Assembly (NCBI GenBank): GCA_016193285.1
Contig: JACPSL010000031.1
Span: forward strand, 1 to 62,095
DNA length: 62,095 nucleotides
Reading direction: 5' to 3'
DNA from: Candidatus Melainabacteria bacterium
Lineage (GTDB): Bacteria; Cyanobacteriota; Vampirovibrionia; 2-02-FULL-35-15
Shown here: piece after piece, positions 1 through 62,095 of the stretch
Numbering within the stretch: position 1 is the first letter of the stretch
Layout: each line of letters begins with the position of its first letter
Notes under the pieces: model-generated
The model's database searches: none
The model's input: only the letters and a program-made list of their open reading frames with translations
What the model was told of the DNA's origin: nothing
Program-made: the position numbers and the translations under genes

Positions 1-2
1 CA

Positions 3-134
3 ATTAAAACTCAAATGGAGTACAGGATGAAATCTGCATCTAAAAGATGGAGATTGTTTAATGCTAAAAAACTTCTTGTTCTTCGTGATACCATTTTTAA
101 TGGTCAGTGGGACAAGTTACCCCGAATTGCTTAA
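3..134 (+). pseudogene. C-terminal end of a probable transposase (cut by window edge)
   Basis: The reading frame is open from the window edge to TAA at 132-134 and encodes about 43 residues, including RMKSASKRWRLFNAKKLLVL and ending WDKLPRIA. A basic patch followed by a LLVLRDTIFNGQWD-like tail resembles the last residues of ISKra4-type transposases, but I recognise this only weakly. Whether the gene is intact upstream cannot be seen. A tandem octamer repeat (AGCTGAT units, 144-162) follows directly, which fits a repeat-rich junction. Confidence 0.35.
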
Positions 135-143
135 CACACCCAA

Positions 144-162
144 AGCTGATAGCTGATAGCTA
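144..162. repeat. Short tandem repeat (AGCTGAT units)
   Basis: AGCTGATAGCTGATAGCT is repeated head to tail between the transposase remnant and exbB. It belongs to the same style of short tandem heptamer/octamer repeats that occur inside recG, bioD and mqnE in this window. Confidence 0.6.
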
Positions 163-203
163 ATTATGTTAAAGTTTTCAAGAAGGGATTAACAAAATAA
201 AAA

Positions 204-884
204 ATGGAAGCTACTACAGTTCACGGTAATAAATTTATTGAATATTTTTTTGCATTTATGGTACAAGATTGGTTTGCTTTTTGGCCAATTACTATTTGTT
301 CTATATTAACAGTTGCAGTTGTAATCGAACGTTCTTTATATTATGCAAGAAATAAAAGAGATGTTACTACCTTTATTCAAAGGTTACAAAGAGAACTTGA
401 ACGAGGGAATTTAGATGGTGCTCAATCATTAGCAAATCAATTAGGCGGGGTTATTGGAGAAGTTGCAGAAGAAGGTACAAGACTAATAGCAGTTGAAAAA
501 GAAGATTTTTCAAGAGCATTTGACATTACTGTAAACATAGTGAGTAGAAAGCTGGAAAAATATCTTGCAATATTAGGCACTATTGGTGCTACAGCACCGT
601 TCTTAGGATTATTTGGAACTGTTGTTGGAGTTATTGTTACTCTACAAATTCTTGGTGAAGCTGGTGGTCAAACTCAGGAAGTTGTTATTGGAATTGCTAA
701 AGCACTAATTGCAACAGGCTATGGTTTAATCGTAGCAATTATAGCTGTCATTATGAATAACTACTACAATAACACTGTAAGAAGATTTGAAGAAGATTTT
801 CAGCTTTTAAAGTTGTTATTTTTAAGTTTTACAAATATAGTATCAAGTCAAAGTAATCCCCCACCAAGCTTTTATAGGAAATAA
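204..884 (+). CDS. exbB: ExbB/TolQ/MotA-family proton channel protein
   Basis: A 226-residue inner-membrane protein that would use proton-motive force, together with the ExbD-like product encoded 2 bp downstream, to energise an outer-membrane or envelope process. Three hydrophobic segments are visible (about residues 23-41, 119-149 and 162-187). The last two contain the Gly/Ala/Thr-rich stretch ATAPFLGLFGTVVG and GIAKALIATGYGL that are diagnostic of the MotA/TolQ/ExbB family. Length agrees with ExbB (about 220-240 residues). ATG start. It is the first gene of an apparent exbB-exbD-proB-tatC operon. No TonB gene is in the window, so whether it serves TonB-, Tol- or other transport is open. Confidence 0.9.
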   Translation: MEATTVHGNKFIEYFFAFMVQDWFAFWPITICSILTVAVVIERSLYYARNKRDVTTFIQRLQRELERGNLDGAQSLANQLGGVIGEVAEEGTRLIAVEKEDFSRAFDITVNIVSRKLEKYLAILGTIGATAPFLGLFGTVVGVIVTLQILGEAGGQTQEVVIGIAKALIATGYGLIVAIIAVIMNNYYNNTVRRFEEDFQLLKLLFLSFTNIVSSQSNPPPSFYRK

Positions 885-886
885 TC

Positions 887-1345
887 ATGGCATTTGGCAC
901 TAGCGGATCAAGTGGAAGACAAACATTTAGTGAGATAAACATAACTCCATTAACAGATGTTTTCTTAGTTTTGCTTATCATTATGATTTTAATTGCACCC
1001 CTTATTAATCAAAGTTCTCTAAAGGTAGAACCACCTGTTGCACAACATGGGAAAGCTGAACAACAAAACAAAACAATAACAGTAGAAGTAAGTAAGGAAG
1101 GAACTATTGCAGTAAACGGGATAAAAGTTTCAGACAAAAGCACACAACTTGATAAAGTTCAAGGAATAGTTGGTGATGCAATGAAAAACGAATTTCAAAA
1201 GCTTGGAACAAAAGACATTCCTGTAGCAGTAAGAGCAGATCAAGATGCAAGACAAAAATATGTTGTAGCTGTATTAGATGCTGCTGCTGGAGCAGGTGTA
1301 AAAAAATTACGGATAGTTACACTTCAAAATGCTACTAGCTATTAA
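887..1345 (+). CDS. exbD: ExbD/TolR-family biopolymer transport protein
   Basis: A 152-residue partner of ExbB with one N-terminal membrane anchor (about residues 23-41) and a periplasmic domain. The segment INITPLTDVFLVLLIIMI carries the conserved membrane Asp (D24) essential for proton use in ExbD/TolR. The C-terminal part (VAVRADQDARQKYVVAVLDAA...GVKKLRIVT) matches the family's periplasmic fold. It starts 2 bp after exbB, and its TAA stop overlaps the next ATG by one base (TAATG), so translation of the three genes is likely coupled. Confidence 0.9.
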   Translation: MAFGTSGSSGRQTFSEINITPLTDVFLVLLIIMILIAPLINQSSLKVEPPVAQHGKAEQQNKTITVEVSKEGTIAVNGIKVSDKSTQLDKVQGIVGDAMKNEFQKLGTKDIPVAVRADQDARQKYVVAVLDAAAGAGVKKLRIVTLQNATSY

Positions 1346-2106
1346 TGAAGATCATTATAAAAGTAGGTACAACTACACTAAGCTCCAATAATGGCATAAA
1401 CATAGAAATTGTTGAAAAGCTTTCTTATGTTATTTCTAAACTAAATAAGATTGGGTACAAGGTTGTTCTTGTAACTTCTGGTGCAATTGCACTTGGTGCA
1501 AAAAAATTAAACCTCTCAAAAAAAACAAAAACAATACTTGAAAAGCAAGCTTGTGCTGCAATAGGTCAAGTACAGCTCATGCATACCTATGAAAAATGTT
1601 TTTCAAAGTACAATATTCCAATTGCACAAATTCTTTTAACAAGGGATGGCTTTGCTCAAAGAGAAATTTATACGAACGCTAGGAAAACCATCTTAGAGTT
1701 ACTGAGCATGGGTGTTTTGCCTATTATTAATGAGAATGATGCAGTTGCAAGTGAAGAAATTAAATTTGGTGATAATGACATGTTAAGTGCAATGGTAAGT
1801 GATTTAATTTCTGCAAACAGATTAATTATTCTTACTGATGAAAAAGGTTTATATGATAAAAATCCGAAGAAATTTAAAGGTGCAAAATTAATTTCAGTAG
1901 TTAAAGAGATTTCATCAAAAATACAAAAGATGGCTTCTGGTGCTGATTCAGATCATGGTACTGGTGGCATGGTTACAAAAGTTCAGGCAGCAAAAATTGC
2001 AACACGTGTTGGAGTAAGAACACATATAATTCATGGGAAAAGACCTGAGAAGATTCTTGATCTTTTAAAAGGAGAAGCTATAGGGACAACTTTCTTGCCA
2101 AAATGA
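1345..2106 (+). CDS. proB: Glutamate 5-kinase without PUA domain
   Basis: Catalyses ATP-dependent phosphorylation of glutamate, the first step of proline synthesis (cytoplasm). Amino-acid-kinase motifs are visible: KVGTTTLSS near the N-terminus, VTSGAIALGAKKL, INENDAV, FGDNDMLSAMVS and GTGGMVTKVQAAKIA. At 253 residues it lacks the C-terminal PUA domain of the roughly 367-residue E. coli enzyme; short PUA-less forms are known in other bacteria. It overlaps exbD by one base and tatC by four (ATGA). The location between membrane-energisation and Tat export genes is unusual; proA is not in the window. Confidence 0.93.
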   Translation: MKIIIKVGTTTLSSNNGINIEIVEKLSYVISKLNKIGYKVVLVTSGAIALGAKKLNLSKKTKTILEKQACAAIGQVQLMHTYEKCFSKYNIPIAQILLTRDGFAQREIYTNARKTILELLSMGVLPIINENDAVASEEIKFGDNDMLSAMVSDLISANRLIILTDEKGLYDKNPKKFKGAKLISVVKEISSKIQKMASGADSDHGTGGMVTKVQAAKIATRVGVRTHIIHGKRPEKILDLLKGEAIGTTFLPK

Positions 2107-2864
2107 AACCAATATCAACAAAAGAATTAGATCTTTATAAAAATAAAGATACTAACAATGAAGACGACTTAGTAATGCCGCTTTCTGAGCATATGGATGA
2201 ACTTAGAAATAAAATAATAATTTCCTTCATAGCATTTTCTATAGCTACATTAATTGGATTTTTATTTAGCAAAGAAATTATAACTTTGCTAATTAATATT
2301 GCTCCAGAAGAAACCACATTTCTACAAATAAAGCCAGGAGAATTTTTTTTTACTAGCTTACGTGTTGCTCTTTATAGTGGACTTACAATTTCTTCACCAA
2401 TTATTATCTGGCAACTTGCTAGTTTTATTTTGCCAGGATTAACTACAAAGGAAAAAAAAATTGTTATTCCAATTCTTGCAGGTGCCCCGTTTTTATTTTT
2501 TATGGGTTCAGTATTTGCTTATTTTTTTGTAGCACCATCAATGCTTAATTTTTTGTTTGGATTCGGGGAAAATATTATTTCAACAAGTATTAGTATTGAA
2601 AGTTTTATTTCTTTTACACTTATGATTATGGCAATATGTGGTTCTGCATTTTTACTGCCAATTATTATTCTTGCTCTTGCAAATGTAGGAATAGTTGATT
2701 CAAGCATGCTAATTCAAAAATGGAGATATGCAATATTACTTTCTGTAATTTTAGGTGCTATTTTTACACCTACGCCAGATCCTTTTAACATGAGCATTGT
2801 AAGTGGGATATTAATATTTTTATATTTTATAAGCTACAGTATATTAAAACTAACGAGGAAATAG
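2103..2864 (+). CDS. tatC: Sec-independent protein translocase subunit TatC
   Basis: The core receptor of the twin-arginine translocation complex, which exports folded proteins across the inner membrane. The cytoplasmic N-terminus has the conserved MPLSEHMDELRNKI segment (the family's LxELR motif), followed by six hydrophobic segments over 253 residues. The last loop carries FTPTPDPF, matching the conserved PxPDP region. No tatA/tatB gene is next to it. The start overlaps the proB stop by four bases, indicating coupled translation. Confidence 0.93.
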   Translation: MKPISTKELDLYKNKDTNNEDDLVMPLSEHMDELRNKIIISFIAFSIATLIGFLFSKEIITLLINIAPEETTFLQIKPGEFFFTSLRVALYSGLTISSPIIIWQLASFILPGLTTKEKKIVIPILAGAPFLFFMGSVFAYFFVAPSMLNFLFGFGENIISTSISIESFISFTLMIMAICGSAFLLPIIILALANVGIVDSSMLIQKWRYAILLSVILGAIFTPTPDPFNMSIVSGILIFLYFISYSILKLTRK

Positions 2865-2916
2865 TTGTCGAATAGGAGTAAAATATCTCTGTAGTTTTTG
2901 ATTTATATAGATTTGG

Positions 2917-4293
2917 CTACTTTAAGCCGTGAATGGGTCCTGTAATTGAAATAGCTATTCCAAGATAAATACTTGCTATACAAACAATGATTGTTGTTAA
3001 TCTAAAATATTTTTTAGTTATCAATAAAAGGTCAAAATGAAAAATTAAAATGACAGCTGCAATTATAAATAAAGTAAGAAAGTCAGCCGTATATCTTAAC
3101 GTCACATATTGAAATCCTATTAATAAAATAAAGTTTACTACTGCTGGCAATAATATTACTAAAAGCTCATTTAAAGGGAATTTGATCCCGATATTTTTTA
3201 TAAGTCCACATTTTTTAAAGTCTCTAATTAAGGGTGGTATTAATATCAAGAACAAAAGAAATGGAATTCCAAATAGCATACCTACAATTCGTTCAAGTCC
3301 TTCAGCAAGATAAAAAGGTGGTCTCCAAAAGTTTAAAACAACAAATGGAAATTCCTTATCCAGTCTAGGCAAATAAAACAGATAGTAATATAAGTTTGAT
3401 AGTATGATTTCAGGACAAAAATATTTTGCATGAATACTAGTTAGTGCATATTTATTGCCATTTTCAAAGACATTATCAAATCGTAGGTAATTATAAATCA
3501 TGTGTAGGACTAAACAAAAAAGAAATGGCATAAAGAGTGGCACAAGAAATTTATAAGAAGGATTTTGTCTTGTGGCTACACTTTTATTAATAAGAAATGA
3601 AATAAAGACAAGAAGAACAATAACTCCAAATACATAATACAATCTACTCCCAATAGCTAATCCTAGAAATAAACTTCCAAGAAATAGTTCTCTTTGTCTT
3701 AGATTTTCATCTGTTATTGCTTTAACAAAAAAATAAATAGATCCAGTTAAGCAAAAACATCCACAAGATATTGCAACTTCATAAATTGCAGTATGTCTAC
3801 ATAAAAACGGCCCCAAGTTTAAAAAACCTAAACTAAGCAAAAGCATATTTACTAACCAGTTAGGTGATTCTTTAAAGTATTTCTCTCTTAGATCAGTTAT
3901 TAAAAAAAATCCAAAAATAAAAGCACCAAACATAAATACCATTGCTGCTAACTCCTCTGTTGCTCTTAGTTTTGTTAGAAGATAAAATGGCAGATAAAAA
4001 AGCAGTACCGGAGAAGGTCCAAAATACAGATAAAGTTTTCCTTTATATAAAGAGATATCTTGAAATCCTTTCTGCCTGAAAGACTTGTTTAACTTTATGT
4101 TATATGGATCTTGTAATTCTAATAATTCTTTTGGTGGCGTTATTTGTAAATCCAGTCTTGATTTTAAAAATGAATTAACCAGTGAATTATATACATTAGA
4201 GTAAGATTTGCTAAGGTTTAATTTATATGTGCCATCAGTTGCAGTCCAGAAATAAAAAAGAAAAATAATTAAAAAAATAAAAAAGCGTTGCAT
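2917..4293 (-). CDS. Polytopic membrane protein, glycosyltransferase-39-like
   Basis: A 458-residue protein with an uncleaved N-terminal hydrophobic segment and about ten to twelve predicted membrane helices. A large extracytoplasmic loop follows helix 1, with the segment LYKGKLYLYFGPSPVLLFYLP. This layout resembles GT-C/dolichyl-phosphate-mannose-type membrane glycosyltransferases that use lipid-linked sugars, but I see no decisive catalytic motif and the substrate is unknown. It lies 8 bp downstream of trpC in the same direction and is probably the last gene of the sat-trpC unit. Confidence 0.6.
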   Translation of the reverse strand: MQRFFIFLIIFLFYFWTATDGTYKLNLSKSYSNVYNSLVNSFLKSRLDLQITPPKELLELQDPYNIKLNKSFRQKGFQDISLYKGKLYLYFGPSPVLLFYLPFYLLTKLRATEELAAMVFMFGAFIFGFFLITDLREKYFKESPNWLVNMLLLSLGFLNLGPFLCRHTAIYEVAISCGCFCLTGSIYFFVKAITDENLRQRELFLGSLFLGLAIGSRLYYVFGVIVLLVFISFLINKSVATRQNPSYKFLVPLFMPFLFCLVLHMIYNYLRFDNVFENGNKYALTSIHAKYFCPEIILSNLYYYLFYLPRLDKEFPFVVLNFWRPPFYLAEGLERIVGMLFGIPFLLFLILIPPLIRDFKKCGLIKNIGIKFPLNELLVILLPAVVNFILLIGFQYVTLRYTADFLTLFIIAAVILIFHFDLLLITKKYFRLTTIIVCIASIYLGIAISITGPIHGLK

Positions 4294-4301
4294 TGAAATA
4301 A

Positions 4302-5105
4302 TTATAAATTAATTAATTCTTTTGTAGCACTTTCTATATCTTCTTGTTTTATTAAACTTTCCCCAACAAGAAAAGAATAAACACCATGCTCTACTAATGA
4401 TTTAATATCTTCATTTGTAAATATTCCAGATTCACTAACAACAATTTTGTCTTTTAAATCCTTTTTATATTTTGTAATAAGATTTTTTGTTGTGTTTAAA
4501 TTTGTTTCAAATGTCTTTAGATCGCGGTTATTGATCCCAATCATTTGTGGATTTATATTTAATGCGATCTCCATCTCACGTTCATTGTGGATCTCAATTA
4601 AACAATCAATTTCATTTTCACATGCAATTTCATACAAATCACGCAATTGTAGAGACATGCCGCGGCATGTCTCTGCGATTAATAAAACACAATCTGCACC
4701 ATAATAAATTGATTCATAAATTTGATAAGGATCGATAATAAAATCTTTTTGTAAAACGGGTAAATCCACAACATTTTTTATTTCATGAATGTAATTTAAA
4801 TTACCCTGGAAATATTTTTCATCTGTTAAAACAGATAAACAACACGCACCACCATTTTTATATGCTTTTGCTATTTCTATGTGATTAAAATTCTTTTTTA
4901 TAATTCCTTTTGATGGTGATGCTTTTTTAATTTCTGCAATTAATGCAATTTGTTTTTTGTTGATTTTGGTTTTTAATGCCGTAGAGACGCAATTAATCGC
5001 GTCTCTACCAGGCATATTTTTTTTCAATCTGTCAAGAGATAATCTCTCTTTTGATTTTTCAATTTCTATTTTCTTATAGGCAATTATTTCTTCAAGGATG
5101 TTCAT
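4302..5105 (-). CDS. trpC: Indole-3-glycerol phosphate synthase with two repeat-derived insertions
   Basis: Catalyses ring closure of carboxyphenylaminodeoxyribulose phosphate to indole-3-glycerol phosphate in tryptophan synthesis. The TIM-barrel motifs IAEIKKASPSKG, VLQKDFIIDPYQI, IGINNRDLKTFE, VVSESGI and FLVGESLI are all present. At 267 residues it is slightly longer than typical. Two palindromic repeats are translated within it: one gives GRDAINCVST (residues 33-42, the linker before strand 1) and one gives residues 144-153 (around ETCRGMS). Both replace surface or linker sequence and leave the active-site motifs intact. The start overlaps the sat stop by four bases. Confidence 0.93.
   Translation of the reverse strand: MNILEEIIAYKKIEIEKSKERLSLDRLKKNMPGRDAINCVSTALKTKINKKQIALIAEIKKASPSKGIIKKNFNHIEIAKAYKNGGACCLSVLTDEKYFQGNLNYIHEIKNVVDLPVLQKDFIIDPYQIYESIYYGADCVLLIAETCRGMSLQLRDLYEIACENEIDCLIEIHNEREMEIALNINPQMIGINNRDLKTFETNLNTTKNLITKYKKDLKDKIVVSESGIFTNEDIKSLVEHGVYSFLVGESLIKQEDIESATKELINL
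4649..4676. repeat. Palindromic repeat (GTAGAGACG family) inside trpC
   Basis: A perfect 24-bp palindrome, AGAGACATGCCG joined to its reverse complement at 4651-4674, with the family's GT...C ends. It is translated in frame as part of trpC, residues 144-153. Confidence 0.85.
4981..5008. repeat. Palindromic repeat (GTAGAGACG family) inside trpC
   Basis: Arms GTAGAGACGC and GCGTCTCTAC enclose an 8-nt loop. It encodes residues 33-42 of TrpC, in the segment before the first conserved motif. Confidence 0.85.
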
Positions 5106-6262
5106 GTAGCGATTTTTTGTTTCATACCATCAATTAATATTTTAGCTATCTCTGGTCTTGTAAATTCTTCTGGCAACATTTCTCCGTTGCGTAACATCTC
5201 CCTGACTTTCGTTCCACTAAGAATTAAATGATTGCTTTTATCGTGTGGACATGTCTTGTAAGATGCCATTTCTCCACAAGCTTTACACCAGAAACTATGC
5301 TCAAAAAATATTGGAGTAATGCCAAGCTCATCTTTTTTAAATTCACTAAAGATTTTTTGTGCATCATAAGTCCCATAATAATTTCCAACACCTGCATGAT
5401 CACGTCCAACTATAAAATGAGTACAACCATAATTTTTTCTAATAATTGCGTGTAATATAGCTTCTCTAGGTCCTGCATATCTCATACTTGCTGGCATAAT
5501 GCATAAAAGTGTTCTATCTTTTGGAAAATATTTTTCTAAAATTGTCTGATAACACTTCATTCTAATTTCTGCTGGAATATCATCTCCTTTGGTCTCTCCC
5601 ATTGTTGGATGAAGCATTAACCCATCTACAGTTTCAAGAGCAACTCTTAAAAGATACTCATGAGCTCTATGAACTGGGTTTCTGGTTTGAAAAGCAACTA
5701 TTTGTTTCCATCCTTTTTCAAAAAATATTTCTCTTGTTCTTGCACACCCAAGATTGTATTCAGGGAATTCATCATACGTATGTTTTAAAACTTTTATTTC
5801 TCCAGCGAGACAATATTCGCCGGCTTCAAAAAGATACTTTACTGCAGGATGTTTTATATCAGTTGTTTTAAAAACAAGTTCAGCTTCTTTTTTTAAAATT
5901 GGTTGGTAAATTTCTTTTAAATTTAAAATCGCAACTGCTCTATTTAATTCATCTTTTAATGTAATTTTGTTTTGGTCTTTGATCTCTTTGTATGTCTCTT
6001 TATTTACTTGTAATGTAATAGGTATAGGCCAGACTAAACCATTTTTGAGCCTCATTGTTTCAATAATTTCATCGTAGTCTTCTTTTTCTACAAATCCTTT
6101 AAGTGGACTAAATGCACCAGTTGCAAGCATTTCAAGATCACATAAAACTTTTTTTGAAACAGTTATACTGATTAATTCCTTAGCTTCTTGAAAAAGTTCA
6201 TCTGGATTACCAGGAAAACAGTTAACTAATTCATTGCCATGAGGTAAGATTAATTTCATCAT
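5102..6262 (-). CDS. sat: Sulfate adenylyltransferase (ATP sulfurylase)
   Basis: Forms adenosine phosphosulfate from ATP and sulfate. The 386-residue monomeric-type enzyme has the nucleotidyl-transfer motif QTRNPVHRAHEY, HPTMGETKGDD, VGRDHAGVGNYYG and a zinc-type cluster CKACGEMASYKTCP near the C-terminus. Length equals that of bacterial Sat proteins. It is the first gene of the minus-strand unit sat-trpC-membrane protein, and its stop overlaps the trpC start. No aprAB, dsr or cysC genes are visible, so assimilatory use is more likely than dissimilatory, though that is not proven here. Start ATG; the preceding MM gives two possible starts 3 bp apart. Confidence 0.95.
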   Translation of the reverse strand: MMKLILPHGNELVNCFPGNPDELFQEAKELISITVSKKVLCDLEMLATGAFSPLKGFVEKEDYDEIIETMRLKNGLVWPIPITLQVNKETYKEIKDQNKITLKDELNRAVAILNLKEIYQPILKKEAELVFKTTDIKHPAVKYLFEAGEYCLAGEIKVLKHTYDEFPEYNLGCARTREIFFEKGWKQIVAFQTRNPVHRAHEYLLRVALETVDGLMLHPTMGETKGDDIPAEIRMKCYQTILEKYFPKDRTLLCIMPASMRYAGPREAILHAIIRKNYGCTHFIVGRDHAGVGNYYGTYDAQKIFSEFKKDELGITPIFFEHSFWCKACGEMASYKTCPHDKSNHLILSGTKVREMLRNGEMLPEEFTRPEIAKILIDGMKQKIAT

Positions 6263-6332
6263 AACTAATTAATTCTATCTTATCTTATACGCTGGAACCA
6301 ACTTTAAACTTCCCTTGTCAGAAATAACTACC

Positions 6333-7610
6333 ATGTCTAAGCAAGAAGATCTAACAAAAGTAACAATAATAACAATAGTAGCTTTGTGTATTCTCATCTT
6401 TAGCTTGTTTTGGCTAAAAGGGTATAAGCTTTACAGCGAGCAAAAAATTAAAGTTTACTTTGAAGATGTTAGTGGTCTTGAAGAAGGTGCAATTGTTAGG
6501 TGGAATGGTCTTAGAGTTGGTGTTGTAGAAAGTATCAAACCTATATTAAAAAACTCTAATAAAACCTCTCGTAAAATTAAAAGTGAGCTTATTAGTTTAG
6601 GTGAAAATGAATTAAAAGAAGCTAAAGAGCTAGAATTAAAAATTTCCACTGGCAAAAATAATTTAAAAGATAAAATTGAACAACTAAAAAACAAAGCTCA
6701 AACCCATATCCAACAAGGACTTGCTGAGGACCAACAGAAAGAAAAAGAAATTAGAAACCATGTAGAAGTAACACTTGTGATTACAAAAAAGAATGTACCA
6801 TTTGGTCCGCTTTCTTCAGTGAGTATTGTTCCTTCAGGACTTGTTGGGGAACAATTTGTAGAAATCTCATCTGTTATAAATAAAAAATCTTCACAAGTAG
6901 ACTTTAAGCCAATTTTTTTAACTCAAGAACCTATTCGCTTTGAACGCTTTTTAAAAGCAAACATTGAATCTTCAGAAGCCTTTAAAGAAGCTATAACAAA
7001 AATCAACAAGTTAATAAAAGAAGAAGATGTAGAACTACTTGCTTCAACAATTAAAGATGTTAGAGAAGTTGTTGTTAATGTAAATAAATTAATTGATAAT
7101 GCAAGTGTACTTTTAACTACTACAAGTACAAAACTAGAGCAACTAGCTACGAGTTCAAACTTACTTTCAACCAGCATAGTACAAGTAGGTGAAAATATAA
7201 ATAAAATAATTGGAGATGAGGCTGTACGTCAAGATATAAAAACTACAGCAAGTTCTTTAAATATAATTACTGATCAAGTTGCAAAATTACTTAATGAGCA
7301 AGGACTTGCAAAAGATATTTTAGAAATTAGTGAAACTGCTAACGCAACCTCTTTAGAATTATCAAACTTTATAAAAGACTTACGACAAACTCATGAAGAA
7401 TTAGAACTTCCAAAAGCAATTACAAATTTAAATTCCTTATCTGAAAAACTTGACAAGCTTACTGAAGAATTAAATAAAATAGTTGCAGATAAAGAATTTC
7501 AGGAAGATATTAAAGTTACAGCTCAAAAAGCAAGAGAGACAAGTGAAAACTTACAAAAGATGTCAAAAAAATTTAATAAGAGGTTTTTATTGTTTAGACT
7601 TTTGTTTTAA
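6333..7610 (+). CDS. MCE/MlaD-family lipid transport protein with coiled-coil insertion
   Basis: MCE proteins form periplasmic rings that carry phospholipids between membranes. There is one N-terminal membrane anchor, then the MCE barrel split in two: VYFEDVSGLEEGAIVRWNGLRVGVVESI before, and VEVTLVITKK...PSGLVGEQFVEISS after. About 70 charged helical residues are inserted between (roughly residues 73-142 from the ATG), which is not usual in MlaD. The C-terminal half is a long alpha-helical tail as in larger MCE proteins. I prefer ATG 6333; a TTG at 6315 in frame is the alternative. No MlaE or MlaF gene is adjacent. Confidence 0.85.
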   Translation: MSKQEDLTKVTIITIVALCILIFSLFWLKGYKLYSEQKIKVYFEDVSGLEEGAIVRWNGLRVGVVESIKPILKNSNKTSRKIKSELISLGENELKEAKELELKISTGKNNLKDKIEQLKNKAQTHIQQGLAEDQQKEKEIRNHVEVTLVITKKNVPFGPLSSVSIVPSGLVGEQFVEISSVINKKSSQVDFKPIFLTQEPIRFERFLKANIESSEAFKEAITKINKLIKEEDVELLASTIKDVREVVVNVNKLIDNASVLLTTTSTKLEQLATSSNLLSTSIVQVGENINKIIGDEAVRQDIKTTASSLNIITDQVAKLLNEQGLAKDILEISETANATSLELSNFIKDLRQTHEELELPKAITNLNSLSEKLDKLTEELNKIVADKEFQEDIKVTAQKARETSENLQKMSKKFNKRFLLFRLLF

Positions 7611-7745
7611 ATTCTAGCAAGTAAGAAATTCCTAATTCATTAGGACTATTTTTAATAGAATCCTTTAAAAAATTATTAAATTTTTAATAAAAGAAGCTTT
7701 TAAGGTTGATAATAAAGCTACCTCTAGTAAGGTGGATGAAAAATC

Positions 7746-8711
7746 ATGAATTACGTAAAAACAAAAATAAGAAAAAATATAAACAAAAATACAAATAGTC
7801 ATTTTTATGACAATCCTTATCTTGATATTGATTTAACTTGCGAAGGAGAAAAAAAAGAAAGAGAAGCAACAGTTCAAGAAGATAAAGACTCCATAAAATT
7901 TTACTTAAAGAAGCTAAGTTCCATTCAACTTTTAACTCACAAGGAAGAAATAGAGCTTGCCACGAAAGTAAAACAAGGTGACATTGAGGCAAAGAAAGAA
8001 CTAGCAAGAAGAAATTTAAGACTTGTGGTTTCAATAGCAAAAAGGTACATTAATCAAGGTTTATCATTTTTAGATTTAGTACAAGAAGGAAACCTTGGTT
8101 TAATGAAGACTGTAGAAAAGTTTGATGTAGACCGTGGTTATAAGTTTTCTACTTATGCTACGTGGTGGATTAAACAATCCATTACACGTGCTTTATCTGA
8201 CAAATCAAGAATAATAAGAATACCTGTTCATGTTGTAGAAACAATAAACAAACTTAAAAAATCAATCAGGGATCTAAGTCAAGCACTTGGCAGAGAACCA
8301 AAACAAAATGAGCTTGCAAAATTGCTTGATACTGATGCTAAAGATATTCAAAACATTACTAATTCAATGCAAGCTCTTATATCAACAGATGCTCCAATTG
8401 GTAAAAATAATGATGAAGCTGACTTACAGGAGCTTCTTGAAGATAAACTATATATTGAACCAGAAGATGCTTTAATAAATGAAGATTTAAAAGGAAATAT
8501 TGAAGATTCACTACTCTTGCTTAATCCAAAAGAAAAAAAAGTAGTAGAATTGCGTTTTGGTTTAAATGATGGTTTTAAAAAGACATTAAAAGAAGTAAGC
8601 CAAAAGATGGGAGTAAGCTACCCGTGTGCAAGACAGCTTTTAGCAAGCGCATTAAAAAAATTAAGAAATCCTGAAGTAAGTAATAAGTTAAAAGAGTATT
8701 TGTATAATTAA
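7746..8711 (+). CDS. Sigma-70 family RNA polymerase sigma factor, divergent region 4.2
   Basis: A 321-residue group 1/2-type sigma factor. Region 2 is canonical ([39 protein letters not shown]), so the -10 element should be read normally, and region 3 is recognisable. Region 4.2 reads [25 protein letters not shown], whereas the second sigma factor at 36912 and the family consensus have [11 protein letters not shown] in the recognition helix. The -35 contacts are therefore probably changed. Region 1.1 is absent or short. Start ATG with AAGGTGGAT upstream. Likely an alternative (group 2) sigma factor. Confidence 0.9.
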
Positions 8712-8758
8712 TTTTACAATATATTTGTTAAAGCAATAAAAGAAATGCTGAATACTAT

Positions 8759-8787
8759 TTGACATCCACGACTTGTTTTAATAAAAT
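8759..8787 (+). promoter_or_regulatory. Sigma-70 promoter for the FAH-family gene
   Basis: TTGACA (8759-8764), a 17-bp spacer and TAAAAT (8782-8787) lie 39 bp before a GTG start that has a GGAGG Shine-Dalgarno. This is the best consensus-like promoter in the window. Confidence 0.75.
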
Positions 8788-8825
8788 GAACAGGTTTATG
8801 TAATTTTATTCTATGGAGGAAGACA

Positions 8826-9767
8826 GTGAGTACAATTCAGAATCAACATTTTGTTTTATGTCGTTTTCAAATCCCTTATTATAATGAACCAAAAGTAGGA
8901 TTAGTTTTAGATAGAGAGGAAGGTGTAATTGGAGATTTAACACCTAAAGGAATTAACTCCATAGAACAGTTAGCAAAAATGAGTTCAGGACACATGTTAC
9001 AAGAACTTAGATTACTTTCAAAAACTAAACTACAAAGATTTGACGAAGGACGGTGTGCAGGTTTTTTAACTCCAATTGGTGAAAAACAGTCTGTATGGGC
9101 AGCAGGAGTTACCTATAAAAACAGTGTTCTTGCAAGAGAAGAAGAATCAGGTAGCAACATTTATGCAAATGTTTACCATGACGAGCGTCCTGAAGAATTT
9201 CCAAAAGCATTAAGTGGAAGAGATGTTGTAAGTCCTTATGACACAATTGGCATTCGTAGTGATTCAGACTGGAATGTTCCTGAACCAGAGCTTGTCATTG
9301 TTTTTAATTCAAAAGGTGGAATAGTTGGCTATACAATTGGAAATGATGTAAGCTCACGTGATATTGAAGGCAAGAATCCTCTTTATTTACCTCAAGCAAA
9401 AGTGTATGAAAATTCATTTGCAGCAGGTCCTGTTTTAGTTGTTGGTCCAAAAGAAGAAGAAGTAAAAACATGGAAGGTTAATTTAAAAATTTATAGAAAT
9501 GGAGAAACTATTTTTAATGGGGAAAGTACAGTTGGAAACATGAATCGTACTTTTACAGAGCTTAGAGACTGTCTTTTTAACTATAGTTCTGACTTCCACT
9601 ATGGTGTAGCTCTTTCTACAGGGACAGATCTTGTACCAGGGACACCAGAAAAAAGATTTACTCTGGAGCCTGATGATTTAGTTGAAATAAGTATTAGTGT
9701 AATAGGTACTTTAAAAAATAGAGTTGGAGTAATTAGGCCAAGGACAGATCTAGAACCTGTTGAGTAA
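8826..9767 (+). CDS. Fumarylacetoacetate hydrolase-family protein
   Basis: A 313-residue member of the FAH superfamily, whose enzymes hydrate, decarboxylate or cleave 2-oxo acids with a divalent metal. The domain runs from about residue 95 (VWAAGVTYKNS) through EPELVIVFNSKGGIVGYTIGNDVSSRDIEG, containing the conserved metal Glu pair and the GNDVSSRD motif. ARE...YANVYHDERPE upstream resembles 2-dehydro-3-deoxy-D-arabinonate dehydratase-like members, but the substrate is not determined by the sequence. GTG start with GGAGGAAGACA spacing. Its last 18 bp overlap the convergent threonine dehydratase gene. Confidence 0.85.
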   Translation: MSTIQNQHFVLCRFQIPYYNEPKVGLVLDREEGVIGDLTPKGINSIEQLAKMSSGHMLQELRLLSKTKLQRFDEGRCAGFLTPIGEKQSVWAAGVTYKNSVLAREEESGSNIYANVYHDERPEEFPKALSGRDVVSPYDTIGIRSDSDWNVPEPELVIVFNSKGGIVGYTIGNDVSSRDIEGKNPLYLPQAKVYENSFAAGPVLVVGPKEEEVKTWKVNLKIYRNGETIFNGESTVGNMNRTFTELRDCLFNYSSDFHYGVALSTGTDLVPGTPEKRFTLEPDDLVEISISVIGTLKNRVGVIRPRTDLEPVE

Positions 9768-10787
9768 TATTTCTCTTAAAATATCTATCTGTAAATTAGA
9801 GCCAGTTAAAACACAAACTACTTTTTTGCCTTGAAAAATTTCTTTGTTCTTAATTAGACCTGCTAGTGAAACAGCTCCTGCACCTTCAGCAAGAGTATGA
9901 CAATGTTCCAGTAAAAGTAAAATTGCAGCTTTAAGTTCTTCATCACTTACAAGAAAAATATCGTCTACATATTTTTGCATAATTTCATATGCATATGGAT
10001 AAACATTTCTTGTAGCTAATCCTTCTGCAAAAGTATTTAAATTTGGATAAGTAATTAATTTTTTTTGTTTAAAGCTATCATGAACAGCTGGTGCACCTGT
10101 TGATTGAACACCATAAATCTTAGGTAGGGGCTTGCTGCAGCAAGCCCCTACAGAGGATTTTTCTTTTAAAGCAATTGCTGAACCACAAACTCCACTTCCT
10201 CCGCCAACAGCAGTTATAAAACAATCTACCTCAGGCAAGTCTTCATATACTTCAAGCCCAATAGTTCCTACTCCTTCAAAAAGTTCTCGTTGTTCAACTG
10301 AATGAACATAGTAATATCTTTCTTCACGAGCTAATTTTTTACAATACTCCCATGTTTCAAAAACATCTTTCCCATAAAAAATCACTTTTGCACCAAAATC
10401 TTTAATTGCTTGTACCTTCGATGGATTTGATCCGCAAGGACATGCAATTATAACAGGCAGATTAAATAAATTTCCTGCATAGGCAATTGATTGACCATGA
10501 TTACCTGTAGAGCCTGCCAGTAGAGGCGTTGCGCGCAATGCCTCTATACCAATCTCATCGATTAATTTACAAACAAAATTAATTCCACCACGAACTTTAA
10601 ATGCATTGGTTGGATTACAATTCTCATACTTTATGTATACTTTTGCACCAGTCAAATTACTTAATGAAGTTGAATGTAAAAGAGGAGTTTTTAAGAGATA
10701 TTTTTTTAGTCTATCTCTAGCAGCTTCAATACCTGTAATTGTTGGCAGATTTAATGTTCTAACAGCCATAAAACTAAATTTTAACAA
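9750..10787 (-). CDS. Threonine/serine dehydratase-like PLP enzyme with two repeat insertions
   Basis: A fold-type II PLP enzyme of the threonine dehydratase family, converting threonine or serine to the 2-oxo acid and ammonia. NAFKVRGG holds the PLP lysine, GSTGNHGQSIAYA the substrate loop, AVGGGSGVCGS the phosphate-binding glycines, and the end LTGSNL the family's C-terminal Ser/Gly region. It has no ACT domain at 345 residues. Two palindromes are translated in it: residues 80-90 (IEALRATPLL region) and 213-222. Start is uncertain: TTG at 10787 or ATG at 10769. Diaminopropionate lyase or serine racemase are less likely alternatives. Confidence 0.85.
   Translation of the reverse strand: MLKFSFMAVRTLNLPTITGIEAARDRLKKYLLKTPLLHSTSLSNLTGAKVYIKYENCNPTNAFKVRGGINFVCKLIDEIGIEALRATPLLAGSTGNHGQSIAYAGNLFNLPVIIACPCGSNPSKVQAIKDFGAKVIFYGKDVFETWEYCKKLAREERYYYVHSVEQRELFEGVGTIGLEVYEDLPEVDCFITAVGGGSGVCGSAIALKEKSSVGACCSKPLPKIYGVQSTGAPAVHDSFKQKKLITYPNLNTFAEGLATRNVYPYAYEIMQKYVDDIFLVSDEELKAAILLLLEHCHTLAEGAGAVSLAGLIKNKEIFQGKKVVCVLTGSNLQIDILREILLNRF
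10124..10151. repeat. Palindromic repeat (GTAGGGGC family) inside the dehydratase gene
   Basis: A perfect 28-bp palindrome: GTAGGGGCTTGCTG followed by its reverse complement. Translated in frame (residues 213-222). Confidence 0.9.
10520..10549. repeat. Palindromic repeat (GTAGAGGCG variant) inside the dehydratase gene
   Basis: Arms TAGAGGC and GCCTCTA with an inner TTGCGCGCAA palindrome; one G-T mispair. Translated in frame (residues 80-90), just before the conserved GNHG loop. Confidence 0.85.
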
Positions 10788-10916
10788 AAAAAAGATAATT
10801 AAACTGCTATCATTAGTCTAAGTTTTTGTGTTAAAGAAGAAAGTTACTTAGTCTGTTGTAAGAACTGTTTGTATTTTTTAAAATAAAAAATTTAAAGATC
10901 TTATAAACGGTGAAAA

Positions 10917-13568
10917 ATGGATAAGCTTAAAGTAAACCCACCAGGTATAGATAGCAAAACCACTACTTGTCCTGTTACACCGGCTGGCTCACCTAACAGT
11001 AGATCTGAAACTGTAACAAGGTATGACAGTGATTCACAAACGTCTAACCTTACTTCTGAAAGAGTACTTGGAAATCTAACTAGACTCCTCAAAGAACAAT
11101 TCAATAGATCTAAACCAGTTTTATCTTTAAAGGAATATACAGGCCTTGTTCTTGAAAGACCAGATTTACGACTAAGACCAATTTCAAAATATGCACTAGA
11201 TGCAATTAACTATGTAGAAAGAGAATATGGTCCAGGTAAAACTGTAAGAGTTTTAGGTCGCGACTTAAAAGAATACAAGTTTTTAGAGATGCCTTGGAAA
11301 TCACAATCACTTCAGAATATTGAGAGATTTAGAGGACACTTACTTTTTGTAGATAGATTTATTCGCAAGCTAGAAGCTTTTTCTACAAAACCTCACCCTG
11401 ATCGTGCAGTTTTAATTCATGGTCCAAACTCAACCGGTAAATCATCTTTTCTTGATAAACTTTTTGCCTTACTGGAATATTATTCACATACAGATGAAGG
11501 AGCATTGTATACATTATCATGGGCTTTTGATGACAAGCTTTCTGAATTTGGATTTCACTCAAATAAAAATGGATATTCTTCTGAAGAATTAATAAATCCA
11601 CAAGATGTTATAGTTACAATTCTGTCTAATAAGAATTCAATTCCATTTTTTGTGCTTGATATAGAACAAAGAGCAGAAATACTTGATCTGTTAGAGGCTA
11701 GTGGGAAACTTCCGAGTGGTTTTAATACAGATTTTGTTCTTTCCTATAAATTGGACGATATGTCTAAAAAAATCTTTGATGGACTACTAACACTATATGG
11801 AGGTAATCCAGATAGCGTCTACAGACATATGCAAGTAGTTAGATGGTACTTTTCAAGCACAGGTGACAGAGGTTTAGTATTAAAACAACCAACAGATGCA
11901 CCAAATACAATATTACAACAGATTACACCAACGACTAATTGGGAAAGACTTCCTCATCAGATTATAAATGTTTTATCAAATGCAGGATTACATACACTTG
12001 AAGGTCCACTTTCTCAAGCTAACCATGGGATTATTTACTACGATGACATGTTTAGAGGAATAGAAAGACATAGAGGTCTTAATGACTATTTATGGATACT
12101 TAGACTTGCAGAAAAGGGTGAGACTACTGTAGCATCTACAGATGGTATAAATACTACAAATGAACAATTTGATATTTTAACTATTGGTACTGCAAACGAC
12201 AATAGACTTAGAGATATTGAATCAATTGATGGAGAAAATTGGCAAGCATTACAACCGAGACTCGAACTTTTAGAAATCGGACATGAACGTTGTTATGGAT
12301 ATGTTGCTGAACTATTTAGAGATAAACTTCCTCTAATTATTCCACCAAATACAAAAAGGCATGTCTCTCCTAATGTTATTGATACTCTTGCACTTTGGGT
12401 AACAATGACTCATTTATTTCCATACGGGAATGAAGCTTACTACAACTCCAGTCTGCATGATACATCTGTTCCTCTTAGAGAAGAAGCTAAGCAAACACTT
12501 AAAACTCTTTTGAGAGGAATGTCTCCACTTGAAATAGCTCTTTTGTATCAAGATGCAAACTTAAATGTTTTTGAATTAGATCCATCAAAAGTAAAATATG
12601 ATTCACAAGCTCAAAAATTATTACATGATAATGCAAGATATAAAACTGATGAATATAACCTTAGTAGCAGCGAGCATAGTTTAGATTTTTATGAAGGTTG
12701 CATAGGTCTTCCAACAAGAACAGCAGAAGATATACTAACTCGTGCAGCTCAGTTAAACCAAAATGAATCACTTACTGTAATTGAACTATTTAGAGCAGTT
12801 GATGATGCAATTAGGCGTGGCTTTAGGTTTGAAATGGAAAGGAATGAACTAGCAACAAGAGTTAACTCAGAAGCTGCAAAAAAAGACAAACAAGCTTCTC
12901 TAGGAAGAACTAACTTTACATTGCCTAAGTTTCCCTCTAGTCAGGACTTACTTACTCAAGCTAAAGAATATGCAAAAAGAAAAATTCGCTTTGATGTATG
13001 CAAAGCAATTAGTCTTATAAAAACAAATGAAGAAATAAAACATGAATTAAAGAGATACTTGGCACACTTAAAAGCATTGCTTAGAAGTGAGAATGTTCCT
13101 TCTGAATGGAGAGAACCAAAACACCAGCTTAAACCCAATGAACAGATTTTAGAATTGCTAGAAAATATTTTTGAAATAGAGGAACGTTACAGAGACAAAT
13201 TTAGAAGAGACACTTTAAGCGAAATAGGTAGTTGGCAACTTACAAATTCAGATAGAACTGCAATTGATCATATAGACGAAGTCTTACCTAATTTAACTAA
13301 AAAACTTGAAGCAGCATATGCTAAAGAAAATGCTAAAGATGTAAAAAATTTCCTTACTGATCTTAGAGAACTTCTTGAATCTAAGAAATCAGCACAAATA
13401 GAAAATGACGAGGCAAGAAGTAGTATTCTCCATAATGGAATTATAGAATTACAAAAAATGGGATACACAGAAGAAATCATGCTAAAAGAGATCTTTTTTG
13501 CTTTTGATAGTGATTACTTACTTTACCTAGATAAATTAATCCAATCAAAAAGTAGCTATTCTATCTAA
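10917..13568 (+). CDS. PrkA-family AAA+ ATPase/serine protein kinase, enlarged
   Basis: An 883-residue protein related to PrkA/YeaG (about 640 residues). Walker A is GPNSTGKS (169-176). The Walker B/sensor part reads GIIYYDDMFRGIERHRG and GETTVASTDGINTTNEQFDILTIGTAN, matching PrkA's GxxE(M/D)F and THE-NE block. The C-terminal portion retains GLPTRTAEDIL and a terminal ELQKMGYTEE helix like PrkA's MMEKGYT. The N-terminal 70 residues are polar and Pro/Thr/Ser-rich, and about 170 extra residues are spread through the kinase part. The usual partners yeaH and spoVR are not adjacent. Kinase activity is inferred from the family. Confidence 0.75.
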   Translation: MDKLKVNPPGIDSKTTTCPVTPAGSPNSRSETVTRYDSDSQTSNLTSERVLGNLTRLLKEQFNRSKPVLSLKEYTGLVLERPDLRLRPISKYALDAINYVEREYGPGKTVRVLGRDLKEYKFLEMPWKSQSLQNIERFRGHLLFVDRFIRKLEAFSTKPHPDRAVLIHGPNSTGKSSFLDKLFALLEYYSHTDEGALYTLSWAFDDKLSEFGFHSNKNGYSSEELINPQDVIVTILSNKNSIPFFVLDIEQRAEILDLLEASGKLPSGFNTDFVLSYKLDDMSKKIFDGLLTLYGGNPDSVYRHMQVVRWYFSSTGDRGLVLKQPTDAPNTILQQITPTTNWERLPHQIINVLSNAGLHTLEGPLSQANHGIIYYDDMFRGIERHRGLNDYLWILRLAEKGETTVASTDGINTTNEQFDILTIGTANDNRLRDIESIDGENWQALQPRLELLEIGHERCYGYVAELFRDKLPLIIPPNTKRHVSPNVIDTLALWVTMTHLFPYGNEAYYNSSLHDTSVPLREEAKQTLKTLLRGMSPLEIALLYQDANLNVFELDPSKVKYDSQAQKLLHDNARYKTDEYNLSSSEHSLDFYEGCIGLPTRTAEDILTRAAQLNQNESLTVIELFRAVDDAIRRGFRFEMERNELATRVNSEAAKKDKQASLGRTNFTLPKFPSSQDLLTQAKEYAKRKIRFDVCKAISLIKTNEEIKHELKRYLAHLKALLRSENVPSEWREPKHQLKPNEQILELLENIFEIEERYRDKFRRDTLSEIGSWQLTNSDRTAIDHIDEVLPNLTKKLEAAYAKENAKDVKNFLTDLRELLESKKSAQIENDEARSSILHNGIIELQKMGYTEEIMLKEIFFAFDSDYLLYLDKLIQSKSSYSI

Positions 13569-14599
13569 TATACAATCATCCCATCCCCATAGCTATAAAA
13601 CCTATATTGCTCTTTAATAGCTTCAGTATAAATTTTTCTAACATTCTCCCACCCAATAAATGTACTAACTAAAACTAAAAGTGTTGTTTTTGGCAGATGA
13701 AAGTTTGTAATTAATGCATCTATGATTTGAAATTTAAAGTTCGGGGTAATATACAAACCGTTTAAACCACCAGGTTTTTTAATTGTTGCAGCATATTCCA
13801 ACGCTCTTACAGTAGTAGTTCCACAAGCAATTATTCTTTTTTTGTTTTTTTTAGCTTTAAGAATTTTGTCCCAGACCTCACTTTCAATATAAAAAAACTC
13901 AGGCATTAATTTATGTTCTCTAATGTCATTAGATCGAATTGGCAAAAATGTTCCAGGACCAACATGCAAAGTTATATAAAATATTTCAACCCCAATTTTT
14001 TTAATTTTATCTAATAACTCAGGAGTAAAATGCAAAGCCGCTGTTGGTGCTGCAACAGCGCCAGGTTCTTTTGCAAAAACAGTCTGATAACGATCAATAT
14101 CTATCTTTTCAGGTTTTCTTTTTATGTAAGGAGGTAGAGGTGTTTCGCCTATATTGTTTAAGATGGTTTCTAGATCTTGGTGAGATTGAAATCTTATTGT
14201 TTCGGTATCGATAACGTTGATTGTCTGTAGAGACGTTGCACGCAACGTCTCTACACCAATTAAATGTTTCTTCGGACTTGCTAAAATCTTCCATGTTAAA
14301 TTATCAGGACTAATAGGGCTTACAAGCAAGATTTCGATTTCTTTATCTTTTTTTGTTTTACAATAAAATCTTGCTGGAATTACTTTTGTGTTGTTTAAAA
14401 CTAAAACATCATTTTCAGTAAGTAAGTCAGGTAGTTCATAAAACTTACAATGTGAAAGTAGAGACGTTGTGCACAACGTCTCTACTTTCCTGTAACAAAG
14501 TAATCTAGATTCATCACGTTTTTCTAATGGATATTGTGCAATTAAATCTTTTGGCAGAGAATAATTGTATGTTTCAAGATTATATAAGTCTTCAACCAT
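13565..14599 (-). CDS. queA: S-adenosylmethionine:tRNA ribosyltransferase-isomerase with two repeat insertions
   Basis: Transfers and isomerises the ribosyl group of AdoMet onto preQ1 in tRNA, making epoxyqueuosine. Motifs include YSLPKDLIAQYPLEKRDESRLL, VLNNTKVIPARF, PGAVAAPTAALHFTPELL, LHVGPGTFLPI, CGTTTVRALE and TNFHLPKTTLLVLVS. The length (344) is normal although two palindromes are translated within it: residues 39-48 (VETLCTTSLL) and 116-125. The stop overlaps the convergent prkA-like gene by 4 bp. The neighbouring glycosyltransferase is divergent, 4 bp away. Confidence 0.95.
   Translation of the reverse strand: MVEDLYNLETYNYSLPKDLIAQYPLEKRDESRLLCYRKVETLCTTSLLSHCKFYELPDLLTENDVLVLNNTKVIPARFYCKTKKDKEIEILLVSPISPDNLTWKILASPKKHLIGVETLRATSLQTINVIDTETIRFQSHQDLETILNNIGETPLPPYIKRKPEKIDIDRYQTVFAKEPGAVAAPTAALHFTPELLDKIKKIGVEIFYITLHVGPGTFLPIRSNDIREHKLMPEFFYIESEVWDKILKAKKNKKRIIACGTTTVRALEYAATIKKPGGLNGLYITPNFKFQIIDALITNFHLPKTTLLVLVSTFIGWENVRKIYTEAIKEQYRFYSYGDGMIVY
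14227..14254. repeat. Palindromic repeat (GTAGAGACG family) inside queA
   Basis: 28 nt: arms GTAGAGACGTTGC and GCAACGTCTCTAC, one central mismatch. Translated in frame, residues 116-125. Confidence 0.9.
14454..14489. repeat. Perfect 36-bp palindrome inside queA
   Basis: The core 14458-14485 is GTAGAGACGTTGTG plus its reverse complement. Pairing extends through GAAA/TTTC on both sides, giving a perfect 36-bp palindrome. Translated in frame, residues 39-48. Confidence 0.9.
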
Positions 14600-14603
14600 A
14601 GTT

Positions 14604-15578
14604 ATGAAATCTCAAATTGGATTATCAGTTCTTGTTTGTACGAGAAATAGAGCAAGGCAACTTGCAACATTAATTCAGTGTTTAGGAACTCAAACAAATA
14701 TTGAAAAACTAAACTGGGAAATTGTCATAGTCGATAATAACTCAAACGATAATACAAAAGAAGTAGCATATGCATTTTGTGAAGGAAGCAATTTAAAAGT
14801 TAATTACTTGTTTGAACCTAAGATTGGTTTATCAAATGCAAGAAACTCAGGTATCCTAGCTTCAAAAGGTTCGTTGATTCTTTTTGTTGATGATGATGTA
14901 TTAATTCCTAAGGAGTTCATTAGTAGTGTTTTGTTTGGAGTACAAGAATTTCCAGAGTTTGATATTTTCGGATTTAGAATTTTACCTGACTGGCAAGAGA
15001 ATTTAAAACCACCTTTTTGGCTAATTTTTAAGAAACCTCTAAATTTACCAATAAACTTAATTCAAAGCTTTCTTCCAATTCATGATCTTGGGAAAGAAAT
15101 ACTTCAATACCCAAATAGAATTACAAAAAATCCAATTGGGGCTTGCTTCCTAGTAAAAAAGGGAGTCTTTGAAAAACTAGGACCATTTAGAGATGATCTT
15201 GGAGCTGGTCAAAGCGGGGTTTGTGAAGATACTGAATTTTTCTGGTATGCAATGATAAATAACTTTAAGATCTTATACTGGCCTTATGCTGCTCTTTATC
15301 ATCCAGTAGATCCTAAAAGACTAACTATTACTTATTTACACAAGTGGTATTTTAATTTAGGAAGATCGCTGTACTTGATAAAGAGCAAAGGAAGGATAAA
15401 TAAAGAGTTTCCAGCTTCCAGCTCTTGCCTTTTGTACTTTAAATTATTTATCTTGATCCTACTTTTACCATTCTCAATTATTTTATTGATTTTTAAAAGA
15501 CCATTTTATTTAAGTACTTTACTTGCAAAAACTTTTGGAGAAATAAACCAATTAATTAAATCTACAAAAAGTTCTTAA
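14604..15578 (+). CDS. Family 2 glycosyltransferase
   Basis: A cytoplasmic-face glycosyltransferase with a GT-A fold. SVLVCTRNRARQL and VIVDNNSNDNT are the nucleotide-binding start, FVDDDV is the DxD metal motif, and EDTEFFWYA the catalytic ED region. A hydrophobic segment near the C-terminus (LLYFKLFILILLLPFSIILLI) probably tethers it to the membrane. I chose ATG 14604 rather than an upstream in-frame ATG (14565) because the latter overlaps queA and adds non-homologous residues. A tandem CCAGCTT repeat (15411-15424) is translated as part of EFPASSSC. Acceptor unknown. Confidence 0.88.
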   Translation: MKSQIGLSVLVCTRNRARQLATLIQCLGTQTNIEKLNWEIVIVDNNSNDNTKEVAYAFCEGSNLKVNYLFEPKIGLSNARNSGILASKGSLILFVDDDVLIPKEFISSVLFGVQEFPEFDIFGFRILPDWQENLKPPFWLIFKKPLNLPINLIQSFLPIHDLGKEILQYPNRITKNPIGACFLVKKGVFEKLGPFRDDLGAGQSGVCEDTEFFWYAMINNFKILYWPYAALYHPVDPKRLTITYLHKWYFNLGRSLYLIKSKGRINKEFPASSSCLLYFKLFILILLLPFSIILLIFKRPFYLSTLLAKTFGEINQLIKSTKSS

Positions 15579-15838
15579 TTCCAAGAATATTGTTTTTTCC
15601 TTTTCATGTACTCTGCAAAATTTTCTTCAGCAATTTGTAAACATTCAGGGCATATATTGAAGTGTGCATCTACTTTTTTTTGAAGGTCTTTAGGCATTGT
15701 TCCATATGCATAATTTTTTAACTGCTTTTTTGAAAAGTGTTTTTTTACTGGTTCTTGTGGACGAGATAAATCACATATTATTTTTGTAGCAATCTCATTA
15801 GTAATACATACCTTTGTAAGACTCATTATTTTAACCAT
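15575..15838 (-). CDS. Small anti-sigma-factor-like zinc-finger protein
   Basis: 87 residues. The C-terminal half has the pattern DAHFNICPECLQIAEE, which is the HxxxCxxC signature of the zf-HC2 anti-sigma zinc-binding domain. There is no membrane segment, so it would be a soluble anti-sigma or a decayed relative. Start ATG 15838, with a second ATG at 15826. No partner ECF sigma factor is adjacent; the two sigma-70 genes of this window lie 7 and 21 kb away. Function beyond the motif is not shown. Confidence 0.55.
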   Translation of the reverse strand: MVKIMSLTKVCITNEIATKIICDLSRPQEPVKKHFSKKQLKNYAYGTMPKDLQKKVDAHFNICPECLQIAEENFAEYMKRKKQYSWN

Positions 15839-15870
15839 TAAACTAAGTGTATAACAAAAAGGACAATTCC

Positions 15871-15899
15871 TTGACCTAGCTACTATGCATTGGTAACAT
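15871..15899 (+). promoter_or_regulatory. Putative promoter of the 23S rRNA transcript
   Basis: TTGACC (15871-15876), 17-bp spacer, TAACAT (15894-15899), reading toward the 23S gene. The long distance (about 460 bp) to the mature 5' end fits an rRNA leader. Not proven. Confidence 0.45.
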
Positions 15900-16227
15900 A
15901 ATTATCCGCTATTTAATTTCCTTACTTAAAGTTTAAATAAAATTTTAGATGAGGGTTAATTAAAAAGAGAAAAACAAAAAAATATAAATTTTGCTTTTTC
16001 TTTGCGATAACTTGTGGCCTGAAATAGGTCTCGTGAATTCTGAAAACTGCATACAAGATCAAAAAAAATCAGAGAATCATAAATATCTTCGAAGATATTT
16101 ATTGATGTTATTGATAAAACCAAAAACGAAAACAGATAAATTAGAGAGAAATAAATACATAAGCAAATACAATACAGGGACATCCCTAAAGTGTAATTGC
16201 AGATGTAAAGCATAAGGATAAATTGAT

Positions 16228-16252
16228 GATCCTTTTGTAGTCTAGAGGAAAA
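16228..16252 (+). repeat. 5' arm of the 23S processing stem
   Basis: The 25-nt arm, ending GTCTAGAGGAAAA, is nearly the exact reverse complement of 20013-20037 beyond the 3' end of 23S. Such stems are the substrate for RNase III in pre-23S rRNA. Confidence 0.8.
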
Positions 16253-17448
16253 TAAGTTAATCGTTTTACAATTATAGGATTCATCCGATTTATTCGGTGA
16301 ATCCTATAGAACGTGAAAAGTGATCAACGGAAGCTCAAGCTTGTCTTGAGCATAAAAAATAACAAGCTACAAAGGGCATACGGTGGATACCTTGGCACCA
16401 GCAGCCGATGAAGGACGTAGTAAGCTACGAAAAGTTGCGGTAAGCTGCTAACAAGCTACGACCCGCAAGATTCCGAATAGGGAAACCTGGTTCGAGTTAT
16501 ATCGAACCATTGCTAACTGAATTCATAGGTTAGTGAAGGTAAGTCTGCGAATTGAAACATCTTACGTAGCAGAAAGAAAAGAAAACAAATCAGTGATTCC
16601 CAAAGTAGCGGCGAGTGAAATGGGAAGAGCCTAAACCAATTAGCTTGCTAATTGGGGTTGTAGGACTGCATTTAGTACTTGCAAGGATAGTTGAACAAAG
16701 TTGGAAAGCTTGACCAAAGAAGGTGATAGTCCTGTAAACAAAATCTAAGCAAGGCGAGCAGTATCCTGAGTAAATCGGGGCACGTGAAACCCTGATTGAA
16801 GCTACCAGGACCATCTTGGTAAGGCTAAATACTGACTGGTGACCGATAGTGTACAAGTACAGCGATGGAAAGGTGAAAAGAACCCCGGGAGGGGAGTGAA
16901 ATAGAACATGAAACCGTATGCTTACAAGCAGTGGGAGGATAAGTAATTGTCTGACCGCGTGCCTGTTGAAGAATGAGCCGGCGAGTTAGTATGTCTAGTT
17001 TGGTTAAAGAGTGATATCTGGAGCCAAAGCGAAAGCGAGTCTGAATAGGGCGATTTTATTAGACATATTAGACGCGAACCTTGGTGATCTAACCATGGCC
17101 AGGTTGAAGCACAAGTAACATTGTGTGGAGGACCGAACCTATTAGTGTTGAAAAACTATTGGATGAGTTGTGGTTAGGGGTGAAATGCCAATCGAACCAA
17201 GATCTAGCTCGTTCTCCCCGAAATGTATTGAGGTACAGGGTTAGATTAAAGCTTTGTGGAGGTAGAGCACTAGTTCGGTAAGGGTGGTGAATAACCATAC
17301 CAAATCGAGTTAAACTCCGAATACCATTAAAGTGATATCTAGCACTGAGACGATGAGTGATAAGATTCACCGTCAAGAGGGGAATAGCCCAGACCACCAA
17401 CTAAGGTCCCTAAGTTAATGCTAAGTGACAAAGGAGGTGGGATTACTT

Positions 17449-17485
<37 letters not shown>

Positions 17486-18314
17486 AAAAGAGTGCGTAAC
17501 AGCTCACTGGTCAAGTGATTCTGCGCCGAAAATGTCCGGGGCTAAAGCATTATACCGAAGTTGTGGCTCAGCAATTTTTTTAAATTGTTGGGGGTAGGGG
17601 AGCGTTGTATTTTAGGATGAAGCTAAGTTGTAAAACTTGGTGGACAAAATACAAGTGAGAATGTCGGCTTGAGTAGCGAAAACATTGGTGAGAATCCAAT
17701 GCACCGAAAGCCTAAGGATTCCCACGGAAGGTTCGTCCACGTGGGGTTAGTCGGGACCTAAGCTGAGGCTGAAAAGCGTAGGTGATGGATAGCAGGTTGA
17801 TATTCCTGCACTATTAAGTAGTCGTTATAGGAACATTGGGACGTAGGAGGTTAGGTTGTGGCGGTTAATGGATTCCGCTCCAAGCGTGTAGGTAGTCACT
17901 GCAGGCAAATCCGCAGTGGCGCTATAACCTGAGGCGTAATGGTAATTGTCTACGGACAAGAAGCAACTCACACCACACTAACAAGAAAAGCAGTGTTTCA
18001 AGATTATTTAATACCCGTACCAGAAACCGACACAGGTAGGCTGGTAGAAAATACTAAGGTGCGCGAGATAACTCTCTCTAAGGAACTCGGCAAAATGCCC
18101 TCGTAAGTTTGCAAGAAGAGGGACTGTACAGTATGTAAGAAATTTACTTTCTGAAGTACAGTGCAGTGACACAAGGCAGACCCAAGCGACTGTTTAACAA
18201 AAACACAGGTCCCTGCTAACACATAAGTGGATGTATAGGGGCTGACACCTGCCCAGTGCTGGAAGGTCAAGGGAGTTGGTTAGGAGCAATCCAAAGCTAG
18301 CAACCAAAGCCCCA

Positions 18315-19084
<770 letters not shown>

Positions 19085-19588
19085 TGGTGTAACGATTTGG
19101 GTACTGTCTCGGAGAGAGACTCGGCGAAATAGATTTATCTGTGAAGAAGCGGATTTGGTGTGCCAGGACAGAAAGACCCTATTGAGCTTTACTGTAGGCT
19201 GGAATTGGTCGCGGGCGCAAGATACGTAGCATAGTTGGGAGACTTTGAGGCTTTACTTCTGGGTAGAGCGGAGTCAACAGTGAAATACCAATTTTTTTAC
19301 TCCTGCGTTCTAACCGAATGCTGTTATCCAGCATCGGGAAAGTTCCTGTCGGGCAGTTTGACTGGGGCGGTCACCTCCTAAAAAGTAACGGAGGTGCGCA
19401 ATGGTTCCCTCAGGCTGGTCGGAAATCAGCCGTTGAGTGTAAAAACATAAGGGAGCTTGACAGCAAGACAGACATGTCGAGCTGGTACGAAAGTAGGCTT
19501 TAGTGATCCGGTGGTTCCGCATGGAAGGGCCATCGCTCATCGGACAAAAGTTACCATAGGGATAACAGGCTGATCTCCCCCAAGAGTC

Positions 19589-19630
<42 letters not shown>

Positions 19631-19649
19631 TATCCTGGGGCGGTAGTAC

Positions 19650-19680
<31 letters not shown>

Positions 19681-19689
19681 ACGGCACGT

Positions 19690-19725
<36 letters not shown>

Positions 19726-20012
19726 ATATCCGGCATACCCGAAAGATATTTGAGAGGAGACTTCCTTAGTACGAGAGGACCGGGAAGTACAGACCTCTGG
19801 TTTACCAGTTGTCACGCCAGTGGCATACGCTGGGTAGCCATGTCTGGAGTGGATAAGTGCTGAAAGCATATAAGTACGAAGCCCACCTCAAGATGAGATA
19901 TCTCATACCACAAGGTAGTAAGATCTGCGGAAGACTACCGCGTTGATAGGCAGCAGGTCTAAGTGTAGTGATACACTCAGCCAAGCTGTACTAATAGATC
20001 GAGGGCTTGTTT

Positions 20013-20037
20013 TTTTCCTCTAGACCACAAAGGGATC
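20013..20037 (+). repeat. 3' arm of the 23S processing stem
   Basis: TTTTCCTCTAGACCACAAAG and following bases are complementary to 16228-16252 with only one or two mismatches. Confidence 0.8.
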
Positions 20038-20107
20038 GTCTGTATGCAGCTTCCAATATTCGACATATGCTAGCAATAAAAAGATTGTTACCACACACTC
20101 ATTTTTT

Positions 20108-20359
20108 TTAAATAGGCTTTGCTTGTTTCAAGAAAGGATCAGCTTGAAGTAAGAAATAAGGATCGGGTTGAGGTAAGAGATGAGGGCGTTGTAAAAAAGT
20201 TGCATGATTTGATGGACCAGCATAAAAATCATTTCTTGTAGGAATAATTTCTTCAAGACCGGCACTTTCGCCTATGTCCCAGTTAAAAGCTTTTAAATCA
20301 ACTTCTGGAATATTATGTCTAATGTTATCGTTAAAGTGATCTCCATGTATTCTTATCAT
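20108..20359 (-). CDS. Small hypothetical protein
   Basis: 83 residues, not recognised. The start is supported by GAGGAGAAGAA just before the ATG. The C-terminal third is Pro/Gln/Leu-rich with PQPDPYF and QADPFLKQA repeats; the rest is polar with HGDHFNDN near the N-terminus. It is transcribed away from the palindromic operator-like site at 20393 and toward the end of the 23S gene. A cytoplasmic role is likely because no signal peptide or membrane segment is seen. Confidence 0.55.
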   Translation of the reverse strand: MIRIHGDHFNDNIRHNIPEVDLKAFNWDIGESAGLEEIIPTRNDFYAGPSNHATFLQRPHLLPQPDPYFLLQADPFLKQAKPI

Positions 20360-20392
20360 TTCTTCTCCTCATATTAAATACTTATGAAAACA

Positions 20393-20408
20393 TGTATACA
20401 AGTATACA
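20393..20408. promoter_or_regulatory. Operator-like inverted repeat
   Basis: TGTATAC-AA-GTATACA, a perfect 7-bp inverted repeat with a 2-bp spacer, lies 34 bp upstream of the minus-strand 83-residue gene and upstream of the small ORF at 20537. It could bind a dimeric repressor; the regulator is unknown. Confidence 0.45.
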
Positions 20409-20536
20409 CTCATGGAAGAGTAATTTAAATCTGTATCAAAAGTCTTAAAAAGGCTTAAATATAAAGTAAACTAAGCTATATGAAACCTAATTTTTTTTAA
20501 GCAGTCTAAACCAATATCTAAAAAGGAGGTTCTATC

Positions 20537-20635
20537 ATGGGTGATTTAGGAAATTTATTAAGCAATAATATTACATTGCTTGTTGTTATGATTGCAGGAT
20601 TTTACTGGCTTGGGAAAAAGTTAGATAAAAAATAA
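20537..20635 (+). CDS. 32-residue single-span membrane protein
   Basis: A short reading frame, preceded by a very strong Shine-Dalgarno (AAGGAGG, 9 bases before the ATG). It encodes a Gly/Asn-rich start, one membrane-spanning segment (ITLLVVMIAGFYWL) and a basic end (GKKLDKK). The SD strength and tidy one-span topology argue that it is translated. It sits between the operator-like site and a palindromic repeat. Function unknown; possibly a small regulatory membrane peptide. Confidence 0.55.
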   Translation: MGDLGNLLSNNITLLVVMIAGFYWLGKKLDKK

Positions 20636-20655
20636 ACCTACTAAGATTATATATG

Positions 20656-20684
20656 GTAGAGACGTACCACTGGTGCGTCTCTAC
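20656..20684. repeat. Palindromic repeat (GTAGAGACG family), intergenic
   Basis: Arms GTAGAGACG and CGTCTCTAC around an imperfect ACCACTGGT centre, 21 bp before yjbQ. It may also act as a transcript hairpin after the small membrane ORF. Confidence 0.85.
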
Positions 20685-20704
20685 TTAGGTTTTACAATAA
20701 GAAC

Positions 20705-21127
20705 ATGCCTACAAATACAATTCATACCAAGACCATCCAAATAAAAACCAAAGGCTTTACAGATATTGTTGACTTATCAGATGAAATAGAAAATTTTCTA
20801 CAAGAAACAAAAATTAAAGAAGGTACATTGGTTGTATTTGTACCTGGTTCGACTGCAGCAATTACAACAGTTGAATATGAGCCAAGACTCAAAAAAGATA
20901 TTTCAGGGTTTTTAGAAAAAATTCTTCCTTATAAAAAAAATTATGAACACCATAAAACTTGGGGTGATAATAATGGATCAGCTCATATAAGAGCTGCACT
21001 TGTTGGCCCATCACAAGCTATTCCAATAATTAACGGGAAACTTACATGTGGTACATGGCAACAAGTAGTATTAATTGATTTTGATACAGGTGCAAGGGCT
21101 AGAAAAGTAATTTTACAAATTATATGA
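20705..21127 (+). CDS. yjbQ: YjbQ-family (UPF0047) secondary thiamine-phosphate synthase-like protein
   Basis: A 140-residue protein of the UPF0047/YjbQ family. Motifs GTLVVFVPGSTAAITTVEYEP, the His-rich NYEHHKTWGDNNGSAHIRAALVGPS and the end TWQQVVLIDFDTGARARKV are all typical. Family members form trimers with a metal site built by these histidines; some complement thiamine-phosphate synthase loss, but the natural reaction is not settled. The stop overlaps the following M23 peptidase start by four bases. Confidence 0.9.
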   Translation: MPTNTIHTKTIQIKTKGFTDIVDLSDEIENFLQETKIKEGTLVVFVPGSTAAITTVEYEPRLKKDISGFLEKILPYKKNYEHHKTWGDNNGSAHIRAALVGPSQAIPIINGKLTCGTWQQVVLIDFDTGARARKVILQII

Positions 21128-22491
21128 AGAACAAAATTCTTATTTTAATTCTAGTAGCTATATTACCTAGCTCTTATCAAGCACTTGCACAAGATAAAAT
21201 AAATATCTATGAAACAGTTTTGGATGAATTAAGTGATGTTGTAACAAAAATAAATTCGCCTACAAATAAATATTTAAAGGTTATAAGAGGAGATCTTGAA
21301 TCTATTAAAAAATCAATAACAGATATGCTTGAAAATCCAACAACTTTTTGTAATGAAATTATTACTGAAGCAGCAGATATTATAAATAGTACAATCAGTG
21401 ACGCTGATAAAAAAGTTTGCAAAAAAAAAAGAACTACTAAATGTATACCTAAAACTTTATACGATGAGATTGTACCTATATTGGAAAAAGTGAGTGATGA
21501 GTTGCATGAAGACTCAGATGAAAATTCTTTTCTTGATATTTGTGAGGATTTTAATCATCCTTTAGGATGTTTAATTAATGATGGAGGAAAAGAAGTAGAA
21601 ATTGGAACCACAAACAATGATACTGAAATTACACTATGTAACTCAAATGAAAAAATTAAATCTAATGATATTTTTCAAAGCAACACATTAGTTCTATCAT
21701 CAACAACTAAAATTGATAGTGACTCTGATGTGGGTAACATTGAAATGTATAAATATTCACTCAATAGTAGTGATTTGTACTTTGCAAAAAATACCTCGCT
21801 TCTCCCTATTGAGGTGAAAGTTGAACTAAATGCAGGTAGTACAAATGTTACTGTAGATATTCCTCAAACCATTTCTCTTTTGCCTAAGGAAGAAAGATTT
21901 GTATTTAAAGTTTGTGCTACAAATCCGAGCAAAGCATGGAACTATGAATATAGTTTCATGCTTGCACAAGGTTTTTCTACAAGTACACATACAGCTAATG
22001 GAAAATATTTTTTACCATTTAAAGGAGGTGAGAGTTATGAAGTAGTCCAAGGCGAAACAGGTTCTTTCTCTCACTTTGGCGACTTTTTATACTCGATTGA
22101 TTTTGATCTTTTAGAAGGGACAGAATTTACTGCAATGAGAGATGGAATAGTAACCTTTGTTAAAGAAGGTTCAAATGAAGGAGGAGCAGATCAATCTTTT
22201 CTAGGTAAGGCTAATTTCATCTGGGTTTTACAGCCTGATTATTCAATAGCAAGATATGTTCACTTAAAGCAGGATGGAGCAATTGTTAATGTAGGTGATA
22301 AAGTTAAAGTTGGTGATGTACTTGGATATTCTGGCAACACAGGTTTTACAAGTGGACCTCATTTACATGTTCAAGTTGTTGTACCAAAAGGATTTAATGG
22401 GGAAGAAAAAATCCCAATACGGTTTAAAGGTATAGACGGTGCATTAACAGATGGTTCAACATACACTGCGTTTCCGATGTGTGGAAAGTAG
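21124..22491 (+). CDS. Secreted M23-family (LytM) metallopeptidase
   Basis: 455 residues. A signal peptide (KNKILILILVAILPSSYQALA) is followed by a Cys-containing helical region, a beta-rich middle domain and a C-terminal LytM domain. The domain shows SHFGDFLYSIDF (first zinc ligand region), GIVTFVKEG, ARYVHLKQDGAIVNVGDKV, VGDVLGYSGNTGFTSGPHLH and HLHVQV (catalytic His and zinc ligand). The probable role is cleavage of peptidoglycan cross-links in the periplasm. Cysteines (about eight before the catalytic domain) may form disulfides. Confidence 0.88.
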   Translation: MKNKILILILVAILPSSYQALAQDKINIYETVLDELSDVVTKINSPTNKYLKVIRGDLESIKKSITDMLENPTTFCNEIITEAADIINSTISDADKKVCKKKRTTKCIPKTLYDEIVPILEKVSDELHEDSDENSFLDICEDFNHPLGCLINDGGKEVEIGTTNNDTEITLCNSNEKIKSNDIFQSNTLVLSSTTKIDSDSDVGNIEMYKYSLNSSDLYFAKNTSLLPIEVKVELNAGSTNVTVDIPQTISLLPKEERFVFKVCATNPSKAWNYEYSFMLAQGFSTSTHTANGKYFLPFKGGESYEVVQGETGSFSHFGDFLYSIDFDLLEGTEFTAMRDGIVTFVKEGSNEGGADQSFLGKANFIWVLQPDYSIARYVHLKQDGAIVNVGDKVKVGDVLGYSGNTGFTSGPHLHVQVVVPKGFNGEEKIPIRFKGIDGALTDGSTYTAFPMCGK

Positions 22492-22502
22492 TGGTAGGTA
22501 AT

Positions 22503-23043
22503 ATGGACCTTGATTTAGTATTTAAAAATATTCTGGAATTATTTCAGAAAGAAAAAATCAATGTTGCAATAATTGGTGACTTTGCTTTGCAAGCTAGCGG
22601 TATGACAAGAGCAACTCAAGACATTGACATGCTTGTTCTTATTGATGACAAAGAAAAAGTAAAAAAAATAATGCTAAGTCAGAGATTTGAACTGCGCCAT
22701 GAGAGTAAAGATGTAATGAATTTCTTTGGTATAGTACCAGTATTAGGTAGAGTAGACTTTATAATTGCTCATAGAAAATATGCTAGAGACATGCTGAAAA
22801 AATCAATTGAGAAAGAAATACTAAACGGAAAGTTTAAGATTAAAGTAATAACAATTGAAGATCAAATAGGTTTTAAAGTACAATCAAGTACAAATGATAA
22901 AGAACGATATGATAGACATAGAATGGTTGATAAAGTTTAATTATCATTGTTTGAATATGGACTTGATAAGAGAATACTTTAGAGTTTTTAACAGAGAAAA
23001 TGAACTCGATGAAATAATAAAGAAAGTAAAAAATGTTAAGTGA
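22503..23043 (+). pseudogene. Nucleotidyltransferase-like protein, frameshifted
   Basis: The N-terminal frame (ATG 22503, GGTAGG upstream) encodes an MNT/AbiEii-like nucleotidyltransferase start: IIGDFALQASGMTRATQDIDMLV, with the DxD of polymerase-beta-type enzymes. It stops at 22940 after RYDRHRMVDKV. In the next frame the sequence continues exactly as expected for this family (DIEWLIKFNYHCLNMDLIREYFRVFNREN..., ending at TGA 23041-23043). A single indel near 22910-22925 explains the break. It is either a recent pseudogene or a sequencing/assembly error. Confidence 0.7.
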
Positions 23044-23233
23044 AGAGTTTAAGAAAGAAATGCTTGAAGATGGGCTTAGCAAGGAACGAATGCTTGATTT
23101 TAGACAAGCAAATAACATCACTACTCCAACATCCTTAGATGACTATTTAAATTTTCTTCGTGGGCTACAAAAAATATTTGGCCCTTTTCCTATTTCTCAA
23201 AAAATTACAAAGACAGAAAATAACAAGCTCTAA
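23033..23233 (+). CDS. Small hypothetical protein linked to the nucleotidyltransferase
   Basis: 66 residues, starting inside the end of the frameshifted gene (11-bp overlap), so the two were probably co-translated. Contains helical SEEFKKEMLEDGLSKERMLDF and DDYLNFLRGLQKIFGPFP. I do not recognise a family with certainty. The overlap suggests a two-gene module with the nucleotidyltransferase, but whether it behaves as a toxin-antitoxin pair cannot be told from sequence. Confidence 0.55.
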   Translation: MLSEEFKKEMLEDGLSKERMLDFRQANNITTPTSLDDYLNFLRGLQKIFGPFPISQKITKTENNKL

Positions 23234-23248
23234 TTATAAAATGTTTTT

Positions 23249-24328
23249 ATGTTCTCTCAAATCAAACAAAAGATCCTAAACAAAGAAAGAATAACTTTTG
23301 AAGAAGGAATTGCACTTTATAAATCAAATGACATTTTAAAAATTGGTGAACTTGGTAAATTAGCTCGTGAAATTAAATTAGGAAAAGAAAAATCAAAATG
23401 GATTTACTGGAATAAAAACTTACACTTAAATCCTACTAATGTTTGTATTGGCCACTGTAATTTTTGTGCATTTGCAAGGCTGCCAAATGAAGAAGGAGCA
23501 TATACTTACTCAATAGAAGAAGCACTTCAACATGTTGAAAGAGGTGTCAAAGAAAGTGCTACTGAAGTTCATATTGTAGGTGGTTTAAATCCTAAAGCTT
23601 CTTTGCCTTACTATATTGAGCTGTTAAAAGTAATTAAAAAATATTATCCAAGACTTCACATAAAAGCTTTTACTGCAATTGAAATTGATTTTTTTAGCAA
23701 GCTTAAAAAACTTAGTAACCTTGAAACCTTGAAACTTCTCATTGAAGCTGGTCTGGATAGTATGCCTGGCGGTGGTGCAGAAATATTTTCAAAGGTAGTA
23801 AGAGATGAGACTTGTCCAGATAAGCTGCCTGCAGAAAAATGGCTTGAGATACATGGTATTGCCCATAGTCTTGGTTTAAAGTCAAATGCAACAATGCTTT
23901 GTGGGATTGGAGAAAAAGTAAAAGATAGAGTTGATCACTTGCTAAGACTTAGAGAGCAACAAGATAAATCAAAAGGCTTTCAAGCATTTATTCCACTTAG
24001 CTGTCATTATGAGGATACTGAAATAAAAAATAAGGTGCGGTCACTAACTGCTTTTGATGAGTTAAAAAATATTGCTATTTCAAGAATTATGCTTGATAAC
24101 TTTGATCATATAAAAGCTTACTGGATTCAGCTTGGTATAGGTCTTGCACAAGTTGCACTTAATTTTGGAGCAGATGATTTAGATGGCACGGTTCAAGAAG
24201 AAAGTGTTACTTATGCTGCTGGTGCTAGTAAAAGAGGACTTAAAAAGGATTTTATACAAAAACTAATTGAAGATGCTGGTTATATACCTGTTGAAAGAGA
24301 CACTGTCTATAACGTTTTAGCGGTATAA
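23249..24328 (+). CDS. mqnE: Aminodeoxyfutalosine synthase (menaquinone futalosine pathway)
   Basis: A radical SAM enzyme that joins 3-[(1-carboxyvinyl)oxy]benzoate and AdoMet-derived adenosyl to form aminodeoxyfutalosine. The cluster motif is NVCIGHCNFCAF (CxxxCxxC). PGGGAEIFSKVVRDETCPDKLP, HSLGLKSNATMLCGIGE, HIKAYWIQLG and GADDLDGT are MqnE-type motifs. The 359-residue length is normal. A tandem CCTTGAAA repeat (23717-23738) is translated as SNLETLKL. It implies menaquinone made by the futalosine route. No other mqn gene is in the window. Confidence 0.9.
   Translation: MFSQIKQKILNKERITFEEGIALYKSNDILKIGELGKLAREIKLGKEKSKWIYWNKNLHLNPTNVCIGHCNFCAFARLPNEEGAYTYSIEEALQHVERGVKESATEVHIVGGLNPKASLPYYIELLKVIKKYYPRLHIKAFTAIEIDFFSKLKKLSNLETLKLLIEAGLDSMPGGGAEIFSKVVRDETCPDKLPAEKWLEIHGIAHSLGLKSNATMLCGIGEKVKDRVDHLLRLREQQDKSKGFQAFIPLSCHYEDTEIKNKVRSLTAFDELKNIAISRIMLDNFDHIKAYWIQLGIGLAQVALNFGADDLDGTVQEESVTYAAGASKRGLKKDFIQKLIEDAGYIPVERDTVYNVLAV
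23717..23738. repeat. Tandem CCTTGAAA repeat inside mqnE
   Basis: AACCTTGAAACCTTGAAACT is a head-to-tail octamer repeat translated in frame. The same unit in reverse (TTTCAAGGTTTC) occurs in recG at 30785. Confidence 0.55.
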
Positions 24329-24345
24329 TTATACTCACTAAAGCT

Positions 24346-24729
24346 GTGGACGATCACATAAAAGTAGATGTTGAAGGTAACTTGTACTACCAAGGTAAAC
24401 AATTAACTCATGATAAAATAATAGAATTTTTTAAAAAACTAGACTTTGAAAAAATTGATGACAGTAATTACCAGCTAAAGTGGCAAAATAATAATGTAAC
24501 TCAAAAAATAAGTATTGTACCTGAAGATACTATATTTATCGTAAGAGATGTAGTTAAAGACAGTAATGAGATTAAGCTTGTTCTAAATGATGAAACTATG
24601 GAAAAACTTGATACAAATACCTTAGAGTTTAAAGGAAACATTCCATATGCTTGGATAAAAAGAGGCAGAATAAAAGCAAGATTTAATAGACATGCTGCTT
24701 TTAAACTTGGTGAAGCAATTTTAGGATAG
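24346..24729 (+). CDS. DUF1285-like hypothetical protein
   Basis: 127 residues with a GTG start 18 bp after mqnE. The order of segments, VDVEGNLYYQGKQLTHDKIIEFFKKL, then VPEDTIFIVRDV, then a C-terminal PYAWIKRGRIKARFNRHAAFKLGEAI, resembles DUF1285 proteins. These have a D-G-x-W/Y-x-x-G start, an EDxPF middle and a basic end. All-beta with a final helix is expected. Function is unknown in the family. A short unrelated open stretch follows (to about 24862) that I did not call. Confidence 0.55.
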   Translation: MDDHIKVDVEGNLYYQGKQLTHDKIIEFFKKLDFEKIDDSNYQLKWQNNNVTQKISIVPEDTIFIVRDVVKDSNEIKLVLNDETMEKLDTNTLEFKGNIPYAWIKRGRIKARFNRHAAFKLGEAILG

Positions 24730-24860
24730 GTTTCCTTTAAAAAAGTCAATTACTCCAGATGAAAAATAAATTTAGAATTATCTGATTTTACTGGTAATTT
24801 TACTAATGGAAAGATCCCTCATGTAATTAAAGATGCGGTTAGCTCAATTTCTGATGAGAC

Positions 24861-25418
24861 TTAAGGTTTAAAAATTTTAAAAATAGATGCAATTCTATTG
24901 AGAGTCCATGGTAAGAGGACTTGAGCACCTTTAATTGCTATTTCTTTGGCTGGTTCTTTCATCCAACCAAATAAGAAAAATCTTCTAGTAAATGGCGGTA
25001 CTTTTTCTAGTTCTTCTAACCCTTCACAAGCATGTTGAATCAAATTAGGAGGCCCACCAAATTTTTCTTCTTCCTCTTTTCTTTTTAACTCTCTTTGTTT
25101 TGCAAGCCCTTCATAATTTTTAGCTGTTGTGTCTGCAACATGAGTAGCTGTTTTACCAGTTATGTCTGTTAAAATTGCTCCTGCTCTGACTATTACTTCT
25201 CTTATCCTTCTTCCATTTTCCCTTGCATTGCTATTTTTTGGTTTTCCATTCACCCCGTCCTCTACATCAACACTTTCTTGTGCTATACCGAATGCAGCTT
25301 CAGCTGGACTCATTAATTTCCTCTTCATTGCCATCATTTGCAACCTTTTTCTAAGGCCGCCGCCAATTGTTCTTCCAGGATTTATAGGAAGTGTTTCAGT
25401 TTTCACTGTGTTTGCCAT
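24861..25418 (-). CDS. Hypothetical protein
   Basis: 185 residues, not recognised. The N-terminus is disordered-looking and Pro/Gly-rich (LPINPGRTIGGG). The middle is very basic and acidic by turns (KQRELKRKEEEEKFGG), and the C-terminus has an amphipathic or weakly hydrophobic stretch (GAQVLLPWTLNRIASIFKIF) that could peripherally bind a membrane. Convergent to the DUF1285-like gene and downstream of pheA by 152 bp. No signal peptide. Confidence 0.5.
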   Translation of the reverse strand: MANTVKTETLPINPGRTIGGGLRKRLQMMAMKRKLMSPAEAAFGIAQESVDVEDGVNGKPKNSNARENGRRIREVIVRAGAILTDITGKTATHVADTTAKNYEGLAKQRELKRKEEEEKFGGPPNLIQHACEGLEELEKVPPFTRRFFLFGWMKEPAKEIAIKGAQVLLPWTLNRIASIFKIFKP

Positions 25419-25569
25419 ATTCTATCTATTTTTCCTACTTGCCCCACGAAAACCAGTTCGTAGAGGTAGTGACTATAATTTGAACTTAGCAAAAAATAAA
25501 TAAAATGTCAACGTTCTCTTAACCGAGATGAAAAATATAATTTTTGAAGGATCAAAGAAAGCAATTTTA

Positions 25570-26397
25570 TCAATGCCATCTTGGATAACTCCCCAGCCAT
25601 TTATAGAAACTAAAATCAGGTGCTACTTCACTAAGTGCTTTTTTTAACGAGATGTCTTCTCTGTGTGCTTCAAGATCAATAAAGAAGATGTATTCACCAA
25701 GTGCTTTTCTTGAAGGCCTTGATTCAATTCTTGAGAGGTTTATTTTTTCTTTTGCAAATGATTGAAGTACATTAACTAAAGTACCTGGCTTATCATAAGG
25801 TACCCCAAATGCAATTGTTGTTTTGTCTTTGCTGCTTGATTTTATTGTTTCAGTACCAATTAAAACGAATCTCGTAAAATTTTCTTTTTCATCATTAATT
25901 CCTTTTTCAAATACTGGTACTTTATAAATTTCAGCTGCCATGGCAGGACCAATTGCAGCTAGACCATTTAGTGATTCACTAACAATCTTTACAGCAAGTG
26001 AGTTGCTTGTAGTAGGTTCAACTTCTGCTTCTGGCAAAAATCTTTTTAAATAGTTTTGACACTGACTTAGGGCTTGAGTGTGTGCAATAACTTTTTTAAT
26101 TTCATTTAATGTTTTATTTTTTGTAATTAAACAATGCTCTATTGGAATTATTATCTCTGCATTTATTGTTACTTTTTGAGAGGACCTAAGTAACTGGTCA
26201 AGTGTTTCACCTACAGATCCTTCTATTGAATTTTCAACAGGAGCAATTCCACTTTTTATTTTTCCACTGTTAACTGATTCAATTACTTGAGCTATTGTTT
26301 GAAAAGAACAAATACTATCTTTAATTTCAAATTTAGATAAGTACTGAATTAATGCTTGATGAGTAAATGAACCTTCAGGACCAAGGTAACCAATCAT
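25570..26397 (-). CDS. pheA: Prephenate dehydratase
   Basis: Converts prephenate to phenylpyruvate in phenylalanine synthesis. 275 residues: catalytic domain starting IGYLGPEGSFTHQAL, VPVENSIEGSVGETLD, and the conserved TRF motif in ENFTRFVLIG. A C-terminal ACT domain follows with RIESRPSRKALGEYIFFIDLE (the ESRP feedback-inhibition motif), so allosteric control by phenylalanine is expected. Monofunctional: no chorismate mutase domain. Its ATG overlaps the stop of the upstream small secreted protein by one base. Confidence 0.95.
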   Translation of the reverse strand: MIGYLGPEGSFTHQALIQYLSKFEIKDSICSFQTIAQVIESVNSGKIKSGIAPVENSIEGSVGETLDQLLRSSQKVTINAEIIIPIEHCLITKNKTLNEIKKVIAHTQALSQCQNYLKRFLPEAEVEPTTSNSLAVKIVSESLNGLAAIGPAMAAEIYKVPVFEKGINDEKENFTRFVLIGTETIKSSSKDKTTIAFGVPYDKPGTLVNVLQSFAKEKINLSRIESRPSRKALGEYIFFIDLEAHREDISLKKALSEVAPDFSFYKWLGSYPRWH

Positions 26398-26771
26398 TAA
26401 AGAGTACCTAACTCACCAAGGACATGATTTACTTCACTCAATGCACTAGTATTATTACCTGCTTTTATAGCCTTTATTGCTTTCTTTAATCTTGCACCCA
26501 TACCTTTTACCTGTCTTGGTGTAAGTCCCTTAATTTTTCTTAATTGCCCAATTGCACTTTTTAAAATAGTTATTGCTGTTTTATTTTTTCCCTGATCTAA
26601 AAGATCTTGAATACTTTCTAAATCAGCAATTGCCATTTGAAGAGGGCCAAACTCTTCTGTTTGCTCCAATGCCTGACTTACAGCAGCTGAAGCTCTACAA
26701 ACTTCAGCGAAAGGTAACAAGTACACAAAAGAAAAAATAAACGTTACGAATACACAAACAAATCTCTTCAT
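26397..26771 (-). CDS. Small secreted helical protein
   Basis: About 124 residues from ATG 26771, with GGCAGGAC as a possible Shine-Dalgarno; longer in-frame starts are less likely. A signal peptide (KRFVCVFVTFIFSFVYLLPFAEV...SA) is followed by a helical domain with paired helices (MAIADLESIQDLLDQGKNKTAITILKSAIGQLRKIKG...). I know no function. It lies between the response regulator and pheA on the same strand and overlaps pheA by one base, so it is probably co-transcribed. Confidence 0.6.
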   Translation of the reverse strand: MKRFVCVFVTFIFSFVYLLPFAEVCRASAAVSQALEQTEEFGPLQMAIADLESIQDLLDQGKNKTAITILKSAIGQLRKIKGLTPRQVKGMGARLKKAIKAIKAGNNTSALSEVNHVLGELGTL

Positions 26772-26870
26772 ATAGTCCTGCCTTCCAAAGAAACTAGAAA
26801 CAATGGCTATTTTAGCAGGCAATAGTTTTTCTGAAACACTGATACTTATAATAAATACTAAATGTTATTC

Positions 26871-27557
26871 TTATCCACCTAATCTATATCCAAAACCTCT
26901 AACTGTTTGTAAAACTTTTGGTCTTGCGGGATCTTCTTCTAGTTTTTGCCTCAACCAACAAATATGTACATCAACTGTTTTTGTATCTCCATCATAGTCA
27001 AGGCCCCATACTCTTTCTATAAGATCGTCTCGCGAGTAAACTCGCCTTGGATTGTTCATAAAAATTTCAAGCAGTGCATATTCTCTTGGTGAGAGTGAAA
27101 GTTCTTTATCAGCTAACCAAACACGATGACTTGCAGTGTCCATTATAATGTCACCAAAGCGAAGCCTTTTGCCTGGCGTTTGAGAAACTTGTTGAGCTCG
27201 TCTTAGTACTGATCCAACTCTTGCAAAAAGTTCTTCCCATGTAAATGGCTTAGTTACATAATCATCTGCACCAGCAGTAAGTCCTTCAACAATATCTTCT
27301 TTTGCAGTTCTCCCTGTAAGCATGATTACAGGAGTAAAATCTTGTTCTTCACGAATTTGTTTTAATATATCTACACCTTGTATATCTGGGAGTGTCCAGT
27401 CCAAAATTACTAAATCAGGTTGTTCTCTTCTAAATGCTTCAAGAGCACTTTTTCCATCGTATGTAGTTATGGTGTCATACCCTTTTTGCTTTAAGTTATA
27501 TGCAACTGGGTCAATTAAATTTACCTCATCATCAACTAACAAAATTTTGTTTGGCAT
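26871..27557 (-). CDS. OmpR/PhoB-family response regulator
   Basis: 228 residues: receiver domain (ILLVDDEVNL, phospho-acceptor D53 in VILDWTLPD, switch Thr in MLTGRT, conserved Lys in VTKPF) and a winged-helix DNA-binding domain (LSPREYALLEIFMNNPRRVYSRDDLIERVWG, TVDVHICWLRQKLEEDP, RGFGYRL). Overall likeness to RpaB/RpaA-type regulators of cyanobacteria is noticeable but not decisive. It lies 80 bp downstream of a histidine kinase in the same direction, the probable partner. Confidence 0.93.
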   Translation of the reverse strand: MPNKILLVDDEVNLIDPVAYNLKQKGYDTITTYDGKSALEAFRREQPDLVILDWTLPDIQGVDILKQIREEQDFTPVIMLTGRTAKEDIVEGLTAGADDYVTKPFTWEELFARVGSVLRRAQQVSQTPGKRLRFGDIIMDTASHRVWLADKELSLSPREYALLEIFMNNPRRVYSRDDLIERVWGLDYDGDTKTVDVHICWLRQKLEEDPARPKVLQTVRGFGYRLGG

Positions 27558-27637
27558 ATGTTTATGTCCTTATATGATTAACTTACCATAATCTAGGTTA
27601 AGATAAACCCGTCTTAATCCTATTCTTTAATCTTTGC

Positions 27638-28600
27638 TTAGTCAATTGGAAGATGAACAATAAAGCTAGATCCGCTCCCCATTTTTGATTTAACTTCAAT
27701 TTTACCTCCATGAAGATCTACTACATTCTTAACAATTGATAGACCTAACCCTGAACTCCCTCTTGCTTTTGTGCGGTCAACTCTATAAAACCTGTCGAAT
27801 ATTTTTGGGATTTCACCTTCAGGAATTCCAATGCCTGTATCATCTATTTGAAAACTTCCAGGTACAGGCCCATGTTTAATAGTAACTTGTGTGTTTTCTT
27901 TGCTATATTTTATTGCATTTTCAATTAAATTTTGAAGCACATGATCAATTTGTTCAGGATCAGCAAAAATTTCATAGTCACCTGAAACTAAATTTGAAAT
28001 TTTAATTTTACTTTTGTCAGCTATTGGCTGAAGTAACTTTATTGTTTCATCAACTTTTGTTTTAAAATTTATTCTTTTCTTTGGCCCTGAAAGTTTGCCT
28101 GATCTAATCTTTCCAAGATTTAATAATTGATTTACTAATTTTGTTAGTCTATCAATTTCATTATTAATTTGTTCTAAGAATTTTCCTGAAACATCCGGGT
28201 CTTTCATTGCACCAAGAAGAAGACTTTCAGTAAGAGTTTTTATATTTGTAATGGGACGCCTGAGTTCATGACTCATTTCACCTATGTTTTCTTGATGGGT
28301 TTCAGTAATAATTAGGATAATATTGCTGTCACTTGTAGTAATTTTCTTTGCTTTTAATTGGTTTGATAATCCAATGATTTCTTTCTCAGTATTGGATGGA
28401 AGATGCAAGATTTCTATAATTTGTTCTTTTAAAAGTTTAAAATTATTTTTTTTAAAATCTTCTTCATTTGTTTCTAAAGCACTAACAGCATATTTATTCC
28501 AGGACAATAAATTATTTTTCATGTCGAATAATAAAAGGCCAACTGGTATTTCCTCAATGTAATTTTTCAATAGTTCAAATATTTCTCTGGTTTCTGGCAT
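27638..28600 (-). CDS. Soluble PAS-type sensor histidine kinase
   Basis: 320 residues without a membrane segment, so cytoplasmic. An N-terminal PAS-like region (EIPVGLLLFDMKNNLLSWNKYA) is followed by HisKA with phospho-acceptor H111 in GEMSHELRRPITN, and a HATPase domain (N box ENAIKYSKEN, G1 DDTGIGIPEGEIPKIFDRFYR, G2 GSSGLGLSIVKNVVDLHGG). The PAS domain suggests sensing of an internal signal (redox, ligand). It sits between recG and the OmpR-type regulator and likely phosphorylates the latter. Confidence 0.93.
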   Translation of the reverse strand: MPETREIFELLKNYIEEIPVGLLLFDMKNNLLSWNKYAVSALETNEEDFKKNNFKLLKEQIIEILHLPSNTEKEIIGLSNQLKAKKITTSDSNIILIITETHQENIGEMSHELRRPITNIKTLTESLLLGAMKDPDVSGKFLEQINNEIDRLTKLVNQLLNLGKIRSGKLSGPKKRINFKTKVDETIKLLQPIADKSKIKISNLVSGDYEIFADPEQIDHVLQNLIENAIKYSKENTQVTIKHGPVPGSFQIDDTGIGIPEGEIPKIFDRFYRVDRTKARGSSGLGLSIVKNVVDLHGGKIEVKSKMGSGSSFIVHLPID

Positions 28601-28653
28601 TGTTTTTAAAATAGACGAGCAAACATAAAAAATGTGATCTAATATATACTATT

Positions 28654-31113
28654 TTACCCAGCAGTAATATAAAATTTTTCTTTTTCTTCAAGATATTTTT
28701 TTAGTTCTGGATAATCATTTAAGTTGGAATCCTCTTTTAAGATTTGCAATGCTTTTCTTCTTGCTAATTCTAGTACTGTAGCATCATTTATAATATCTGC
28801 AAGCAATAAGTCAGGAAGCCCACTTTGTTTTGTACCTAAAAATTCACCAGGTCCTCTAATCCTTAAATCTTCCTGAGAAATAATAAATCCATTATTTGTC
28901 TTTGTTAGTATTTCAAGTCTCTTTAAAGCATCCTCAGAGTAACCTTGAGGTGAAAGCAAACAATATGCTTGTTCTCCACCTCTACCAACTCTTCCACGCA
29001 ATTGATGTAACTGAGATAATCCAAACATTTCTGCATTTTCTATCATCATTACAGTTGCATTTGGGACATCCATTCCAACTTCAATAACAGTTGTAGTAAT
29101 TAAGACATCAATCTTCTGGGTTACAAAAGCTTGCATAACTCTTTCTTTTTCAGCTGATGGCAATTCTCCGTGCATAAGACCAAGTCTTAAATTTTTTAAA
29201 AAAGTTTTAGAAAGTTCTTCAAACTCAATTGTAGCTGCCTTTGCAGATAAAGCTTCTGACTCATCAATTAAAGGAAAAACAATATATGCTTGTCTTCCTT
29301 TTGCAACCTCCCCGCAAATAAGATCAAACACTTTTGCTCTTTGCCATGACTGAACAACTGAAGTTTTAATTGGTATTCTTCCTTGTGGCAATTCATCTAT
29401 TTCAGACATTTCTAAATCACCATGTAGAGCTAATGCAAGAGTTCTTGGAATTGGTGTGGCAGTCATAAACAATCTTTCAACATTTTTAGATTTTTGTAAA
29501 AGAGCATCTCTTTGTTTTACTCCAAAACGGTGTTGTTCATCAATAATTGCAAGTCCAAGGTTTTTAAATGTAACTTCATCTTGAATAAGTGCATGAGTGC
29601 CTACAACAATTTTTATGAGACCTGTAACAAGACCATCGTAAATTTCTTTTTTTACTTTATCTCGTGTACTGCCAGTTAACATTGCAACTTGGATACCTAA
29701 AGGAGATAAATATTCCTGGAATTTTCTAAAGTGCTGCTGAACTAAAATTTCAGTAGGTGCCATAAGTGCAGTTTGATAACCATTTTCAACTGCAAAAAGC
29801 AATGCCATAAGAGCAACTATAGTTTTTCCACTTCCAACATCTCCTTGTAAAAGCCTGTGCATAGGCTTATCACTCATTAAATCTTTTTTAATTTCTAGGA
29901 AAACCTTGTTTTGTGCATTTGTTAATTTAAAAGGCAAAGAGTCAACTAGTTTTCTTACAAGACTCTCATCTCTTTCTTTAAGGCTTAAGCCAGTTCTATC
30001 TTTGTCAAGAGTATGTCGTCTATAAGTTAGTTCTAACTGCATTAAGAAAAACTCTTCAAATACAATTCTATGCCTTGCAAGATTACATAACTCCTGGCTG
30101 TCAGGAAAATGGATTTGAGACAAGCTTGTTTTTAAATCAAGTAACTTTTCTTCCTTTAAAAGTTTTCTTGGTAAAGATTCTTGAATATAATCAGAATAAA
30201 CTAAAAATGCATTTGAAACAATTTTTCTTATAAACTCTTGAGAAATTCCTTCTGTTAATGGATATACTGGTACAATTCTTGCAACATTTAAGAGACGCTC
30301 TGATGAAGCATCTCTGCCATTGTCGTCAATTATTTCTATTGCTGCATTTGCAAGGCAGAATGCTCTTGAAAACTTATCATATGAAACTGTACCTGAACAA
30401 ATAACTTTTGAATTTATTGGATGTTGCTTTTTATAATTTTCTTGAATGAGCTTGTTAAATTTCCCGCCAATAAATCTTGTAATATTTATTTTTCCTGTCT
30501 CGTCTTGAATTATAATTGTAAAAATGGTTAGATTTCTTCTCTTTGGTGGAGTAAATGATCTAAATCCTTTAATTTGACCAATGATGGTAACATCCTCATT
30601 AATTTTTAGGTCTTTAATTTGTCTTGTTTTTTGAAAATCCAGGTATGTTCTTGGATAATAACGAAGAAGATCATTTACAAGAAAAACACCAATCCTATTA
30701 AACACAAGAGATAATCTTGGTCCTATACCTTTTACATATTTAACATCTATTTTTTTTGGGTCTTTTTCGTATGATTTGTTGGGAGGTTTCAAGGTTTCAA
30801 AGTTTCGAAGTTTCTGAGCTCTGCTCTCTGCTCTCTGCTCTCTATTCTTATCCGATATTTCTTTTAAAATTCCTTGTGCTTTATGAATAGTTTCAATTCT
30901 TGAAGTAACATCTTGTGTTGGATATGAATAAAATAAATTAATAAGCAGTTTAAGCTTTTCCTTATCATTAAACTCGTAAGAAAGTAATTTTGTGTTTTGA
31001 ATTATAAAGTTAGAGAATGTTGCCTTTTTGCCTTTTGCATTTACATAGTGTTGATCAATTTCATAGTTGATTGCATCTTGAATAGTCTTAAGCGTTTCAT
31101 GGATTGTTTTCAT
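28654..31113 (-). CDS. recG: ATP-dependent DNA helicase RecG with repeat-derived insertion
   Basis: Branch-migration helicase that remodels stalled forks and Holliday junctions. 819 residues: wedge/OB domain (DVTIIGQIKGFRSFTPP), Walker A GDVGSGKT, DExH box as IIDEQHRFGVKQR, TATPIPRTLAL, and the C-terminal QLRGRVGRGGEQAYCLL. An N-terminal extension of about 120 residues precedes the wedge. It contains, near residues 90-110, residues REQRAESRAQKLRNFETLK encoded by tandem repeats (30785-30844) that look inserted. Catalytic parts are intact. Confidence 0.95.
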   Translation of the reverse strand: MKTIHETLKTIQDAINYEIDQHYVNAKGKKATFSNFIIQNTKLLSYEFNDKEKLKLLINLFYSYPTQDVTSRIETIHKAQGILKEISDKNREQRAESRAQKLRNFETLKPPNKSYEKDPKKIDVKYVKGIGPRLSLVFNRIGVFLVNDLLRYYPRTYLDFQKTRQIKDLKINEDVTIIGQIKGFRSFTPPKRRNLTIFTIIIQDETGKINITRFIGGKFNKLIQENYKKQHPINSKVICSGTVSYDKFSRAFCLANAAIEIIDDNGRDASSERLLNVARIVPVYPLTEGISQEFIRKIVSNAFLVYSDYIQESLPRKLLKEEKLLDLKTSLSQIHFPDSQELCNLARHRIVFEEFFLMQLELTYRRHTLDKDRTGLSLKERDESLVRKLVDSLPFKLTNAQNKVFLEIKKDLMSDKPMHRLLQGDVGSGKTIVALMALLFAVENGYQTALMAPTEILVQQHFRKFQEYLSPLGIQVAMLTGSTRDKVKKEIYDGLVTGLIKIVVGTHALIQDEVTFKNLGLAIIDEQHRFGVKQRDALLQKSKNVERLFMTATPIPRTLALALHGDLEMSEIDELPQGRIPIKTSVVQSWQRAKVFDLICGEVAKGRQAYIVFPLIDESEALSAKAATIEFEELSKTFLKNLRLGLMHGELPSAEKERVMQAFVTQKIDVLITTTVIEVGMDVPNATVMMIENAEMFGLSQLHQLRGRVGRGGEQAYCLLSPQGYSEDALKRLEILTKTNNGFIISQEDLRIRGPGEFLGTKQSGLPDLLLADIINDATVLELARRKALQILKEDSNLNDYPELKKYLEEKEKFYITAG
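30785..30844. repeat. Two tandem repeat arrays inside recG
   Basis: GGTTTCAAGGTTTCAAAGTT, then GCTCTGCTCTCTGCTCTCTG: two different short tandem arrays side by side, both translated in frame within the variable N-terminal region of RecG. Confidence 0.7.
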
Positions 31114-31176
31114 TTATTGATATTATAAAGTAAAAATATTGCATCCAATACTACTACTTGCTAAACTAAACTAATT

Positions 31177-32100
31177 ATGTCAATTATCACTGAAACAAAT
31201 TACTTTGGCAATTTTAGGCACATTGAAGACCCAAAAGTTTTAATTATCCCAGTCCCTTATGAATATACAGCTTCAAGTAATAAAGGTACTAAATATGGAC
31301 CACAGGGAATTTTAAATGCAAGTACTCATCTGGAATCCTTTGACGATGAGCTTTGGACTGAAATTGAGAAAATAGGAATTAATACTACAAACTTTGTAAG
31401 TTGTGAGTTTGTAAATAACAAAACCAAGCAACCGTTTGTAGAAGTAGAAGATGCTGTAAGAAATGCAATAATTAGTGGCTGTTTACCAATACTAATTGGT
31501 GGTGAACATTCTTTATCATATGGAGCTATAAAAGCAGTCTATGACTTATATCCAGATATTTCTGTTGTACATTTTGGGGCTCACTTAGATTTAAAAGAAT
31601 CATTACAAGGAAATAAATACACAAACAAATGTACAATTAAACAAATTTATAATTTAATGCCAGATTTAAAAATTGTTCAGGTAGGTACCAGGTTGGTTTC
31701 TCTTGAAGAAAAAAATTGGCTTGAAGAAAATAATCCAAACATAGATATCTTTTTTGCAAAAGATAAAAACCGTTGGACAGTAGCAGACTTATTAACTAAC
31801 CTTACTAAAAATGTTTATGTTAGTTTTAATTTAAATTTTTTAGATACAAGTATCATGCCATCTGTACAAAGACCAGAGCCTGGCGGATTGAGTTGGAATC
31901 AAGCAATTGACATTATGAAAAATATTTGTACTTTTAAAGAAATAGTTGGAATGGACTTTGTTGAGTTTACACCAATACCAGATTTACTTGCACCCAATAT
32001 ACTTGCTGCAAAAATTATTTACAAATCAATTGGCTATACTTTTGCAAGGCAGCTAGGTGTGTTGGAAGAAGAAAATTCATTTGTAAGCACTGAAAACTAA
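31177..32100 (+). CDS. Agmatinase/arginase-family protein lacking half its metal ligands
   Basis: A 307-residue ureohydrolase-fold protein. The fold markers GTKYGPQGILNASTHLESFDDEL, GGEHSLSYGAIKAV (H111 retained) and PEPGGLSWNQAIDIM are clear, so homology to agmatinase (SpeB) is secure. The DAHxD motif is GAHLD (D134 to G), and the SxDxDxxDP motif is SFNLNFLDT (both metal Asp become Asn: N218, N220). Three of the six manganese ligands are thus missing. It may be a pseudoenzyme or a changed activity. The end overlaps convergent bioD by 24 bp. Confidence 0.85.
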   Translation: MSIITETNYFGNFRHIEDPKVLIIPVPYEYTASSNKGTKYGPQGILNASTHLESFDDELWTEIEKIGINTTNFVSCEFVNNKTKQPFVEVEDAVRNAIISGCLPILIGGEHSLSYGAIKAVYDLYPDISVVHFGAHLDLKESLQGNKYTNKCTIKQIYNLMPDLKIVQVGTRLVSLEEKNWLEENNPNIDIFFAKDKNRWTVADLLTNLTKNVYVSFNLNFLDTSIMPSVQRPEPGGLSWNQAIDIMKNICTFKEIVGMDFVEFTPIPDLLAPNILAAKIIYKSIGYTFARQLGVLEEENSFVSTEN

Positions 32101-32754
32101 TCCATTAGTGACCACAGGCACTTTCATTAAACACTTTACACCTGTAATTTCAGAAATTACATCTGGTGCAGTTTTTATTACTACATCATTTGTTTTTTCA
32201 TCATAGCTGCTAATGACAAAGCCTAAGACATTTAGCTCTTTTTGTTTTGCGAAATTAATTGTTAAAACTGTGTGATTGATTGTGCCTAAGGTTGGACGGG
32301 CAACAATAATAACTGGGTAGGTTAGATCTTTTATTAGATCAGCAACTAGATAGCAATTAAGACTATAGACCTTTTTGTGGTCTTTGGTCTCTGGTCTCTG
32401 GTCTCTGGTCTCTGCAATAGGCACTGCAATCCCTCCAATCCCTTCTATAATAACCACATCAAATTCTTTTTCAAGTTCTTTAATATCTGAAATTATTTTT
32501 TCTACTTCTATCTTCTTATTTTCATTTTTTGCGCTAACTAATGGAGCACTAGCAAGAGAAAAAGAATAAGTGTTAAATATTGGGATTTTATTATTTGTAA
32601 ATTTAGCTAAAAGAGTAGTATCTTTTTCGGGTCCTGTTTGAATTGGTTTTGAAATTGCAACTTTTTTACCTTGTTCATAATAAGAATTAGCTAACAGTGC
32701 AGTAAAAATACTTTTACCAACTCCTGTACCTGTACCTGTTATAAAAAAATTTAT
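32077..32754 (-). CDS. bioD: Dethiobiotin synthetase, probable AUA start
   Basis: Forms dethiobiotin from diaminopelargonic acid, CO2 and ATP. The frame opens with [18 protein letters not shown] (P-loop), followed by [16 protein letters not shown] and [14 protein letters not shown], a full-length BioD of about 225 residues. The only ATG in frame is internal (32457), after the P-loop. Between the upstream in-frame stop (32773-32775) and the conserved start there is no ATG, GTG or TTG. An ATA at 32752-32754 overlaps the ftsZ stop as ATAA, like a coupled ATGA junction. A tandem repeat is translated as [11 protein letters not shown] in the middle. Confidence 0.8.
32377..32414. repeat. Tandem GGTCTCT heptamer array inside bioD
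   Basis: GGTCTCT is repeated four to five times head to tail and translated in frame (minus strand) as the [11 protein letters not shown] segment, right after the conserved GIGGIAVPI. Confidence 0.8.
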
Positions 32755-33917
32755 CTTCTTCCTCTTAAGAACTCAGGAATGTCTAAAATATCTGAAGCCA
32801 TTCTTTTTACTTTGTCATCAACAATAGTTTTTGTCCTAGCTTCAACAACTTTTTCTTCTTTTCTATCGCTAACACCAACACCAACTGGTCCAAAAAATTC
32901 TTTTGTAAGTTCTTTGGTCTGTGCTCTTTGCTGTTCCACTGTTGGTACTTGCATTGAAAAGCCTGTTGCAATAACTGTTATTTGAACTTCATTTTGAAAC
33001 TTAGGATCAATGACTGCTCCAATGATTATGTTTGCATCGTCTTGAGCAAGTTCATAAATTAATCCTGCAGCTTCATGTACTTCATGTAAAGTCAAGTCAG
33101 GTCCACCAGTAACATTAAATATAATTCCTGAAGCACCATTGATGGTAGTCTCAAGTAATGGACTTTCAATAGCTTTTCTTGCTGCTTCTGTTGCTCTGCC
33201 CTCACCAGATGCTGTTCCCATACCCATTAGTGCTGAACCTGCAGAAGTCATAATGTTTCTTACATCTGCAAAATCAACATTTATTAAACCAGGTATTGTA
33301 ATTATGTCAGAGATGCCTTGAACACCTTGAAGCAAAACATTGTCTGCTTGCTTAAATGCTTCATGTACAGATGTTCTTTTTTCAATAACTTGTAAGAGTT
33401 TATTATTGGGGATAACAATTAAAGCATCAACCTTTTGTTTTAAAGCCTCAATACCTTGTTCGGCTTGGCTAATTCTTCTTCGGCCTTCAAAGGTAAATGG
33501 TTTGGTACAAACACCAATTGTTAAAACTCCAAGATCTTTTGCAATCTCAGCCATTATTGATGCACCACCAGTTCCAGTACCACCACCCATTCCACAGGTA
33601 ATAAAAATCATGTCAGCACCTGTGATAGCTGCAGCCATCTCATCACGGCTTTCTTCAGCTGCTTTTAAGCCAATGCTTGGATTACCGCCTGCACCCAGGC
33701 CTTTTGTTAACTTGCCGCCAATTTGAATTTTATTTGGTGCTGTACATAGTTGTAATGCTTGTGCATCTGTATTCACTGCCCAGAACTCAACATTACTTAA
33801 ACTAGTTTCAATCATTCTGTTTACAGCATTACATCCTGCACCACCTATCCCGAACACTTTTATGATTGCAGGTGAAATATTTAATTTTGAATTTGAATCA
33901 AAAGTTTGTCCTTCCAT
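32751..33917 (-). CDS. ftsZ: Cell division protein FtsZ
   Basis: Tubulin-like GTPase that forms the Z ring. 388 residues: [29 protein letters not shown], the tubulin signature [49 protein letters not shown], a variable linker and the conserved C-terminal tail [12 protein letters not shown] that binds FtsA/ZipA-type partners. Start ATG with GAGGG upstream. It stands outside a typical dcw cluster and overlaps bioD by four bases. Confidence 0.97.
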
Positions 33918-34275
33918 GATTTTTTTATCCCTCTTTTTTATGTTTCCTACTTTTTAAGTTTCTACTTTTCTATTTTTTGCTTCATAGTAAAAGCAGCCTT
34001 GTTTTTGATATGCTAGGGCTTGGATAAAAAAAATTCAAGTATCTTTTTAGTTGCTGTTGCTCTAAAACAATTTCTTAAAAGAGCTTAAAACAATAAATTG
34101 GCCTCAATTGTGACTTTTGAGGCCAAATCCAATGCTTTTATATCTAAAGGTTATACAATAAAATGTTCCTAATTAACTTTACGATTAGTTACTATTTAAA
34201 AGAAAGCTGTTGTAGTTACATACCTTGACAACTGAACAAACTTACTTTCTAAGCAGATACAAGGTTCCTTCCTGG
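33918..34275 (-). promoter_or_regulatory. Intergenic region rsgA-ftsZ: terminator and ftsZ leader
   Basis: 358 bp without a gene. It contains the hairpin terminator at 34085-34126 and, between it and ftsZ, an AT-rich stretch that should hold the ftsZ promoter; I could not single out a convincing -35/-10 pair. Confidence 0.5.
34085..34126 (-). terminator. Rho-independent-like terminator after rsgA
   Basis: Perfect 10-bp stem TTGGCCTCAA...TTGAGGCCAA (34098-34126) with a 9-nt loop. On the minus strand it is followed by TTTATTGTTTT, a T-rich run. It lies 150 bp past rsgA and before ftsZ. Confidence 0.65.
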
Positions 34276-35289
34276 CTAATTTTGATCTTTAAATTTTAAC
34301 AATTCTTGTTTCTCTTTTTTTCTTGACTTGGCTCTTGTTTCTTGATTAATTTTAGGGATTATTTTTTTATCACCTTTAAGACCACCTACAGATTTTACTT
34401 TTGCTTCTTGTTTAGATCTATAAAATATTTTTGACCTTGACTCTGAAAGAATCATTAAATAATTTTCATAGCGCGATTGCAGGATTGCATCCTTCTCAAT
34501 AGCATCATTTATCTTGCATCCTTCCTCTTGTTCATGTAGACAGTTATTAAAATTACATTTGACATTTTTAAACTCATTAAATGTTGTTTGTAGCTTGATA
34601 GGATTTAACCCAGCAAAACTAAACTGAGTAAACCCAGGAGTATCTCCTAAAAAACCATTGTTGCACTTGTATTCAATTGGAATTAATTGAATGTTTCTTG
34701 TTATATGTTTGCCTTGTTTAATTGCACTCAAGGAACCTATTAAAATATCTTGGCTAGGAGCTAATGCTTTTATTAAACTTGATTTTCCTGTACCAGATGG
34801 TCCTGTTAGGACTGTTGTTTTATTAACTAAATTTGGAGCTAAAAGATCTAAACCGTTTTTTGTTAAAGCTGAAGCATAAAATATTTCGACACCACTGTTT
34901 TTGTAAATATCATTAATATTAATTTCTTTTAAATCAGTTTTATTTATACAAACTATAGTTTTTTCATATGGTAATTCATATTTTATGTAAGAGATATATC
35001 GATCTAAATTATATAAACCAAAATCTGGCTCACAGGTAGAAAAGACAATTAGCACTTGATCAATATTTGCAATTGGTGGTTTTGCGATTTTATTTTTTCT
35101 ATCTATTAAGTTAGTTATTACACCACTTGTAGGGTTTGTTTCTTCAAACTCAACCTTGTCTCCTACAAATAAAAATTTTCCTTCTTTAAGCAATCTACTT
35201 CTTGCAAAGCACTCCCATGTTTTATTTTTTTCATCTACTACATAGTAAAAATTTGCTAGGATTTTAGTAATTGTGCCTGTTAGTTTCAT
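34276..35289 (-). CDS. rsgA: Ribosome small-subunit-dependent GTPase A
   Basis: A circularly permuted GTPase that checks late 30S assembly. 337 residues: N-terminal OB domain (GDKVEFEETNPTSGVITNLIDRKN), then the permuted order G4 NKTDL, G1 GPSGTGKSS, G3 DTPGF, and the zinc domain CNFNNCLHEQEEGC. A very basic C-terminal tail of about 45 residues (KSVGGLKGDKKIIPKINQET...) is longer than usual and may bind RNA. Its start overlaps the upstream bioY stop by four bases. Confidence 0.95.
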   Translation of the reverse strand: MKLTGTITKILANFYYVVDEKNKTWECFARSRLLKEGKFLFVGDKVEFEETNPTSGVITNLIDRKNKIAKPPIANIDQVLIVFSTCEPDFGLYNLDRYISYIKYELPYEKTIVCINKTDLKEININDIYKNSGVEIFYASALTKNGLDLLAPNLVNKTTVLTGPSGTGKSSLIKALAPSQDILIGSLSAIKQGKHITRNIQLIPIEYKCNNGFLGDTPGFTQFSFAGLNPIKLQTTFNEFKNVKCNFNNCLHEQEEGCKINDAIEKDAILQSRYENYLMILSESRSKIFYRSKQEAKVKSVGGLKGDKKIIPKINQETRAKSRKKEKQELLKFKDQN

Positions 35290-35966
35290 AAGGGTCGTCG
35301 CTTTTTGGATTCTTCATGCATAAACAGTGATGTATGATCTGGTAATTCCTGGATAAACATTTCCTTATAAACAAATGAGATTATTGGAATAATAGGAGTT
35401 AATAATAGAGCAAGAATTAAATCATAACCAATCATACTAAATGAAATATGCCAGGTAACATCTAACCAATCTCTTTTAAAAAGTAAAATATAAAAGATTC
35501 CTAAAAAATGTGTGGTGAGAAGTGGGATTAAAACTGTTAAAAACTTTTTATTCTTTTCATATAACCACCCGCTTAAAAAAGCATTAAGAGGAAAAGAAAT
35601 TAAATATCCAAATGTTGGTTCTTTAAAATAATCAAGCCCTCCACCACTTGCAAAAACCGGAAGGCCTAAAAATCCTAAAACAAGATATATAGTTATAGCA
35701 ATAAAACCTGTTTGAGGACCTAAGATTATCCCACATGCCCATACAGCCACAGTTTGTAAACCATAAATCTGCATGTCAAAATAAAAGTGTGGTAGTAGAC
35801 TTTGTAAAAAAATTAATAATCCTTTATTTGTACTTGCTGGATTAAAATCTATACCTACAAAAGGCAAACGAGCTAGTACTAGATTACTTAAATAAATTAA
35901 AACAAGAAGGCATAAAACCATTAGCCATTTACACTGATATACTGGCTTATATTTCATATCAAACAA
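35286..35966 (-). CDS. bioY: BioY-family biotin transporter S component
   Basis: A 226-residue membrane protein with about six hydrophobic segments. ILGPQTGFIAITIYLVLGFLGLPVFASGGGLDYFKEPTFGYLISFPL fits the BioY family block (LGLPVFA...GG...PTxGYL). Substrate-binding component of an ECF-type biotin importer. No ECF A/T components are adjacent; some BioY proteins act alone. bioD lies 2.5 kb away on the same strand, which fits a biotin theme. It is longer than most BioY (about 190-200) through an N-terminal and a C-terminal extension. Confidence 0.82.
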   Translation of the reverse strand: MFDMKYKPVYQCKWLMVLCLLVLIYLSNLVLARLPFVGIDFNPASTNKGLLIFLQSLLPHFYFDMQIYGLQTVAVWACGIILGPQTGFIAITIYLVLGFLGLPVFASGGGLDYFKEPTFGYLISFPLNAFLSGWLYEKNKKFLTVLIPLLTTHFLGIFYILLFKRDWLDVTWHISFSMIGYDLILALLLTPIIPIISFVYKEMFIQELPDHTSLFMHEESKKRRPL

Positions 35967-36016
35967 ATTATAGCTCTTAATGGAACTAATCTCTGGCTAT
36001 TAAAATCTGTTAACAT

Positions 36017-36796
36017 ATGGCAAAAGAAATTAATACTTTGGTTACTGATTTAAAACCAGCTTCACGGAAAAATGTTATTCCTATAACTTCTCTTACTGAT
36101 CTTGGAAGTGCAATAAGTGAAATTCAAAATCAGCTTTCAATATTAATTGGAAAGTCAGAAGATGATGTAAGCCCTGAGTTTAAAGCTTTGATGGAAGGTT
36201 ATATAAATAAAGCTAATGAATCAGAAGAAATAAAAGCTAAGTTAGAAAATATAGCTTCTTTAAAAGAAGAATTAAAAGTAGAAATTTCCCGTGTCCGTGA
36301 AACAAATAGAAATTTAATTAATGAGTTACAAAGTGCAAGAGAAACACTTAAAAATCTTGAAAGTGAATTTAACAACTTTCAATTAACCTCAAAAAAAACT
36401 GAACAAGAATACAAAGATAAACTAAAAATTGTAAAACATCAAAATGAAGAGCTTGAAAACAAAATTAAAGGGATGACAGAAGAACATGATGGAATTAGAC
36501 AAGAATATGAAAATTTCAGGAAAGAATCACTAGACCAAAACTATAAATTCCGTGAGCTTGAACAAGAGCTAAAAATTCAGAATGACAATATGCAAAAGCA
36601 ACTAGAAGAATATGAAATGCTTTTAGGTGAACAAAAGGAAGCACTTGAGTTTAAGACTAAAGAAATTGAATATAAAGACGCTCTTTTAAACCAGTTGGTT
36701 AAACAAGTAACTAATGAAAAGTTAAGAATACAAAACATAGCCCCAAATATTGCTAATAAAAAAGAAGATAAAAGAAAAGGTTGGTTTTTAGGTTAA
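36017..36796 (+). CDS. Coiled-coil protein of unknown function
   Basis: 259 residues. After an N-terminal polar segment (VTDLKPASRKNVIPITSLTDLG), nearly the whole chain is one long charged coiled coil (residues about 60-230, heptads rich in E/K/L/N). It ends with a basic GWFLG tail. No membrane segment or signal peptide. Could be a structural or scaffold protein of the cytoplasm; no family recognised. It lies divergent from bioY and upstream of a sigma factor, separated from it by a palindrome and a hairpin. Confidence 0.7.
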   Translation: MAKEINTLVTDLKPASRKNVIPITSLTDLGSAISEIQNQLSILIGKSEDDVSPEFKALMEGYINKANESEEIKAKLENIASLKEELKVEISRVRETNRNLINELQSARETLKNLESEFNNFQLTSKKTEQEYKDKLKIVKHQNEELENKIKGMTEEHDGIRQEYENFRKESLDQNYKFRELEQELKIQNDNMQKQLEEYEMLLGEQKEALEFKTKEIEYKDALLNQLVKQVTNEKLRIQNIAPNIANKKEDKRKGWFLG

Positions 36797-36807
36797 CAAA
36801 TTGTTAA

Positions 36808-36835
36808 GTAGGGGCAAGTGTCCACTTGCCCCTAC
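36808..36835. repeat. Palindromic repeat (GTAGGGGC family), intergenic
   Basis: Arms GTAGGGGCAAGTG and CACTTGCCCCTAC with a 2-nt centre. Located 12 bp after the coiled-coil gene. Confidence 0.9.
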
Positions 36836-36874
36836 TGTCAAATTTTTCTTCTTAACCTCTTTTTATACATTGTA

Positions 36875-36896
36875 AGGGCTGGTTGCGATCAGCCCT
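36875..36896 (+). promoter_or_regulatory. Hairpin directly before the sigma factor's ribosome-binding site
   Basis: AGGGCTG-8 nt-CAGCCCT ends exactly where the Shine-Dalgarno AAGGAG (36897-36902) begins. It could modulate translation of the downstream sigma factor or be a repeat of another family. Confidence 0.45.
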
Positions 36897-36911
36897 AAGG
36901 AGAAAAATATA

Positions 36912-37835
36912 ATGGCATTACTTAAAAACAAGATTGATATTGATATGGAAGATGAAACATTTTTAACTTGTGAGGAAAGTGAAGAAGAAACTAAAACTCT
37001 TCCACTCACTGATGATTTAGTCAGAGTTTACTTACGTGAGATTGGTAGGATGTCTGTTCTAGGATCAGAGGCTGAATTAGAGCTTGCAAAGAAAGTTCAA
37101 GTTGGAGATGAAAAAGCAAAACAAGAGTTAGTAATGCATAACTTAAGATTAGTAGTTTCCATAGCAAAGAAATATCTAAATAGAGGAATGTCATTTCTTG
37201 ATTTAATTCAAGAAGGTAATCTTGGTCTTATGAAAGCAGTTGAAAAGTTTGATCCAGATCGTGGTTATAAATTTTCTACTTATGCTACTTGGTGGATTAG
37301 ACAAGGCATTACAAGGTCATTATCTGACAAGTCAAGAACAATTAGACTTCCAGTCCATATGGTTGAAATAATTAGCAAGTTAAAAAAAGCAATTAAAAAA
37401 CTAACTGATAAGTCAGGCAACTTTCCTTCTTGTGAAGCTCTTGCTTGTGAAGTAGATATGGATATTAATAAAATTAAAGAAGTTATTCAAATTATGGAAG
37501 TACCTGTTTCTTTAAATTCTCGTGTAAATAATGAAGAAGAAGGAGATCTTGAGGACTTCATTAGTGATGATGAAAACCTAACTCCTGAGCAATTGACAAA
37601 TTGGATCTTGCTTGGAATGGATATAAATAAAGCACTTAAAAAGCTAACCATGAAAGAAGCAGCTGTAATTAGATTACGTTTTGGTTTGGATTGTGGAGAG
37701 CAAAGAACACTTGAAGAAGTTGGAAAAATTTTAGGTGTAACAAGAGAAAGAGTTAGACAACTAGAACACCGTGCTCTAAAAAAACTCCGGGAAAATAATT
37801 TTTGTGAAAACTTAAAAGATTATTTTGTTGCATAA
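36912..37835 (+). CDS. Sigma-70 family RNA polymerase sigma factor (group 1/2)
   Basis: 307 residues. Region 1.2/2: [75 protein letters not shown]. Region 3 follows, then a canonical region 4.2 [26 protein letters not shown]. It lacks the acidic region 1.1 expected of a large RpoD, so it could be the housekeeping factor of a cyanobacterium-like lineage (SigA is short there) or a group 2 factor. AAGGAG Shine-Dalgarno. A hairpin precedes it. Confidence 0.93.
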
Positions 37836-38033
37836 ATAACCATCCCCCGTTTGCAGTAGATCATACACTATTTGATTTAGGTATATAAGCTAAAAAGGGC
37901 TTGCCCTGGGGGTTTCACATACATTGCTTAAAAAAATATTATAAACAAATAGGGATAGCTATTAGATGAACCCTAAGATTTTTCACAAATTATATTAGAG
38001 AGCAGAAAATCTGCCTCGAAGTGAAAAAACAAG

Positions 38034-38897
38034 ATGTATCTAAGGCTTAAGAAACTATTCCTTATTAATTTATTTATTGTTATTGTCATGAGCTTGACAA
38101 TGAGCAACAATACTTTTGCCCAAGGAGATGGAGACAAAGAACTAGAAGCTGCACTTAGAGAAGATGAAGATTTAAGCAGTGTACAACCAACTCAAGAAGG
38201 TACACATGTTCAAAGAAGTATAGCAGCAAGTGTTCTTGGAAGAGAACTTACTCAAAGAGAAAAAGATTCGCTAGGAAATGATTATACAAAACATGATGTA
38301 GAAATTGCATTTTTAGCAAATGAGCAAAGGCTTGTAATAGTTAGAGCACTGCTTGCTTGTGGTGTTCCTGAAGAAAATATTAAGGAAATTCTGATTATCT
38401 ATCAAGTTTCAAAACTACAAACGTTTAAGGAATTAGTTGACTATTTTACAGATTTAAAAGAAAGGCATGGGTCAGTTATAGATGGAATAAGAGATGAATT
38501 TATCTTAAATATAAAAGATTATGAACAAACTTTTAAGAAAGCAGCTGTAAGGGCCTATGAAATAGTGTTTTGTATAAAACTTGAAGTTGAAAATGACATA
38601 CAACAAGTAGTAGGTTTTCTAAAAGAACAAGAAGCATTAACCTTCTCAAAAATGGTTGAAGTTTTAATGTCAGCACTTACACCAAAACAAAAAGAAGAAA
38701 TGCTTTTTAAAGCTCTGGACAAAGTTGGAAGATCAGACTTAAAAGAAAACAAGGAATTTACAGAGAAAATCCTAGCTCAAGAGTTTACTTGTGAAAATTT
38801 AAGCAGGATGTTACAAGAATTAGGTCCAGCAAAGAAATCTCAGCCAATAAAGCAACCACCTGAAAAACCATCAGGAAAGAAACCACAGAAGAAATGA
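38034..38897 (+). CDS. Secreted hypothetical protein
   Basis: 287 residues. A signal peptide (LFLINLFIVIVMSLTMSNNTFAQ) is followed by an all-helical acidic/basic protein without cysteine pattern or known motif, ending in a Pro/Lys tail (KQPPEKPSGKKPQKK). No family recognised. It is followed by the terminator at 39027. Upstream 200 bp contain an imperfect GGGCTTGCCC hairpin (about 37896), but no promoter I can assign with confidence. Confidence 0.65.
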   Translation: MYLRLKKLFLINLFIVIVMSLTMSNNTFAQGDGDKELEAALREDEDLSSVQPTQEGTHVQRSIAASVLGRELTQREKDSLGNDYTKHDVEIAFLANEQRLVIVRALLACGVPEENIKEILIIYQVSKLQTFKELVDYFTDLKERHGSVIDGIRDEFILNIKDYEQTFKKAAVRAYEIVFCIKLEVENDIQQVVGFLKEQEALTFSKMVEVLMSALTPKQKEEMLFKALDKVGRSDLKENKEFTEKILAQEFTCENLSRMLQELGPAKKSQPIKQPPEKPSGKKPQKK

Positions 38898-39285
38898 TTT
38901 TATCCGGGGTAATACTAAGAATATTTAAATTTAATTTATTTTTTAAAGGGTATGTTTATTACTTAGTCTTAATTTGACTCATGTAGTATAAAAACATTCA
39001 CCTCCCAGCCAGATAGACAATCTAATAAAAAACCCGCTCTAAGGAAGCGGGTTTTTTATTATTTTTAGTTTCAAGGGCTTATAGTAGGAGGTGTATGATT
39101 TATCTATTTGCCCTTTAAACTGCTTGCTTTTTCCACTTTTCTTTAGCAAAGCAAAATCATAATACACTATAAGAACCTTTTGTTCAGTGACATTAATCAC
39201 TATTTCATTTATGCACTAAAGTCTTTGGTTCTTAAATTGATGTTATGCTAGATTATTTAGTTCCAGCTTGTAAATTTTAAATCTT
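38898..39285 (+). promoter_or_regulatory. Intergenic region with terminator; no gene seen
   Basis: 388 bp. Holds the strong terminator at 39027-39057; the remaining AT-rich sequence leading to the LCP gene (GTG at 39286) has no open frame worth calling. Confidence 0.5.
39027..39057 (+). terminator. Rho-independent terminator
   Basis: AAAAAACCCGCT-7 nt-AGCGGGTTTTTT: a GC-rich stem followed by a T run, and A run before it, so it can work in both directions. It closes the 38034 transcription unit. Confidence 0.85.
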
Positions 39286-40563
39286 GTGAATTTTCAAAGA
39301 TATCCAAAAATTTTATACAAAGATAACGAAGATAAAGCAAGCAAAAGATCTACTTTGTTTTATGTAGTTTTATTCTTCATAGGGCTTTTCTTAACAATTG
39401 TTTCACTAAATATTTACAGTCCTTCCTTGGTACCACAAGATCTGAGAGTAATAAGTTTAAACAAAAGACAAAACATTCTAATTTTAGGGTGTGATGAAAT
39501 TTTTCCAGGGGAAGCAAAGAATTTTAAATTTGACCAAGCACTTTTATGGAAGGGTCGTTCAGATACTATATTTCTTATAAGTTGTAATCCATTTAAAAAC
39601 ACTTTAAATATTTTAAATATCCCAAGAGATACAAGAATTAAAATTCCAGGACATGGTGTTGAAAAAATAAATTATTTAAACTCAATTGGTGGCCCTAGGT
39701 TCACTAAAAAATATTTAGAAAGACTCTTAAGAACACCAATTCATCATTATGTGGTTATAAATGTTCAAGGGCTAAGTCAAATCATTGATGAAATTGGAGG
39801 AATAAAAATAGATGTTCCTCAAAGAATGTTTTATGAGGATCATGCTGCAAAGCTTTACATTAATTTATTTCCTGGTAAACGGGTGCTAAACGGTGAACAA
39901 GTTGTTGGATACTTACGTTTCAGACATGATAATTTAGGTGATATTGGAAGAATTCAAAGACAACAAGCATTTATGAGAGCTGTTTTTGACAAGCTGTTAG
40001 ACCCTGTAATCTTTACTAAACTTCCAGAGCTTACCTCAATTTACAAACAAACAATTCTTACTGATTTAAAACCAAAGGATATTATTAGAATTGCTAACTT
40101 TGTAAGAAATGTATCTCCATCTAAACAAAATATTGTCTTATTACCAGGAGAGTTTGGTCAGCATAATCAGATTAGTTACTGGATACCTAACCCAAAAGAA
40201 ATCGATAGAGTTATTAAACAACTTTTTTATGATAAAGAAAATAATTTTAATTTCTTAAGGAAGAATCCAAAAGACATAAAGATTTCCATTTTTAATGGTT
40301 CTCGTAAGAATCGCAGGTTAGCTACTAAACTAACAAATATATTAAGAGAATATGGCTATACAGTCCTTCAAGCTCAAGACTATGAAAGTTATGTAAAATT
40401 TACTAAAATATATGCTCAAAAAGCTAATTCTGACGTAGCGTTACAAATTAAAAATGATATTGGCAATCGTGGGGAGTTGTTAATAGGAAATCTGGGTCCA
40501 CCAGAAGCAGATGTTACCATTTTAGCTGGTGATGATTTAGCAAATATTAAAGAAGGAAGGTAA
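39286..40563 (+). CDS. LytR-CpsA-Psr family cell-wall ligase with LytR_C domain
   Basis: 425 residues, GTG start. An N-terminal membrane anchor (about residues 25-45) is followed by the LCP domain: LILGCDE, GRSDTIFLIS, NIPRDTRIKIPGHG, INVQGLSQIIDEIGG and the arginine motif LRFRHDNLGDIGRIQRQQAF. A C-terminal LytR_C-like domain (IKISIFNGSRKNRRLATKLTNILREYG) follows. LCP enzymes attach polyprenyl-linked polymers to the wall; together with the adjacent membrane glycosyltransferase this suggests synthesis and attachment of a surface glycan. The stop abuts the next ATG. Confidence 0.9.
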   Translation: MNFQRYPKILYKDNEDKASKRSTLFYVVLFFIGLFLTIVSLNIYSPSLVPQDLRVISLNKRQNILILGCDEIFPGEAKNFKFDQALLWKGRSDTIFLISCNPFKNTLNILNIPRDTRIKIPGHGVEKINYLNSIGGPRFTKKYLERLLRTPIHHYVVINVQGLSQIIDEIGGIKIDVPQRMFYEDHAAKLYINLFPGKRVLNGEQVVGYLRFRHDNLGDIGRIQRQQAFMRAVFDKLLDPVIFTKLPELTSIYKQTILTDLKPKDIIRIANFVRNVSPSKQNIVLLPGEFGQHNQISYWIPNPKEIDRVIKQLFYDKENNFNFLRKNPKDIKISIFNGSRKNRRLATKLTNILREYGYTVLQAQDYESYVKFTKIYAQKANSDVALQIKNDIGNRGELLIGNLGPPEADVTILAGDDLANIKEGR

Positions 40564-41904
40564 ATGTTATATAATCGTATACTTTTAGCCAGCATAATTA
40601 TTGGAACGTGGGCATTTATAAAACTTGTAGAAGAATTACTTCCAGACAAAGCATTATCATACTTGCCAAAACCACTTGCTCTTTATGCAATCCTTGTTCT
40701 TGTAATATGCATGGTTATTCATACTGTCTCTCTTGCTATAGCTCAAAATAGAAAAAAGAAATCAAGTAAACTACTACAAGCCAGATGCTATCCAAATGTT
40801 GATATTTTTGTTTCAATTCATAATGAGGAAAAAGTAATTGCAGATACCATAGAGAATTTATTAGCTTTAAACTATCCAAACTATTTAATTTATTTAATAA
40901 ATGATCATTCTACAGATTCTACAAAAGAAATTTTAGACAAATATTTTTTGAGATTTCCTAATAAGATAAAGGTTATACATAGAACCAAAAATAGTTTATG
41001 CAGAGGTAAAGCCGCATCATTAAACTATGTATTTAATCATTCAAGTGAAGAGTTAATTGCTGTTTTTGATGCTGATGCAAAAGTAGAATCAGATTTCCTC
41101 TTAAAAGTGGTTCCCTATTTATTGGAAGATAATTCTGTAGCCGCAGTTCAGTCACAAAAAAGAGTTTCAAATCCAAACGTTAACTATTTAACCAAACTAC
41201 AGGAAAATGAATACTGCCTTGATAATTATTTCCAATGTGGAAGGGATGAAATTCATGGGAATGTTGAGCTAAGAGGAAATGGTTTTATTATTAAACGAAA
41301 TGTTTTAGATAAAATTGGTCATTGGGATGAAGAAGCACTTACAGAAGATCTTGAGCTATCAACAAGGCTTACAGTAAATGGCTGGCAAATTAGATTTTGC
41401 CCTGAAGCAATTACCTTAGAACAAGCACCAATTAAATTCCGTGCATTACTTTTACAAAGGCTAAGATGGGTTGAAGGAAGTTTAAGAAGATGCTTATCAA
41501 ATCTTTTAAAGATGTTTACTCTAACTAAGGGATTTTCCATAATGCAACAATTTGATGCATTTGTTTTCCTCTCTCAGTTTGCAATTCCAATCTGGATCTT
41601 TTTAGATATTATTTCAGAAGTAATCAGGTACTTAAAAGAGCAAGAAACTCATTTGACAAGTTTAATGTTAATATCTCTTGCTGTGTGGATAATTACATGG
41701 GTAAATTTAATTTTTGGTATAAAAATCTATAGAAAATTTTCTTGGAGGACAAGTATTAAAAGAGCCTTAGAAACTAATATTTATTTTCTTACTCTTATGC
41801 CAACGGTTGTTTTAATTACAACAAGAAAAATATTATTCAGCAGAACAAAAGGTAAATGGCACAAGACAGAAAGATATGATAAAGCTGAACTTGAAGAGGT
41901 GTAA
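40564..41904 (+). CDS. Processive family 2 membrane glycosyltransferase
   Basis: 446 residues with two N-terminal and about three C-terminal membrane helices around a GT2 domain: VFVSIHNEEKVIADTIENLL, INDHSTDS, DADAKVESDF, ALTEDLELSTRL and QRLRW, the QxxRW signature of processive enzymes such as cellulose, hyaluronan and poly-GlcNAc synthases. It starts right after the LCP gene and ends 2 bp before the ThDP enzyme. Product unknown. Confidence 0.9.
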   Translation: MLYNRILLASIIIGTWAFIKLVEELLPDKALSYLPKPLALYAILVLVICMVIHTVSLAIAQNRKKKSSKLLQARCYPNVDIFVSIHNEEKVIADTIENLLALNYPNYLIYLINDHSTDSTKEILDKYFLRFPNKIKVIHRTKNSLCRGKAASLNYVFNHSSEELIAVFDADAKVESDFLLKVVPYLLEDNSVAAVQSQKRVSNPNVNYLTKLQENEYCLDNYFQCGRDEIHGNVELRGNGFIIKRNVLDKIGHWDEEALTEDLELSTRLTVNGWQIRFCPEAITLEQAPIKFRALLLQRLRWVEGSLRRCLSNLLKMFTLTKGFSIMQQFDAFVFLSQFAIPIWIFLDIISEVIRYLKEQETHLTSLMLISLAVWIITWVNLIFGIKIYRKFSWRTSIKRALETNIYFLTLMPTVVLITTRKILFSRTKGKWHKTERYDKAELEEV

Positions 41905-41906
41905 CT

Positions 41907-43568
41907 ATGCCTAAATTATTAGACTTCTTATATAACAGACTTAAATCATATGGTGTTGACCATGTGTTTGGAATATCTGGTGAATCAGTTCACGTACATT
42001 TTCATTCCTTGGAAAAAAGTCCACTTAAATCAATACCCATGACTCATGAACCTTGTGTTGGTTATGCAGTTGATGCATATTCAAGAATACGTGGACTAGG
42101 TGCTGCTTTAGTAAGTTATGGTGTAGGAACTTTAAATATTGTAAATGCAGTTGGTCAAGCTTATGCTGAAAGATCTCCTGTTGTAATTATTAGTGGAGGT
42201 CCTGGTATAAATGAAAGAAGAAAATATACTCACTTGCACCATAAAGTAAGAACTTACGAAACACATCAAAGAGTAATGAATGAAATTACAGCACAAAGCA
42301 TTATTGTAGACAATCCATTAACTGCTGGTAGAGAAATTGATCGAGCATTAGATATGGCAGTTACACTGAAGCTTCCTGTTTATATTGAAATCCCAAGAGA
42401 CATGGGTGAAATTGAAATCATAGAAGAGCCACCTTTACGTACTCCAAAAATCCCTGAGGATTTAGCTGCACTTGATGAAGCATTAGATGAAATTATAATC
42501 ATGCTAAACAATTCAAAAAATCCTGTAATAATTGCAGATGCAGAACTAGCTAGAATTGGATTACAAAAAGAATTAATTACTTTTGCTGAGAGAGTAAATA
42601 TACCTGTTGCATCTACAATTCTTGGTAAATCAATTTTCCCAGAAGAACACCCGCTCTCCATGGGAGTTTATTTTGGTGGCTTAAGTAATCAAAAAGTTGC
42701 TGAGTATATTCATAATTCAGATTTTCGTTTAATGATTGGAGTTATTTTAAGTGATGTAAATCTTGGAATGTTTACTGCAAAGTTTTCCCCGGATGATGCT
42801 GTAGCAGCTAATATTGAAGGCTTAAAGGTAAAAAAACATTTTTACCCTCAAATTAGCTTAGACCTTTTTATGAAAGGATTGCTTGCAAGAAAAGATATAA
42901 GAACTCATAACTTTAGCTTTCCAAGGATAAAAATTCCAAACTATCCTACAGGACAAGACAATGACATGATAACAGTTAAAGCATTAATGACCATTCTAAA
43001 TGAATTTATTGATAAAGGTTACAGAGTAATTTGTGATGTTGGAGATTGTTTATTTGCAGGGCAAGAATTACAAATGAAAGGAGCAACCACCTTTCTATCT
43101 CCTGCTTATTACCTTAGTATGGGCTTTTCAATTCCTGGAGCTATTGGGGCTCAAATAGCTGACTCATCAAGGCGGCCAATTGTAATGGTAGGAGATGGTG
43201 CATTTCAAATGACAGGAATGGAATTAATTACAATTGCAAAGCTAAAACTAAACCCCATCATTATACTTTTTGACAATTCTATTTATGCAACTCTTCGTTA
43301 TTGTGAGCCGCCAGCTACTGCACAAAGGCATGATATACCTACTATGGACTATGCAAAAATGGCAGAAATTATGGGTGGTAAAGGTGTATCAGTAAAAACT
43401 GTTGGTGACTTCAGAGGTGCATTACAAATAGCAAAAGATGTAAAGGACACCTTTACTTTACTGGATGTAAAAATAGATGAATATGATACATCTCCTGCTC
43501 TTAAAACTTTTGGGCAAAACTTAGTACGTTTTATTAAAGATTCTACAAGCAGCACAGTAAAAGTTTAA
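41907..43568 (+). CDS. ThDP-dependent 2-oxo acid decarboxylase/acetolactate synthase-like enzyme
   Basis: 553 residues with the three-domain layout of ThDP enzymes: PYR domain beginning LLDFLYNRLKSYGVDHVFGISGE with catalytic Glu in MTHEPCVGYAVDAYSRIRG, central Rossmann domain, and PP domain with the ThDP motif GDGAFQMTGMELIT...FDN. HHKVRTYETHQRV resembles pyruvate/indolepyruvate decarboxylase-type proteins more than acetolactate synthase. Its stop overlaps the CoA-transferase start (TAATG), so the two enzymes are probably made together, suggesting a 2-oxo acid to acyl-CoA route. Substrate not determined. Confidence 0.85.
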   Translation: MPKLLDFLYNRLKSYGVDHVFGISGESVHVHFHSLEKSPLKSIPMTHEPCVGYAVDAYSRIRGLGAALVSYGVGTLNIVNAVGQAYAERSPVVIISGGPGINERRKYTHLHHKVRTYETHQRVMNEITAQSIIVDNPLTAGREIDRALDMAVTLKLPVYIEIPRDMGEIEIIEEPPLRTPKIPEDLAALDEALDEIIIMLNNSKNPVIIADAELARIGLQKELITFAERVNIPVASTILGKSIFPEEHPLSMGVYFGGLSNQKVAEYIHNSDFRLMIGVILSDVNLGMFTAKFSPDDAVAANIEGLKVKKHFYPQISLDLFMKGLLARKDIRTHNFSFPRIKIPNYPTGQDNDMITVKALMTILNEFIDKGYRVICDVGDCLFAGQELQMKGATTFLSPAYYLSMGFSIPGAIGAQIADSSRRPIVMVGDGAFQMTGMELITIAKLKLNPIIILFDNSIYATLRYCEPPATAQRHDIPTMDYAKMAEIMGGKGVSVKTVGDFRGALQIAKDVKDTFTLLDVKIDEYDTSPALKTFGQNLVRFIKDSTSSTVKV

Positions 43569-45391
43569 TGAGTTCCCAGATCCAAATAAAACAAGAAAAA
43601 GAACTTTTAGGATTTACATCACCAAATGATCTTCGTGAAATAAATCATAAAAAAAACAAAGCAATGATCAGTAAACTAACTGATCTAAAAACTGCAATTA
43701 AAAAACATGTTAACAATGGTGATTATCTTGGAATTGGTGGTTTTGGAATGGATAGAATTCCAGCAGCTGCACTTCATGAAATAGTTCGCCAAAAGAAAAA
43801 AAATCTTACACTCGCAGGTCATACAGCAACACATGATGGCCAAATACTTGCTAGTGGGGGATGCATTAACAAAATAGATGCAGCTTATGTTGTAGGAATA
43901 GAACTTTTAGGACTTTCACCAAACTATAGAAGAATATTTCAAGAAGGAAAAGTAAAAGTTACTGAATGGACAAATGCAACCTTGGCATGGCGATATAAAG
44001 CAACTAGTATGGGTTTATCATTTTTACCAGTTCGATCAATGCTTGGAACTGACACAATAAAACATAGCTGTGCAATTGAATATAAGTGTCCGTTTACAGG
44101 AGAAATATATGCACTTGTACCAGCATGCTCTCCGGATATAGCAATTATTCATGTACATAGAGCAGATGAATTTGGAAACTCACAAATTGATGGAATAACA
44201 GTTTCTGATTATGATGTAACTAGAGCATCAAAAAAAGTAATAATTACAACAGAAGAAATAATTTCAACAGAAAAAATAAGACAAGAATCCGAAAGAACAA
44301 TTATTCCTTACTACTGTGTAGATGCTGTTGTACATGTACCTTATGGTTCTTATCCAGGAAACATGCCTGGGAAATATTATTTTGATCTGGATCATTTAAA
44401 TGAATGGATAGAAGCTGAAAAAGATTCAAACAAGTTAAAAGAATTTTTAAATAAATATATTTATGATGTAAAAGACTGGGAAGAATATTTAGAAAAATGT
44501 GGTGGAGAAAAAAGACTGGCAGAATTAAGAAGCATTGAATTAATTGAGCAACCAATAAATAATATTCACGTCATTGCGAGGAGCGAAGCAACGAAGCAAT
44601 CTGCTAACGCTTCTAAGTCCTCAAACATGACCGAGTTTATGATCTGCACTGCCTCTAGATTTCTTGAAGATGGTAAGATTGTTGTAGTTGGTACTGGACT
44701 TCCTGTGCTTGCAGCTATGCTTGCTCAAAAAAATCATGCACCAAATCTTTTACTTATGTTTGAAGCAGGTGGAGTTGCACCACTATTACCTGCTCTCCCA
44801 ATGTCTGTTGGTGATTCAAGAACACATTATAAAAGTCTTTTAGCTACAAGCATGCCAGAAATTATGGAAGGTTGTGCTAGGGGACTAGTGGACTATGCAT
44901 TTTTAGGTGGAGCACAAATAGATCGCTTTGGAAATTTAAACTCAACTATTATAGGCAGTGACTACAATAAACCAAAAGTAAGATTACCTGGAAGTGGTGG
45001 AGCTAATGATCTTGCATCACTTTGTTGGAATACAATAATAATTATAAAAATGGATAAACATAAGTTTGTTGAAAAGTTAGATTTTCTTACCACCCCAGGA
45101 TACTTAACTGGAGCTGGTGCAAGGGAAAAAGCAGGGCTTCCTCCAAACACTGGGCCATTAAAAGTAATCACTGATTATTGTGTACTTGGATTTAACAAAG
45201 ATACAAAAGAAATGCAAATAGAAAGTATTCATCCAGGTCTCACATTAGAAGATGTGCAAAACAAATCATCATTTAAATTAAAGGTTGCATGTAGAGACTG
45301 CCAGTCTGTGCCAACAACAAGCAATCCAACTCAAAAAGAACTAGAAATATTAAGAAGAGAAATAGACCCAAGGGGACAAGTAATTCTTTAA
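43568..45391 (+). CDS. Fused GctA-GctB-type CoA-transferase with repeat at the junction
   Basis: 607 residues: two subunits of a class I (glutaconate-type) CoA-transferase in one chain. Residues about 35-325 are GctA-like (LTDLKTAIKKHVNNGDYLGIGGFG, LTLAGHTATHDGQ, DIAIIHVHRADEFGNSQ). Residues about 350-600 are GctB-like (MICTASRFLEDGKIVVVGTGLP, LMFEAGGVAPLL with the likely catalytic Glu, FLGGAQIDRFGNLNST, RLPGSGGANDLASL). The linker contains HVIARSEATKQS, encoded by a dispersed repeat (44569-44602). In known systems the subunits are separate genes. Confidence 0.88.
   Translation: MSSQIQIKQEKELLGFTSPNDLREINHKKNKAMISKLTDLKTAIKKHVNNGDYLGIGGFGMDRIPAAALHEIVRQKKKNLTLAGHTATHDGQILASGGCINKIDAAYVVGIELLGLSPNYRRIFQEGKVKVTEWTNATLAWRYKATSMGLSFLPVRSMLGTDTIKHSCAIEYKCPFTGEIYALVPACSPDIAIIHVHRADEFGNSQIDGITVSDYDVTRASKKVIITTEEIISTEKIRQESERTIIPYYCVDAVVHVPYGSYPGNMPGKYYFDLDHLNEWIEAEKDSNKLKEFLNKYIYDVKDWEEYLEKCGGEKRLAELRSIELIEQPINNIHVIARSEATKQSANASKSSNMTEFMICTASRFLEDGKIVVVGTGLPVLAAMLAQKNHAPNLLLMFEAGGVAPLLPALPMSVGDSRTHYKSLLATSMPEIMEGCARGLVDYAFLGGAQIDRFGNLNSTIIGSDYNKPKVRLPGSGGANDLASLCWNTIIIIKMDKHKFVEKLDFLTTPGYLTGAGAREKAGLPPNTGPLKVITDYCVLGFNKDTKEMQIESIHPGLTLEDVQNKSSFKLKVACRDCQSVPTTSNPTQKELEILRREIDPRGQVIL
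44569..44602. repeat. Dispersed repeat (CGTCATTGCGAGGAGCGAAG type) at a gene-fusion junction
   Basis: The 34-nt sequence starting CGTCATTGCGAGGAGCGAAG is a well-known type of bacterial interspersed repeat that usually translates as (R)GSEATKQS/ARSEATKQS. Here it is read in frame as HVIARSEATKQS between the A and B halves of the CoA-transferase. Confidence 0.88.
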
Positions 45392-45445
45392 CGATTTTCT
45401 TACAATCATTGTGATAGCATATAGATAATTTCAAAGGAGAAAATT

Positions 45446-45907
45446 ATGGTAGATAAGATAACACCAACAGGTCAGAAAGTAACTCCAAAAGCAACTTCAG
45501 GAACAGGGGGTTTTAATTTCGATGAAATAGAAGAACATAAACCTATTAGAGATACAAACCTTGTACTTGCTGAGTATCAAGAAGAAAAGTCACGAAGTCT
45601 TTTTGAACAATTAAAACAATATGGATTAGATATAAACGATGAAACAAGTCCATATTGTAACTCACTATATGCATTAGACAATGCTATCTCTGATAGATTA
45701 GAACTTTTTAGAAGGGGAAAAATAACAAAAGAAAATTTCCTTCAAGGCAGTGCTGCTGAATTCCGTACAAGACTTAAAGCTGCTGTTAGTAAGGTACTCA
45801 ATGATCTAGCTACGCTAACAAGTAGAGAAGAAAGTAAAAAGATTATCACACGACTTCTTCTTGACTATGGTGAGCCGCTTTCACACTTAGTTAAAAAAAC
45901 AACATAA
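45446..45907 (+). CDS. Hypothetical protein
   Basis: 153 residues with an AAAGGAG Shine-Dalgarno. The N-terminal 28 residues are Thr/Gly/Pro-rich (KITPTGQKVTPKATSGTGGF), the rest is alpha-helical and charged. No motif recognised, no signal peptide. A possible promoter is TTACAA (45410) about 17 bp before a TAGATAAT-like -10, but the fit is weak. Ends 5 bp from the convergent ccdA gene. Confidence 0.6.
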   Translation: MVDKITPTGQKVTPKATSGTGGFNFDEIEEHKPIRDTNLVLAEYQEEKSRSLFEQLKQYGLDINDETSPYCNSLYALDNAISDRLELFRRGKITKENFLQGSAAEFRTRLKAAVSKVLNDLATLTSREESKKIITRLLLDYGEPLSHLVKKTT

Positions 45908-45911
45908 AAAA

Positions 45912-46619
45912 TTATCCTATAAACCACTTTATACCTGAGTATAAGTAAAACACTCCAATGACAGTAAGAATAATCGTACAAGTTATTTCAATAAACTTAC
46001 TATGTTTCTTAAAATAATCTAATTGTTTTAAAATACCTGTAAATAAGCTGGTTACAAAGATTAGTCCTGTATATCCAACAGAGTAAGCAATCATTATTAG
46101 TGTGCTAGTAAAAGTTGATCCTGCTGAACTTGCTAAAGCTAAGATTGCAAATAAAATCGGACTAGCACATGGTGAGCTTACTAGTGAAAATGCCATACCA
46201 ACAATAATTGGTCCGCCTGCTGGTACAGAAGTTATAAATTGAGGTAAAGGGAAATTTATTACTCTAAGAACTAAAAGTGCCATAACTAAAACAAATATTC
46301 CAATTGCAACATGCACATAACCTCTATACTCTATTAAAACAAAACTAGCAAAAGAAGCAAACAGACCCATAAGGCTAAATATAAAAGCTGCTCCAAGACA
46401 AAATAAACTTGACTTTTTTAGTGCATCTATTTTTGATTCAATTTTTGTAATGCCAATATAAGTTAAATACAATGGAATCATAGGAAGAACACATGGTGTT
46501 AAACTGCTTGCAAGCCCTCCTAAAAAAGCTAAAGCAACAAGCATTGGTAAAGGAAGTCCTGCACTTGATCGTATAAAGCTTGAGACTAAATTTTCAAAGC
46601 TATTAAAGAAATCATTCAT
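45912..46619 (-). CDS. ccdA: CcdA/DsbD-type thiol-disulfide transmembrane transporter
   Basis: 235 residues, six to seven membrane helices. The two conserved cysteines sit in SSLTPCVLPMIPLYL and VSSPCASPILFAIL, which form the redox-active pair that carries electrons from cytoplasmic thioredoxin to periplasmic partners (cytochrome c maturation or disulfide repair). Divergent from, and 27 bp away from, a thioredoxin-like lipoprotein that is a plausible partner. Confidence 0.9.
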   Translation of the reverse strand: MNDFFNSFENLVSSFIRSSAGLPLPMLVALAFLGGLASSLTPCVLPMIPLYLTYIGITKIESKIDALKKSSLFCLGAAFIFSLMGLFASFASFVLIEYRGYVHVAIGIFVLVMALLVLRVINFPLPQFITSVPAGGPIIVGMAFSLVSSPCASPILFAILALASSAGSTFTSTLIMIAYSVGYTGLIFVTSLFTGILKQLDYFKKHSKFIEITCTIILTVIGVFYLYSGIKWFIG

Positions 46620-46646
46620 TTTGTTTACCAGTATTATAATTATACT

Positions 46647-47084
46647 ATGAAATCTTTTATTTCCTTGCTTTTGATCTTGTTTTTATCAGGTTGCTCAATT
46701 CAACAATTAACACAAGAAGAAATTCAAAAAATAGTTACAAAAGTCCAGAACTCAAAAATAATTGTTTTAAATGTTTACCACGATAGGTGTGAAAGTTGTA
46801 AAAATATTGAACCAATAATAAAAGAGTTAGAATCTGATTTTTCTAATAATCCAAGCATAGCATTTTTAAGATATGATTTATCTAATCCATTTTCAATTTA
46901 CAATTCAAGAAAAATAGCTAAGTTAGTAGGACTTGAAGATATTTACAAAGCTCAAAGGTTTAGCGGGATAGTTTTAATTGTTGATACTAAAAGTAAGCAA
47001 GTTTTAGAAACCTTAATAGCTGAATATAACAAGCAAAAGTATGTAGATCTCTTGTATAAGAAAGGACTACGAGCTAAAATATAA
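46647..47084 (+). CDS. Thioredoxin-like lipoprotein
   Basis: 145 residues. A lipoprotein signal (SLLLILFLSGCS, lipobox LSGC) is followed by a thioredoxin-fold domain with VLNVYHDRCESCKNIEPIIKELE: the active-site CxxC is CESC instead of the usual CGPC. The cis-Pro region is not clear. Membrane-anchored in the periplasm, likely re-reduced by the divergently encoded CcdA. A start with no obvious Shine-Dalgarno (ATACTATG) is used. Confidence 0.8.
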   Translation: MKSFISLLLILFLSGCSIQQLTQEEIQKIVTKVQNSKIIVLNVYHDRCESCKNIEPIIKELESDFSNNPSIAFLRYDLSNPFSIYNSRKIAKLVGLEDIYKAQRFSGIVLIVDTKSKQVLETLIAEYNKQKYVDLLYKKGLRAKI

Positions 47085-47089
47085 TCGCT

Positions 47090-47266
47090 ATGAGAAAAAT
47101 TGTTTTAATATTAATAGCTTTAACGTTTACACTGTACGGTTGTCATGGTTGTTCATTTATTAAAGAGCGTTTAGGAATAAAAGAAGCTCCTAAGCAAGAT
47201 CAACAATATCAAGATCAAGAAAAAGGAAAATCAGGTCCTATACCAATCAACCCACAACATTCATAG
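47090..47266 (+). CDS. Small lipoprotein
   Basis: 58 residues, beginning 5 bp after the thioredoxin lipoprotein. Signal KIVLILIALTFTLYGC fits a lipobox (LYGC), followed by CHGC and a hydrophilic Gln/Asp/Lys-rich tail. Too short for common gene callers, but topology and spacing support it as the next operon member. Function unknown. Confidence 0.6.
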   Translation: MRKIVLILIALTFTLYGCHGCSFIKERLGIKEAPKQDQQYQDQEKGKSGPIPINPQHS

Positions 47267-47296
47267 AACATTTACAAGCTACAATAAACTCTCAAA

Positions 47297-48604
47297 ATGG
47301 CTGGTAATAAAACCTATAAACAAAGAACATATCTTGATCCAATTCATGGGCCTATTGAACTAAACCTAAATGATTCAACTGACAAACTACTTGCAAAGAT
47401 TATAGACAGCAAGGAATTTCAAAGACTTAGAAGAATCAAACAAATGGGATTAGGCTGGTTTACTTTTCATGGTGCAGAACATACTAGGTTTGGTCATAGT
47501 TTAGGAACTTTATATATTGCAAGACAAATGTTAAATCACTTGTCAAAAAGTTTTCCAGAAATACATTCACATAAAAAAGAAATCTTGATATCAGCACTAC
47601 TACATGATATTGGTCATGGTCCTTTTAGTCATACATCAGAAAAGTTTACAAAATTTAATCATGAAGACTGGACAGAAAAAATTGTTTTAAGTAATTCAGA
47701 AGTTAATTCAATACTTAAAAAGCACGGTAAAAATTTACCAAGAAAAATCACTAAACTTTTAAGGCATAAAGAAACAAAAACTTACTTAAGCCAGATTATT
47801 TCAAGTTATATAGATTGTGACAGGTTAGATTATCTCCTTCGAGATTCTTATTATGTAGGTGTTCCGTACGGACTTACAGGTTCAGATAGGATAATCTCAT
47901 CGCTAGAAGTTGACAAAGATAAAATTGTTATAAATGAAAGTATTGGCTTGGATGCTGTGATTCATTATTTACATGCAAGATATTCAATGTACAAACAAGT
48001 GTATCAGCATAAAAAAAACCTAGCTTGCGATTTTTTATTAAAAAAAATTATTCAAAGGGCCTGTCGTAGAGGAAAAGTTACCTCTCCTCTACGAGATTGG
48101 TTAAACATTGATAATTTGCCAATTGAAAAAATAAATATAGATTCTTTTATAGAGATAGATGATTACTTATTAATTTCAAGCATACAAAAATGGTCAGAGG
48201 GAAATTCAGGAGACAAAATTTTGAGCACATTATCAAACTCTTTTATCACAAGAAAATTATTTAAGTCGTTAGAGTTCCGACGCAAAGTTTCTAAGGAAAG
48301 GAAAAATGAAATTCTGGAAAAAGTTAAAAAAATCGCTAAAGCAAAAAACTTTGATCCAAATTATTACGTAGGGATAGAACATTCTGCTTCTACACCTTAT
48401 GAACCTTATAAGGCTTTAAGTAAGACAACTGATAAAGCAATTTTTATAAAACAAAAAAATGGTAAAGTAAAAGAACTTTCTCAGGTTTCAGGTTTAGTAA
48501 AAGCTCTAAGTCAAGAAAACGTTGTAAAAACATGTCTTATATTTGCACCTGAACTTGAAGATGACATAAATCAAATTAAAGAATTTAGAGAATTGTTCAA
48601 ATAA
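47297..48604 (+). CDS. HD-domain phosphohydrolase (dGTPase/SAMHD1-like)
   Basis: 435 residues. HD-domain metal motif: HTRFGHSLGTLYIA (first His), LLHDIGHGPFSHTSE (HD pair) and SYIDCDRLDYLLRDSYYVG (final Asp), as in SAMHD1/dGTPase-type nucleotide hydrolases. YLDPIHGPIELN near the start is typical of the bacterial YwfO-like branch. It probably hydrolyses nucleotides. A palindrome is translated around residues 256-265 (RRGKVTSPLRD) outside the HD core. Confidence 0.88.
   Translation: MAGNKTYKQRTYLDPIHGPIELNLNDSTDKLLAKIIDSKEFQRLRRIKQMGLGWFTFHGAEHTRFGHSLGTLYIARQMLNHLSKSFPEIHSHKKEILISALLHDIGHGPFSHTSEKFTKFNHEDWTEKIVLSNSEVNSILKKHGKNLPRKITKLLRHKETKTYLSQIISSYIDCDRLDYLLRDSYYVGVPYGLTGSDRIISSLEVDKDKIVINESIGLDAVIHYLHARYSMYKQVYQHKKNLACDFLLKKIIQRACRRGKVTSPLRDWLNIDNLPIEKINIDSFIEIDDYLLISSIQKWSEGNSGDKILSTLSNSFITRKLFKSLEFRRKVSKERKNEILEKVKKIAKAKNFDPNYYVGIEHSASTPYEPYKALSKTTDKAIFIKQKNGKVKELSQVSGLVKALSQENVVKTCLIFAPELEDDINQIKEFRELFK
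48064..48094. repeat. Palindromic repeat inside the HD hydrolase gene
   Basis: Arms TCGTAGAGGA and TCCTCTACGA around an 11-nt loop; a GTAGAGG variant of the palindrome family, translated in frame. Confidence 0.7.
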
Positions 48605-48665
48605 GATATAATAAAACCTTGAATCTTTTCTAATTCTCTGATTCCTGACCACTGATTTTCTGAAA

Positions 48666-48738
48666 GGGCTCATAGCTCAGTTGGTAGAGCGCCTGGTTTG
48701 CATCCAGGAGGTCAGGAGTTCGAGTCTCCTTGGGTCCA
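48666..48738 (+). tRNA. tRNA-Ala (anticodon UGC)
   Basis: 73 nt. Acceptor GGGCTCA/TGGGTCC, D arm AGCTCAGTTGGTAGAGC, anticodon stem CCTGG/CCAGG with loop TTTGCAT (anticodon TGC), T arm AGGAGTTCGAGTCTCCT, discriminator A. CCA is not encoded. Confidence 0.95.
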
Positions 48739-48754
48739 GCTTTCGAGTCTTTCT

Positions 48755-49330
48755 TTATTTAATCGGCGAGTCATTAGGGATTGCTGTAAATTGGAAACCA
48801 TAGTATTTAGGCTGGTTATTTTCGTCATTTGCTAAAGTTGAACAGAGACCAGATATTGTTGAAGTGTTATTAATTACCCCAAGGCAGTTGTACGAAAAAA
48901 GACTATCCTTAAGTTGTAGTGGTACATTAAAATTTATAAGATCATAAAATATAAAAGCAATTGCATTACTGACTAGTGTTCGAAAGTTTTGACTTCTTAC
49001 ATCATATTTTAAAGTAGTAGGACTGTCTTCATTCTTTTTAAAATTTAATTTGAGCAGTAAACCATCATTGTCTAAAGTTGCACTTAGTGTGTAACTCTCT
49101 TTTAATAAAGGTACAAATGTATCTGTTTTTATACAAGCATATGATACTTGTGGGCAATTAACTTCTGGACAAACCGGACATACGGAATCAGTGTTTAACT
49201 TGCTTAATGCGCGCTCTTCACAAACGTCACAAATTTTTTTTAGTATTCTTGTAGAACAGCCAGGACTAGCATAAGATGGTAAGCCAAGAATCATTGATAT
49301 AAAAATTATTAATAAAGTATTTTTAAACAT
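48755..49330 (-). CDS. Secreted cysteine-rich hypothetical protein
   Basis: 191 residues. Signal peptide (KNTLLIIFISMILGLPSYAS) and a mature part with nine cysteines, many in the first 60 residues (CSTRILKKICDVCEERA, SVCPVCPEVNCP), which look like disulfide or metal-binding pairs. The rest is beta-rich. No known family. It lies between two tRNA genes and is convergent with tRNA-Ala. Confidence 0.6.
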   Translation of the reverse strand: MFKNTLLIIFISMILGLPSYASPGCSTRILKKICDVCEERALSKLNTDSVCPVCPEVNCPQVSYACIKTDTFVPLLKESYTLSATLDNDGLLLKLNFKKNEDSPTTLKYDVRSQNFRTLVSNAIAFIFYDLINFNVPLQLKDSLFSYNCLGVINNTSTISGLCSTLANDENNQPKYYGFQFTAIPNDSPIK

Positions 49331-49421
49331 GTACGTATTAAAATAATTATATACACAATGGTTTGTGAGATTTCTACAAATTAATATTAATTTTATAATC
49401 CTGTGCTTTGTGTTTTTTTAT

Positions 49422-49495
49422 GGGCCTTTAGCTCAATTGGATAGAGTACCTGGCTTCGAACCAGATGGTTGGGGGTTCGAGTCCCTCAAGGCCCG
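49422..49495 (+). tRNA. tRNA-Arg (anticodon UCG)
   Basis: 74 nt. Acceptor GGGCCTT/AAGGCCC, D arm AGCTCAATTGGATAGAGT, anticodon loop CTTCGAA (anticodon TCG), T arm GGGGGTTCGAGTCCC, discriminator G. The base of the anticodon stem has one C-A mismatch. The serine recombinase gene on the opposite strand ends inside it, so this tRNA is the probable integration site. Confidence 0.9.
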
Positions 49496-51097
49496 AGTTC
49501 TGAGATTTAATTCATCTAAAATGGCCTTTTGATCAGTAATGGTGAGCATCTCACGCAGTTCTAATCTTAGTAAATCTGTTTCAATAGCAGGATAGTCTTT
49601 TATTATTGGCTCTAGCCAGGAACAGCCTTCCAGGCTGAGTTTACTGTCCTTTAATAAAAAGTTCGAGCCTAAGGCTACAAAGATTTCCTTTTTAGTAGCA
49701 ATACCCCCTTTTAGAAAAGCATCTCGGGCATCTCTAGCAAAGTCAAAAGCCTTCCCTAGTTTTTTTTGCCAGCTATCAGCTCTTTCGCTAGTTTCTTTTA
49801 GTTTTTGTTCAAGTTGTTTTTTTTCATTCACCAGGGCGGTACGCTTTGGATTGTATTCTTCATCCGTGATCTGCTCTTTTAATTTCATATCAAAAAGTTT
49901 ATCTATTTGGTTTTGAGTATCTACTAATGCTTTAGCCTGCATTTCAAATATGTTTTGTCTTGTGTGAGTTTCTTGTGCATTTTCTTTGTTTATTATTTCT
50001 AATGCAAGGTCTCTAAACTCAGGAAGAATTGTAAACTTACAAATTTCTCTCATAATTTGTGCTTCTAAATCTTCAACTGTTATTGCCTTTTGAGTACATT
50101 TGTAGCCCTTTTTCTGGTGGGTACAGCGATAGTAAGTGTAATCCTTCAATTTGCCAGTCCTTTTTACAAGTTTGGTTTTTGTTTCAGCAGTTACAAAGCA
50201 ACTGCACTCTCCACATCTGATATTTCCAGCAGTAAAAGCAAAATTTCTTGTCTTTGTCCTTGGTTTGCCTTTTCTACCCAACATGAACTGTACAGCATCA
50301 AATTCTTCAAGGGTAACCATCTTTTTATGAACACCATTATATTGCTTTCCTTTGTATTCGATAATTTGTGCAAAAAAAGGATTGGTAAACATCTTGTAGA
50401 TCACGCTTCTTGAAAGCTCATTACCACCAAATCTTTTAGTTTTCTTTGTTCTAAAGCCCCACTCTTTGTTTGCAATATTCCTTATTTGTTCTGGATTATA
50501 AATTCCTGTAAGCATTAAATCCCACATTTTTCTAACTAAGTCAAAGCGATCTGGATCAGGAAGAATGTCATTTTCACCTCTTTCTTTTATCTTACTGTTT
50601 AAATAGCCAATTGGTGCTTGGTTTGGGGCCCAACCTTTTTTTAGTTTGCTTTCAAGCCCTCTTTTGACATTCTTACTTAAATCTACGCTAAATTGGTTTG
50701 CAACTCCCATTTCAAAACATAAAAATAATACATTATCCTCGGGTAAATGTTCTTTTTCATAAGTCCTTATTGATTTAATTATTCCATTTTGTAAGAGGTT
50801 GATTACTCTTCCCCCCTCTTCCATGTTCCTTGCAATTCTGTTGTTTTGCCAGCAAAGAATTCCATCGGCTTCGCCAGCTTCAATTTTCTCTATCATTTTA
50901 TTAAAGACTGGCCTGTTGTTTGCTGTTTTAGCCGATTTGGATTCCTCTAATATCTCTACTATTTTTAAGTTGTTCTTAGATGCAAGTTGCTTGAGCTTTT
51001 CAATTTGATCATCAATAGATTGCACTTGCTTATCTTCACCCTCAGTAGATTTTCTAGCATAGAGAATGTATCTAATTTTTTGATTGTTTTCTAACAT
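49433..51097 (-). CDS. Large serine recombinase (integrase) ending in tRNA-Arg
   Basis: 554 residues. Resolvase domain with nucleophile S17 in LYARKSTEGED and GILCWQNNRIARNMEEGG; a Recombinase domain (residues about 170-290); zinc ribbon IRCGECSCFV...YYRCTHQKKGYKC; and a coiled-coil region (residues about 370-440). It catalyses insertion and excision of its element. The last 21 residues (ending SNPQPSGSKPGTLSN) are encoded by the antisense strand of tRNA-Arg. That kind of readthrough end is typical of tyrosine integrases at tRNA genes and uncommon for this class. Confidence 0.93.
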   Translation of the reverse strand: MLENNQKIRYILYARKSTEGEDKQVQSIDDQIEKLKQLASKNNLKIVEILEESKSAKTANNRPVFNKMIEKIEAGEADGILCWQNNRIARNMEEGGRVINLLQNGIIKSIRTYEKEHLPEDNVLFLCFEMGVANQFSVDLSKNVKRGLESKLKKGWAPNQAPIGYLNSKIKERGENDILPDPDRFDLVRKMWDLMLTGIYNPEQIRNIANKEWGFRTKKTKRFGGNELSRSVIYKMFTNPFFAQIIEYKGKQYNGVHKKMVTLEEFDAVQFMLGRKGKPRTKTRNFAFTAGNIRCGECSCFVTAETKTKLVKRTGKLKDYTYYRCTHQKKGYKCTQKAITVEDLEAQIMREICKFTILPEFRDLALEIINKENAQETHTRQNIFEMQAKALVDTQNQIDKLFDMKLKEQITDEEYNPKRTALVNEKKQLEQKLKETSERADSWQKKLGKAFDFARDARDAFLKGGIATKKEIFVALGSNFLLKDSKLSLEGCSWLEPIIKDYPAIETDLLRLELREMLTITDQKAILDELNLRTRALRDSNPQPSGSKPGTLSN

Positions 51098-51269
51098 CTT
51101 CTTTCACCACAAACCAAGTCTTGCCTCTTTTTATCCCATTCAATGTTTTATTTAAAATGCGAGCCTTAAGTGTGTCTGCTTTTGCAAGTCCAAGCCTTTC
51201 AGCTTCCTTAAGAGTAATCAACTCCTTCCCATCTTTTGTGTACATATTTTCATCATCCATTATTCTCAC
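51072..51269 (-). CDS. Excisionase-like helix-turn-helix protein
   Basis: 65 residues from GTG 51269 (ATG 51260 possible). LITLKEAERLGLAKADTLKARILNKTLNGIKRGKTWFVVKEDVRKQ is a winged HTH like DNA-binding excisionase/MerR-type domains (RGKTWFVVKEDV is the wing). It overlaps the recombinase start by 26 bp, so the two are translated together. A likely recombination directionality factor; that role is inferred from position. Confidence 0.65.
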   Translation of the reverse strand: MRIMDDENMYTKDGKELITLKEAERLGLAKADTLKARILNKTLNGIKRGKTWFVVKEDVRKQSKN

Positions 51270-51321
51270 ACAAGTTTCATTCCCATTGTTCCCGATACAG
51301 TAAAATGGCCTAGCCTACTGT

Positions 51322-51948
51322 TCATGAGATTTTGTAGGACAGGCCAGTCGGCCTATTCCTAGAGCTTTTGCTATAGCTAAGCTCCTTTCTTAATCTTTCA
51401 ATATTACTAGCCATAGCTGATTTTGTCTTTTCACATTTCTCAAGAAATTTCTTATATCTCTTGGTAAATTCCCCTTTGTAGAAAAACCGCTTTATGCTAT
51501 TCCATTCTTCCATTAGTTGAAATGCTGGCATGTAGTTGCCATATTTTTTATTATGTCCGCTTAATTTACAAGATTTGTATGTGAGATTATGGCAATATCT
51601 ACAAGCAAAGTAATTACTGTGGGATGCCTTATACAGCACACCAAAGCGATTTTTGCATAAAGGGCAAACAAACCAATATCTTTTACCACCATAATTGCAT
51701 TTAGTAGTTGTTAAAGGGATTTCATACATAATGTCTGAGTTTGGGTAAATAATATAAAAAGCAGATTTATCTCCTAACAGCACACAAAATCCAATGGTGA
51801 GCTTGAAGCCCATGAGAGATGACCAAGTAATTGTGCCTATGCTTGCATGACTGATTGTGTTTTTGTCCAAGCCAAAGAGGGAGAGCTTCAAGCAACTTTC
51901 TGTTTCTAGTTTGGGATATGGGTGTATTTTTGTATTATTGAATTGCAT
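51322..51948 (-). CDS. Zinc-ribbon hypothetical protein of mobile elements
   Basis: 208 residues. A beta-rich N-terminal half (SLMGFKLTIGFCVLLGD) leads to a double CxxC zinc ribbon: WFVCPLCKNRFGVLY and FACRYCHNLTYKS. A basic helical C-terminus follows. Proteins with the same WxCPxC...CRHCxxLTYxS layout are frequent hypothetical genes in integrated elements. No enzymatic motif seen. Confidence 0.6.
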   Translation of the reverse strand: MQFNNTKIHPYPKLETESCLKLSLFGLDKNTISHASIGTITWSSLMGFKLTIGFCVLLGDKSAFYIIYPNSDIMYEIPLTTTKCNYGGKRYWFVCPLCKNRFGVLYKASHSNYFACRYCHNLTYKSCKLSGHNKKYGNYMPAFQLMEEWNSIKRFFYKGEFTKRYKKFLEKCEKTKSAMASNIERLRKELSYSKSSRNRPTGLSYKIS

Positions 51949-52005
51949 TTATCTTTCCAGGAGAGTGCTAAAGCAATGGTCTAAGCATGAAAAATGCCTG
52001 AATCA

Positions 52006-52293
52006 TTAGGGATCAGTTGGTGTTTCATCTTTTAATAGCTCTTGATTCTTTATAACTTTTACTTTGAAAAATCTCTTTTCTTTAAAGGTTTGAGAAAGTT
52101 TTAAATATTTTGCATTAGCATTGTTTAAAACATTAAACTTTGTTTCTCCTTTATCCCAGCTAATTGGAAGCCCTTTAAAGGGGATATTAATATAATATTC
52201 TTCATCAGCTTCAATAATTGGCATAAGTGCTTTGGAAAAGCTAATACATCTATCTTTAAATGATATAGCTCTAATATAATATTGAGATTTCAT
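52006..52293 (-). CDS. Small hypothetical protein
   Basis: 95 residues, starting 8 bp after the primase-helicase stop, so in the same operon. Beta-strand-rich (YYIRAISFKDRCISFSKAL, EEYYINIPFKGLPISW) with no known motif or cysteine pattern. Function unknown. Confidence 0.5.
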   Translation of the reverse strand: MKSQYYIRAISFKDRCISFSKALMPIIEADEEYYINIPFKGLPISWDKGETKFNVLNNANAKYLKLSQTFKEKRFFKVKVIKNQELLKDETPTDP

Positions 52294-52300
52294 AATATTT

Positions 52301-54679
52301 CTACTCTATCCATTTCTTTAACTCTCTTACTTTTTCCCATTTAAACCTTTCAAGGGGATCAGTTGGCGGCTCATCATCATCTTGGTACTCATTTTCCAAC
52401 TTGGTAGTAGGGGTGGAGTAACAAGATGATGAACTATCCTGTGCAGGATTTGAGGCGAGATTCTCCTTGGTACTCCTTGCTTCTTCTTGGGGTGGTGGTG
52501 AATTTGTTTTTTCATTTGAAGATTCTGTATCAGCAATTGAATTTAATCCCGCCCCTTTTAAATCCCATGCTACACAGCGATATTGAGCCTTTTTGGCTTG
52601 TTTCTTATCAAACATTTCATCATCCTTTGGAACTTGAGTAATCATATTACTTGCCAGCAATTCTTTAATTAGTTGCCTTGTCCTTTTATCTTTCAATCCC
52701 CATTTTTTCATAGCGTCATCTACAGTAAAAATATTGTCATCTCCAGAGAATTGATAAATTTGATTCCATTTATTTTGTAAATCCTTTGAAATATCACTTG
52801 CATTAGCATCAAAATAATCTTTGAAATATTTGATTACAAGATCATAATGATCTACTAATAAATTTATGCTTATCCCTGCGGTGGGTGAGGAATAACAAGA
52901 AGAATTAGCCGTCAATTCTTGTGGATTCTCAGAGATTTGCTTGGTACTCCTACCCGATTGCCAAGCAGTACCAAGTTGGTACTGATATAGATACCCAACA
53001 ATCCTTAATAGTTTTAAAAACTTCTTAACATCTCTACTTGCTTCTGGGTTTCGACTGTGGAAAGTTATTTCTTTGTTGAAAGGGATTTTAATATTTTTAT
53101 ATTTAATTGGCTCAAGAAGTTCAACAGCTTTTCTATGTTTGGCAATTAAAAACTTTCTTTCTTCTTCATCCATTTCTTCACAAGCAAGAACTTGATTAAC
53201 AATATTTCTAACATGATCAGGGCTATCATCAGTATTAAAAATTAAAAGCCTGTTTTCATTTTCCTCATGTAGCTTTGATTGAGTTGTTGTAGAGATATAA
53301 ACAATTGGCCCTTTTACTTTTAACTTCTTTAATTTCTTTGTCAGGTCTTTCTCATTTGAATCAACAATCATTCTAGTAACTTCATCATCTTCAACTAATT
53401 GCCGCCAAGCACTAGCAATTTCCCAAAACTTATCATCAGGCGGCCTTTCTTCTGTTATTATAATTATTTTGTGAGAAATGTCTGTCCAGTAATTAAGTGC
53501 TTGCTCACTTTGAGAAGTAACAGAATGGACTACTCCATCTGGCATTAGGTTTGTTACAGTTTTTACAAGTTTAGTTTTACCTGAACTACTTGCCCCTTTA
53601 AGAATCACTCCGAGACAGCTTTCTTGTTTGTAACTTATGCAAGCAAGATAAAGCCTGACAAGGTTATCTTTCTCACCTACAATTCCTAACTTACTAAAGT
53701 CCTCAAGCAATTCATCAATCATGTTTGGATTTCTCAAATAACTCCAAGCGGCTTCATTCACTCTTTTATTAAATGATCTAGTTTTGGTGAGTAAGTCATA
53801 TAAAGTTTGAAAGGTGTTATCTTTCAGCCAATCTCTTAATTCTTGTTGATCTAAAACAATCCCATTAGCATCAGGATATTCTTGTTGTATTAATTCCATT
53901 TCATCTTTGCCAGCTTGATCACTGTCAAACAATAAATAAACATCATCAAACAATCCAAAATTGAAACTTGGTGAATTGATTTTGTGTGTGCTATTTACTC
54001 CATGCACACTAATAACTACATAAAACTCTTTTCTAAATTCATCAGTTGCAACACAATCAAGAGCCCAAAGATTAGTAAAGCCTTCAAGTAATAATAATTT
54101 CTTTTGCCCGCAAGGCGGATCAAGTTCCAGATACTGTGGGTTAATAATTTCTTCTGAGTTTATATCCCATCTATCACCTCTATCATCAAGAGCTTTTAAT
54201 TTCCATCTCTTGCCGATTTGAATTGCAAGAGCTTCATTTTCCTCACAATATTTAATTGGATATTTTTTAATAATATATTCTGGTTTTGTAATATTTTTCT
54301 TTTCAAACCATTCAGCAATTGCCCCTCTCTTTAAATCAGCATCAACAAGCCTAAGTGGTTTAACTGTCCATGTCTTTTCTTTTTTATATTGCTTTTTTAT
54401 TTTGATGTGAAATAGATCAGCAATTTCTTGTATAGCTGTTTTAAACGGAACACCTTTCATCTCTTTCCAAAACTCAATAGGATCACCTCTGCGGCCACAA
54501 GCAAAACAGTTATAAACTCCATCTGCGGTACGGATAGAGAGACTTGGATTATTGTCCTCATGGCCAGGCAATATGCACTTAAAAGAAGTGTTTGAGTTTC
54601 TTAGCTCTAGCCCAAAGTACTTATAAAAAGCGTGAACATCTAGCCTACCAAGTAAATCTTGGCCGTCTGTGTTTGCCAT
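52301..54679 (-). CDS. CHC2-TOPRIM primase fused to an AAA-type helicase
   Basis: 792 residues. Zinc domain of the CHC2 type (C35, H40, C58, C61: FKCILPGHEDNN...VYNCFACGRRGDP), a TOPRIM-like region (LLLLEGFTNLWALD with E199, LLFDSDQAGKDE with DSD 252-254), an ATPase with Walker A GASSSGKT (362-369) and Walker B IIIITEE, then a C-terminal winged-helix segment (VDDAMKKWGLKDKRTRQLIKELL). Probably the replication initiator/primase of the element. A roughly 28-residue segment occurs twice (about 574-601 and 730-758). Confidence 0.85.
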   Translation of the reverse strand: MANTDGQDLLGRLDVHAFYKYFGLELRNSNTSFKCILPGHEDNNPSLSIRTADGVYNCFACGRRGDPIEFWKEMKGVPFKTAIQEIADLFHIKIKKQYKKEKTWTVKPLRLVDADLKRGAIAEWFEKKNITKPEYIIKKYPIKYCEENEALAIQIGKRWKLKALDDRGDRWDINSEEIINPQYLELDPPCGQKKLLLLEGFTNLWALDCVATDEFRKEFYVVISVHGVNSTHKINSPSFNFGLFDDVYLLFDSDQAGKDEMELIQQEYPDANGIVLDQQELRDWLKDNTFQTLYDLLTKTRSFNKRVNEAAWSYLRNPNMIDELLEDFSKLGIVGEKDNLVRLYLACISYKQESCLGVILKGASSSGKTKLVKTVTNLMPDGVVHSVTSQSEQALNYWTDISHKIIIITEERPPDDKFWEIASAWRQLVEDDEVTRMIVDSNEKDLTKKLKKLKVKGPIVYISTTTQSKLHEENENRLLIFNTDDSPDHVRNIVNQVLACEEMDEEERKFLIAKHRKAVELLEPIKYKNIKIPFNKEITFHSRNPEASRDVKKFLKLLRIVGYLYQYQLGTAWQSGRSTKQISENPQELTANSSCYSSPTAGISINLLVDHYDLVIKYFKDYFDANASDISKDLQNKWNQIYQFSGDDNIFTVDDAMKKWGLKDKRTRQLIKELLASNMITQVPKDDEMFDKKQAKKAQYRCVAWDLKGAGLNSIADTESSNEKTNSPPPQEEARSTKENLASNPAQDSSSSCYSTPTTKLENEYQDDDEPPTDPLERFKWEKVRELKKWIE
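52406..52490. repeat. Internal repeat copy 2 of the primase-helicase gene
   Basis: Together with 52876-52956 this region encodes similar segments (RSTK...NP...SSCYS-PT) and shares TTGGTACTCCTT at one end and GGGTGGAGTAACAAG-like sequence at the other. Confidence 0.6.
52876..52956. repeat. Internal repeat copy 1 of the primase-helicase gene
   Basis: Encodes GRSTKQISENPQELTANSS and CYSSPT. Diverged copy of 52406-52490; TTGGTACT also occurs next to both copies (52382 and about 52974). Confidence 0.6.
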
Positions 54680-54697
54680 ATTTTTTACTCCTTTGAA

Positions 54698-54880
54698 TTA
54701 ATTTTCATTTTTACTTTCCCCAACCCCTTGCAAATCTTGCCCACTGCTACTTTTCAAGATGATTGCTGTGATCTGCACAAGTTTTGAAAGCTCATTCCTG
54801 GCGACTTCTCGCGTAACACTTTTTCCTCTCGCTTGTAGTAGCCCTAGATAGTTATCAATGTCTGTTTCTGAAAGATGCAT
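54698..54880 (-). CDS. Very small hypothetical protein
   Basis: 60 residues: LSETDIDNYLGLLQARGKSVTREVARNELSKLVQITAIIL. Helical, no known motif. It begins 1 bp after the stop of the 83-residue gene and ends 18 bp before the primase, so it is an operon member by context. Confidence 0.5.
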   Translation of the reverse strand: MHLSETDIDNYLGLLQARGKSVTREVARNELSKLVQITAIILKSSSGQDLQGVGESKNEN

Positions 54881-54881
54881 A

Positions 54882-55133
54882 TCATTGTCCTGTAAAAATT
54901 CTGGTTTTTAATAATTTCAATTGATCAAAAAAAGTCCGTGGATTAACTTCCAACGTATCTGAAAAATATGCGTTAATTACTTTTGCTAGGTTTTCACTCT
55001 CGCAAAATGAAAACTGGACTTTTTTAGGATTTGATTTGTTTATCTCTTGAGGCTGAAATCCAAAATAAATAAGAGTAGAAACTATTGGTAAATCGGTAGT
55101 TATAAAATTTTTTGCTTTAATATTATTTTCCAT
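54882..55133 (-). CDS. Hypothetical protein, first gene after the TTTGAACT control region
   Basis: 83 residues. Contains FGFQPQEINKSNPKKVQFSFCESENLAKVINAYFSDTLEVNPRTFFD, a beta-alpha arrangement reminiscent of small DUF5659-type phage/plasmid proteins; the match is by feel only. It is the first gene of the minus-strand unit that includes the primase. Confidence 0.55.
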   Translation of the reverse strand: MENNIKAKNFITTDLPIVSTLIYFGFQPQEINKSNPKKVQFSFCESENLAKVINAYFSDTLEVNPRTFFDQLKLLKTRIFTGQ

Positions 55134-55181
55134 GTCAATTTTCTTTTTGGAGTTAATTTTGTCATTGGAAAGTTCATAAGT

Positions 55182-55197
55182 AGTTCAAATTTGAACT
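55182..55197. promoter_or_regulatory. Palindromic operator candidate
   Basis: AGTTCAAATTTGAACT is a perfect 16-bp palindrome, 49 bp upstream of the 83-residue gene. It contains the same TTTGAACT unit seen twice at 55305-55323. Confidence 0.6.
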
Positions 55198-55304
55198 TTT
55201 AGAGAACTCTTTGTAAATTAGAAATAAGACTATAAAACAAGCAAAAGCCTACAAATACCATGGTTTAAACACCACACAATAACATCTAACTTTATTATAG
55301 AAAT

Positions 55305-55323
55305 TTTGAACTTTTTTTGAACT
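55305..55323. promoter_or_regulatory. Direct TTTGAACT boxes
   Basis: Two TTTGAACT octamers begin 11 bp apart (55305-55312 and 55316-55323), about one helical turn, just after the end of the 143-residue gene. With the palindrome at 55182 they form a set of four half-sites around the control region. Confidence 0.55.
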
Positions 55324-55336
55324 CAATTTTCTGAAG

Positions 55337-55768
55337 TTAATCTTCTGACATTAAGATAGATTTATTTTTGAATGTCCAAGTCTTATTGTTGCAGTGTATG
55401 AATTTTTCTTTTTTATCAGTACCAGCGGTTTCAGTTAATATTTTATTTAGCCGTGAGCATAATTTATATGCTATTTTTTTATCTTTGCCCTTTGTCTTAG
55501 CTACACCCTTTATCTCTTTTTCTTGAACTGCTTTATCATATTTACTTATAAAATATCCGTGTAATCTTTTAAGTTGTGGAGTGAGTTTTACAACTGAACT
55601 CTGAGACGCTATTAATCCATCTTTATAGGCTGTCAAGTTACCAATCCTATATGCTTCTTTTAGCTGTTTAGAGGTCTCATAATCTTGCACTTCGCGACAT
55701 ATTAATCTCTCACTCAACTCTATAGAATGTTTTGTCCCAGTAGCAGTAACTTCTTTTTTATATTTCAT
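55337..55768 (-). CDS. Basic hypothetical protein
   Basis: 143 residues, strongly basic (many KK and KGK groups) and helical, with EVQDYETSKQLKEAYRIGNL and KRLHGYFISKYDKAVQEKEI. Possibly nucleic-acid binding. No family recognised. It lies upstream of the TTTGAACT boxes on the same strand as the element operon. Confidence 0.5.
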   Translation of the reverse strand: MKYKKEVTATGTKHSIELSERLICREVQDYETSKQLKEAYRIGNLTAYKDGLIASQSSVVKLTPQLKRLHGYFISKYDKAVQEKEIKGVAKTKGKDKKIAYKLCSRLNKILTETAGTDKKEKFIHCNNKTWTFKNKSILMSED

Positions 55769-55902
55769 AGTAATATGTTTTATGTAGTGTTAATTTTATT
55801 TTTACATTAATAATACCAGTAATTTTTCAACTAATCGCCCAACACTCAATTATTAGATTCCATAGGCTTTTTGTTATTGCCCCGAGCATCAAGCAATAAT
55901 AA

Positions 55903-56079
55903 AGCATTTGTCAAAACAATGCACATGGTCTAAGAAGAACTTTTGCAACAGTAGCGGCTAACGCTGGCAAACCACTAAATATTATTTCACTTGCTTTAGG
56001 ACATGCTGATTTAAAGACTACGCAGGGGTATTTGATGACAACTCAAGATGAAGTAATTAAAGAGATGCAGGGGTGGTAA
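55903..56079 (+). pseudogene. C-terminal remnant of a tyrosine recombinase (phage/Xer-type integrase)
   Basis: No start codon, but the frame reads HGLRRTFATVAANAG, ISLALGHADLKTTQGYL and ends EVIKEMQGW at TAA 56077-56079. This includes the catalytic box II HxLRRT-like Arg, the LGHxxxxTTxxYL His/Tyr motif, and so the last 55 residues of an integrase. Everything upstream is missing. It marks an older integration event at the left edge of the accessory region. Confidence 0.8.
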
Positions 56080-56194
56080 ATAAGAACTTATAGATTTTCA
56101 ATTTAGTGGAATTGGTAGTGCCTGAAAGATTGGAGAAGACTACTGAGAAAAATATAACTCACTATATGTTTTTATTTTATATTAAGTGCTTGAG

Positions 56195-56740
56195 CTACCC
56201 CTGATTGGTAATTTTAGTATGCAGATAAAGATAAGCATGATTACCATTTTTTGTAATGTCAAATATTCTTGGTGCTTCAGAACCTACTAATCTACCACCT
56301 GTTTCAAAATTACCATGAACAGTGCCAACTTGAGGTGTTATTTTTAATTTAGTTGTATCACCTTCTTTTCCTGAATATCTTGCTTCATAGTAGTTCTCAT
56401 CAAAGCCATCTTTCAATTGACAACCAGCTGGCAAAGTAAGGACTTTTTCTCTTTCTTTGCTAGCATCTATTTCAATCCAAAATTTAATAGGGTCTCTTTG
56501 CAAATCACTAACTACTTCCAAGCGTGCTGCTCTTAAATACTGAGTATAATCAAATGAAGCTGGTTCTAAACCAGCTCTTTTTGCACTGTTTGCAATTGAA
56601 ACTTCTCTTTCAATAACATCATCAGAAGGGACTTCAACACCAAATCTCTCTGAAATAGCTGCTTTCAAACTAAAAAGTTTGGATTTATCAAGTAGTGGTC
56701 TATCAGCATTTCCACCAGAACCAATAGAATTTGTAATCAT
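56195..56740 (-). CDS. Hypothetical protein
   Basis: 181 residues, preceded by AAGGAG. A Gly/Asn-rich start (NSIGSGGNADRPLLD) leads to a helical part with FGVEVPSDDVIEREVSIANSAKR and a beta-rich C-terminal half (VLTLPAGCQLKDGFDENYYEARY, TPQVGTVHGNFETGGRLV). No signal peptide, no recognised domain. Confidence 0.55.
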   Translation of the reverse strand: MITNSIGSGGNADRPLLDKSKLFSLKAAISERFGVEVPSDDVIEREVSIANSAKRAGLEPASFDYTQYLRAARLEVVSDLQRDPIKFWIEIDASKEREKVLTLPAGCQLKDGFDENYYEARYSGKEGDTTKLKITPQVGTVHGNFETGGRLVGSEAPRIFDITKNGNHAYLYLHTKITNQG

Positions 56741-57012
56741 TTTTTATCTCCTTCTTAAATATTTATCTGAATACATTTATATTTCTATATTAGCAAATGC
56801 AAAAAAAAAATACATTAAATTTATTTAATGTAAAAATAAAGAAATTATAAAGGTGGTCTAAATTGGCTTATTAAATGAATTTTGTTAGGATTTAAGTTAA
56901 ATTAAGGATTGGGGATAAGATAGATGGCACAACAGGCAAATTGGTAAAAATAAGAATTGCTTTATTTTCCCTGATAGCAGATTGCAAAAGCAAAAGTCAA
57001 AACCAAAGTGAG

Positions 57013-57018
57013 TATAAT
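57013..57018 (+). promoter_or_regulatory. TATAAT element directly before a start codon
   Basis: TATAAT ends 6 bases before ATG 57025, placing a transcription start near the A of the ATG. A matching -35 is not clear. Confidence 0.4.
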
Positions 57019-57024
57019 ATCAGT

Positions 57025-57342
57025 ATGAAGAATATATTTATATCAGCTTGTATTATTGCATTAGTACAAACTAATGCAATGCCATTATATGCCCATAATG
57101 CAACTGATGCTTATGATGCAGTTCTCAGGCAATCTGCTTTAATTACAAGTGTGCAAATACAAAGTAATTTACAAAGTCTAAAGGACAAAGACTTTTTAAC
57201 TTCTGTTAGTTTGGAAGATATTAAAAGAGATGTTGATTTTTTAAATCAAATTAATACAACTTTGCAACTCAACAGTTTAGAATCCCATCACCATAGCAAT
57301 AATCCATGCTCTGTATTCCAAGATGACTTAAATAATTACTAA
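57025..57342 (+). CDS. Small secreted hypothetical protein
   Basis: 105 residues from ATG 57025: signal peptide (KNIFISACIIALVQTNAMPLYA) and a short helical mature protein with HHH near the end (SLESHHHSNNPC). A longer TTG start at 56941 would hide the signal peptide and is disfavoured. There is no Shine-Dalgarno before the ATG; a TATAAT hexamer sits 6 bases upstream, so the mRNA may be leaderless. Confidence 0.55.
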   Translation: MKNIFISACIIALVQTNAMPLYAHNATDAYDAVLRQSALITSVQIQSNLQSLKDKDFLTSVSLEDIKRDVDFLNQINTTLQLNSLESHHHSNNPCSVFQDDLNNY

Positions 57343-57420
57343 CTACAAGCATATTATTCAAGCATATTGTTGTAGTGTTGTATTGAAAACCAAAAATTTC
57401 AGAAAGTTGTTAGACCATCA

Positions 57421-57441
57421 GGGCGAGGCGTAGCCGAGCCC
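57421..57441. repeat. Short GC-rich imperfect palindrome
   Basis: GGGCGAGGCGTAGCCGAGCC and one more C: nested GGGC/GCCC and GGC/GCC arms in an otherwise AT-rich 246-bp gap (57343-57588) without a gene. Looks like another interspersed repeat. Confidence 0.45.
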
Positions 57442-57588
57442 AAAACCCAATACCACCCAGGGGTAGGTGCATTTGTTTTTTCTTTGCAAAAGATATAAGT
57501 TAGTTTATTTCAAGTTCTATGGCTTTGTGCAATCCATACATTTAAAATAAATAGTGCAATGCCTGGTGGGGTAAAATAAATTATAAGA

Positions 57589-57879
57589 TTATGCGGCACA
57601 AGCCAACTCAGGAATATGCAAATACTCCTTATATTCTATAATTTTAGTTCTAACACGATCCACGATGTCCCGCCAACTGGTACGAAGCGGTATCAAAGCC
57701 GCTTCTTTCTCAGTCTCTGACAGTGTTTCATTTCTAAATCCAAAGCAACCACTAAAAAATGTTTCCAGTATTCTTATTAGCTTTGCGTAAAGGGTTCTTA
57801 AAAGGAATAGTTTTTGTTCATAAGTAAATCTTGAAACATCAATAATTTTGCCAAGATTTTCATTTTTTACGTTTGTCAT
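57589..57879 (-). CDS. Hypothetical helical protein (intact copy of a duplicated gene)
   Basis: 96 residues, all helical: FTYEQKLFLLRTLYAKLIRILETFF, then SWRDIVDRVRTKIIEYKEYLHIPELACAA. No family recognised. A second, broken copy of the gene exists: its C-terminal end at 60638-60748 and its upstream flank at 61406-61468. That means the gene was duplicated in this region and selected or carried as a unit. Confidence 0.6.
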   Translation of the reverse strand: MTNVKNENLGKIIDVSRFTYEQKLFLLRTLYAKLIRILETFFSGCFGFRNETLSETEKEAALIPLRTSWRDIVDRVRTKIIEYKEYLHIPELACAA

Positions 57880-57940
57880 TGTAATTTTTGGTTAATTTCT
57901 TAACCTAAATATTAAATCATTATGAATATTATTTCAATCA
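57877..57940. repeat. Upstream flank of the 96-residue gene (copy 1)
   Basis: From CATTGTAATTTTTGGTTAA onward, about 60 bp align to 61406-61468 at roughly 80 percent identity. Confidence 0.65.
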
Positions 57941-58088
57941 TCTTGAGCCTTAAAACTAAGTATTTAAGGGCTTTGTCAAGCATTTCTTAAACTTTTAGCT
58001 GATTGCATTTATATTATGTATGTTAGGATTGAAAGCCGTTCAACAAATCATATTTTCAAAATTATTTTAAAATAAGGAGTATTTAAAA

Positions 58089-58676
58089 ATGTCTAATTCT
58101 CTAAGAGTAGATGTCACAGATAGAGGAACTCAATTAGTACCTCTCATAAGAAGTGTAATTCAAAGGCAAGGCATAAATGTAAGAGACCCAATTAAAGAAG
58201 CATATGAATTTTGTGCATCCCGTGGAATAGATTTTTCTAAACCTGTTGCCCACAAACCAGCTCCTGTAAAAGAAGAACGTGAAACTCCTATACCATGGCA
58301 TGACTTTAGAGACCCAGCCACTTATTTTTCTCCTATGGTTTTTGACCTTGATTTATATACTCCTTTCAGAGATATAACGATTAAGCTTGTGAAAGGAATT
58401 GCAGATGAAGTTAGACAAAGTAATATTAATGTAGAATCAAGCACTCCTGAGGAACTTTTAGATGCAATTGGTTTAGCAATATCTAAAAAGTTACCAAAAG
58501 GTATTGAAAGCGGAGAACCCATGAATTTGAGAGGTTTTCTAATGATGAGTCAAATACCAATGGAGCCTGAAGAATTAGTTTTAGGAGTATATCAAGAACT
58601 TACGGGTGTAAACGTTGTTGAATATAAAAGTGTAGATATTAAACCTATACTACCTGAACAACTTAAGAAAACATAA
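58089..58676 (+). CDS. Hypothetical protein, first gene of a two-gene unit
   Basis: 195 residues with a TAAGGAG Shine-Dalgarno 12 bases before ATG. Mixed alpha/beta; segments VDVTDRGTQLVPLIRSVIQRQG, TPIPWHDFRDPATYFSPMVFDLD, FRDITIKLVKGIADEVRQ. No signal peptide or known motif. It lies 16 bp before the 321-residue gene, so the pair is co-transcribed. Confidence 0.6.
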   Translation: MSNSLRVDVTDRGTQLVPLIRSVIQRQGINVRDPIKEAYEFCASRGIDFSKPVAHKPAPVKEERETPIPWHDFRDPATYFSPMVFDLDLYTPFRDITIKLVKGIADEVRQSNINVESSTPEELLDAIGLAISKKLPKGIESGEPMNLRGFLMMSQIPMEPEELVLGVYQELTGVNVVEYKSVDIKPILPEQLKKT

Positions 58677-58692
58677 AGTAATTTAAAAACAT

Positions 58693-59658
58693 ATGCAAAT
58701 ACAGGGTATTGAAAAAAGAATTTTTCAAGGTGGAGTAATATTACCTGATTATAACCACGCAGTAGCTGCAATATCAGATTATGTTTCATCCGTAAGGACG
58801 CGGCCTAGTATTGCTCCTACACTGACAGAACTAGCTAGTGAATCTTCCGGTTATGAGTTTTTACCGGCTTCTGCTTTAGAGGCTAAAGGAAGACTTCTAG
58901 CGCAAAGAAGATTACTAACAAAATTAAGGCAAGAAATACTTCCTGTAATGAAAAAAGAACTAGAGTCAAAAGGTGTTGCTAAGATAACTGATAACCATGA
59001 CGATTACATAACTCCATATAGAGGAATGCAATTAATTCTTTTACCAAATGGTCAAGTTGAATTTAAGATATTTCAAGACAAGGATGCAATTGATAAAATT
59101 GCTGAGGCATACAATTGTGAGGTTGGACTTGAATGTGCAGAAGTCCATATAAACTTTCAAGATTCAGAAACAGTAATTTATGACTTTAATCTTCTTTTAG
59201 AAATACTCACCCAGGTTAAAGAAATTAAATCACAAACACTAGAAGCAAATAGATTAGCAGAAGAAAATTATTTTAATTCTGTAGTTGACAGACGAGTTCA
59301 TTGGACTTTTGATCTCCCATTAATGGAAGATTTAAGAGCAGATTTACTTTGTCATGGTTCTGCAATATTTTATGCTGATAAACAACAAAGTGAAGCAGGA
59401 AAACTTAATGGTGGGAAGATTGAATTGCCAGCTAGACTTCACAAGTTTAAAGATTCCTATGAACGCTTTGCTATATTTTTACTTAGCACCCAAGAAGGTG
59501 GTAATGGCAATTATGAATATGTGCCTCCTCACCTCTCAATTTATGGCCAACCTAAAAAAGCCGCAGAAGAACTCATTGATAAAATTCAAGTTGCAGCAGT
59601 TGAAGTTACAGGTGCAGATAGACAAGCTAAAGTCTTCAAATGCGGAGTGCAAGTATAA
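58693..59658 (+). CDS. Hypothetical protein, second gene of a two-gene unit
   Basis: 321 residues, cytoplasmic by appearance. Segments: helical EAKGRLLAQRRLLTKLRQEILPVMKKEL, beta-rich MQLILLPNGQVEFKIFQDKDAI and VEVTGADRQAKVFKCG at the end. No recognised domain, no catalytic motif that I can name. Paired with the upstream 195-residue gene. Confidence 0.6.
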   Translation: MQIQGIEKRIFQGGVILPDYNHAVAAISDYVSSVRTRPSIAPTLTELASESSGYEFLPASALEAKGRLLAQRRLLTKLRQEILPVMKKELESKGVAKITDNHDDYITPYRGMQLILLPNGQVEFKIFQDKDAIDKIAEAYNCEVGLECAEVHINFQDSETVIYDFNLLLEILTQVKEIKSQTLEANRLAEENYFNSVVDRRVHWTFDLPLMEDLRADLLCHGSAIFYADKQQSEAGKLNGGKIELPARLHKFKDSYERFAIFLLSTQEGGNGNYEYVPPHLSIYGQPKKAAEELIDKIQVAAVEVTGADRQAKVFKCGVQV

Positions 59659-59826
59659 TAACTTTTAAGTTCCATGATTTTGAGTAGTGTTAAAACAATT
59701 AAACTGCATTTTACTGCAAGTCTTAGCTATTTTTACCAGTTTTTATAACCTTAACTGGACAATAACAATCATTTGGGTATAATAATACTGAACCTCTGAA
59801 AGCTCGAATGGGCCGTAGGAGGTGTT

Positions 59827-60615
59827 TCATTTAGTAGGGTAATAAACTATTCCATATTTTTCATTTTGAGAAGCACTTAGATTTAAAATATTTTTCATTG
59901 ATTCCAGCCACTCTGTAATTTTCTTTTCATCTACAATAGCAGGCATTCTGTTGTGTAATTTACCTTTTAATTTTGTAAGCATAATATAAGAATAAACTAC
60001 AAAAGCCATTAAGTCAGATACCTGAATCCAGTAAGATTCTCTTGAATCTTTTGGCAAAGGGTCTTCTATAAGCAGTTTTATTTCCTGCCTGTAACTTGCT
60101 TGATTAAACTTTGATGGTATAAAGTTTATTTTCTGGATTTTTCTTGTAGTATCTCTCATAACCCCAACTCGGCCTTCATCAGTAATTATTAAAAATCTTT
60201 CGTCAGGCTTCTGCCGGATTAAAGTATTTTCAACTCGCTGAACAGAATAACTCAATGCTGTTTCCAGAACCTTATAATTTGGTGACTTCACAATCGTTTT
60301 ATTTATTGCAACATTTATAGCTTGAATGTCCAGGGTAGAAATAAACTTACAAAATAAATCAACTGCTAAAATCCTGTCATTATCACTAATACCAAACTGT
60401 CTGAATGGATTTTTATTTAATAAAAATTGCTTTGTATGGAACTCTAATTTGACTGGTAACCCAAAATCCTGTTTTAACTGAACTCTAAAATTATGAATCT
60501 TTTGATAGATGTCTTTCCAGTTTAAACTGTGAACGTATAAACAGGAAAGTACAAAAATTGGTGTTGAACCTGGTAGTCCATCATCTCCTGCTTCGTCATA
60601 GTATGCAATATACAT
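59827..60615 (-). CDS. DUF3800 domain protein
   Basis: 262 residues. The start YIAYYDEAGDDG is the DUF3800 signature (YxDExG with acidic metal-binding residues of an RNase H-like fold). Further acidic positions lie in LIITDEGRVG and the DLMAFVVYSYIM region. DUF3800 genes are frequent in defence islands and mobile elements, but their reaction is not established. The C-terminal part (LSASQNEKYGIVYYP) is also typical. Confidence 0.8.
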   Translation of the reverse strand: MYIAYYDEAGDDGLPGSTPIFVLSCLYVHSLNWKDIYQKIHNFRVQLKQDFGLPVKLEFHTKQFLLNKNPFRQFGISDNDRILAVDLFCKFISTLDIQAINVAINKTIVKSPNYKVLETALSYSVQRVENTLIRQKPDERFLIITDEGRVGVMRDTTRKIQKINFIPSKFNQASYRQEIKLLIEDPLPKDSRESYWIQVSDLMAFVVYSYIMLTKLKGKLHNRMPAIVDEKKITEWLESMKNILNLSASQNEKYGIVYYPTK

Positions 60616-60637
60616 AAGTGCCTATTATATCTGCTTT

Positions 60638-60748
60638 TTATGCAGCTAACGCTAACTTGGGAATATAAATCTGCCCTTTATGGTTTATAATTTTAGTTCG
60701 AACTTCGTCCCAGATTCCCCGGTTTTTATATAGCGCTCTGCATTTCAT
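60638..60748 (-). pseudogene. C-terminal fragment of a second copy of the 96-residue gene
   Basis: Encodes GIWDEVRTKIINHKGQIYIPKLALAA before TAA, matching the end of the 57589 gene (DIVDRVRTKIIEYKEYLHIPELACAA) in protein and at about 70 percent in DNA. Homology stops near 60725-60740, where a palindrome begins and the toxin-antitoxin cassette follows. Confidence 0.7.
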
Positions 60749-60758
60749 AATGAAATGC
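60740..60758. repeat. Inverted repeat at the left edge of the toxin-antitoxin cassette
   Basis: GCATTTCAT-A-ATGAAATGC, perfect 9-bp arms, at the point where homology to the 96-residue gene ends. Confidence 0.5.
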
Positions 60759-60791
60759 TCCGCTTTTAACGGTCTCCCCTAACGACGTTCC

Positions 60792-60813
60792 GATTTTTCG
60801 CTTACGAAAAATC
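60792..60813. repeat. Hairpin before the DUF4258 gene
   Basis: GATTTTTCG-CTTA-CGAAAAATC, perfect 9-bp stem with a 4-nt loop, 72 bp before the DUF4258 start. Confidence 0.5.
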
Positions 60814-60884
60814 TTTACTTGAAAATTTGTTTTTCGTCTTTTGGTTCTAACCTAACTTTAAAAACAATAGCTATAATAAAGTTT

Positions 60885-61166
60885 ATGGATTTTTCATCTA
60901 TAGACTTTAGGTTACATGCTGTTCAAAGAATGTATGAACGTGGAATAACAACAATAGATGTTACAGAGGTAGTGAAAAATGGAAAAGTTATTGAACAATA
61001 TTTAGATGATAAACCGTTTCCAAGTTATCTCATGTCAGGTTTTATTAATGGGAAATCACTACATGTAGTAGTTACTATTGACAATAAAACTAAAAAAGCG
61101 ATTATAATTACAGTGTATGAACCTGACCCAAAGTTATGGCAAGCAGGATTTGAAAAGAGAAAATAA
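60885..61166 (+). CDS. DUF4258 protein, putative toxin of a type II TA pair
   Basis: 93 residues from ATG 60885 (an upstream in-frame start is less likely). FRLHAVQRMYERGITTIDVTEVVKNGKVIEQY and LHVVVTIDNKTKKAIIITVYEPDP match DUF4258 proteins, which have an H...R-type RNase-like core (H with RMxxRGI). It lies 2 bp before a YgiT-type zinc finger gene, the standard partner arrangement with toxin first, as in mqsRA-like modules. Confidence 0.8.
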   Translation: MDFSSIDFRLHAVQRMYERGITTIDVTEVVKNGKVIEQYLDDKPFPSYLMSGFINGKSLHVVVTIDNKTKKAIIITVYEPDPKLWQAGFEKRK

Positions 61167-61168
61167 AA

Positions 61169-61396
61169 ATGAAATGTACAATCTGTAAAAATGGTGAAAC
61201 TAAAGAAGGGTATACCACAGCGACCTTAGCTAAGGGAAGTACAACAGTTGTTTTTCAAGATGTCCCTGCACAGGTTTGTCAAAACTGCGGTGAAGCATTT
61301 TTCTCGGAAGAGACTACAACACAGCTCCTCAAACTAGCAGAGTCAGCAGCTAAGTCAGGTGTACAAGTAGAAGTAAGAGAATATTTAGCAGCTTAG
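61169..61396 (+). CDS. YgiT-type zinc finger protein, putative antitoxin
   Basis: 75 residues. N-terminal zinc-binding domain with CTICKNGE and VCQNCGEAFFS (two CxxC pairs), as in MqsA/YgiT antitoxins. The C-terminal HTH of full MqsA is absent; a short helical tail (LLKLAESAAKSGVQVEVREYL) is present instead, as in the short YgiT-type proteins that accompany DUF4258. Follows the toxin by 2 bp. Confidence 0.82.
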   Translation: MKCTICKNGETKEGYTTATLAKGSTTVVFQDVPAQVCQNCGEAFFSEETTTQLLKLAESAAKSGVQVEVREYLAA

Positions 61397-61405
61397 AAAA
61401 AGTAC

Positions 61406-61468
61406 CATTGTAATTTAGGTTAACATTCTTAACTTTAAGATTAAATCGTTATAAATATTACTTTATAA
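61406..61468. repeat. Upstream flank of the broken copy of the 96-residue gene
   Basis: CATTGTAATTTAGGTTAACA and following bases align with 57877-57940. The CAT corresponds to the ATG of the minus-strand gene, so homology ends exactly at the lost start codon. Confidence 0.65.
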
Positions 61469-61548
61469 CATGCCTGGTTATTGTTAATATAAACCCTCAT
61501 GTTAGGAAATTGTATTTTAGAATTATTTAAATTAAAAGGAGAATTACA

Positions 61549-61839
61549 ATGACAACAATACCTGGTGGAGTTACACCTAATCCGGTTGGAGGTACATTGA
61601 GAGTTGAAAAAGATTCTGGAGACAAAATTAGAATGAGTATTGTACTGCCTTATGATCAGGCTGGCTTCAACTCGCAAGAAGAAGCTATGCGATTTCTTTC
61701 ATCTTACTTTAAGTTAAATCCTGCTCAAGAGCTTATAGATACTTATTCTAAGTCTGTAAAAAAATATCCAAACGGTCCAACACTTGAATATTACTTATGG
61801 TGTAGAGACTATCATTTGCAACAAACAGAAGCTGATTAA
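61549..61839 (+). CDS. Small hypothetical protein
   Basis: 96 residues, AAAGGAG Shine-Dalgarno 8 bases before ATG. Gly/Pro/Thr-rich start (TTIPGGVTPNPVGGTLRV) followed by a compact mixed domain (MRFLSSYFKLNPAQELIDTYSKSVKKYPNGPTLEYYLWC). No family recognised. Base composition is like the surrounding accessory genes. Confidence 0.6.
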   Translation: MTTIPGGVTPNPVGGTLRVEKDSGDKIRMSIVLPYDQAGFNSQEEAMRFLSSYFKLNPAQELIDTYSKSVKKYPNGPTLEYYLWCRDYHLQQTEAD

Positions 61840-61972
61840 ACTACATAAAAAATAATATTTTCTTGCTCTTAAGTTCTTCCTTCTGTGGAAAGATTTTTAT
61901 GAATCATTTCAAATTATATTAATAAGTGGCAGTGCAATTATATTCTTGGCTAAATAATACCAATCCCGACAA

Positions 61973-62095
61973 TTAAGCCAACACTAATTTAGCCCAGTCT
62001 CTAGAACATAGAGAGCTTATTCTCAAAGGCTCATGAATAAAGGCATTCCAGGCTCTTACACAAGCATTTGCAATGTCATCCCAATCTTTGAAGAC
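61973..62095 (-). pseudogene. C-terminal end of an IS630-family transposase (cut by window edge)
   Basis: Open to the window edge; the last 40 residues read FKDWDDIANACVRAWNAF and then RISSLCSRDWAKLV before TAA. The W...CxxAWN and RIxSLxxRDW pattern is the usual end of IS630-type DDE transposases. Whether the gene is complete outside the window is unknown. Confidence 0.75.

Follow-up and report, generated by a model that had tools for sequence, protein, structure and literature searches.

REP elements are extragenic both by name and by usual habit, and Rickettsia palindromic elements add residues to their host proteins. The part of Quentin et al. (2018, PMC6006769) that deals with TnpAREP subclass 2.4, the equivalent of Bertels group 4 and known from Cyanobacteria and other phyla, describes double-foot REPs with a GT[AG]G foot and its complement at the other end, and RAYT transposases with the motifs NH[IFV]H, WQ and YIxNNP that carry a REP in frame between HUH and Tyr; in published cases, REPs also flank the tnpAREP genes. 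Because this subclass listing includes the REP inside the gene, flanking REPs were not taken as strictly defining. Intragenic copies are likewise on record: as far as the account of Di Nocera et al. (2013, PMC3733652) extends, conserved genes can contain GTAG REPs in frame, at most two in any one gene, with Opitutus terrae as the richest genome, while the elements are mostly intergenic, their GTAG is unpaired at one end and the inserts frequently consist of dimers 20-30 codons long. The same account gives Rickettsia RPE-4 and RPE-6 CGTC tags and no associated transposase.

The window studied here is the whole stretch of 62,095 nucleotides that was analyzed (contig JACPSL010000031.1, positions 1-62,095; contig C31 of the genome that we call G000). 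A palindrome scan and a pattern search found nine palindromes in it, seven genic and two intergenic, which confirmed all the elements, coordinates and locations put forward in the original prediction (Table 1). Six of them matched the strict pattern GTAGRGRC-N-GYCYCTAC, which had no match in 100 shuffles, and the three degenerate copies (4649-4676, about 10520-10547 and 48064-48094) came from the separate palindrome scan. When the copies were aligned, we observed conserved arms, sharp ends at GTAG and CTAC, and cores that were variable yet still palindromic. All seven genic copies could be read without meeting a stop, in line with the kept frame that had been proposed, and the four host ORFs all matched Pfam, in support of the gene families named. 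By contrast, the idea that all copies fall in linkers held only in part. In a structure model of QueA (mean pLDDT 82), residues 39-48 formed mostly a low-confidence loop, whereas residues 116-125 were partly a beta-strand predicted with good confidence; moreover, the degenerate copy of the dehydratase abuts the GSTGNHG motif on its N-terminal side. Homologues from repeat-free genomes had been expected to lack the residues of the inserts, and these were indeed absent from QueA of the element-poor genome G002 and of families outside family f1.

Table 1. Palindromes of the window and the genes that host them (positions are those of the window).
Feature	Positions	Strand	Remarks
trpC, indole-3-glycerol phosphate synthase, 2 copies within	4302..5105	-	ORF; Pfam IGPS 2.3e-86
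trpC palindrome, degenerate	4649..4676		peptide AETCRGMSLQ; net +2 codons vs solved IGPS
trpC palindrome, strict	4981..5008		peptide GRDAINCVST; net 0 codons vs solved IGPS
PLP enzyme, threonine dehydratase/serine racemase type (PALP gene), 2 copies within	9750..10787	-	Pfam PALP 1.5e-73; PDB matches
PALP-gene palindrome, strict	10124..10151		peptide VGACCSKPLP; net +8 codons vs 2gn0 and 1v71
PALP-gene palindrome, degenerate	10520..10547		peptide IEALRATPLL; net +5 codons vs solved structures
queA, 2 copies within	13565..14599	-	Pfam Queuosine_synth 1.2e-113
queA palindrome	14227..14254		peptide VETLRATSLQ, residues 116-125; net 0 vs G002
queA palindrome	14454..14489		28-bp element 14458-14485 within 36-bp inverted repeat; peptide VETLCTTSLL, residues 39-48; net +5 codons vs 1vky, +4 vs 1wdi
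Intergenic palindrome, 29 bp	20656..20684		upstream of UPF0047 gene
Intergenic palindrome	36808..36835		flanked by coiled-coil ORF and sigma-70 family gene
HD-domain hydrolase, 1 degenerate copy within	47297..48604	+	Pfam HD 3.2e-12
HD hydrolase palindrome, degenerate, 27 bp	48066..48092		peptide RRGKVTSPLR

G000 possesses one intact RAYT, a 194-aa ORF (L017:1138-1722) with the motifs NHVH, WQ (WQPRFYE) and YIVNNP, and a perfect palindrome lies in frame in its gene between NHVH and YIVNNP. The protein scored above the cut-off of Pfam Y1_Tnp and, at 59 bits, below the cut-off of 80 of the NCBIfam REP-associated tyrosine transposase; the match to the solved TnpArep 4er8 was weak (E 0.28), and one segment was 67% identical to a segment from a Candidatus Melainabacteria genome (L305). 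A second Y1 protein (IS200-like, C29:9954, a 163-aa ORF) was rejected as the transposase, its listed sequence being devoid of the palindrome peptide, and the C18 RAYT was taken as the candidate. As in the part of PMC6006769 on subclass 2.4, the palindromes of G000 have GT[AG]G and C[TC]AC feet, and its RAYT has the three motifs with the REP in frame between HUH and Tyr; judged by RAYT motifs and REP type, the pair would be of subclass 2.4 type. Unlike the elements of that description, no palindrome was found within 600 bp on either side of the intact RAYT, where a typical REPtron has one, the copies lie mainly in other genes, and orthologues of the host proteins suggest that codons were replaced. 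With the intragenic GTAG REPs of PMC3733652, insofar as they are described there, the G000 copies share the GTAG tag, the reading in frame and the presence of up to two copies per conserved gene, but differ by their paired GTAG/CTAC ends and mainly genic location. Overall, these palindromes are very probably double-foot REP elements. Chance or artefact was ruled out, as there were no strict matches in the shuffles or the reversed controls of this genome and the same family of elements occurs in other genomes.

The association of palindrome and transposase extends beyond G000. Family f1 has 16 near-full RAYT genes (several fragments were excluded from the count), 13 of which carried a double-foot palindrome at the HUH-Tyr place, one of them with an altered foot base, and the other three an imperfect one; an internal stop was present in 3 of the 16, and the internal palindromes varied among paralogues. 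In a set of 80 named RAYT loci that spans many phyla, we observed a palindrome between HUH and Tyr in 43 and within 400 bp of the RAYT gene in 16, with 74 palindromes in total compared to one in the reversed loci. Thirteen of these loci had both internal and flanking palindromes, and the arms, as read from the locus listing, were the same in six. We also compared 40 genomes using a model search, in which both strands were counted and at most 150 candidates were scored per relative, so that all numbers of model matches are lower bounds. A RAYT was present in 10 of the 11 genomes with at least 10 matches, compared to 3 of the 29 below that number (P 3e-6). Among the ten, G004 (at least 65 matches) has a RAYT remnant only; G002, with at least 15 matches, has no RAYT. 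A simple rule, that the core inside the RAYT gene should be the most frequent one, failed in G000, where CGTTGCA (15) and CGTTGCG (14) were ahead of the RAYT's own CGCGATT (13) among 224 core half-arms.

The pattern suggested in the original prediction misses three of the nine window copies; applied to the whole 1.81 Mb genome (39 contigs), it returned 61 strict copies, of which 50 lay inside ORFs, against none for the reversed pattern. A relaxed finder, applied to 45 stretches picked around strict or model matches (427,869 bases, window included), yielded 112 copies and again no match in the reversed control; 93 of the 112 (50/61 strict and 43/51 relaxed) were genic with respect to ORFs of at least 90 aa. 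The model search gave at least 149 matches in G000, both strands counted and 150 of 350 candidates scored. The genic fraction of 0.83 was slightly below the coding fraction of the stretches (0.907, P 0.009); it agrees with the 0.867 expected if one of the three phases is lost (P 0.26). The hosts are mostly conserved proteins, as had been proposed for the window: 71 of 74 host ORFs matched Pfam, and outside the window 67 of 70 did so at 1e-5, the RAYT among them. Host families include enolase, AlaRS, LeuRS, GluRS, ArgRS, EngA-type GTPase, MnmA- and MnmE-type proteins, TruB, UvrC, UvrD, ATP synthase delta, dihydrodipicolinate synthase and NAD synthase, together with the cyanobacterial families LdpA and DUF561. 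These last two, along with the RAYT segment shared at 67% identity with a Candidatus Melainabacteria genome, suggest that G000 belongs to a Melainabacteria/Vampirovibrionia lineage.

The reading phase of the genic copies was analyzed in three genomes. Of 155 copies, 90 began at codon position 1 and the other 65 at position 2. Position 3 was never used, and a start there would create a stop in 142 of the 155; as ORFs were called greedily with a minimum of 90 aa, the absence of this phase inside an ORF is partly by construction. The second phase was used by all 15 genic 27-mers compared to 50 of 139 28- and 29-mers (P 8e-7).

In two relatives of the same family, the copies inside ORFs were 44 of 81 (G009) and 18 of 27 (G006), and genes were significantly depleted of copies in both (P 1e-14 and P 4e-4, respectively); in the search of G009 the reversed control gave 2 matches compared to 62. 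The near-random genic spread is therefore a feature of G000 and not of the whole family. An excess of intergenic copies, which would speak against a mainly genic location, was absent from G000, but the proportion in G009 argues against a general claim. G081, a single control genome of the same phylum, has 139 strict copies, and among the 15 loci examined only 3 were genic (Fisher P 1e-5 in comparison with the strict copies of G000). Hence an element of the REP kind resides mainly in housekeeping proteins in G000, whereas 12 of the 15 examined copies lie outside ORFs in G081. The strict pattern was present in 44 of 117 genomes of the phylum, where very low counts mean little since the reversed control gave 1-2 matches in some of these genomes, and in none of the 47 listed genomes of family f5 of the same class.

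To describe the net change in length at the genic sites, the host proteins were compared with orthologues from other genera or from species about 80% identical. Against G002, 34 sites were compared, of which 30 were well anchored and 21 had an orthologue without element-like sequence; among G000, G009 and G006 the corresponding numbers were 98, 87 and 23. Orthologues that were themselves element-like, according to an arbitrary cut-off of 17, were set aside (9/30 and 64/87, respectively). The resulting 44 comparisons, covering 35 copies, gave net changes from -10 to +10 codons with a median of +3, whereas control windows in the same G002 alignments showed a net change of 0 in 1,182 of 1,346 cases. 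Since one copy in 35, at +10, reached the +9 to +10 codons predicted by a clean insertion, the copies appear, from these alignments, to replace host codons instead of being plainly inserted, although orthologues this distant leave room for later deletions.

Such deletions are the basis of the best alternative, in which a clean RAYT-type insertion of 27-29 bp is followed by compensating deletions beside the element, selection restores frame and protein length, and replacement is only apparent. The distance of the genomes compared would give time for this course, which is also in line with the four copies of 35 at +8 codons and the one at +10. Net gains of +75-83 bp, frequent among the intergenic copies compared by DNA, point in the same direction; in the DNA comparison of G009 with G006 (28 pairs), several sites showed such a gain and genic sites showed +9 and +24 bp. 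However, adding 28 bp cleanly shifts the reading frame, and an essential gene would then have to pass through a null state. In addition, the 22 near-perfect palindromes had an equally small net change, none of them reaching +9, and the three 27-mers, able to insert cleanly in frame, were at +1, +2 and +6 codons. We regard insertion with later deletions as a real but doubtful possibility, and put forward tentatively that the elements overwrite, the palindrome taking the place of a similarly long piece of the target in a single event.

It is unlikely that the genic copies owe their retention to a role as hairpins in RNA, as binding sites for proteins or as useful peptides. Palindromy is maintained though the cores differ, and certain sites hold an element in two or more genera (examples are QueA, in G000 and G001, and the PEP-mutase-family gene of L066, in G000 and G006), which would agree with a function. 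Nevertheless, arm-to-arm copying can also maintain palindromy, the host genes are unrelated, model matches among family members range from 2 to 149 (lower bounds), and abundance tracks the presence of a RAYT. Kinship with Rickettsia palindromic elements, named in the original prediction as the best parallel, is very improbable: both are palindromes translated in frame within conserved proteins (RPE-4, RPE-6 and RPE-1 in the account of PMC3733652), but the GTAG/CTAC ends in place of CGTC and the RAYT with its internal copy rule out membership and point to double-foot REPs instead, and RPE-1 is longer than the G000 elements.

Taken together, we consider it likely that these are double-foot REPs of the subclass 2.4 kind which are moved by a RAYT, enter genes and mostly replace their target. 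The GTAG...CTAC elements of 27-29 bp would be non-autonomous repeats of the RAYT/TnpAREP system, probably moved as single-stranded hairpins by the HUH/Tyr transposase that bears a copy in its own gene. In the G000 lineage they would have entered genes at nearly the density of coding DNA, the retained copies being those in either of the two stop-free phases for which the change in gene length was divisible by three, and most copies would have taken the place of target DNA, from a few to about 30 bp of it, without adding a clean 28 bp. Mobilization by the G000 RAYT, the hairpin intermediate and the loss of codons in the same event are steps that we infer.

The kind of element is known, namely double-foot REPs accompanied by a RAYT of the subclass 2.4 type; what looks new is the degree, genes being the main home, and the mode, host codons being apparently replaced. 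Within the accessible portions of the open-access literature searched, we found no precedent for a mostly genic REP genome or for replacement in place of insertion, and replacement is not described in the account of intragenic REPs in PMC3733652, as far as that text covers them. If overwriting is true, genes become tolerable targets, and a selfish REP would be a generator of roughly length-conserving cassettes of 9-10 residues in essential proteins, secondary-structure elements included. Likewise, provided that replacement is the mode, essential proteins can be diversified by mobile DNA with their reading frame intact. The system also makes the movement of REPs by RAYTs directly testable.

Finally, the ends of the targets were inspected for terminal microhomology. 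None was detected over the 35 copies, for which end identities were near those of shuffled elements (0.435 compared to 0.384 for the left 4 bases, and 0.360 compared to 0.391 for the right 8 bases). Single cases, namely the QueG-type gene of G009 and the VGAL stretch of TrpC, were suggestive of microhomology.

The 27-bp palindromic copies lying inside ORFs all share one reading phase (15/15, pooled from the source genome G000 and its family relatives G009 and G006). A second phase of the 27-mer is apparently open as well, yet none of these 15 copies uses it. In a RAYT gene of G006 (L166, contig C10), part of the internal palindrome recurs in tandem after the palindrome itself, and the peptide across both reads RDVACNVST-ACNVST. 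This partial repeat suggests growth by slippage. On contig C7 of G000, nine copies found with the looser finder were clustered within 14 kb (L042, C7:25800-39807), close to a RAYT fragment with a stop (C7:39110-39265).

Other features of the window
Feature	Position	Remark
34-base inverted repeat	23708-23741 and 30780-30813	85% complementary
23S rRNA gene	16360-20014	match to 2,925-position model
LAGLIDADG endonuclease ORF	18436-18984	within 23S rRNA gene
300-base stretch, two copies	7942-8241 and 37069-37368	74% identity
ORF holding copy 7942-8241	7746-8711	

The arms of the inverted repeat are composed of units resembling GTTTCAAG. With 3,655 bases against 2,925 model positions, the overlong 23S rRNA gene and its LAGLIDADG ORF present the pattern expected of an rRNA intron. 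The second copy of the 300-base stretch falls within a sigma-70 family gene (Pfam); by this resemblance, the ORF holding the first copy is probably a second gene of that family.

Follow-up and report, generated by a model that had tools for sequence, protein, structure and literature searches.

P4-like satellites, PICI and tycheposons occupy tRNA sites, carry primases of their own and, as far as is known, use tyrosine integrases. P4 and PICI also carry packaging or capsid-control genes, and a tycheposon pairs a tyrosine recombinase with a tRNA and depends on a helper. In SCC cassettes, large serine recombinases are accompanied by a replication-like gene. A further plan, that of PICMI (phage-inducible chromosomal minimalist islands), consists of an integrase, AlpA and a primase in 6.1 kb (PMC10803314). 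For Islander, only tyrosine integrases were known to use tRNA genes and serine integrases were excluded on that ground (PMC4383910), a mycobacteriophage review states that serine integrases do not target tRNA genes (PMC9262239), and tRNA is absent from the main text of a large 2022 survey of large serine recombinases (LSRs; PMC10083194). Serine recombinases in tRNA genes are not categorically new, because a survey of AICEs reports them, as rare cases, for phiRSM1 and eight Mycobacterium AICEs, in tRNA-Ser and tRNA-Leu (PMC3218068). Several papers on serine integrases and islands do not survey serine integrases at tRNA genes.

The locus described here is a probable mini-replicon of ~6.4 kb (~6,389 bp) at the 3' end of a tRNA-Arg(TCG) gene in the Candidatus Melainabacteria contig JACPSL010000031.1. 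We consider it likely that this is an integrative mini-replicon, which its LSR would excise, its own primase-helicase would replicate and a putative helper would probably move. It is represented by one copy in one draft genome, and the analysis is one of sequence alone.

Gene plan and tRNA boundary

All coordinates refer to the window, the whole stretch of 62,095 nucleotides that was analysed. The element carries eight co-directional ORFs on the minus strand, running from 55768 down to 49433, all of them intact. In this order, they encode a 143-aa lysine-rich protein, a DUF5659 protein, a 60-aa protein, a 792-aa primase-helicase, a 95-aa protein, a zinc-ribbon-like protein, a 65-aa HTH-like protein and a 554-aa LSR. 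The Pfam and PHROG families scanned include no capsid, portal, terminase, relaxase or translocase gene in the element. The earlier note, which had described a block of genes in one direction with no transfer or capsid genes, was accurate about the former at all eight ORFs and about the latter for the families scanned. Chromosomal genes lie to the left of the element.

The LSR (49433..51097, minus strand, 554 aa) matches Pfam Resolvase (1.7e-19), Zn_ribbon_recom (1.7e-8) and Recombinase (2.9e-4), which confirms its previous reading as a serine recombinase, as well as the PHROG 95 integrase (3.2e-61). Its domains follow the serine-integrase order of Resolvase, Recombinase and Zn_ribbon_recom. 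The catalytic-type YxRKS motif is present, with Y13, R15, K16, S17, R62, R87 and R90 invariant in an alignment of 10 homologues.

The 3' end of the LSR gene overlaps tRNA-Arg(TCG) (49421..49496, plus strand; found by ARAGORN and, at 49422-49495 with 66.2 bits, by Rfam RF00005) in antisense. Because the gene enters the tRNA from the opposite side, its final codons, ...RDSNPQPSGSKPGTLSN, are antisense tRNA. This overlap marks the integration site, and the tRNA, the putative target, stays whole. The hexamer CCCGAG straddles the tRNA 3' end (49492..49497, plus strand), where it is the presumed attL core, and on the plus strand of the window it is found only there and at 55881. In the circle form, the predicted LSR tail is ...LRTRGNNKKPMESNN; as this differs from the tail in the integrated form, integration would swap the C-terminal tail of the enzyme.

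The right end

The second copy of CCCGAG (55881..55886, plus strand) repeats the tRNA 3' end and sits between the first operon gene and a tyrosine-integrase stub that starts near 55918. It is the candidate attR core, and the right end of the element is probably near 55881-55886. Since the left end is tRNA-Arg(TCG) and the right end is probably at this position, 6,389 bp is the likely size of the element, a value in which we have moderate confidence. The earlier note had given the interval as 49433-56079, which extends ~190 bp too far to the right, takes in the stub and misses the tRNA at the left end. When 55769-55918 was shuffled, 53 of 5000 sequences matched as well as the candidate attR with a 9-nt core, and 1037 of 5000 did so with a 22-nt core; the match is unlikely by chance for the narrow core and unremarkable for the 22-nt core. 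The predicted attP junction is TTGTTATTGC-CCCGAG-TTCTGAGATTTAATTC, and the predicted empty site is tRNA-Arg...AAGGCCCGAG-CATCAAGCAATAAT.

A direct-repeat search around the element found no pair of at least 14 bp linking the tRNA to the right end. The empty tRNA-Arg sites of four relatives (G006, G007, G009 and G010) have tRNA ends similar to attL and do not fix attR, because their flanks are too diverged. A 103-bp stretch common to the loci of two relatives, L027 and L040, was considered as an attP arm and dropped, as there is no core match inside it. The candidate attR core is only 6 bp long, which is a point against the best explanation.

The stub (55918..56079, plus strand) is the C-terminal part of a tyrosine integrase. 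It shares 85% identity over 53 aa with an intact one in L027 and probably lies outside the element. Intact relatives of this integrase sit at tRNA-Arg(TCG) in G004 and G008, and two intact copies are located elsewhere in the genome that carries the element. The simplest account would be an older tyrosine-integrase island at the same tRNA-Arg(TCG). A truncated integrase adjoining the element could also be a sign of decay, in which case the locus would be the remnant of a larger tRNA-Arg island (a phage satellite or a defence island) that lost its XRE gene, its cargo and its original distal end and is now static. Relatives in the same bacterial family do carry defence-like cargo absent here, and the XRE regulator and the 300-440-aa protein that most relatives possess are also missing from the element, which may therefore be reduced. 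A decayed remnant is nevertheless unlikely, given that none of the eight ORFs is broken, the catalytic motifs of both the recombinase and the primase are kept, and a candidate attR is found just past the operon.

Primase-helicase, small genes and candidate origin

The primase-helicase (52301..54679, minus strand, 792 aa) comprises CHC2, TOPRIM and AAA+ parts. It matches Pfam CHC2 (6e-16) and PHROG primases, and its profile matches solved DnaG and T7 primases. The TOPRIM residues E199-G200, D252 and D254 and the Walker A residues S365, G367 and K368 do not vary among 16 aligned homologues, in agreement with the CHC2-TOPRIM-ATPase that had been read from this gene before. The predicted structure is confident for the N-terminal 300 aa and of low confidence for the helicase part and most of what lies beyond TOPRIM.

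The other proteins of the operon, all encoded on the minus strand, are small. The 65-aa HTH-like protein (51072..51269), which may act as a directionality factor or a regulator, shares 63% identity with the HTH protein found at the same place in the sister element L041 and 30% with that of L024. Its likeness to an excisionase is by resemblance only, with no Pfam match at 0.1. The 208-aa zinc-ribbon-like protein (51322..51948) is 31% identical to its L041 homologue and has only weak zinc-ribbon matches in Pfam. The 60-aa protein (54698..54880) is homologous to a small protein that adjoins the primase in other elements (hhalign probability 95%, E 3.8e-8), and the 83-aa DUF5659 protein (54882..55133; Pfam 1.6e-9) has homologues in L041 and L022. 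Neither the 95-aa ORF (52006..52293), with no family above the cut-off, nor the 143-aa lysine-rich product of the first operon gene (55337..55768) matches a family in Pfam or PHROG.

The DUF5659 gene and the gene of the 143-aa protein are 203 bp apart, and an iteron-like array (55171..55323) lies between them. It consists of AGTTC at 55171 and 55182 and GAACT at 55193, 55204, 55308 and 55319, with 11-bp steps inside each group. These six copies compare with 0.46 expected, and the stretch is the densest 200 nt for this word in the 62-kb window. The array is possibly an iteron origin or an operator.

The gene content, the tRNA boundary, the conserved overlap of recombinase and tRNA and the conserved pairing of a replication gene with the recombinase are seen in the sequence, and from them we infer the following cycle. 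The LSR would recombine a site on the element with the 3' end of tRNA-Arg(TCG); the tRNA would remain intact, and the last codons of the LSR gene would be exchanged for antisense tRNA. Together with the small HTH protein, a possible directionality factor, the LSR would also carry out excision. The excised circle would then be copied by the CHC2-TOPRIM-AAA+ primase-helicase, with replication starting perhaps at the 11-bp iteron-like array (55171-55323), and would reach new cells via a helper, most likely a phage.

Recombinase family and tRNA targeting

Back-translated primase patterns gave no relatives in viral and genome collections, so the family search used the recombinase alignment. Related recombinases, 37-58% identical, are present in the same bacterial family and class and among the best 80 of 208 recombinase matches in 84,980 GTDB species genomes. 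These 80 are mostly from Patescibacteria, with others from Melainabacteria, Scalindua, Atribacteria, Endomicrobiia, a deltaproteobacterium and Bacteroidetes. Plasmids gave no recombinase match at 1e-30, and phage records gave a single match, 27% identical.

In 57 of 73 loci, the recombinase gene has a convergent tRNA or tmRNA at its 3' end, which is true of 10 of the 547 other ORFs in these loci (Fisher p 4e-55). The 73 testable loci are the GTDB-genome loci with sequence past the recombinase gene; a narrower search range gave 55. Rfam explains six of the remaining loci, with group I introns at the gene end in L120, L131, L161 and L170, which presumably lie inside the target tRNA, a tmRNA in L172 and a tRNA in L184. 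Two further relatives end, according to Rfam, at a group I intron (L042) and in a tmRNA (L044), and the recombinase gene of L047 runs into the 3' end of ssb. Within the phylum, recombinases that are more distantly related mostly end in tRNAs as well. Members of the family from Bacteroidetes have no tRNA at the recombinase end, and the trait is therefore not universal. In the viral contigs L199-L236, the serine recombinases are shorter and also have no tRNA at their 3' end.

On the recombinase tree, the target tRNA changes 57 times, compared with 74.8 in shuffles, and for His the values are 8 and 23. The target tRNA is clustered on the tree, yet it switches often. The tRNA-His genes of G028 and G033 have repeated att junctions, which show tandem, repeated integration. 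G006 and G010 have recombinases with 92% DNA identity at the same tRNA-Pro, yet elsewhere the two elements differ.

These data bear on another account of the locus. The islands with tyrosine integrases in tRNA-Arg(TCG) of G004 and G008, together with the stub found here, could mean that the overlap of recombinase and tRNA reflects a shared hot spot of such islands and that the serine recombinase targets some other site. In 57 of the 73 loci, however, which come from many phyla, it is the recombinase gene itself that takes part in the overlap, and the identity of the target tracks the recombinase tree, so that a mere hot spot is extremely improbable.

Replication modules and possible helpers

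For the relatives from public genomes, the sequence covered extends ~5 kb upstream of the recombinase. Within this range, a replication protein, recognised by a match to a panel of element primases, precedes the recombinase in about 40 of 67 loci (~60%). A sample of 43 proteins from the largest upstream ORFs contains mainly primases, Prim-Pol and AAA proteins (Pfam, PHROG), and no capsid, terminase, relaxase, structural or transfer family is among the 25 families listed for it. The replication module is of the CHC2-TOPRIM type here and in L022, L023, L025 and L042, of the Prim-Pol type in L039 and L041, and of the DUF3854/DUF3987 type in L048; it is exchangeable between elements.

The occurrence of Prim-Pol in sister elements also brings to mind AICEs, which combine Prim-Pol replication with integrases and of which eight from Mycobacterium are serine-recombinase elements in tRNA-Leu (PMC3218068). 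An element helped by conjugation (an IME or AICE-like), with transfer functions that are either cryptic or provided in trans, is still highly unlikely: the element is devoid of relaxase and FtsK/Tra-type genes, and none is among the families listed for the recombinase neighbours in relatives.

The earlier note would have given up its reading if homologous blocks were always found inside a larger prophage or conjugative element, which is not the case in the relatives. The locus therefore seems to be an independent small element rather than what is left of a larger prophage or ICE. Phage-like contigs carry the same recombinase family, two of them with Zot-type assembly genes (L196 and L197) and one with both terminase subunits (L198). 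Since phages and mini-replicons share this family, a phage helper is plausible. The locus of the relative L027 contains a weak match to a terminase small subunit.

Implications

We propose tentatively, and with slightly less than even confidence, that the element is a member of a cross-phylum family, so far undescribed, of mini-replicons that depend on helpers and are common in Patescibacteria and Melainabacteria. LSRs specialised for tRNA/tmRNA 3' ends would define this family, its CHC2-TOPRIM, Prim-Pol and DUF3854/DUF3987 modules would be exchangeable, and the orphan LOOT RNA would be element-borne in one sub-group. Textbooks assign tRNA genes to tyrosine integrases, and a broad clade with one tRNA per member, if real, would change how genomic islands are sought. 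Many islands of Patescibacteria and Melainabacteria, overlooked by direct-repeat methods because the shared core is so short, would come to light. Such a clade would also be a source of orthogonal serine integrases whose landing sites are natural and conserved, and would explain the gain of mobile cargo, without conjugation genes, by very small genomes.

Comparison with known systems

SCC cassettes target the 3' end of rlmH, whereas the target here would be tRNA-Arg. The SCC-type resemblance suggested in the earlier note is unsupported because the target is a tRNA gene, but the other half of that comparison, an integrated element resembling phage satellites, equipped with a recombinase and a primase-helicase and perhaps able to replicate itself, agrees with the gene content, the tRNA boundary and the many independent relatives with the same plan. 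Similar to P4-like satellites, PICI and tycheposons (named in PMC11389934), the element is small, integrated and probably helper-dependent. Compared by description, it differs from all three in that its integrase is a serine recombinase, and it has no packaging gene. The capsid, portal and terminase genes of a prophage are absent as well.

The filamentous phage phiRSM1 (cited in PMC3218068) also has a serine recombinase at a tRNA 3' end, and a parallel to it is seen in the Zot-bearing viral contigs L196 and L197 with the element's recombinase family. By description, phiRSM1 is set apart by its coat and assembly genes and its resolvase-like enzyme; the element is free of such genes. AICEs, especially those of Mycobacterium in tRNA-Leu (PMC3218068), combine a serine recombinase directed into a tRNA with a replication gene, as the element does, and the sister elements have the Prim-Pol. 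Unlike AICEs, the element is not from Actinobacteria, its replication protein is of the CHC2-TOPRIM type, and Pfam detects in it no FtsK/SpoIIIE-type Tra translocase and no RepSA, RepAM (DUF3631) or Prim-Pol. An IME is characterised by a relaxase and oriT, and relaxase families are likewise absent from the element (Pfam, PHROG). A cross-phylum LSR clade at tRNA genes that is coupled to mini-replicons is apparently undescribed, as no description was found in the searchable literature, although an earlier mention is possible.

The nearest plan is that of PICMI (PMC10803314). Both are ~6 kb long and contain an integrase, a small HTH protein (AlpA in PICMI, a protein without a Pfam match here) and a primase core, both are devoid of capsid genes, and related elements carry defence cargo. 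PICMI is found beside fis, its defining site, in Vibrionaceae, spreads in helper-phage particles and has a DUF3987/DUF5906 primase, whereas the Melainabacteria element, whose helper is putative, has an LSR, a tRNA-Arg boundary and a primase of the CHC2-TOPRIM-AAA+ type.

At six of the loci that carry relatives of the element's large serine recombinase, the recombinase gene directly abuts a group I intron at its 3' end (L042, 11999-12209; L197, 11624-11865; L161, 6648-6924; L170, 4655-4970; L120, 6648-7009; L131, 6651-6952). The target tRNA is presumably interrupted by these introns, and because of them it was missed by ARAGORN at all six loci. In L197, tRNA-like sequence adjoins the intron at which the recombinase ends. 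This contig and L196, both from IMG/VR, are filamentous-phage-like and carry Zot-type assembly genes together with recombinases of the element's family. In L047 (G001:C27), the recombinase relative (4081-5865) overlaps the 3' end of ssb, not a tRNA.

The orphan LOOT RNA (Rfam RF03000) lies antisense and upstream of a tRNA-targeting recombinase at 12 loci, mostly from Patescibacteria: L119 (1543-1659), L120 (1935-2053), L123 (1069-1190), L129 (1383-1507), L137 (13-138), L147 (1536-1665), L161 (1528-1649), L168 (101-223), L173 (1856-1987), L174 (2942-3062), L189 (1682-1806) and L190 (3249-3367). A sub-group of tRNA-targeting recombinase elements may thus be carriers of this RNA.

The 23S rRNA gene of the window (16360-20014) is 3,655 nt long, compared to the 2,925 positions of the model. 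It contains a LAGLIDADG-like ORF (GFVDGEGCF, 182 aa; 18436-18984), and therefore the gene is probably interrupted by an intron with a homing endonuclease. Elsewhere in the window (60819-61396), a DUF4258 protein is followed by an MqsA/YgiT-like zinc-finger protein; the two are likely a toxin-antitoxin pair, and a DUF3800 gene adjoins them.

In L073 (G004:C6; 6032-13859), tRNA-Arg(TCG) is occupied by a 7.7-kb tyrosine-integrase island, delimited by 51 bp that repeat the 3' half of the tRNA. The island's genes include Prim-Pol-like and XRE-like ones. This island shares its plan with the window element, but the integrase class differs: tyrosine in L073, serine in the element.
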